From a virus, in IMG/VR virus record IMGVR_UViG_3300033153_006367, positions 1 to 23,094 of that record: a stretch of 23,094 nucleotides of DNA; one strand, given 5' to 3'. This document shows, one piece after another, positions 1 through 23,094 of the stretch. Position 1 is the stretch's first letter. Each line of letters starts with the position of its first letter. The position numbers were made by a program, and so were the translations under genes. The notes beneath the pieces were generated by a model that ran no database searches, was not told the DNA's origin, and saw nothing but the letters and a program-made list of their open reading frames with translations.

Positions 1-309
1 AAAAAAGCAATTGACTATATGAATCGTAAGGTGGCTGATGGAAGAACACATTGGGATTTTGGACATCACTCTGATATTAGAAATGATAAGTCTTCTGTTG
101 TTGTAGCAAATTTTTTTAAAGGTGTTCCATATAATGTTTTTAAAGATTGGGATGTGATTAGAAAGTTTCATCCAATTGAGTGTGAGAGATTGCAAACAAT
201 AGAAGATAACTATACTGAGGGAGTTTCACCCACTCAAAGATATAAAATGTTGGGCAACGGTTGGACTGTTGATGTAATAGTCCACATACTAAAACAAGGA
301 TTATTATGA
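1..309 (+). CDS. C5-cytosine DNA methyltransferase, C-terminal part (5' truncated)
   Basis: The reading frame is open from base 1, so only about 102 C-terminal residues are seen. The stretch RKFHPIECERLQTIEDNYT followed by TQRYKMLGNGWTVDV matches the conserved end of C5-cytosine methyltransferases: the R-x-L/F-T/H-P-x-E-x-x-R-L-Q block (motif IX) and the GN(G/A)(V/W) block (motif X). These enzymes transfer methyl from S-adenosylmethionine to C5 of cytosine in a short DNA target. The catalytic PCQ motif lies outside the window. The ATG of the next methyltransferase overlaps this stop by four bases (ATGA), so the two are probably translationally coupled. A likely role is protection of phage DNA from host restriction; the target cannot be read from this end. 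Confidence 0.88.
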   Translation, partial: KKAIDYMNRKVADGRTHWDFGHHSDIRNDKSSVVVANFFKGVPYNVFKDWDVIRKFHPIECERLQTIEDNYTEGVSPTQRYKMLGNGWTVDVIVHILKQGLL

Positions 310-899
310 AAAACATAAAACTATGGCATGGGGATTGTCTGGATATTATGAAGGGTTTGGATGAAAACAGTGTAGATGTAATTATAACAGACCCACCATA
401 CGATTTTAACAGAGACCAAATAAATGAATTTCAATTTGAAATGAGAAGGGTTTGCAAGGAAAAAATATTAGTTTTTTCACCACCAGAAAATCAATGGTAT
501 CCTTCAACACTTGATAATATTCAATATCATTTTTGGATAAAGCCGATTTCAACAAAAAATACTAGAAAAAATCCATCAAGGTTTGTAGAAATTGCACAAG
601 TAGAGGGTGATGGTATTTGGAATTATGGAAGACATTGGTCTCAATATACAAATGTGCATACAGATATTATTGAGTATAATAAAAATCATCCTTATAGAAA
701 ACCGATTAGTTTGATTAGAAGGTTCATACTAAATTACACCAATCCAGATTATGTAGTTTTAGACCCATTTATGGGAAGTGGAACAACTGGTGAGGGTTGT
801 GTTCAATTAGGTAGAACTTTTTATGGAATAGAACAAAATGAAACATATTTTAATCTTGCAGGTAATAATATTAAAAATGAAATCAAAAAAACCAAATAG
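306..899 (+). CDS. DNA adenine-N6 (or cytosine-N4) methyltransferase, beta-type motif order
   Basis: A 197-residue amino-methyltransferase. The catalytic motif DPPY is at residues 29-32 (TDPPYDF). HPYRKP at about 128-133 is motif X, and FMGSGT at 155-160 is the AdoMet-binding motif I, followed by GRTFYGIEQNETY. The order IV - target recognition - X - I is that of beta-group N6-adenine/N4-cytosine methyltransferases. DPPY is commoner in adenine enzymes. An AAGGA sits just before the ATG, which overlaps the upstream stop as ATGA. Two methyltransferases of different chemistry in tandem suggest an orphan modification module, because no cognate restriction enzyme is visible. The target is not predictable here; GATC is absent from the window, so GATC is an unlikely reason for carrying it. 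Confidence 0.88.
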   Translation: MKNIKLWHGDCLDIMKGLDENSVDVIITDPPYDFNRDQINEFQFEMRRVCKEKILVFSPPENQWYPSTLDNIQYHFWIKPISTKNTRKNPSRFVEIAQVEGDGIWNYGRHWSQYTNVHTDIIEYNKNHPYRKPISLIRRFILNYTNPDYVVLDPFMGSGTTGEGCVQLGRTFYGIEQNETYFNLAGNNIKNEIKKTK

Positions 900-1347
900 A
901 AAATCAAATACAATTTGTGATTTATGTGAAAAACCAATATATCGTAGACCATCAACATTAAAAGCAAACAAAGGAAAGTTTTGTAGTCGGGCTTGCAGAA
1001 ATAAGGTTTATAGATATAATAATCCAAATCCACCAAGAATGTATGGAAAAGATAATCCAGCATGGAAGGGTGGTGTTACATTAAAACGAGCAAAGGGTAA
1101 TTATTCGGGTGTAAAATATATACGATGTCCAAATGAATATATAAAAATGGCTAGAAAAGATGGATATATAATGGAACATAGATTAGTAATGGCTAAATAT
1201 TTGAATAGAATTTTGACTAAAATAGAAGTTGTTCATCATATTGACCATAATCCATCAAATAATAAAATAGAAAACCTAATGCTTTTTTCTTCAAATTCCG
1301 AACATAAAAAATTTGAAGGAAGAAACAAAATAAAAAAGGAGACGTAA
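877..1347 (+). CDS. HNH homing-type endonuclease with N-terminal zinc finger
   Basis: A 156-residue protein starting at ATG 877. An earlier in-frame ATG at 838 would overlap the methyltransferase by 62 nt with hydrophobic, unrelated residues and is rejected. C14xxC17 and C36xxxC40 form a zinc-finger-like N-terminus. NPAWKGG follows at 60-66. The C-terminal half is an HNH domain: EHRLVMAKYL, then VVHHIDHNPSNN (H120, H121, D123, H124, N129) and H143. Such enzymes nick or cut DNA and spread themselves into neighbouring loci. The gene overlaps the methyltransferase end by 23 nt and is the kind of free-standing mobile gene often found between phage genes. Target site unknown. Confidence 0.82.
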   Translation: MKSKKPNRKSNTICDLCEKPIYRRPSTLKANKGKFCSRACRNKVYRYNNPNPPRMYGKDNPAWKGGVTLKRAKGNYSGVKYIRCPNEYIKMARKDGYIMEHRLVMAKYLNRILTKIEVVHHIDHNPSNNKIENLMLFSSNSEHKKFEGRNKIKKET

Positions 1348-1349
1348 CA

Positions 1350-1562
1350 ATGAAAAAAGATTTAGTTGGCGAACAACCAAAAAAAATATTACATTTTAAA
1401 TTTGATTATGAGGAAGCAAAAAAACGAGAACATTTTCCACAAGGGATTGGTAATTTTATCAATCGTGTAAAAGAAATTATTGGTAATGATTATATTGTTA
1501 TTGCTACCCCATTTGAACCATCTGTGTTAGAAGATGCAGATAGAATTTTAAATTTTGATTAA
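1350..1562 (+). CDS. Small protein of unknown function, probably frameshifted at its 3' end
   Basis: Not recognised. It is preceded by a strong AAGGAG eight bases before the ATG. The 70 residues include a basic start (KKDLVGEQPKK), then EEAKKREHFPQGIGNFINRVKEI, and end ...DADRILNFD. Directly after the stop, the -1 frame continues LNKEEIEDLMFKVYGE to a TAA at 1607-1609. One extra T in GATTAAAT (1557-1564) would join the two into an 86-residue protein with a natural charged C-terminus. That suggests a recent 1-nt deletion, a sequencing error or, less likely, programmed -1 slippage. It lies between an HNH gene and the tRNA promoter. Confidence 0.6.
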   Translation: MKKDLVGEQPKKILHFKFDYEEAKKREHFPQGIGNFINRVKEIIGNDYIVIATPFEPSVLEDADRILNFD

Positions 1563-1617
1563 ATAAAGAAGAAATAGAAGATTTAATGTTCAAGGTTTAT
1601 GGAGAGTAAGAAATTAC

Positions 1618-1646
1618 TTGACAGTGCCTATATTTAATGTTATGAT
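1618..1646 (+). promoter_or_regulatory. Sigma70-like promoter of the tRNA cluster
   Basis: TTGACA (1618-1623), a 17-nt spacer, then TATGAT (1641-1646). Initiation would be expected near 1652-1654, giving a leader of about 8 nt before tRNA-Glu at 1661. The downstream bases TATGATTAAGTA resemble the TATAATTAATA of the three other promoters in this window. Confidence 0.8.
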
Positions 1647-1660
1647 TAAGTATGGGTCAT

Positions 1661-1732
1661 GGGGCATTGGTCTAATGGCTATGACATCTGGTTTTCAACC
1701 AGATAATGGGAGTTCGATTCTCCCATGCCCTA
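1661..1732 (+). tRNA. tRNA-Glu (anticodon UUC)
   Basis: A cloverleaf is readable. The acceptor GGGGCAT pairs with ATGCCCT and has a G-U first pair. The anticodon stem TCTGG/CCAGA holds the loop TTTTCAA, giving anticodon TTC for GAA/GAG. The T-arm is GGGAG-TTCGATT-CTCCC. The discriminator is A1732. CCA is not encoded, so the host CCA-adding enzyme would be needed. It is first in the cluster, just behind the promoter. Confidence 0.9.
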
Positions 1733-1775
1733 CTAAATATGGTTTTATTGAATTGACCATATTGAATATTTCACT

Positions 1776-1888
1776 TGGTAGCATATATTTTTTCCAAGGA
1801 TGATTAAATCCTTTGGTAACAAATCTTTAACAATCTATTTCTGTTCAGGGATGTCCATTGACAAGATTTCCCCTAATATATGCTACCA
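1776..1888 (+). ncRNA. Structured RNA candidate with 14-bp terminal stem inside the tRNA cluster
   Basis: TGGTAGCATATATT (1776-1789) is perfectly complementary to AATATATGCTACCA (1875-1888). Inside are hairpin P2, CCAAGGAT (1794-1801) with ATCCTTTGG (1808-1816, one bulged T), and P3, AAATCTT (1821-1827) with AAGATTT (1863-1869). P3 encloses an inner CAAT/ATTG pair (1831-1834/1857-1860). The result is a three-way junction of about 113 nt. It lies between tRNA-Glu and tRNA-Lys, ends 4 nt before tRNA-Lys, and holds no credible reading frame. It is not a tRNA, since it has no anticodon arm or T-loop. Stable RNAs of unknown function (RNA C and RNA D) are known from the T4 tRNA cluster, so the location has a precedent. 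Function unknown. Confidence 0.6.
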
Positions 1889-1892
1889 TCAT

Positions 1893-1966
1893 ACAACTAT
1901 AGCTTAGATGGTTAAAGCAACTGACTTTTAATCAGAAGACCGCAGGTTCGAGTCCTGCTAGTTGTA
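1893..1966 (+). tRNA. tRNA-Lys (anticodon UUU)
   Basis: Acceptor ACAACTA/TAGTTGT is perfect. D-arm GCTT...AAGC. Anticodon arm CTGA-CTTTTAA-TCAG gives anticodon TTT (AAA/AAG). T-arm GCAGG-TTCGAGT-CCTGC. Discriminator A1966. CCA is not encoded. It reads the most frequent Lys codon of this AT-rich genome. Confidence 0.92.
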
Positions 1967-1969
1967 CTA

Positions 1970-2039
1970 TATCAAGGATGAAGTGTTGGATAAGCACAAG
2001 TCCTGGGAAAAGGGGTTCGAATCCCATATATCCTTGATA
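1970..2039 (+). pseudogene. tRNA-like sequence lacking an anticodon arm
   Basis: TATCAAGGAT (1970-1979) pairs perfectly with ATCCTTGATA (2030-2039), like an elongated acceptor stem. A D-arm-like GTG-TTGGATAAG-CAC (1983-1997, with the D-loop GG) and a T-loop-like GGGGTTCGAATCCC (2012-2025) follow. Only about 14 nt separate the D and T arms, so no normal 17-nt anticodon arm plus variable loop fits. It is either a tRNA that lost its anticodon arm by deletion or a deliberate tRNA mimic. An alternative T-arm pairing TGGGA/TCCCA (2004-2008/2022-2026) exists. It sits among intact tRNA genes and should be co-transcribed with them. Confidence 0.6.
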
Positions 2040-2048
2040 GTTATTTTT

Positions 2049-2122
2049 GCAGTTATAGCTCAGTTGAGTAGAGCACTGGTTTTACATATCAGATGTCGGT
2101 GGTTCAAGTCCACCTAACTGCA
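2049..2122 (+). tRNA. tRNA-Val (anticodon UAC)
   Basis: Acceptor GCAGTTA/TAACTGC. D-arm AGCTC...GAGC. Anticodon stem CTGGT/ATCAG with loop TTTACAT gives anticodon TAC (GTA and other GTN). T-arm GGTGG-TTCAAGT-CCACC. Discriminator A2122. No encoded CCA. Confidence 0.92.
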
Positions 2123-2126
2123 CAAA

Positions 2127-2200
2127 GGGTGTTTAGTTCAGTTTGGTAGAACCCCATTCTCATAAAGTGGCAGTCATTGGTTCAAATCCAATAGCACCCA
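2127..2200 (+). tRNA. tRNA-Met (elongator) or tRNA-Ile2 (anticodon CAU)
   Basis: Acceptor GGGTGTT/AGCACCC. D-arm GTTC-AGTTTGGTA-GAAC. Anticodon stem CCATT/AGTGG with loop CTCATAA gives anticodon CAT. T-arm ATTGG-TTCAAAT-CCAAT. Discriminator A2200. It lacks the three consecutive G-C pairs of initiator tRNA. CAT could be elongator Met, or Ile2 if the wobble C is converted to lysidine by TilS, which would read ATA, a common codon here. The sequence does not decide. Confidence 0.88.
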
Positions 2201-2223
2201 CAACAATAAAATAGGAGAATATT

Positions 2224-2664
2224 ATGAAAAAAGAAATACTAATTTATCCACACGAAGCACTTAGAAAAGAATCAGAAAATTGTTATTGGCTTCAAGAAAG
2301 CAATTATATTGAAACACTGGTTCAAGACCTTAAAGACACTTTGGTTGATTCTGGTGGCATTGGATTATCTGCCCCACAAATAGGAAAAAATAAAAGAGTG
2401 TTTGTTTTATTTATTGATGGTGAATTTACAGAATTTATAAATCCACAAATAATACAAAATTATACAAAACAAATAACAATGGCAGAAGGCTGTTTGTCGT
2501 TACCAGAAGAATTTATTGAAATTAGAAGGTCTGAAAGGGTAGTTATTTATGCCTTTAGATTAAATGGTAGTGTTGCCACCAAGGTATATAATGGACTTAT
2601 GGCTAGGGCAATTCAACATGAAATTGAACATTTAGACGGAAAGTTAATAATAGATTATAAATAA
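2224..2664 (+). CDS. def: Peptide deformylase
   Basis: A 146-residue metalloenzyme that removes the N-terminal formyl group from nascent proteins at the ribosome exit. All three family motifs are present: GIGLSAPQIG (45-54), EGCLS (88-92, metal ligand C90) and HEIEH (132-136, two His ligands and the catalytic Glu). The length is slightly below bacterial Def (about 165-185) because the C-terminus ends soon after the HEIEH helix, as is usual for phage deformylases. An AGGAG sits before the ATG. It is embedded in the tRNA cluster between tRNA-Met and tRNA-Trp, so it belongs to a translation-support island and is probably co-transcribed from the 1618 promoter. Confidence 0.95.
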   Translation: MKKEILIYPHEALRKESENCYWLQESNYIETLVQDLKDTLVDSGGIGLSAPQIGKNKRVFVLFIDGEFTEFINPQIIQNYTKQITMAEGCLSLPEEFIEIRRSERVVIYAFRLNGSVATKVYNGLMARAIQHEIEHLDGKLIIDYK

Positions 2665-2668
2665 TTAT

Positions 2669-2736
2669 TCGGTAGTCTGTTGGCAGAGTGGAGGTCTCCA
2701 AAACCTCTGACGGAGGTTCGACACCTTCCTGCCGAG
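2669..2736 (+). tRNA. tRNA-Trp (anticodon CCA)
   Basis: Acceptor TCGGTAG/CTGCCGA. Anticodon stem GAGGT/ACCTC with loop CTCCAAA gives anticodon CCA. T-arm GGAGG-TTCGACA-CCTTC. Discriminator G2736. The D-arm is short (CTG-TTGG-CAG at best), making this a 68-nt tRNA. The anticodon reads only TGG, so it gives no support to reading TGA as Trp. Confidence 0.85.
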
Positions 2737-2743
2737 CCTAAAC

Positions 2744-2872
2744 AGCCTAGCCACAATGTAGTACCCATCAGTAGAGGGTGTGTGGGTGATACGATAGGGA
2801 TTGTCGGGTATCAAACTGTTGGTGAAATTAGTTACTAGGCTTGAGTGCAGGGAACATGTGGCTGTCCTGCAC
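2744..2872 (+). ncRNA. Second structured non-coding segment, after tRNA-Trp
   Basis: This gene-free stretch is unusually G+C-rich for the window. AGCCTAG (2744-2750) pairs with CTAGGCT (2835-2841). Inside, ACAAT (2753-2757) can pair with ATTGT (2800-2804) and ACCCA (2763-2767) with TGGGT (2783-2787). A separate hairpin GTGCAGG (2845-2851)/CCTGCAC (2866-2872) follows. No T-run follows it, so it is not an intrinsic terminator. I see no reading frame of note. It could be a stable RNA, a processing site between the tRNA transcript and the replication operon, or a regulatory leader of the downstream gene. The pairing is less certain than for the 1776-1888 element. Confidence 0.4.
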
Positions 2873-2897
2873 CATAAAATAACATAACTAAAAGATA

Positions 2898-2916
2898 TAG
2901 GAGGATTATGGATTGA
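2898..2916 (+). other. Strong ribosome binding site feeding a two-codon ORF (Met-Asp-stop)
   Basis: ATAGGAGG is followed by ATG GAT TGA at 2908-2916. The ATG is in frame with the gene that starts at 2962, but TGA codons at 2914 and 2926 intervene. The best Shine-Dalgarno in the area therefore serves a minimal ORF rather than the gene. It may be a leader or stand-by site, or the decayed original start of the downstream gene. Confidence 0.45.
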
Positions 2917-2961
2917 AACATAAGATGATTGAATTATGAAAGAGAAAGGTATATATTATTG

Positions 2962-3459
2962 ATGAATAACAAAGAAAAGACCATTATTATTCTTTCTGGT
3001 ATCCCAGATGGTAAAACAAAATTCGTTGAAATCATTAAAAAGCATGGGTTTTGGACTTGGAATATTAATCCACATAATGTAGTGGGAACAACTGCCAAGA
3101 CTCTTGGTTGGGATATGCAAGAAAGAGATGAAACTTATTATGACTTTATCAGTGAGATAGAAAGGATTGCCAATAAATATTGGAACTTTAAAGATAATTA
3201 TATTTCAAGTACAATACAGCGTTTTAAAGATAATCCGAAACCAGACGTACTTATTGTTCATGGATGTGATGTAAATGCCATGAGAGAGATTATTGAAAAA
3301 AATCTTGGAACAGCATTTTCGATAAGGATTCTTCCAAGTGGCGGTCAATCACAAAATCATAGCACAAAGTTTTATGATAAAAAATTATATTTTGATGATT
3401 GTTTTGAAGAAAGTGTTTTAGAAACAATCGAAATTTTAACAAAAGGATTAGGAGATTAA
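2962..3459 (+). CDS. Putative P-loop nucleotide-kinase-like protein
   Basis: A 165-residue product from ATG 2962. TTG 2929 is an in-frame alternative adding 11 residues. KTIIILSGIPDGKTKF near the N-terminus looks like a beta-strand and P-loop, but the spacing is one residue short of GxxxxGK[ST] (G-IPD-GKT), so nucleotide binding is not assured. Later segments such as KPDVLIVHGCD (strand plus acid) and FSIRILPSGGQ fit an alpha/beta kinase fold of the deoxynucleotide-kinase type. It is the first gene of the replication operon, where a nucleotide-metabolism role would fit. The ribosome binding site at the chosen start is weak (AAAGG, 12 nt away); the strong one lies 55 nt upstream in front of a blocked ATG. 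Function is a guess. Confidence 0.5.
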   Translation: MNNKEKTIIILSGIPDGKTKFVEIIKKHGFWTWNINPHNVVGTTAKTLGWDMQERDETYYDFISEIERIANKYWNFKDNYISSTIQRFKDNPKPDVLIVHGCDVNAMREIIEKNLGTAFSIRILPSGGQSQNHSTKFYDKKLYFDDCFEESVLETIEILTKGLGD

Positions 3460-3460
3460 T

Positions 3461-4495
3461 ATGGCAAAAAAGACAAAAATTGGTCTGCCAGAAACCAAAG
3501 GTACTTTCCAGCTAAAAGGAGTAGTAACTGGTGTAGGGCGTGACAACTTCTACAAGGAGGGAAAAACAAAAAATGGCAATTCATATCGAATGATAAATTT
3601 TGGTGTAAGGGTAGATGACGAATCTGTCTTATTTTTAAGTCTATTTGGAAGTGTAATAAAGGATGTATATTTTTCAAAGAAAGTTAAAGATGGTGATAAA
3701 TATAAATACGAAACAAAACCTGTGGCATGGAAAGACAGAAAATCATTTGGTAGTGGGGATTGGAATATTATTGGTATGAATCTTGGGCTTGAAAAGACCA
3801 CCAATGATAGTGGTAAATTAGTAAACAATATAAAGAAATTAGTTCAATACGATGGTTGTGGATATATTCAAGAAGCTCTGAAAGATGGCATGAATGTCTT
3901 TGTGAAGGGAAAGATTGAATATCAACATTATAAGAATGATAATGGCGAACTTGTTCGCACAGAGAAATTAGTTCCAAATCAGATTTCACTCTGTCAGGAC
4001 ATTGATTTTGAAAGTAAAGACTTTAAGCGTTCTGCGAAATTTGAACAATATCTTATTCTTACTGATATTGAAAAAGAGGAAGAGGACAGATTTATTCTTT
4101 CGTCTGCCATTACAACCTATAAGAGTGTTGAACAAGCAACATTTGTAATAACCAATTCAGAAATGGCAAAACAATTTAGAAAATTGAAAAATTATAGTAT
4201 GATTAAGGTTTGGGGAAATATTGTTTCGGTAAGTAATTCTGAAATTGTTGAAGACAGTAGTGATGATATTTGGGGCGAAGAAAACCCAATGGCAAGACTT
4301 ACTGGTTCATATAGAAAAGAAATGGTTATTACTGGTGCAGACCCAAGTACAATTGATAATGAAACATTTTCTGATGAAAATATTTCAGATGCAATTAAAG
4401 CAATGGAAAAAGACGAAAATGTAACCACTGAATTTGGTGATGATGAAAAATGGGGAGAAGAAGATAAAGATAATGATGAATTTGGTGGCTGGTAA
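3461..4495 (+). CDS. Putative single-stranded-DNA-binding (SSB-like) protein with acidic tail
   Basis: A 344-residue soluble protein. Residues 15-190 are strand-rich with OB-fold-like patterns (FQLKGVVTGVGRDNFY, YRMINFGVRV, GMNVFVKGKIEYQHY). A second beta-rich part follows at about 195-265 (ATFVITNSEM, MIKVWGNIVSV). The C-terminus is very acidic and ends ...DNDEFGGW, resembling the acidic aromatic-tipped tails by which SSB proteins recruit partners. It is followed 12 nt later by a Sak4-like ATPase and then by the replisome genes, a common phage arrangement. It would coat single-stranded DNA during replication and annealing. No catalytic motif is seen. Start: AGGAG seven bases before the ATG. 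The assignment rests on fold impression, tail and neighbours. Confidence 0.6.
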   Translation: MAKKTKIGLPETKGTFQLKGVVTGVGRDNFYKEGKTKNGNSYRMINFGVRVDDESVLFLSLFGSVIKDVYFSKKVKDGDKYKYETKPVAWKDRKSFGSGDWNIIGMNLGLEKTTNDSGKLVNNIKKLVQYDGCGYIQEALKDGMNVFVKGKIEYQHYKNDNGELVRTEKLVPNQISLCQDIDFESKDFKRSAKFEQYLILTDIEKEEEDRFILSSAITTYKSVEQATFVITNSEMAKQFRKLKNYSMIKVWGNIVSVSNSEIVEDSSDDIWGEENPMARLTGSYRKEMVITGADPSTIDNETFSDENISDAIKAMEKDENVTTEFGDDEKWGEEDKDNDEFGGW

Positions 4496-4507
4496 ACAGG
4501 AGAAGCT

Positions 4508-5581
4508 ATGGGAAAATATGTACCAAATGTAATTAAAACTGATTTGGGAAGCTATAGACATTTTTGGAGAGGAACGCCAAAGATTGGTAAAACAACAATG
4601 TTTCGTGATGTTGTTGAAGCAGAATATGGTGATGCTAAACATGGACTATTAGTTGGTATCGGGAATGAAACTGGTCACAAAGCACTTAGTAGATTGTATG
4701 CTGTTGAAACAAATGATTGGTCTGAGTTCGTTAGCTTGATTGATGATTTGGTAGAAAATCCAGATGATAATGAATTTAATCTTATCGGGCTTGACACAGT
4801 AGACCAACTGGTTGATATTGCGATTGAAAGAACATTGCTTGTACATTTTAAGCGTAAGAGTCAAAAGGTAGAAACAATCAATCAGGCTCTTGGTGGTTAT
4901 GGAAGTGGTCAAAAATATGTTGTTAAAATTATTAATGACCAAATAAATAGGCTGGAAAGGGCAGGTTATGGTCTTGTTTTTATTGGTCATACAAAAATCA
5001 GAGACATTAAAGAAAAGGGTATGGATGAACCATATCAAACATTGACTACAAATCTTGATTCAAGATATGGTGGTATTTTTACTGATAAGGCTGATATTGT
5101 CGCAACATTTTATGATAAGAAAAGAGTGGTTAGTGATGGTGGGGTTGAATCCGAAAGATTTATTTTCTTTAGACCAGATGGATTTGTTGAAGCTGGTTCA
5201 AGATTTAGTGATATGCCTGTTATGGTAAACATGTCTGCCGATAACTACCTTAAGGCTTTCAACGAAGGTGTTAAGGCTTCATTTGGTGAAAAGGTTTCTG
5301 ATGCTAAAATTTCTAAAATGAAAGCACAGGAAAAATCTTCACGAAAAGCTGAAGCAGAAAAATATTCTGAGAAAGAAAGGTCTGGAAGTGTTGAGCACTT
5401 TGAGAATTTGAAAACCGTAGAAGATTATAAGAAAAGAATTCGCAAAGAACTTGAGAGCTTGAATAATGATACTAAACGACAAAAAAGATTAGAGCTAAAA
5501 GAAGCAGGAGTGCCAACAGCTATTGACGAAATAGAAGATATGGAAACATTAAAAACAATCCTGAAAAAACTCAGAGATTAA
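4508..5581 (+). CDS. Sak4-like RecA-fold recombination ATPase
   Basis: A 357-residue protein. The Walker A motif GTPKIGKT is at 22-29 (K28, T29) and the Walker B strand NLIGLDTVDQ has D96. FIGHTK follows at about 160. This architecture (AAA_24/Sak4) belongs to phage RecA-like ATPases that promote single-strand annealing with a partner SSB, which fits the SSB-like gene just upstream. The C-terminal 110 residues (from about 250) are charged and helical (KMKAQEKSSRKAEAEKYSEK), probably a partner-binding tail. AGGAG precedes the ATG. An 11-bp hairpin follows the stop at 5593-5622. It could alternatively be a helicase-loading ATPase. Confidence 0.75.
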   Translation: MGKYVPNVIKTDLGSYRHFWRGTPKIGKTTMFRDVVEAEYGDAKHGLLVGIGNETGHKALSRLYAVETNDWSEFVSLIDDLVENPDDNEFNLIGLDTVDQLVDIAIERTLLVHFKRKSQKVETINQALGGYGSGQKYVVKIINDQINRLERAGYGLVFIGHTKIRDIKEKGMDEPYQTLTTNLDSRYGGIFTDKADIVATFYDKKRVVSDGGVESERFIFFRPDGFVEAGSRFSDMPVMVNMSADNYLKAFNEGVKASFGEKVSDAKISKMKAQEKSSRKAEAEKYSEKERSGSVEHFENLKTVEDYKKRIRKELESLNNDTKRQKRLELKEAGVPTAIDEIEDMETLKTILKKLRD

Positions 5582-5592
5582 TAATAAGTAAT

Positions 5593-5622
5593 GGGTATAG
5601 GGGTTTTTTAGCCCCTATACCT
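5593..5622 (+). other. Stable GC-rich hairpin between ATPase and zinc-protein genes
   Basis: GGTATAGGGG (5594-5603) pairs perfectly with CCCCTATACC (5612-5621), plus a G-U pair (5593/5622), around the loop TTTTTTAG. No T-run follows on either strand, so it is unlikely to be a classic intrinsic terminator. It may protect the upstream mRNA 3' end or act as a processing site. I noticed no other comparable stem between the operon's genes. Confidence 0.7.
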
Positions 5623-5642
5623 GAACGCAATTGGTGGTAAAT

Positions 5643-6290
5643 ATGAGAATAGAAACAGAGAGAAAATGCCCACATTGCAATGGATGTATTATTCTTGAAA
5701 ATTATGATTCCTTATTTTATCGGGATAGATTTTGGCATCCCAACTGTTTTATAGAAAAACTAACAACTACTAAAAGAAATGCTATACCATTAGAAGAAGC
5801 AAAGGTTTTAGCAAGGCAGTTACAAATAGATAGTCGTGAAAGAATAAAAGAGCTTACAACAAAACATCATTTGTATACTTGGCTTCAAAGCAGATATGAT
5901 GTTGTTAGTTTACCAAAAAGCTTTTTTGAAAAAATGGCATCAATATATAATGGTTCTTACAGGGGTCTTTCAAGAGGAATACCAGTACATCATATATTTG
6001 ATATGTGGAAAAGAAAAAGAAAAGATTTGGCAAAAATAAATAATCGTAATAAAAGTAAGGGTAAGATTATTGAGAATATTAGCCTTATACATTACGATTT
6101 AGCCATTTTAATGAATAGATATGATTCATATTTAAAATGGCTAAAAAATAATAAAATTATTGAAGCTGAAAATAAACAAAAAGAAATAAAGAGTTCTGAA
6201 CCAAAAATTAATTTTGAAAAAATAGGTAACATTGTTCAGAAGAAAGAAAAAGAAAAAATAGATATTTCAAAAATTGTTGATGAGGTATAA
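5643..6290 (+). CDS. Zinc-knuckle protein of unknown function in the replication operon
   Basis: 215 residues from ATG 5643, which has GGTGG upstream. The in-frame TTG at 5631 is a less likely start. The N-terminus has C9xxC12 (KCPHCNGC) and FWHPNCF (H32, C35), which resembles half of a LIM or treble-clef zinc site. The rest is helical and basic (WKRKRKDLAKINNRNKSKGK at about 120-140). A lysine/glutamate-rich tail ends DISKIVDEV. It lies directly upstream of the DnaB-like helicase. A helicase-loader or adaptor role is conceivable from position but not shown by any motif. Confidence 0.55.
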   Translation: MRIETERKCPHCNGCIILENYDSLFYRDRFWHPNCFIEKLTTTKRNAIPLEEAKVLARQLQIDSRERIKELTTKHHLYTWLQSRYDVVSLPKSFFEKMASIYNGSYRGLSRGIPVHHIFDMWKRKRKDLAKINNRNKSKGKIIENISLIHYDLAILMNRYDSYLKWLKNNKIIEAENKQKEIKSSEPKINFEKIGNIVQKKEKEKIDISKIVDEV

Positions 6291-6299
6291 AGGGATTAC

Positions 6300-7835
6300 A
6301 TGACAGAAGAGGTAAACACCGAAATTAAAAATGTGCATAGCGAAATGCTTCTTGTGGGTGCTTTTTATAAAAACCCATCTGAGTATATTAATTGGGGTCA
6401 GTATATGCGTAGTAAATATGACTTTAGTGATGAAGCTACAAGATTTTTTTATAATTTATTTGAACAAATTTATAGAAATCATAGTGAAGAAATTGATGAA
6501 ATAAAAATCAGTACATTTGTAACTCAAGATGAAGCTGTTTATAAAAAGTATAAGAAGTTTGGTGGTTTTGAAATACTTGAAAACTGGATGCAACTTGCTG
6601 ACTCAAATGATTTTGATAAGTATTATAGTGCAGTAAAAAAATATTCATTGCTTAGAGAGTACAACAGAAATCTTATTATTTCAAACATTCCAAATCATTC
6701 AAAATTTCCAGATATGGATGCGAATGATGTTTATAGAATTGTAAGGGGTAAGGTTGATAGAATAAATACTGTAATCTCAGCAAATGAAGAAAGTGTTATT
6801 TTAAATGATGGAATGACAAATGCTGTTATTGATTATTTGTCAGCCCCACAAATGGGTCTTACTTATCCTTGGGATACACTTACGGAAATGTTTCGTGGTT
6901 GCAGATTGGGCAAGGTTGTTTTAAATGGTTTTCTTAGCAATGAAGGTAAGTCAAGAAATTTAATGATGTTAGTTGCATATATTACACTTGTTAAGGGTGA
7001 GAAATTTTTGTTGCTCAGTAATGAAATGAGCGAAGAAGACCTTAGAAGCTGTTTAATAACAACAGTTATAAACAATAAAGAATTTAAAGAACTTCATGGT
7101 GTAGATATTATTAAGCCAGAAAAAGAAATTGTTCTTGGTCAATATAGAGATAGTTATGGTAAATTTATTGAAAGATACGAAGACGAAGATGGCAATTTTG
7201 TAGAAACAAAGGGTGAGTTTTATAAAAGGGTAAGGTTGGAATCAGAAGAGTTTAGAAATGTAATGAAGGTTGTTAATTGGGTTGATGAAAAAAGTGAAGA
7301 CTTAATTTTCTTTAAGGATGTAGGCAAAGACTATTCAGACCAAACACTTGAAAGAGAATATAGAAAGCACAACATTCTTTATGGTATTAAATATATGGGT
7401 TATGATACCATGAAGGGATATAGAACTGATGATTGGCAAACTGTAAAACAAACAGCAACTAAATTAAAAGAACTAATGAAAGAAATAAATTGCTTTATGT
7501 GGGCTGTATTTCAACTTACAGATGATACTGTTTTTACAAATATCTTTGAGCTAAGTAGTAATAATATTGCAAACGCCAAACAAATAAAACACATTGCAGA
7601 CTATATGCTTTTAGGTAAAAGGGTAAATTATGGAGATTATGGAAACTATGAGTATGAAACAGTAAATTCATGGGGTGTGGGTGAAACTAAAAGATTACAG
7701 CTTGATAAAAAGTATTTTGTTATGATTGTAGAAAAGAATCGTGGTGGTAGCAAAATGTATACGCCATTATTTGAATATAATCTTGACTTAAATGTTTGGG
7801 ATAACATTGGAAGCCTAAAACAAATAGCGGTATAA
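6300..7835 (+). CDS. DnaB-like replicative DNA helicase
   Basis: 511 residues. The N-terminal helical region (HSEMLLVGAFYKNP, FYNLFEQIY) resembles the DnaB N-domain. The RecA-fold motor follows: GFLSNEGKS (210-218, K217), a variant P-loop with five residues between the glycines, then KFLLLSNEMSEEDLRS (DnaB-type H1a, S-x-E-M). MGYDTMKG with D369 is Walker B. FMWAVFQLTDD is the H3-like sensor. VEKNRGG near the end matches the DnaB-type arginine-finger region. It would unwind the phage replication fork as a hexamer. Primase follows 4 nt after the stop, so the two are tightly coupled, as in SPbeta yorI-yorJ. An insertion at about 260-330 (EDEDGNFVETKGEFYKR) makes it longer than host DnaB (about 450-470). 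Confidence 0.85.
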   Translation: MTEEVNTEIKNVHSEMLLVGAFYKNPSEYINWGQYMRSKYDFSDEATRFFYNLFEQIYRNHSEEIDEIKISTFVTQDEAVYKKYKKFGGFEILENWMQLADSNDFDKYYSAVKKYSLLREYNRNLIISNIPNHSKFPDMDANDVYRIVRGKVDRINTVISANEESVILNDGMTNAVIDYLSAPQMGLTYPWDTLTEMFRGCRLGKVVLNGFLSNEGKSRNLMMLVAYITLVKGEKFLLLSNEMSEEDLRSCLITTVINNKEFKELHGVDIIKPEKEIVLGQYRDSYGKFIERYEDEDGNFVETKGEFYKRVRLESEEFRNVMKVVNWVDEKSEDLIFFKDVGKDYSDQTLEREYRKHNILYGIKYMGYDTMKGYRTDDWQTVKQTATKLKELMKEINCFMWAVFQLTDDTVFTNIFELSSNNIANAKQIKHIADYMLLGKRVNYGDYGNYEYETVNSWGVGETKRLQLDKKYFVMIVEKNRGGSKMYTPLFEYNLDLNVWDNIGSLKQIAV

Positions 7836-7839
7836 ACTA

Positions 7840-8874
7840 ATGGACATTATTGAATTAAAAAAATATATTATTGAAAATAGCCATATTGAAAAAATATTGG
7901 AGAATATTGGCTGTCATTCAATAAAATTTCATAATGGAAGTCCAGACGATTATTATACTTGTGCGAATCCAGATGGTGATAATACAAATGCTATAACTGT
8001 TTATATTAACGACTATTTGCCATGCATAAATTATACAAGAAATATTTCAAAGACCAAAAGTTTTTCACCAGACTTAATCGCATTGGTAGAGTATTGTGAA
8101 AGCCTTTCGTTTTTTGAAGCACTAAAACATATTTGTGAAATACTTGGTCTTAATTTTTATGGAAAATTAGATGATGATATTCCAGAAAGCCTAAGAATTA
8201 CAAAGATGATAATGAATCTTTCTAGTAATAAAGAGATTGAGGAAGATGAGCCAATAAGGGTTATAGATGAAAATATTTTGAAATACTATAAACCTTATGT
8301 CAATGATATGTTTAAAGATGATGGTATAAGTTATGAAACACAATCTAATTTTGAGATTGGGTATGATGAATTGACGAATATGATAACAATTCCAATTAGG
8401 TCTGAGCTTGGAGACCTTGTTGGTGTTAAGGGAAGAATTTTTAGTGAAAGACTTTCTCCAAATAAGTCAAAATATTATTATATAGAAAGGTGTCCTAGAA
8501 ACAAAATCTTGTATGGTCTTTATAAAACATTGAAATACATAGAACAAAAGAAAGAATGCTATGTAACCGAATCAGAAAAGGGCGTTATGCAGTTATGGGA
8601 TTTGGGAATAAGAAATTCGATTGGAATTGGCGGTAAGAAAATTTCCAACCAACAAATAATAAAGATTTCTAGGGTTTCACCAAAGATAATTTTATGCTTT
8701 GATAAAGATGTAGACATAAAAGAGCTTGAAGAGATAGCGGAAAGATTCGTGGATGAAATTGAAGTTTGGGCTATTTATGACGATGATTCCTTATTAGATG
8801 AACATGAAAGCCCAACAGATTCAAAGAATAAATTTTATAAACTTTTAAAAGACAATTTAATTAGAATAAAATAA
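7840..8874 (+). CDS. DnaG-like DNA primase
   Basis: 344 residues, much shorter than host DnaG (about 580-600). The N-terminus resembles a CHC2 zinc domain: NIGCHSIKFHNG, YYTCANPDGDN and LPCIN supply Cys/His ligands, and SPDLIALVEYCESLSFFEALKHI matches the family's following helix. The TOPRIM core is seen as YVTESEKG (E244) and LCFDKDVD (D288, D290), the acidic metal-binding residues. The C-terminal helicase-binding domain of DnaG is missing. It would lay RNA primers for the neighbouring DnaE-type polymerase with the DnaB-like helicase. No good ribosome binding site is present; with only 4 nt after the helicase stop, translation is probably coupled. Confidence 0.85.
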   Translation: MDIIELKKYIIENSHIEKILENIGCHSIKFHNGSPDDYYTCANPDGDNTNAITVYINDYLPCINYTRNISKTKSFSPDLIALVEYCESLSFFEALKHICEILGLNFYGKLDDDIPESLRITKMIMNLSSNKEIEEDEPIRVIDENILKYYKPYVNDMFKDDGISYETQSNFEIGYDELTNMITIPIRSELGDLVGVKGRIFSERLSPNKSKYYYIERCPRNKILYGLYKTLKYIEQKKECYVTESEKGVMQLWDLGIRNSIGIGGKKISNQQIIKISRVSPKIILCFDKDVDIKELEEIAERFVDEIEVWAIYDDDSLLDEHESPTDSKNKFYKLLKDNLIRIK

Positions 8875-8883
8875 AGGAATATT

Positions 8884-10584
8884 ATGAAATATGAAATTAG
8901 AGAGCAACACAGTGGCGTTTCATTTATAGATGCCATTTTATTAAATAGAGGAATTGAACACCCATCAGAATATAAAAATCTTGATGATTCTTATTTACAT
9001 TCATATACACTATTGGCAAACATTGGTGATGCTGTAAAAATGTTAATGCATCATATTGAAAATAAAAGTGACATTGGCATTATTGTAGATTCTGATTGTG
9101 ATGGATATTGTTCTGCTTCTATGCTCTATATGTATTTGATACAGATATATAATAAAGATAAAATTTCATATTATATACATGAGGGTAAACAACATGGCTT
9201 ATCAAATGATATTTCTTTAAATGAAAATAAATTAGACCTACTTATTGTTCCAGATGGTGGAACGAATGATAGTGAACAGTGTAATCGTTTAAAAGCAAAT
9301 GGTATTGATGTAATTATTTTAGACCACCATCAAGTTGAAAAAAGCAATCCAAGTGCCATTGTGGTAAACCCACAAAATTGTAATTATCCAAACAAACATC
9401 TTTCTGGTGGTGGGGTTGTTTATAAATTTTTAAAGGCATTAGATGCTGAGAATTGGAATGAATATGCTGACCATTATCTTGACCTTGTAGCTCTTTCTAC
9501 TATTGGTGACTCAATGACAATGACAGATTATGAAAATAAAAGACTTGTTGATATGGGTTTATTTAATATAAATAATTCTTTTATAAAGGCACTTGTGCAA
9601 AAACAATCTTATTCAATGAATGATAAAATAAACATTATAAGTTTTCAATATTATATTGTTCCGTTAATAAATGGACTTATTAGGGCTGGAACTCAAGAAG
9701 AAAAACTTCTAATGTTTGAAGCATTTATAAACTCAAAAGAAATGCATGATTACAAAAAGCGTGGCTCTAATGCTGTGACACAAGAAACAACACAAATAAA
9801 AACAGCAAGATTATGTACTAATGCTAAAGCCAAACAAAATAGAGTTATTGATAAGGCAATTAAAAAACTTGATGAAAAAATTATTGAAAAAGGATGGGAT
9901 AAAAACCAAGTGATGTTTATTAATGCAGATGATGTTAATAAAAAATTAACTGGTTTAATAGCCATGAAACTTGCATCAAAGTATAATAAACCATGTTTAT
10001 TGCTTCGTGAAAATAAACAGTATAGTTCTTTTTCTGGCTCTGGTAGAAATATTGATTGTGATATTGTAAGTCTTAAAGATTTTCTTGCTGAAACAAAACT
10101 ATTTAATTTTTTACAGGGTCATGATTCGGCATTTGGGGTTGGAATAAAAAGGGTAAATGTAAGGTCTGCTATTAAACACATAAATGAAAAACTTACAGAT
10201 TTTGATTTCGCTAAAACTCATTTAGTTGATTTTGTTTTTAATTTTTATGATATAAATTTTGACACAATAAATGATATTTGCGAAGCTGAAAGCTATTATG
10301 GTCAGGGCATTGAACAATGTCTTGTATTGGTTGAGAATGCAAATATTATTGACCTAGATATCGAAGTAATTGGAAAAAATGAAAATACAATTAGATTTGA
10401 AAATGATGAGGGTGTCGTTTTTATAAAATTTAGATGTGGTGAAGATGATGTTTTGCGAAGCTTGTTGAGTACAGTTGATGATGTATCAATTAATATTATC
10501 GGAAAACCAACAATAAATGAATACAAGGGAATAGAGACCCCACAAATTATAATTAAAGATTTAGAAATAGTACAAAAGGACTAA
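8884..10584 (+). CDS. RecJ-like DHH-family single-strand exonuclease
   Basis: 566 residues. DHH-superfamily motifs are all present: VDSDCDG (D69, D71, D73), PDGG (D124), LDHH (D147-H149) and ALSTIGDSM (final Asp). SGGGVVYKFLKAL lies between, and GSGRN with RxDCD-like GSGRNIDCDIV at about 385-395 matches the DHHA1 end of RecJ. RecJ degrades single-stranded DNA 5' to 3' in recombination and replication repair. The position between primase and polymerase matches SPbeta yorK. It is preceded by AAAGGAA. Archaeal and eukaryotic GAN/Cdc45 relatives also act at forks, so a structural fork role is possible. Confidence 0.85.
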   Translation: MKYEIREQHSGVSFIDAILLNRGIEHPSEYKNLDDSYLHSYTLLANIGDAVKMLMHHIENKSDIGIIVDSDCDGYCSASMLYMYLIQIYNKDKISYYIHEGKQHGLSNDISLNENKLDLLIVPDGGTNDSEQCNRLKANGIDVIILDHHQVEKSNPSAIVVNPQNCNYPNKHLSGGGVVYKFLKALDAENWNEYADHYLDLVALSTIGDSMTMTDYENKRLVDMGLFNINNSFIKALVQKQSYSMNDKINIISFQYYIVPLINGLIRAGTQEEKLLMFEAFINSKEMHDYKKRGSNAVTQETTQIKTARLCTNAKAKQNRVIDKAIKKLDEKIIEKGWDKNQVMFINADDVNKKLTGLIAMKLASKYNKPCLLLRENKQYSSFSGSGRNIDCDIVSLKDFLAETKLFNFLQGHDSAFGVGIKRVNVRSAIKHINEKLTDFDFAKTHLVDFVFNFYDINFDTINDICEAESYYGQGIEQCLVLVENANIIDLDIEVIGKNENTIRFENDEGVVFIKFRCGEDDVLRSLLSTVDDVSINIIGKPTINEYKGIETPQIIIKDLEIVQKD

Positions 10585-10593
10585 TAAAAAACA

Positions 10594-13500
10594 ATGACCT
10601 ATACATCATTACACAATCACTCATACTTTTCTGTTCTTGATGGTTTTAGTTCACCAGAAGAATATCTAAAAAAAGCAACAGAACTTAATCTAAAAGCCTT
10701 TGCTATTACTGAACATGGTAATGCATATAGTTGGATATATTTTGATGAAATAAAAAACAAGTTTCCAAAAGTAAAAATGATTTATGGCGTAGAAGCCTAT
10801 GAGTGTTTTGATATTAATGAGAAAGATAAAAATAATAAATATTTTCACCTTCTTCTACTTGCAAAAAATGAAGAAGGTAGAAAGTCTTTAAATGAGATTA
10901 TTACTAGGTCAAACTTTGAAGGATTTTATTACAAGCCCAGAGTCGATATTAATATGTTAAAAGAACATGCTGATAATCTTATTGTAACAACAGCTTGTTT
11001 ATCTTCTAAAATTTCAAGAGAAAAAGATTATGATAAGTGTATTGAGTATGTTCAGGAATACAAGGATATATTCAAACATTTTTATCTGGAAATGCAATCA
11101 CACAAACACGAAGACCAAAGTGAATATAATAAAAAGATATTAAACTTATCTAAAGATACAAACACACCATTTATTATTGCAACTGATTCTCATGTAGCCG
11201 ATGAAGATGATTTGAAATATCAATCGAAAATGGTTGGCATAGCAAGAGATAGTGAAACAGAAGAAGAAATTTATGAGGGCTGTTACCTTCAATCAGTAGA
11301 AGAAATTCATGTCATTATGGACTCTCAGGTTGGTGTTAAATTTGTTGATATTGGTCTTGCAGAAACAAATAAAATTGCTGATATTATTGAAGATGTAGGT
11401 ATGCCATTTCAAGAACCAAAACTTCCACATTATCCATTGCCAGATAATTTTAAAACCAATGAAGAATATTTAAAACATTTGGTATTAAATGGTGCTGAAC
11501 AGAAAGCAATACTTTTGAATGATGATAGACAAATATATACTGATAGAGTTAGTTATGAACTTGATATAATTAATGACATGGGTTTTGCTGGATACTTTAT
11601 TATTGTATGGGACTTTCTTAATTGGGCAAAAGAAAATGATGTTATAGTTGGTGCTGGTCGTGGTAGTGCTGGTGGCTCATTAGTATGTTACCTCCTTGGC
11701 ATAGCAGAATTAGACCCAATAAAATATGATTTAATTTTTGAAAGATTTCTTAATCCAGAAAGAGTTTCAATGCCTGACATTGACCTTGACTTTGGCGATA
11801 GAGATAAAATTGTTGAATATTTAACTGACAAATATGGTGAAAATAATGTTTGTCAAATTATTAATTATTCATATATAACTCCTATTACAGCAATAAAAGA
11901 TACAGCAAGGGTTCTTGGAATACCATATAAGATTAGTGAAAAAATATCAAAAAGATTTAATCGTGGAACATTTGATGATGTAACCTTTGATGAACTCATG
12001 GAAAAAAATAATGACCTATTAGACGAATATCCTCAGTATGAGGAATTATTTGATATTGCTTCAAAGCTTTCTGGTAGGCTTCGTAATGTTAGCACACATG
12101 CAGGTGGTGTTGGGATTGTAGATACCAGCATCAATGATTATATGCCAATGAAACTTGGGGCTAAAGGTGAGCATGTTATTCAGGCTGATAAAAAGAAATC
12201 AGAAGATATTGGGATTATCAAATTTGATATTCTTGGTATCTCTACCTTGACAATGATGCAAGAAATATTGCAAGATGCTGAAATAGATGATTGGGAAATA
12301 AACCCAAATAATGCAAAATTTCTTGCAGATGAAAAGATGTGGAATCTTCTTCAAACAGCCAGAACAAATGGTGTTTTTCAAGTAGAATCTCAAGGAATGA
12401 AAGAACTTTTATTAAACTTAAAGCCAAGTTCTTTATTGGAAGTGAGTGCTATTCTGGCACTATATAGACCAGACTCTATGGAAATGCTTGAAGACTATAT
12501 TCACTACAAAGGCAATCAGGAAGAAATTGAATTGTGGCATGATGACATTGGTGACATATTAGAAGAAACTTATGGTTGTATTATTTACCAAGAACAACTT
12601 ATGGATATTGTCAGACAGTTTGGTGGCAGAAGCATGGGTGGTGCTGATAAATTTAGAAAAGCAATTGGTAAAAAAGATATGAGTTTGGTGAAAGCAGAAT
12701 CTAAAAAACTATTAGATGAAATTATTAACAATGGTTATGATAAAGAAATTGCAGAAAAGATTAGCTCTTATTTGGAGACAAAGGGTGGCTATATGTTCAA
12801 CAAATCTCATTCTGCACTTTATTCCGTTTTGACTTTGCAAACAGCATATTTAAAGGCTAATTATACAACCTATTTTTTCAAAGCACTTTTCAATCAAAAT
12901 AAAAATAATTATGGTTCTTTAAATAAATATATTGTTGATAGTATTGATTTCGGTGTAAAATTATTACCACCAGACATTAATAAATCAGACGACAATTTTT
13001 CTATTCATAATGATGAAATTATTTTTGGGTTTGATGGAATTAAAGGTATTGGAGAATCATTATCTCAAAGAATTATTAATGAAAGAAATAAAAGTAAATT
13101 TGTAAGCTTCAAAAAATTTGATGAAAGAGTGTCACCAAACGTTTCACAGGTTGTTGCACTAATTAAATCTGGTGCTATAAAATGTTCAGATAAAAGAAAA
13201 TATCTTATTGGATACGCAAAATATATTTTTAAACACAGGAAATATAAGCAAGTTGTAACACTTCCATCTAAAAAAGTATTAGAAGAAAGATGGCAAATTA
13301 AATTTGATAAAACTCTTTTAAAAGAAGAGAAACTTCAAAGATATAATGAAATTAAAAAAAGAGATTTTCAGGGTACGCAAGTTAAAAAACTTGAAAAACA
13401 TTTAAGACAATTTTCAGACAAATACTTAATAGATGATGGGGTTTGGGAATTTGAAACACTATCTGTTTTTCTTACTGCTAACCCGTTTGAAGTGGCAAGA

Positions 13501-13800
13501 AGATTTGTTTCTTCATATAAAGACACACATGAAAATGAAAGATGTGTTATAATTGGTATTATATCTAATGTAACGAAAAGGGTTGACCGTCATAAAAAAC
13601 AATTTGCATTTGTAAGTTTATATACACATGAATCAGAAATTGTTGATATTACTTTTTGGCACACCCAATACAAAAATTATCAAGACACACTAGGCAAGGG
13701 AAGCAAGGTTGCTGTGTTGTGTAGAAAACTAGAAGGCAACAGATATGTTGTCGAAAAAATGAAGGATTATAACGAATGGTTTTTGCAGACAACAAACTAG
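10594..13800 (+). CDS. dnaE: DNA polymerase III alpha subunit, DnaE type
   Basis: 1068 residues, close to Bacillus DnaE (about 1115). The N-terminal PHP domain has SLHNHSYFSVLDG (H7, H9, D16) and ITEHGN (E40, H41), with ATDSHV at about 198. The C-family catalytic core has GAGRGSAGGSLVCYLLGI and MPDIDLDFGDR (catalytic D395, D397, D399 nearby), and KFDILG supplies the third Asp (D545). THAGGVGI and GGYMFNKSHSALYS follow. The C-terminus has a helix-hairpin-helix-like part (GFDGIKGIGESLSQRI) and an OB-fold (RCVIIGIISNVTKRV). It replicates phage DNA. The start has only a distant AAGGA. The downstream helicase gene begins inside its last 25 bases. Confidence 0.95.
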   Translation: MTYTSLHNHSYFSVLDGFSSPEEYLKKATELNLKAFAITEHGNAYSWIYFDEIKNKFPKVKMIYGVEAYECFDINEKDKNNKYFHLLLLAKNEEGRKSLNEIITRSNFEGFYYKPRVDINMLKEHADNLIVTTACLSSKISREKDYDKCIEYVQEYKDIFKHFYLEMQSHKHEDQSEYNKKILNLSKDTNTPFIIATDSHVADEDDLKYQSKMVGIARDSETEEEIYEGCYLQSVEEIHVIMDSQVGVKFVDIGLAETNKIADIIEDVGMPFQEPKLPHYPLPDNFKTNEEYLKHLVLNGAEQKAILLNDDRQIYTDRVSYELDIINDMGFAGYFIIVWDFLNWAKENDVIVGAGRGSAGGSLVCYLLGIAELDPIKYDLIFERFLNPERVSMPDIDLDFGDRDKIVEYLTDKYGENNVCQIINYSYITPITAIKDTARVLGIPYKISEKISKRFNRGTFDDVTFDELMEKNNDLLDEYPQYEELFDIASKLSGRLRNVSTHAGGVGIVDTSINDYMPMKLGAKGEHVIQADKKKSEDIGIIKFDILGISTLTMMQEILQDAEIDDWEINPNNAKFLADEKMWNLLQTARTNGVFQVESQGMKELLLNLKPSSLLEVSAILALYRPDSMEMLEDYIHYKGNQEEIELWHDDIGDILEETYGCIIYQEQLMDIVRQFGGRSMGGADKFRKAIGKKDMSLVKAESKKLLDEIINNGYDKEIAEKISSYLETKGGYMFNKSHSALYSVLTLQTAYLKANYTTYFFKALFNQNKNNYGSLNKYIVDSIDFGVKLLPPDINKSDDNFSIHNDEIIFGFDGIKGIGESLSQRIINERNKSKFVSFKKFDERVSPNVSQVVALIKSGAIKCSDKRKYLIGYAKYIFKHRKYKQVVTLPSKKVLEERWQIKFDKTLLKEEKLQRYNEIKKRDFQGTQVKKLEKHLRQFSDKYLIDDGVWEFETLSVFLTANPFEVARRFVSSYKDTHENERCVIIGIISNVTKRVDRHKKQFAFVSLYTHESEIVDITFWHTQYKNYQDTLGKGSKVAVLCRKLEGNRYVVEKMKDYNEWFLQTTN

Positions 13801-16043
13801 AAAAAAAATCAAAAAGTAAATTTGTGGGAAAGGTATTTGAATTTAAGGGTACGCCTTATTATGAGGTATTTTATAAGGAAGAGTCTTTGTGGGGAGTGTA
13901 TAGATTTTACACCGAAGAAGAAATGCCAGAAATGACGGAATATAATTCTGTTCCAAGTTCAGATATATTTTCGCCTTCAAACTCTTCTGGAACATCGTTT
14001 GCATCAACAATCGTTGGAAATACACAAAGGCTTATTTCTGGTCAGGAATATAAAATTGTTGCAGAGCTTACTTTTAATGCTAAATATAATCAACATAATT
14101 ATAAGATAATTTCTGTTGAACCACAAGTGCCAAAAACACAAGAAGAGCAAAAGAAATTTTTAATGTCAATTCTTACAGAGCGACAGGCTGAAACATTATC
14201 AAATGTCTATCCTAATCTTGTTGAAGATGTAATGAATGGAAATGATGACATTGACCTTTCAAGGACAAAAGGAATAAAAGAACACACATGGAATTTAATA
14301 AAAAACAAAATAGTTGAAAGCTATGTGTTGGCTGATATTTTAACATTACTTATACCTCTTGGAATAAGTATGAATAAAATACAAAAACTTTTAGACAGAG
14401 AAACGAATCCAGTTGTTTTAAAAGAAAGACTTCTTGAAAACCCATATATGCTATCAGATATTCCTGGCATTGGATTCAAAAATGCGGATAAAATAGCACT
14501 TGGTTTAAATCCAGAATTAAGAATTTCCAATAAGAGACTAGCTTCATTTATAGTTGACACATTAAGAAATGAAGGAAATGACAATGGTCATACATGGTCT
14601 GAAATTGATTCTTTAAGAACTGATGTTGATAATTCTATTTCAGATTGCAATGAACTCTTTGATGATTTTATTGAAGAGCAAAAAGATATGCAAAATATAT
14701 TGTTTATACATGAGAATATGGCAGGTATTAAGGCTTACAGAAATATAGAAGAGCGAATTATGAATATCGTTAATCACTTTAATGAAAGTAAACCACTTGA
14801 CATATCTGATGAAAATATTTCAAAGGGTATCTTAGAAGCAGAAGAAGAGCAGGGATTTAAGTTTACAGAAGAACAAAGAGAAAATCTTATCGAAATTACA
14901 AAAAATAACTTCAATGTTATTACTGGTAAGGCTGGAACTGGTAAAAGTACCCTTCTTCGTGGTGTGTATAAAATATATAATCAAAAATATGGTATTGCTA
15001 CATGTGCGTTATCAGCAAAGGCTTCTAAGAGGATTGAAGAAACAACTGGTTATCCATCAAGCACAATGCACAGACTTCTTGGTGCAAAGGGATTTAATGA
15101 ATTTGGGTTCAATGAATCTAACCAACTGCCACATAATGTTGTTATCCTTGATGAAGCTAGTATGGTAAATGCAAGAATTATGAGAGATTTATTTGTTGCC
15201 ATCAAGGATGGTGCAAAAATAGTTTTGTGTGGAGATTCAAAACAGCTTCCACCAATTGGCTATGGGAATGTATTTTCAGACCTAATTGAAAAAGATTTCC
15301 TTCAGATTAATTATCTTACTAAAATTTTAAGACAAGCCGAAGCATCTGGAATCGTTTCTGATGCAAATAAAATTCGTGAAGGTGAAAGTCCCATTGATAA
15401 ATTTTCATTTAGAATTATTCATGGAGAACTTGAAGATATGCTTTATATGTTCAGAGATAACAGAAGGGCTTTGAATAAGATAGCAATAGATGCATATATA
15501 AAATCAGTCAAAGAAGTCGGTGTTGATAATGCATTTATTTTAGTTCCAAGAAAAAACAAATGTTTAAATAGTACGCTAGAAATAAATAAAGTAATTCAAG
15601 ATTTATTGATAGATGATGATGCACCTTCGGTTACACACTTTGAAAAAGAATATAAACTTGGATGTAAAGTAATTCATAGAAAAAACAATTATGAAAAGAA
15701 TATTTTCAATGGTGAAATCGGATATATATGCTCTGTATTGCCAGAAATGGTTGAAGTTGATTATGGTGATAAGATAATAAACTATACCATACAAGAGTTA
15801 AGGGAAATTGATTATGCATATGCTCTAACGACACATCTTTATCAGGGTTCAGAAGCTCATACAATTATTGGTATCATTGATAATAGTCATTTTATGTTAC
15901 TTGATACAACATTTCTTTATACCATGATTACAAGGGCTAGTAAAAGATGCCTATTATTAGCAGAACCATATGCATTTAGAAAATGTTTAGAAAATAATAA
16001 AAGTAAAAATAGACGAACTTGGATTAAGGAAGGATTTGAATAA
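13776..16043 (+). CDS. RecD2-like superfamily 1 DNA helicase
   Basis: 755 residues. The start overlaps the polymerase gene by 25 nt, with AAGGAT about 9 nt upstream. A helix-hairpin-helix segment, LSDIPGIGFKNADKIALGL (about 230), is the RecD2/TraA N-terminal pattern. Walker A is GKAGTGKS (384-391) and Walker B is VVILDEASM (D459, E460). LCGDSKQLPPIGYG is motif III. Motifs V/VI appear as ALTTHLYQGSEAHTII and YTMITRASKRCLLL. These enzymes unwind 5' to 3' and act in repair or recombination rather than as the main fork helicase. The first 100 residues (FEFKGTPYYEVFYKEE) form a beta-rich region of unclear role. It closes the replication operon. Confidence 0.88.
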   Translation: MVFADNKLEKKSKSKFVGKVFEFKGTPYYEVFYKEESLWGVYRFYTEEEMPEMTEYNSVPSSDIFSPSNSSGTSFASTIVGNTQRLISGQEYKIVAELTFNAKYNQHNYKIISVEPQVPKTQEEQKKFLMSILTERQAETLSNVYPNLVEDVMNGNDDIDLSRTKGIKEHTWNLIKNKIVESYVLADILTLLIPLGISMNKIQKLLDRETNPVVLKERLLENPYMLSDIPGIGFKNADKIALGLNPELRISNKRLASFIVDTLRNEGNDNGHTWSEIDSLRTDVDNSISDCNELFDDFIEEQKDMQNILFIHENMAGIKAYRNIEERIMNIVNHFNESKPLDISDENISKGILEAEEEQGFKFTEEQRENLIEITKNNFNVITGKAGTGKSTLLRGVYKIYNQKYGIATCALSAKASKRIEETTGYPSSTMHRLLGAKGFNEFGFNESNQLPHNVVILDEASMVNARIMRDLFVAIKDGAKIVLCGDSKQLPPIGYGNVFSDLIEKDFLQINYLTKILRQAEASGIVSDANKIREGESPIDKFSFRIIHGELEDMLYMFRDNRRALNKIAIDAYIKSVKEVGVDNAFILVPRKNKCLNSTLEINKVIQDLLIDDDAPSVTHFEKEYKLGCKVIHRKNNYEKNIFNGEIGYICSVLPEMVEVDYGDKIINYTIQELREIDYAYALTTHLYQGSEAHTIIGIIDNSHFMLLDTTFLYTMITRASKRCLLLAEPYAFRKCLENNKSKNRRTWIKEGFE

Positions 16044-16063
16044 TATGTCTATTTGGAGTTATA

Positions 16064-16720
16064 ATGGCTAAAAAAGTAGAAGGTGGTTTTTTATGTCCAA
16101 AATGCAAAGAGATAAAAAAAAGAAATGCATTTGGCAACAATAGGTCAAAAAAAAATGGCGTAGAAAACAGATGTAAGTTGTGTAGAAAGCTACATGATAA
16201 GGAATGGTATTTAAAGAATAGAGAGAAATCTTTAGCATCTAGTGCAAGTTATTATAAAAACAACAAGGGAAAAAAAAAGATATACAATAAAAAATATAAA
16301 GAGAAAAACAAAGATAAAATAAAAGTTTATCGCTCTGGGTATCGCAAAAAAAATAAAGAAGCAGAAACAGCATATAGTGCCGAATGGTACAGGAACAACA
16401 AAGAAAGGGTCAGATTGTACTGCAAAGAGTATAGAAGAAAAAATCCAGAGCGTGTTAAAGCCAATTGGAAACGCAGACAAAAACAGCGACTTTCTGTGGT
16501 TGGAAACTTTACAAAAAAAGAATTTATTTACCTGTGTAGTGAATATGGAAATATCTGCCTAAGATGTAAAAGTAAGAAGAAGTTGACAATTGACCATGTA
16601 ATTCCAATATCAAAAGGTGGAACTAATAACATAGACAATATTCAGCCCCTTTGTGGTTCATGCAACTCTATAAAGCATACAAAGAATACGGATTACAGAA
16701 TAGGTGTGAATAAAATATAA
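16064..16720 (+). CDS. HNH endonuclease with basic repeat linker
   Basis: 218 residues in three parts. An N-terminal zinc site has C11xxC14 and C37xxC40. A lysine/arginine-rich middle (about 48-135) carries six imperfect copies of an aromatic-K/R-x-x-N-K/R unit spaced 13-17 residues apart (for example YYKNNKGKK, GYRKKNKEA, WYRNNKERV, EYRRKNPER), probably lying along DNA. The C-terminal HNH domain has C165xxC168, LTIDHVIPISKGG (D177, H178), N189, CGSC (C197, C200) and H205. GGAG precedes the ATG. It sits after the last replication gene and before the accessory region, a typical place for a free-standing homing endonuclease. Target unknown. Confidence 0.85.
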   Translation: MAKKVEGGFLCPKCKEIKKRNAFGNNRSKKNGVENRCKLCRKLHDKEWYLKNREKSLASSASYYKNNKGKKKIYNKKYKEKNKDKIKVYRSGYRKKNKEAETAYSAEWYRNNKERVRLYCKEYRRKNPERVKANWKRRQKQRLSVVGNFTKKEFIYLCSEYGNICLRCKSKKKLTIDHVIPISKGGTNNIDNIQPLCGSCNSIKHTKNTDYRIGVNKI

Positions 16721-16722
16721 TA

Positions 16723-16752
16723 CTTTGAATAAAAGAACTATTTTATGAAAAG
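16723..16752 (+). repeat. Dispersed palindrome, copy 1 (imperfect)
   Basis: CTTTGAATAAAA - GAACTA - TTTTATGAAAAG. The 6-nt loop is as in the other copies. Two adjacent mismatches (G-A, A-G) interrupt the stem. It lies between the HNH gene and the promoter at 16757. Confidence 0.7.
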
Positions 16753-16756
16753 CCTA

Positions 16757-16785
16757 TTGCTTAATTTTTAAAGATATGTTATAAT
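16757..16785 (+). promoter_or_regulatory. Sigma70-like promoter of the accessory region
   Basis: TTGCTT (16757-16762), a 17-nt spacer, then TATAAT (16780-16785), which begins the shared 11-mer TATAATTAATA. Initiation would be near A16792, the first base of the AGGAG that serves the gene at 16807. The leader would be only about 15 nt and begin with the ribosome binding site. Confidence 0.75.
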
Positions 16786-16806
16786 TAATACAGGAGAAAC
16801 AATATA

Positions 16807-17067
16807 ATGGAAGCCCAAAAAGCATATATAGTTACAAAAAATCCAATTGACCTAATAAAAGGAAGATTAGAAGACCTAAAAAGACCAGACATGTCAATGG
16901 AAGAAAAAAAAGTAGCATTTAATCACATTTTAGTTCTTCTTGATGGTACTGATTTTATTCCAGTAATAATGACTGCCAAAGGTCTTAAGATGGATAAATC
17001 AGATTCACAAGAACTTGATGAAGCAGTAGAAAGAGTAAAAAATATTGAGGGTGAAATACTTAAATGA
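16807..17067 (+). CDS. Small protein of unknown function
   Basis: 86 residues, not recognised. AGGAG lies 10 nt before the ATG. It appears mostly helical with alternating charges (IKGRLEDLKRPDMSMEEKK, then DEAVERVKNIEGEILK) around a hydrophobic middle (NHILVLLDGTDFIPVIMTA). There are no cysteines and no membrane segment. It is the first gene behind its own promoter, so likely strongly and early expressed, a position often held by phage proteins that target host functions. The next gene overlaps its stop (ATGA). Confidence 0.65.
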   Translation: MEAQKAYIVTKNPIDLIKGRLEDLKRPDMSMEEKKVAFNHILVLLDGTDFIPVIMTAKGLKMDKSDSQELDEAVERVKNIEGEILK

Positions 17068-17303
17068 ACTATATAGATAAATGTAGAGAAATTATAACAG
17101 AACAATATAAAAATAATCCAACTGGATGTGGTTTTAGCTTTGATGAAATTTTGTGTTATGAGATTCACGAAAACGGGTTAACATTTAGATGGTTAGCCGA
17201 AAAGTGGAATATTACACTGGACTTCTTAGGTGAATTAATTTACGACCATTGTAAAAGATTAAATTCACTCCCAGAAGTGAATCATAAATATGAAATTCAA
17301 TAG
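17064..17303 (+). CDS. Small protein of unknown function
   Basis: 79 residues, not recognised. The start overlaps the previous stop by 4 nt (ATGA), implying coupled translation. The N-terminal half (YIDKCREIITEQYKNNPTG) is amphipathic. LTFRWLAEKWNITLDFLGELIYDH could form two helices separated by a turn, as in a winged or helix-turn-helix fold, but this is only an impression. Palindrome copy 2 follows the stop after 18 nt. Confidence 0.62.
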   Translation: MNYIDKCREIITEQYKNNPTGCGFSFDEILCYEIHENGLTFRWLAEKWNITLDFLGELIYDHCKRLNSLPEVNHKYEIQ

Positions 17304-17321
17304 GCATATAAAGTAGAAAAG

Positions 17322-17349
17322 TTTTAATAAAAGGATTATTTTATTAAAA
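17322..17349 (+). repeat. Dispersed palindrome, copy 2 (perfect)
   Basis: TTTTAATAAAA - GGATTA - TTTTATTAAAA, an 11-bp perfect stem. It ends 4 nt before the AAGGA of the next gene. Confidence 0.88.
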
Positions 17350-17362
17350 GTACAAGGAATAA

Positions 17363-17635
17363 ATGATGACACTATACAAAGAGATAAATTTTAAAAAATA
17401 TAATTCCAAAAAAGAATTTCTCAATGGTTTTAAAGATAAATCATTTGCAAACGGTACAGCAAGAGCTTGGGTCACAAAAGAAGGAAGTTTATTTATTGGA
17501 ATAGTAGACGAAGAATGCGTATATATAACCTACGAAGAATTAAAAAATATTTTAACATATTCGTGGGAATCAAGAGAGTTCGCTTGGCAAGATGATATGA
17601 TGGATAGTTTGGGATTGGAGAGGACTAATGAGTAA
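17363..17635 (+). CDS. Small protein of unknown function
   Basis: 90 residues, not recognised. Two successive ATGs (17363, 17366) are possible starts; AAGGA at 17354-17358 is better spaced for the second. The sequence is compact and globular-looking (TLYKEINFKKYNSKKEFLNG, GSLFIGIVDEECVYITYEEL), with an acidic tryptophan-bearing end (SREFAWQDDMMDSLGLERT). There is no CxxC motif or membrane segment. It is bounded upstream by palindrome copy 2 and overlaps the next gene by 8 nt. Confidence 0.6.
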   Translation: MMTLYKEINFKKYNSKKEFLNGFKDKSFANGTARAWVTKEGSLFIGIVDEECVYITYEELKNILTYSWESREFAWQDDMMDSLGLERTNE

Positions 17636-17924
17636 TAGTAAATTTGAAAATGAACTAAAAATAATTAGAGCAATTTATGAATGGAGTTATGATAGTAATT
17701 TAGAAATTGATTTTGCCGAGCAATTATTAGAATTTCAAACCAAACTTACTTCTGATTTTGGAAGAATCCAAATTAAAACACCAGCATTTCATTTTGAAGT
17801 TCATGTACATTGGCTTTGTCCAATATGTGATGCAGATAATGAATTTGTTGGAAACCAAGAAGACGTTGACTATTATGATGAATGTCCTACATGTGGATTG
17901 GAAGTTGATGTAAGAGAAGGATAA
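17628..17924 (+). CDS. Small protein with C-terminal zinc ribbon
   Basis: 98 residues, specific function unknown. The N-terminal half is helical and acidic (KIIRAIYEWSYDSNLEIDF). The C-terminal third is a zinc ribbon: WLCPICDADNEF and YDECPTCGLEVD provide two CxxC knuckles about 24 residues apart. GAGAGGA precedes the ATG, and the gene overlaps the preceding one by 8 nt. Palindrome copy 3 lies just after the stop. It is one of several tiny Cys-rich proteins in this region, which may bind nucleic acid or host transcription machinery; that is inference. Confidence 0.68.
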   Translation: MSNSKFENELKIIRAIYEWSYDSNLEIDFAEQLLEFQTKLTSDFGRIQIKTPAFHFEVHVHWLCPICDADNEFVGNQEDVDYYDECPTCGLEVDVREG

Positions 17925-17927
17925 AAC

Positions 17928-17955
17928 TTTTAATAAAATAACTCTTTTATTAAAA
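17928..17955 (+). repeat. Dispersed palindrome, copy 3 (perfect)
   Basis: TTTTAATAAAA - TAACTC - TTTTATTAAAA. It starts 3 nt after the preceding stop and ends just before the AAGGA of the next gene. Confidence 0.88.
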
Positions 17956-17970
17956 CTAAGGAATAATGAA

Positions 17971-18183
17971 ATGGAAAATAATTGTTATGAATGCGAACAT
18001 GTAGAACTTGAAATGACAAACGTTTCTCACAATGAAGGATTTTATTGGTGTGGAGATGATAAAGAACAAAGGGCTGTAAATATTTTTAAGCCAATTCCTG
18101 ATTGGTGTCCATTAAAATTATGGACTCCTCCAAAAAATGTAGGTCAAATATATAGGGGTGTTGGAACAAAAGGTGGTGGATGA
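17971..18183 (+). CDS. Small Cys-rich protein with IPDWCPL motif (family member 1)
   Basis: 70 residues. The N-terminus NCYECEHVELE has a CxxC, FYWCGDD supplies a third Cys, and IPDWCPL at about 46-52 a fourth, consistent with one zinc site. The same IPDWCPL string closes the core of the next two genes, so these are paralogues or a shared domain. The C-terminal 20 residues are glycine-rich and appear disordered. AAGGA lies 8 nt before the ATG. The stop overlaps the next ATG. Similar ...PDWCPL endings occur, to my memory, in many phage hypothetical proteins; role unknown. Confidence 0.68.
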   Translation: MENNCYECEHVELEMTNVSHNEGFYWCGDDKEQRAVNIFKPIPDWCPLKLWTPPKNVGQIYRGVGTKGGG

Positions 18184-18497
18184 TGGGTAAGATATTAGTG
18201 GTTAATTTTTGTAAAAAAGGTAACAAAAAATGTGGGAATTTTAGGGAAAATATGTGGACATTAAATATGTGGTGTTCTGAAAATAGAAAAGTGATTACTG
18301 ACCCTGAAAATATTCCTGATTGGTGTCCGCTTCAGGAATCCCATAGTGGTGATTGTATAGTGGGTGAAGAAGACAAAGAATGGATAACAAAGGTTGCCAA
18401 TGAACGCATAATTAAATATTATGGCGAGTTTGAAACAACACAAGCAGAAAAAAGATTAGGTAAAATGTTCCGACTCATTCAAGGGGTAGAAAAATGA
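18180..18497 (+). CDS. Small Cys-rich protein with IPDWCPL motif (family member 2)
   Basis: 105 residues (a second ATG at 18183 is also possible). NFCKKGNKKCGNF and NMWCSENRKV are followed by ENIPDWCPL at about 44-52, the same four-Cys layout as its neighbours with altered first spacing. Unlike them it carries an extra C-terminal helical region (DKEWITKVANERIIKYYG, then QAEKRLGKMFRLIQ). It overlaps the genes on both sides by ATGA, so the three IPDWCPL proteins are translationally coupled and probably made in similar amounts. Confidence 0.68.
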   Translation: MMGKILVVNFCKKGNKKCGNFRENMWTLNMWCSENRKVITDPENIPDWCPLQESHSGDCIVGEEDKEWITKVANERIIKYYGEFETTQAEKRLGKMFRLIQGVEK

Positions 18498-18673
18498 AAC
18501 AATATCCAATGGCAATTTATGTGTGTGATGTGTGTCCTTTTTGGATTAAAAGTTGTGGGCATCCCCATAAACCAGATGATTATTATAAAACCGAACCAGT
18601 AGAAAGTTGTTGGGGTAGGAATATTCCTGATTGGTGTCCGTTAGATGATTACAATAAGGGCGAAGGAAAATAA
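18494..18673 (+). CDS. Small Cys-rich protein with IPDWCPL motif (family member 3)
   Basis: 59 residues. YVCDVCPFWIKSCGH gives three cysteines, VESCWGR another, and RNIPDWCPLDDYN closes the domain. It shares NIPDWCPL with member 2 and IPDWCPL with member 1. The start overlaps the preceding stop (ATGA), and a further small Cys protein starts 3 nt after its stop. The three tandem copies suggest duplication followed by strong divergence outside the motif. Probably a zinc-binding adaptor; function unknown. Confidence 0.66.
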   Translation: MKQYPMAIYVCDVCPFWIKSCGHPHKPDDYYKTEPVESCWGRNIPDWCPLDDYNKGEGK

Positions 18674-18676
18674 AAG

Positions 18677-18841
18677 ATGAAAAAATGCAAGGGTTTTAAA
18701 AAACTTGAAGGTAAGTGTAATAACATCTTAGAACAAAACGAATATTGGTGTACTAGATGTAACGCTATAAGGGTTAAATATATCATAAATCGCTTTAAGA
18801 ATATACTCGAAAATGATGATAGGAAAAGAAATGTTTATTAA
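18677..18841 (+). CDS. Very small zinc-ribbon-like protein
   Basis: 54 residues. C4, C14 and the knuckle C25xxC28 (KKCKGFKKL, GKCNN, YWCTRCNAIR) suggest a four-Cys zinc ribbon. A basic helix follows (IRVKYIINRFKNIL), as in small nucleic-acid-binding ribbons. It begins 3 nt after the previous stop, with AAGGA inside the preceding gene's end acting as ribosome binding site. It ends the cluster of Cys-rich genes; palindrome copy 4 follows directly. Confidence 0.62.
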   Translation: MKKCKGFKKLEGKCNNILEQNEYWCTRCNAIRVKYIINRFKNILENDDRKRNVY

Positions 18842-18842
18842 G

Positions 18843-18870
18843 ATTTAATAAAATGGTCGTTTTATTAAAA
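18843..18870 (+). repeat. Dispersed palindrome, copy 4
   Basis: ATTTAATAAAA - TGGTCG - TTTTATTAAAA, a stem of 10 of 11 pairs. It starts 1 nt after a stop codon and precedes the promoter at 18892. Confidence 0.87.
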
Positions 18871-18891
18871 GAATCAACTTTATATTTACCC

Positions 18892-18920
18892 TTGATTTTT
18901 AGTTTATGATGTGTTATAAT
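18892..18920 (+). promoter_or_regulatory. Sigma70-like promoter in front of the long stem element
   Basis: TTGATT (18892-18897), a 17-nt spacer, then TATAAT (18915-18920), in the context ACCCTTGA...TATAATTAATA shared with the promoter at 22513. Initiation is expected near A18927, 4 nt before the 25-bp stem starts. Confidence 0.82.
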
Positions 18921-18930
18921 TAATATATAA

Positions 18931-19086
18931 GTTGATGGGCTTTTATGGGTGTAGAAGACAATAAATTGGTTTGTAATTTTGTTAATATCTGTAGTCGCAT
19001 TTTTAAAACCACCATATGTTATGGGATGTTTTCCAGAGGATGAGCACTCTTTATTCCATTATCTACACCCATAAAAGTCTATCAAT
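18931..19086 (+). ncRNA. Candidate structured RNA bounded by a 25-bp stem, with its own promoter
   Basis: Bases 18931-18955 pair without interruption with 19062-19086 (25 pairs, three of them G-U; core CTTTTATGGGTGTAGA/TCTACACCCATAAAAG). They enclose 106 nt. Inside, TGGTTT can pair with AAACCA (about 18967-18972 and 19007-19012) and ATGGGA with TTCCAT (19021-19026 and about 19054-19059), so a three-way junction is possible, as in the 1776-1888 element. The predicted transcript starts 4 nt before the stem. No T-run follows it, so transcription probably continues into the gene at 19111. It may be a stable RNA released by RNase III or a structured leader. A short hydrophobic frame also lies inside (see findings). 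Confidence 0.6.
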
Positions 19087-19110
19087 AAAAAATAAAAGGA
19101 GTTTAATTAT

Positions 19111-19320
19111 ATGTCAAACCCAATTAGACGAGAAGAGAGAATTTGTTTTGGAGTCGAGTGGTATGCAACTGAAAAAGAAGCAATGGAAGTAGATGAAGTT
19201 GTACAAAAAAATGGTGAGGTTTATAATGGTGGGTATATGCACAATCACCCATACGGAAGACGACCAGAATTTGACTGTATTAGAGATAATGAAAAACAAT
19301 TTGCAGTAACAAGAAGGTAG
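19111..19320 (+). CDS. Small protein of unknown function
   Basis: 69 residues, not recognised. A strong AAGGAG lies 9 nt before the ATG. The sequence has an alternating beta-like middle (ICFGVEWYATEKEAMEVDEV) and a His-rich turn (GGYMHNHPYGRRPEFD). The string HNHPYGR could bind metal or sit in a turn, but no family is evident. It follows the 25-bp stem element directly and is probably transcribed from the 18892 promoter together with the RNA ligase 6 nt downstream. Confidence 0.62.
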   Translation: MSNPIRREERICFGVEWYATEKEAMEVDEVVQKNGEVYNGGYMHNHPYGRRPEFDCIRDNEKQFAVTRR

Positions 19321-19326
19321 GAAAAA

Positions 19327-20409
19327 ATGGATAGAAAATTAGCATCAATTCAAGAGATAAAAGAAATACACCCAATCGAAGATTATGATAGGGTGGAATT
19401 AGCCATTGTTCAAGGATGGCAGGTTATTGTAATGAAAGACCAATTCAAGGTTGGAGATAAAGCAGTTTATATTGAGATTGATTCTGTTCTTCCAAACTGG
19501 AAAGAAGAGTTTGAATTTCTTCGCAAACGAAAATTTAGAATTAAAACCATTAAAATGTGTGGTGTTATTTCTCAGGGAATTTGTTTCTCAGTTGATATTC
19601 TTCCAGATGGAAAGACATATAAAATTGGTCAAGATGTAACTGATATTCTTGAGATTAAGAAATATGACCCACAACCACAAAGAATGCGACAAGTAAATCC
19701 AAACGCAAAGAAATATCCAAAGTTTTTGATGAAAATGAATTGGTTTAGAAAACTTGTCTTAAAAGGAAAAGACTTTCGTGGCTTCCCTTCATTTATTTCA
19801 AAAACTGATGAAACACGGATTCAAAACTATCCATTAGTTTTGAAAAGAAAAGATGTTGAATTTATTGTTCGTGAAAAAATTGATGGACAATCTGGAACTT
19901 TCTTTTTAAAGAAAAATAAAAAAGGCTTATTCAGAAAGGTAAGTTATGAGTTTGGTGTTTGCTCACGCAATATGCGAAAATGGAAAGAAGATGATAGTTC
20001 ATTTTGGAGTGTGGCAAAAAGATATGATATTAAAAATGTTCTTGGGTCACTTATTTTCGATTATGATTTTATAGCAATTCAGGGCGAGTGTATTGCACCG
20101 AATGTACAAGGTAACAAGTATAAGGTTGACAAACCAGATTTTTATGTGTTTAATTTAATTACACCACATGGCAAAATCGAATGTGAACTTGGTGAAAGAA
20201 TTTTAATAAAACATGGCTTAAAATGGTGTCCGATAGTTGAAAGAAGATTTGTTCTTCCAGACACAGTAAATGAATTACTTGATTATGCTACTGGCGAATC
20301 AAATTTATGTGATGGCGTACTTCGTGAGGGTCTTGTATTTAGAAACTACGAAAAACAAATCTCATTTAAGGCTGTATCAAATGAGTTCTTACTTAAATAT
20401 GGAGAATAA
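19327..20409 (+). CDS. RNA ligase, DRB0094-like family
   Basis: 360 residues. An N-terminal OB-like domain (GWQVIVMKDQFKVGDKAVYI, then FRIKTIKMCGVISQGICF) resembles that of DRB0094-type RNA ligases. The nucleotidyltransferase domain follows with motif I EKIDGQSG (nucleophile K184), a motif III-like AIQGECIAPNVQGNKY, motif IV EGLVFR and motif V SFKAVSNEFL. The enzyme would adenylylate an RNA 5'-phosphate and seal a nick. In phages such ligases often repair tRNAs cut by host anticodon nucleases, which fits the tRNA genes in this window. No polynucleotide kinase is visible here. It starts 6 nt after the upstream stop. Confidence 0.88.
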   Translation: MDRKLASIQEIKEIHPIEDYDRVELAIVQGWQVIVMKDQFKVGDKAVYIEIDSVLPNWKEEFEFLRKRKFRIKTIKMCGVISQGICFSVDILPDGKTYKIGQDVTDILEIKKYDPQPQRMRQVNPNAKKYPKFLMKMNWFRKLVLKGKDFRGFPSFISKTDETRIQNYPLVLKRKDVEFIVREKIDGQSGTFFLKKNKKGLFRKVSYEFGVCSRNMRKWKEDDSSFWSVAKRYDIKNVLGSLIFDYDFIAIQGECIAPNVQGNKYKVDKPDFYVFNLITPHGKIECELGERILIKHGLKWCPIVERRFVLPDTVNELLDYATGESNLCDGVLREGLVFRNYEKQISFKAVSNEFLLKYGE

Positions 20410-20410
20410 C

Positions 20411-20806
20411 ATGGATGATGGCTTAGATTTATTTGAAGATTTTTTAGATAAAAATGATGATGATGAAGATATAAGTCCAATCGAAGAAAATGAATCAACT
20501 GAAGAGGTTGGACTGAGCGAAGAAGAAATTGCAGAAGACATAGCCGACATCACAAAAATAAGATATTGGCTTAGAAGGGGGGATATGACATGGTTTCCAA
20601 ATGTTAATAGACCACCTTTTAGTGGTTGGTATTTAGCATATCTTGTCAATCAAGAAGGTGAAAAGTTTCAATGGGTAGCACAATTTGATACAGAAAAAAT
20701 GGGTTGGACTTGCCCTCTTCCATTTTTAGTGCAAGTATCAATGTGGACTTATTTTCCACCAATGCCAAGTGGACATCACCACATGGTTATAAAAGAAAAT
20801 TGGTAG
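20411..20806 (+). CDS. Acidic protein with DUF551-like C-terminus (unknown function)
   Basis: 131 residues from ATG 20411, chosen because GGAG lies 6 nt upstream and earlier in-frame ATGs fall deep in the RNA ligase gene. Residues 1-45 are very acidic (LFEDFLDKNDDDEDISPIEE), likely a disordered tail. The C-terminal 75 residues are rich in W, P and aromatic residues (GDMTWFPNVNRPPFSGWYLA, then VSMWTYFPPMPSGHHH). The ending resembles the W-x-x-P-x-P pattern of DUF551, a common phage protein, but I cannot confirm it. The acidic front could mimic DNA or bind a basic partner. Confidence 0.58.
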   Translation: MDDGLDLFEDFLDKNDDDEDISPIEENESTEEVGLSEEEIAEDIADITKIRYWLRRGDMTWFPNVNRPPFSGWYLAYLVNQEGEKFQWVAQFDTEKMGWTCPLPFLVQVSMWTYFPPMPSGHHHMVIKENW

Positions 20807-20815
20807 AGGTAAAAT

Positions 20816-21127
20816 ATGCTTATTAAATTTATCGTTGATGGAATTACAAGCAAAATAGATTTCAGAAAATCAGACCTAAAAATAGGTATGGTTCTCGTTT
20901 TGGAATGTGGGGTAAGATATATGCTCATAGATGACCAAGGTTATGAATTGGTTGGATTTATAGATGGCAAATCAAGAGATGCATACCTTGGTGAATGGAA
21001 TGATGATTTAACTTTTAATTATTGGGATGAACGTACTGGAATAAGACATGCTGAATACGATGTATTAGAGGTTATTGATTATAGTGGGGAATTTCTAGCT
21101 ATGATTGAATCAACGAGAAACCTTTAA
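20816..21127 (+). CDS. Small protein of unknown function
   Basis: 103 residues, not recognised. It is beta-rich (LIKFIVDGITSKIDF, GMVLVLECGVRYMLI, YELVGFIDGKS) with an acidic middle (YLGEWNDDLTFNYWDERTG), suggesting a small barrel. GAGGT lies 6 nt before the ATG, 9 nt after the previous stop. The stop codon is part of the left arm of palindrome copy 5. Confidence 0.6.
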   Translation: MLIKFIVDGITSKIDFRKSDLKIGMVLVLECGVRYMLIDDQGYELVGFIDGKSRDAYLGEWNDDLTFNYWDERTGIRHAEYDVLEVIDYSGEFLAMIESTRNL

Positions 21128-21149
21128 TAAAATAAGAGTTTTATTAAAA
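21122..21149 (+). repeat. Dispersed palindrome, copy 5
   Basis: CTTTAATAAAA - TAAGAG - TTTTATTAAAA, 10 perfect pairs. The left arm contains the TAA that ends the preceding gene. Confidence 0.87.
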
Positions 21150-21163
21150 GTAAAGGGAAAATA

Positions 21164-21394
21164 ATGATTTGTAAAGAGTGTAAAAAAGAAGGCTTAAAAA
21201 GTACAATTTATATTGCTAGTGGTGGAATTACAACCCTTATGGGCGATTCAAGATACTATGATGAAGAAGGAAACTATCATCATCACGACCCAAATAAAAC
21301 AAGTGCAAGACATTGGTGTAGTAACGGTCACGAATGGTATGTAACCAGCCAAACTAAATGTCCATCTTGTGATTATGGAAAAAAAATAACATGA
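21164..21394 (+). CDS. Small zinc-ribbon protein
   Basis: 76 residues. The two knuckles are CKEC at residues 3-6 (MICKECKKEG) and CPSC near the C-terminus (TKCPSCDYGKK). Between them are HHHDPNKTSARHWCSNGHEW, extra Cys/His residues and a hydrophobic beta region (STIYIASGGITTLMG). This resembles zinc ribbons with an inserted loop. A well-placed AAAGGG precedes the ATG. The stop overlaps the next ATG. Function unknown. Confidence 0.66.
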   Translation: MICKECKKEGLKSTIYIASGGITTLMGDSRYYDEEGNYHHHDPNKTSARHWCSNGHEWYVTSQTKCPSCDYGKKIT

Positions 21395-21630
21395 AATTAT
21401 ATATAACAGAAAAAATAGAGTCTGATGTGCTAATGGCGATTGAATGTGATAGATGTAAGAAATTTTATGATGAACCATATGATATGCAAGAGTTTCTTTG
21501 TTTAAATTTTCATGGTGGCTATTATTCTGTTTTTGGTGATTTAGTTCAAGTAGAAGCAGATATTTGCCAAAACTGTTTAAAAGAAATGATTGAAGCATTT
21601 TGTAGAATTAAAGAAATAGACTTTTCATAA
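21391..21630 (+). CDS. Small CxxC zinc-binding protein
   Basis: 79 residues. IECDRCKKFYD (about 18-28) and ICQNCLKEM (about 58-66) form a pair of CxxC knuckles. The middle is aromatic and beta-like (FHGGYYSVFGDLVQVEADIC), resembling small phage treble-clef or ribbon proteins. It overlaps the previous gene by ATGA, so the two zinc proteins are coupled. The stop codon TAA at 21628 lies in the left arm of palindrome copy 6. Confidence 0.65.
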   Translation: MKLYITEKIESDVLMAIECDRCKKFYDEPYDMQEFLCLNFHGGYYSVFGDLVQVEADICQNCLKEMIEAFCRIKEIDFS

Positions 21631-21650
21631 AATGAAGATTTTATGCAAAG
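21621..21650 (+). repeat. Dispersed palindrome, copy 6 (with compensatory change)
   Basis: CTTTTCATAAAA - TGAAGA - TTTTATGCAAAG. Compared with the consensus, A-to-C in the left arm is matched by T-to-G in the right arm, preserving the pair. Only one T-C mismatch remains in 12 positions. It includes the upstream stop codon. Confidence 0.83.
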
Positions 21651-21666
21651 ATTAAGGGAAAATAAG

Positions 21667-21843
21667 ATGAAAGCTAAAATAAAAGAATGTCCAGAGTGCA
21701 AAAGAGATAGTCTTAATAGTTTTTGCGAAATGTGTCAGTATAGTGAAAAACTGTGTACATGTGGACAACCACTATATTATTTAGAGTGCTGTAATTGTGG
21801 ATATTCAGAGACATCTTTGGACATGTTGTTTGGAAAAATATAA
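21667..21843 (+). CDS. Small protein with three CxxC zinc knuckles
   Basis: 58 residues from ATG 21667, which has AAGGGA upstream. The earlier in-frame ATG at 21643 lies inside the palindrome and is rejected. Cysteines occur as CPEC, CEMC, CTC, CCNC and a final CGY, an unusually Cys-dense protein resembling a double zinc ribbon (KECPECKRDSLNSFCEMC, then LCTCGQPLYYLECCNCGY). Probably a structural zinc module that binds nucleic acid or protein. Function unknown. Confidence 0.65.
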   Translation: MKAKIKECPECKRDSLNSFCEMCQYSEKLCTCGQPLYYLECCNCGYSETSLDMLFGKI

Positions 21844-21845
21844 CA

Positions 21846-21875
21846 CTTTACATAAAATATACGTTTTATTAAAAG
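21846..21875 (+). repeat. Dispersed palindrome, copy 7 (imperfect)
   Basis: CTTTACATAAAA - TATACG - TTTTATTAAAAG. The 6-nt loop is kept; two adjacent mismatches fall at the same place as in copy 1. It starts 2 nt after a stop codon. Confidence 0.78.
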
Positions 21876-21907
21876 TATTAAATTATTAAATTAAAAGGAG
21901 ATTAGAT

Positions 21908-22144
21908 ATGCAAGGTGTTACTGAAGGAAAGATGGTGCATGTTGTTTTAGAGAATGGGGAGCATAGACCAGCAGTAATAGTTAAGGTTTGGAGTGAAGAA
22001 ACAGGCTGTTCAAACCTCCAAATGTTTACAGATAGCCCACCAGAAGCAAATTTGAATGATTGTCTTCCTCAAGTTAAATGGCTAACATCGTTTGTTTATA
22101 GTGAAGAGCCAATATTAAATACGTGGCACTGGATGGAGAAATAG
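21908..22144 (+). CDS. Small widespread-type phage protein of unknown function
   Basis: 78 residues. The pattern VHVVLENGEHRPAVIVKVW, then NLQMFTD, W-LTS-VYSEE and a C-terminal NTWHWMEK is one I recall from many short phage and prophage proteins, with G-x-HRPA, W, N-L-x-x-F and T-W-H-W conserved. It is probably a small beta-barrel, function not known. AAAGGAG precedes the ATG. The last base of its stop codon touches palindrome copy 8. Confidence 0.68.
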   Translation: MQGVTEGKMVHVVLENGEHRPAVIVKVWSEETGCSNLQMFTDSPPEANLNDCLPQVKWLTSFVYSEEPILNTWHWMEK

Positions 22145-22173
22145 TTTTAATAAAACGTGCATTTTATTCAAAC
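22144..22173 (+). repeat. Dispersed palindrome, copy 8
   Basis: GTTTTAATAAAA - CGTGCA - TTTTATTCAAAC, one mismatch. The closing pair is G-C here but C-G in copies 6 and 7, a compensatory change. It begins at the stop of the preceding gene. The 90 nt that follow hold only weak hairpins (GTTCT/AGAAC, AGGT/ACCT) and a strong AAGGAG. Confidence 0.83.
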
Positions 22174-22241
22174 TTAGGCTTCAAAAAACAGGGTTCTAAG
22201 CGATTTTGAGAACATTTAGGTGTAGAATGACCTATAAGAAA

Positions 22242-22264
22242 AAGGAGTTTTGGTGAAGCTATAA
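22242..22264 (+). other. Strong ribosome binding site feeding a mini-ORF coupled to the next gene
   Basis: AAGGAG (22242-22247) is ideally placed for GTG AAG CTA TAA (22253-22264), a three-codon frame. Its TAA overlaps the ATG of the gene at 22264 (TAATG). For that ATG itself the AAGGAG is 16 nt away, too far for normal use. Reinitiation after the mini-ORF is a plausible way to start the gene. Confidence 0.45.
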
Positions 22265-22524
22265 TGAATGAAAAAGAATTTAATTATAAAACAAAAAGTC
22301 ATGTTGAAGAATATTTAAGATTAAAACACCCAGAAATAAGCCCAGATGCCTACTCAATTCATGCAATGTATTCTTGTGAAAATCTAAGTGCCATTGAAGC
22401 TTCTGGATTATGTGGAATTTGGCTAACAATTTTTATAGGAAAAGAAGTAATTTTTTCATGTAAAGATTGCACAATAAAGCAATTATTTGAAAAACTATAT
22501 TTAGAATTACCCTTGACAAAATAA
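22264..22524 (+). CDS. Small protein of unknown function
   Basis: 86 residues, not recognised. The N-terminal part is charged and helical (EFNYKTKSHVEEYLRLKHPE). The middle has cysteines (MYSCENLSAIEASGLCGIW), followed by strands (WLTIFIGKEVIFSC) and a final helix (TIKQLFEKLYLELPL). The start lacks a well-spaced ribosome binding site of its own and may depend on the GTG mini-ORF just upstream. The promoter of the radical-SAM gene overlaps its last codons. Confidence 0.6.
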   Translation: MNEKEFNYKTKSHVEEYLRLKHPEISPDAYSIHAMYSCENLSAIEASGLCGIWLTIFIGKEVIFSCKDCTIKQLFEKLYLELPLTK

Positions 22525-22541
22525 CAAATTAATACTATAAT
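22513..22541 (+). promoter_or_regulatory. Consensus sigma70 promoter of the radical-SAM gene
   Basis: TTGACA (22513-22518), a 17-nt spacer, then TATAAT (22536-22541), continuing as TATAATTAATA. This is a full consensus match, inside the end of the previous gene. The predicted start site (22546-22549) falls at or within 3 nt of the ATG at 22549. Confidence 0.88.
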
Positions 22542-22548
22542 TAATAAT

Positions 22549-23058
22549 ATGAAAGATACATTAAGATTACTAATTACATTAAAGTGCAATTTTAATTGTG
22601 AGTATTGTTGTAATGAGCAAGAAGAATTTAACTCTCAATTTTGTTATAAAAACTTTAGTGAAATTGACCTTAATCAATATCGTACCATTTGTATAACTGG
22701 TGGAGAGCCATTTATAAATAGAGATTTGCTATATGGTATCTTAGATGAAATTCCACTAAATAAAAGGGTTTATATTTATACAAATGGAACGCTTATTGAA
22801 AAAGCAGATGTTTTTAAACTATCAACATATGATAATCTTAGAGGATTAAGTATTGGCGTTCATTCTTCAAATCAACTATATAACATAAATAGAGATGTTT
22901 ATGAAATTTTAGATTGTAGATTTATGATTCGAGATACAATGTATGACCAAATAAAAATAGAACATATTGACAGACTAAAAGGTCAAGCAATAAAACTATG
23001 GTCTATGAATGATTGCAATATGCCCAATGAAGATTGGATTGTATTGAAAGGAATTTAA
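22549..23058 (+). CDS. Small radical SAM protein
   Basis: 169 residues. CNFNCEYC (13-20) is the CxxxCxxC site for a [4Fe-4S] cluster that cleaves S-adenosylmethionine. ITGGEPFINRDLL is the GGEP AdoMet-binding motif, and RVYIYTNGTLI is the next core strand. It is about half the usual radical SAM length: the end of the barrel is short and there is no SPASM or Twitch cluster domain, so it may be a minimal maturase or need a partner. The start is fixed because Cys13 is essential. No ribosome binding site precedes it and the promoter lies directly upstream, implying a leaderless mRNA. The next gene begins 1 nt after its stop. Confidence 0.85.
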   Translation: MKDTLRLLITLKCNFNCEYCCNEQEEFNSQFCYKNFSEIDLNQYRTICITGGEPFINRDLLYGILDEIPLNKRVYIYTNGTLIEKADVFKLSTYDNLRGLSIGVHSSNQLYNINRDVYEILDCRFMIRDTMYDQIKIEHIDRLKGQAIKLWSMNDCNMPNEDWIVLKGI

Positions 23059-23059
23059 A

Positions 23060-23094
23060 ATGAAGATTAGAACAGGTTTTGTAAGCAATAGTTC
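23060..23094 (+). CDS. Start of a protein with FVSNSS N-terminus (3' truncated)
   Basis: The frame begins at ATG 23060 with AAAGGAA upstream. Twelve residues are readable, MKIRTGFVSNSS (the last codon TC- is Ser whatever the next base). I recall many short phage and clostridial hypothetical proteins that begin with K-I-R-x-G-F-V-S-N-S-S-S-S-S-F; the function is unknown to me. It directly follows the radical SAM gene and is a candidate substrate or partner, but this is inference from position. Confidence 0.6.
   Translation, partial: MKIRTGFVSNS

What the first reader, a model, noticed from the sequence alone, without database searches (positions are those of the whole stretch)
16723..22173. 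Eight-copy dispersed palindrome with invariant 6-nt loops and compensatory changes
Consensus TTTTAATAAAA - N6 - TTTTATTAAAA occurs at 16723, 17322, 17928, 18843, 21122, 21621, 21846 and 22144. Each copy lies after a stop codon (two supply it) and before the next gene. The loop sequence varies completely while its length is always 6. Copy 6 changes both arms together (A-T to C-G), and the closing pair flips between C-G and G-C. I noticed none between the genes before 16.7 kb. It could be an RNA hairpin that punctuates transcripts, an operator for a dimeric regulator, or a spreading miniature element.
Basis: seen in the sequence. Interest (0 to 1): 0.68.

Follow-up and report, generated by a model that had tools for sequence, protein, structure and literature searches.

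The report
Address-coded gene-swapping sites in phages
The eight repeats look like 28-base docking sites, each with its own six-letter address, at which SPbeta-like phages appear to swap small gene cassettes with one another in an orderly way, probably by a phage-encoded recombinase; this would explain how such viruses become mosaics without scrambling or deleting their own genes.

Summary
In detail: eight copies of an 11+6+11 bp dyad, 0.04 expected by chance, all at gene junctions from 16.7 kb on. It is not an RNA hairpin: outer arm positions do not covary. The window is a fragment of an SPbeta-like phage, and the element is phage-wide in that group: TAAAA-N6-TTTTA occurs 34 times in SPbeta at spacing 6, and 0-5 times at any other spacing. 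Comparing 16 SPbeta-like genomes shows what the six "loop" bases are. They behave as an address. Gene-cassette exchange breaks at the sites. N6 is shared by sites whose two flanks are unrelated even as protein (303 pairs, 38.7 expected); one-mismatch N6 pairs are not in excess. Shared addresses are collinear (267 concordant, 21 discordant), and N6 is essentially unique within a genome. That is the rule of a tyrosine-recombinase crossover region (dif/lox type). The best candidate enzyme is YomM, the most conserved protein across seven diverged relatives, with a homologue in the nearest contig carrying the window's arms. Catalysis by YomM is inferred. Address behaviour was shown in Bacillus-clade relatives, not in the window's own lineage. 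New variant of a known kind, high interest.

The parts
16724..16751 (+). site 1: TTTGAATAAAA-gaacta-TTTTATGAAAA, 3 nt after the HNH gene stop, upstream of a TTGCTT/TATAAT promoter-like pair
17322..17349 (+). site 2: TTTTAATAAAA-ggatta-TTTTATTAAAA; the same N6 occurs with other arms in nine YomM-bearing prophage records
17928..17955 (+). site 3: TTTTAATAAAA-taactc-TTTTATTAAAA
18843..18870 (+). site 4: ATTTAATAAAA-tggtcg-TTTTATTAAAA
21122..21149 (+). site 5: CTTTAATAAAA-taagag-TTTTATTAAAA; supplies the stop codon of the upstream gene
21622..21649 (+). site 6: TTTTCATAAAA-tgaaga-TTTTATGCAAA; supplies the stop codon
21847..21874 (+). site 7: TTTACATAAAA-tatacg-TTTTATTAAAA
22145..22172 (+). site 8: TTTTAATAAAA-cgtgca-TTTTATTCAAA, directly after a TAG stop
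16807..17303 (+). cassette between sites 1 and 2: two overlapping small ORFs
17363..17924 (+). cassette between sites 2 and 3: two overlapping small ORFs, one zinc-finger-like
17971..18841 (+). cassette between sites 3 and 4: four coupled small ORFs, three with an IPDWCPL motif
19111..21127 (+). cassette between sites 4 and 5: four ORFs including an RNA ligase with OB-fold domain
21164..21630 (+). cassette between sites 5 and 6: two overlapping ORFs
21668..21843 (+). cassette between sites 6 and 7: one small ORF, start taken at 21668
21908..22144 (+). cassette between sites 7 and 8: one small ORF
4508..13800 (+). SPbeta-type replication module (Sak4, unnamed, DnaB, primase-like, RecJ, DnaE) in the order of SPbeta yorG-yorL; the basis for calling the window SPbeta-like

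Best explanation
Each 28-bp element is a recombination site of the tyrosine-recombinase (Xer/dif, Cre/lox) architecture: two inverted 11-bp arms bound by one recombinase protomer each, around a 6-bp crossover region. The arms are nearly the same at all sites of a phage. The six central bases differ at every site and act as an address. When two related phages share a cell, the recombinase can exchange DNA only between sites with identical central bases. A cassette of one to four small genes is therefore replaced by whatever sits between the matching addresses of the other phage, at the right place and in the right order, and sites within one genome cannot recombine and delete genes. Placing a site directly after a stop codon and before the next ribosome-binding site makes every swap gene-compatible. 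Shown: the sites, their phage-wide occurrence, breakpoints at sites, all-or-none N6 identity with unrelated flanks, conserved order, near-absence of repeated N6 within a genome. Inferred: that exchange is enzymatic strand exchange, that YomM is the enzyme, and that the window's own sites act like those of its Bacillus-clade relatives.
For: (1) TAAAA-N6-TTTTA occurs 34 times in SPbeta and 29 times in G023 at spacing 6, against 0-5 at all other spacings up to 29; 25-30 copies in each of six further SPbeta-like prophages. Information content ends at the 11th arm base in SPbeta. (2) In nine Spbetavirus genomes 154 of 832 distinct homology breakpoints fall in sites that make up 1.3% of the sequence; homology mostly starts at TAAAA or ends just after TTTTA. 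Junctions with a site have a breakpoint in 32 of 38 cases, junctions without one in 38 of 87 (Fisher p = 2e-5). (3) Pairs with both DNA flanks unrelated but identical N6: 99 observed against 9.3 expected, and 116 against 13.7 in a second set with different relatives, which shares SPbeta, phi3T and G023 with the first (null maximum 26). With protein-level control 303 against 38.7. (4) One-mismatch N6 pairs show no excess: 228 against 240 expected. So N6 is identical or unrelated, not drifting. (5) Shared addresses keep their order: 267 concordant, 21 discordant. Only one identical N6 pair within any of nine genomes. (6) YomM is the only protein found at 82-86% identity in all seven diverged phages, where terminase is 24-91% and DnaE is 23% in one. 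The nearest contig with the window's arms (G001) encodes a YomM homologue with intact R-K-HxxR-H-Y. Several YomM-bearing records of distant phages are also enriched for the N6 dyad, for example 37 against 6 reversed-pattern matches, and outer arm consensus differs by lineage. (7) At address GGATTA, which is also window site 2, left and right halves occur in new combinations in different prophages.
Against: No experiment shows recombination at the sites or YomM activity. The Bacillus-clade YomM has Lys in place of the second catalytic Arg, which can weaken or abolish activity in other family members (own knowledge). Laboratory phi3T x SPbeta hybrids have crossovers inside long identical blocks, so they neither confirm nor refute site use. 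Many mosaic breakpoints lie outside sites (678 of 832), so homologous recombination also acts. Not all YomM-positive records are enriched for the dyad (G050 1 against 8, G055 0 against 2), and one enriched record (G008) has no YomM in its 73 kb. Among left-only related pairs 15 of 28 differ in N6, 12 of them an exact reversal (TGATAA/TTATCA). The window's own lineage has no close relatives on hand, so address behaviour was not tested there; DnaE relatives at about 52% lack the window's motif family.
Confidence: 0.74

Rival explanations
1. Homologous or single-strand-annealing recombination (for example by the phage Sak4 protein) uses the 16-bp TAAAA-N6-TTTTA core as a short shared linker at gene borders; the arms are conserved for another reason, such as a regulator.
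For: The phages encode Sak4-like annealing proteins. Phage mosaicism is largely ascribed to relaxed homologous recombination (PMC3945230). Most breakpoints lie outside sites.
Against: A tolerant mechanism should leave an excess of one-mismatch N6 pairs; there is none. Sixteen bases is very short for such recombination. It does not explain the fixed 11-6-11 architecture, unique addresses, or the extreme conservation of a tyrosine recombinase.
Confidence: 0.13
2. Operators for a dimeric phage regulator, bound within operons to block or tune transcription (stoperator or SPBRE-like).
For: Dispersed dyads upstream of genes; SPbeta has a master repressor, MrpR, with a tyrosine-recombinase fold that binds a repeated intergenic element (PMC10516654).
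Against: The sites are not the SPBRE, which appears as a different sequence at PaimR and PyosX. A regulator has no use for locus-specific central bases shared with unrelated cassettes. A dual role cannot be excluded.
Confidence: 0.08
3. RNA hairpins that punctuate, protect or terminate early transcripts.
For: Single copies fold better than shuffles, z -2.5 to -6.3; position right after stop codons.
Against: No covariation in 55 copies; AT-only stems and no terminator U-tract; no Rfam match other than tRNAs; locus-specific N6.
Confidence: 0.03
4. Spreading miniature mobile elements.
For: Many near-identical copies dispersed between genes.
Against: No conserved interior, N6 unique within genomes yet conserved at orthologous addresses.
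Confidence: 0.01

Closest known systems
Xer/dif sites and Acinetobacter pdif modules
   Same: 28 bp, 11-bp arms around a 6-bp central region; modules of genes between sites; central region must match (own knowledge).
   Different: Here the site is one of about 25-35 per phage genome, the arms are near-symmetric, each site has its own address, addresses are collinear between phages, and the likely recombinase is phage-encoded.
Cre/lox of phage P1 and engineered heterospecific lox variants (cassette exchange)
   Same: Near-symmetric arms, spacer identity decides partner choice, cassette replacement between two non-identical site pairs (own knowledge). YomM has weak sequence similarity to Cre.
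   Different: P1 has one natural lox site with an 8-bp spacer; a natural set of dozens of orthogonal spacers was not found in the papers searched.
SPBRE, the MrpR operator of SPbeta
   Same: Dispersed intergenic repeated element of the same phage group, bound by a protein of tyrosine-recombinase fold (PMC10516654).
   Different: Different sequence, about nine ChAP-seq peaks, no variable spacer, bound by a catalytically dead family member.
Integron gene cassettes (attC)
   Same: Recombination sites directly after stop codons, cassettes of small genes, tyrosine recombinase (own knowledge).
   Different: attC works as folded single strand and cassettes are inserted in arrays; here exchange is between matching addresses of two genomes.
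T4-type PeSL mobile regulatory cassettes and mycobacteriophage stoperators
   Same: Dispersed elements at junctions of small phage genes (own knowledge; stoperators PMC9283540).
   Different: No promoter plus stem-loop unit conserved here; the stoperator sequence is asymmetric and has no variable address.

Membership tests
Tyrosine-recombinase crossover site (dif/lox type) | two inverted arms of about 11-13 bp around a 6-8 bp central region of fixed length | tested here: met
   11-6-11 in window, SPbeta, G023 and others; only spacing 6 enriched
Tyrosine-recombinase crossover site (dif/lox type) | partners share an identical central region | tested here: met
   all-or-none N6 identity between genomes; by comparison only, in relatives of the window phage
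Tyrosine-recombinase crossover site (dif/lox type) | crossovers occur inside the site | tested here: met
   natural mosaic breakpoints pile up at the core; laboratory hybrids unresolved
Tyrosine-recombinase crossover site (dif/lox type) | bound and cleaved by a tyrosine recombinase | not testable with these tools
   YomM candidate by conservation and co-occurrence only
YomM as an active tyrosine recombinase | catalytic R-K-HxxR-H/W-Y | tested here: inconclusive
   met in G001 and distant members; HxxK instead of HxxR in the Bacillus clade
SPBRE (MrpR operator) | the repeated sequence at PaimR and PyosX | tested here: not met
   both promoters share ACAAATACAAA..AATATGTATA, distinct from the N6 sites; the SPBRE sequence is inferred from these two regions because the paper's logo is not held as text
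Intrinsic terminator or RNA hairpin | stem kept by compensatory change, G+C-rich stem, U-tract | tested here: not met
Miniature inverted-repeat element | conserved interior and mobility of the whole unit | tested here: not met
   interior is 6 bp and locus-specific
Host Xer/dif | use of host XerC/XerD and a dif-like arm sequence | not tested
   dif sequences were not fetched; similarity of arms known only from memory

The most novel reading that the evidence does not exclude
SPbeta-like phages across several hosts share a common grid of dozens of orthogonal, collinear recombination addresses. Through it a dedicated phage recombinase carries out ordered, deletion-free cassette exchange (including counter-defence genes) between co-infecting phages: a natural counterpart of recombinase-mediated cassette exchange and a programmed mechanism of phage mosaicism.
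Probability: 0.68. Interest if true: 0.93.

Novelty: new variant of a known kind. Interest (0 to 1): 0.86.

Why it matters
How phage genomes become mosaics is a long-standing question, and current work points to relaxed homologous recombination (PMC3945230). If dozens of address-coded sites allow enzymatic swapping of cassettes at fixed positions, mosaicism in this group is a built-in function with rules that can be read from sequence: which phages can trade, which slots they trade and which gene blocks move together. Counter-defence genes such as nip of phi3T (PMC11984713) sit in these slots, so the system bears on how anti-defence genes spread. SPbeta and phi3T are laboratory phages, so the idea is directly testable, and the orthogonal spacer set could be a useful tool.

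Tried and rejected
RNA hairpin: covariation, folding and Rfam tests negative. SPBRE identity: rejected on sequence. DnaE relatives of the window at about 52% identity (L006-L018) do not carry the window's TTTTAATAAAA-type palindrome family and a 9-mer palindrome search found nothing recurrent; the whole record of L006 (G011) was later found modestly enriched for the looser core, 11 against 2. RNA-ligase relatives (L031-L046) do not carry the family either; weaker TAAAA-N6-TTTTA enrichment in some whole records. Genome-contig pattern hits (L053-L068) are mostly isolated copies. Laboratory hybrids Hyb1-3 and PP526179 were mapped to decide site-specific versus homologous exchange; crossovers lie in identical blocks, undecided. 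YopP and MrpR considered as the enzyme: 31-46% and 32-40% identical between relatives while YomM is 82-86%, and MrpR is catalytically dead (PMC10516654); YopP is not excluded. Two of the window's eight N6 were looked for in viral contigs: GGATTA hits 9 YomM-bearing genomes, TAACTC none; with two trials this overlap is not significant by itself.
Full report
OBSERVATION. A scan of the window gives exactly the eight copies reported, with 0.04 expected in shuffled sequence. Each is a 28-bp dyad: an 11-bp arm, six bases that differ at every copy, and the inverted arm. All lie in the 16.7-22.2 kb stretch of small genes, beginning at or within a few bases of a stop codon in all but one case (18 nt). 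Every gene junction of 36 nt or more there has one copy, and tight or overlapping junctions have none. The copies therefore split the region into seven blocks of one to four mostly coupled genes.

NOT A HAIRPIN. With the 55 copies of two better-sampled phages, observed pairing at each outer position equals the shuffled expectation (for example 26 against 26.9), apart from one marginal pair. Isolated copies fold weakly, at -4.8 to -8 kcal/mol. The arms behave as two independently varying half-sites of a DNA-binding protein.

WHAT PHAGE IT IS. The window is a complete 23-kb IMG/VR record. Its order Sak4, unnamed gene, DnaB, primase-like, RecJ, DnaE matches yorG-yorL of Bacillus phage SPbeta, with RecJ 37% and DnaE 26% identical. 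A looser pattern found a 38-kb contig (G001) with three strong copies of the same palindrome. One lies between two converging gene blocks, one between two genes, and one at the start of a small ORF. G001 carries terminase, tail and other structural genes and a tyrosine recombinase.

THE ELEMENT IS PHAGE-WIDE IN THE SPBETA GROUP. Pairs TAAAA-N6-TTTTA occur 34 times in SPbeta and 29 times in prophage G023 at spacing 6, and 0 to 5 times at any other spacing from 0 to 29. They lie mostly directly after stop codons and before the next ribosome-binding site. The consensus is TYTnnATAAAA-N6 and its inverse, 11-6-11, and conservation ends at the 11th base. It is not the SPBRE bound by the repressor MrpR: both promoters studied in PMC10516654 contain another shared sequence.

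WHAT THE SIX BASES ARE. Nine Spbetavirus genomes were compared. Blocks of shared DNA begin or end at these sites far more often than their 1.3% share of sequence predicts: 154 of 832 breakpoints, with starts piled up at the first base of the core and ends just past its last base. Among same-strand gene junctions of 20 nt or more, those with a site hold a breakpoint in 32 of 38 cases and those without in 38 of 87. The central bases survive these exchanges. When only the right side is related, N6 is identical in 40 of 43 pairs. When only the left side is related it is identical in 13 of 28; 12 of the 15 exceptions are one slot where N6 is exactly reversed (TGATAA and TTATCA). One address, TGCATA, carries six unrelated left sides and seven unrelated right sides in eight phages.

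STATISTICS OF THE ADDRESS. Pairs of sites with both DNA flanks unrelated share N6 99 times against 9.3 expected in the B. subtilis group plus G023. In a second set with six further diverged prophages (plus SPbeta, phi3Ts and G023) the figure is 116 against 13.7, the largest of 300 null draws being 26. When 'unrelated' also requires no protein-level similarity over 400 bp on either side, it is 303 against 38.7. N6 pairs differing at one base are not in excess, 228 against 240 expected, so the six bases are either identical or unrelated and do not drift. Shared addresses keep their order along the genomes, 267 concordant against 21 discordant comparisons. Within a genome N6 essentially never repeats, and near-identical ones are rarer than expected in G023. 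These counts treat related genomes as separate, so the exact ratios should not be read as independent events; the two largely separate clades give the same picture.

MECHANISM. Inverted 11-bp arms, a six-base centre of fixed length, and a rule that partners must agree in the centre while arms and flanks are free to differ are the properties of tyrosine-recombinase sites such as dif and lox (established knowledge of that family). The parsimonious reading is cassette exchange between matching addresses of two phages in one cell, with different centres preventing deletion within one genome.

CANDIDATE ENZYME. YomM of SPbeta is the only protein found in all seven diverged relatives at 82-86% identity, in phages whose terminase is down to 24% and whose DnaE is down to 23% identical. 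It sits among the late genes, as does its 31% homologue in G001. The family spans 76 viral contigs. In the members aligned all six catalytic positions are kept, except that the Bacillus clade has HxxK for HxxR. Distant YomM-bearing phages are often enriched for the same core with lineage-specific outer arms, but not all are.

LINK BACK TO THE WINDOW. The window's sites have the same core, spacing, arm length and placement. Its address GGATTA also occurs in nine YomM-bearing prophages, where left and right halves occur in new combinations; its address TAACTC does not. With two addresses tried this overlap is not significant in itself. The recombinase of the window phage is not in the 23 kb on hand.

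LIMITS. No recombination was observed directly. Existing phi3T x SPbeta hybrid genomes have crossovers inside long identical blocks and decide nothing. Homologous recombination clearly also acts. The sites could have a second role in transcription. The literature search covered only open-access papers and found no description of these sites or of YomM function, so priority cannot be claimed with certainty.

VERDICT. Observation confirmed; interpretation replaced. Best supported: address-coded tyrosine-recombinase sites for ordered cassette exchange, confidence 0.74, interest 0.86.

Noticed in passing
L082-L090 (SPbeta relatives), slot between yorC and yorE: The address at this slot is TGATAA in some phages and its exact reverse complement TTATCA in others, with related left flanks, as if the centre had been flipped.
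   Followed up: partly
BUCT082 (L085) site at 5387: Flanks on both sides belong to address TCGTAC but the centre reads TCATTC, the address of the neighbouring site in other phages; a possible address change.
   Followed up: no
L083 (phi3T) 24715-26090: The counter-defence gene nip (phi3T_120, PMC11984713) and phi3T_121 lie between addresses GATAGT and TATTTA, both present in SPbeta with a different filling.
   Followed up: partly
L090 (SPbetaL2) 26911-27804: A gene named Gad1 in the record sits in the variable region among these cassettes.
   Followed up: no
G023 (L069-L075) 72537 and SPbeta 76171: An N6 site lies just upstream of aimR in both phages, next to the putative MrpR site in SPbeta.
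   Followed up: no
window 17971-18673: Three adjacent small proteins share an IPDWCPL motif, possible duplicated cysteine-rich paralogues.
   Followed up: no
window 22549-23058 and L047:404-1447: Radical-SAM proteins near an end of both the window and contig G001; the two contigs carry complementary phage modules and may be fragments of related phages.
   Followed up: no
window, outer flank of all eight sites (for example 16723 and 16752): In the window lineage the base just outside both arms is always G or C, without pairing, an extra recognition position not seen in SPbeta.
   Followed up: partly
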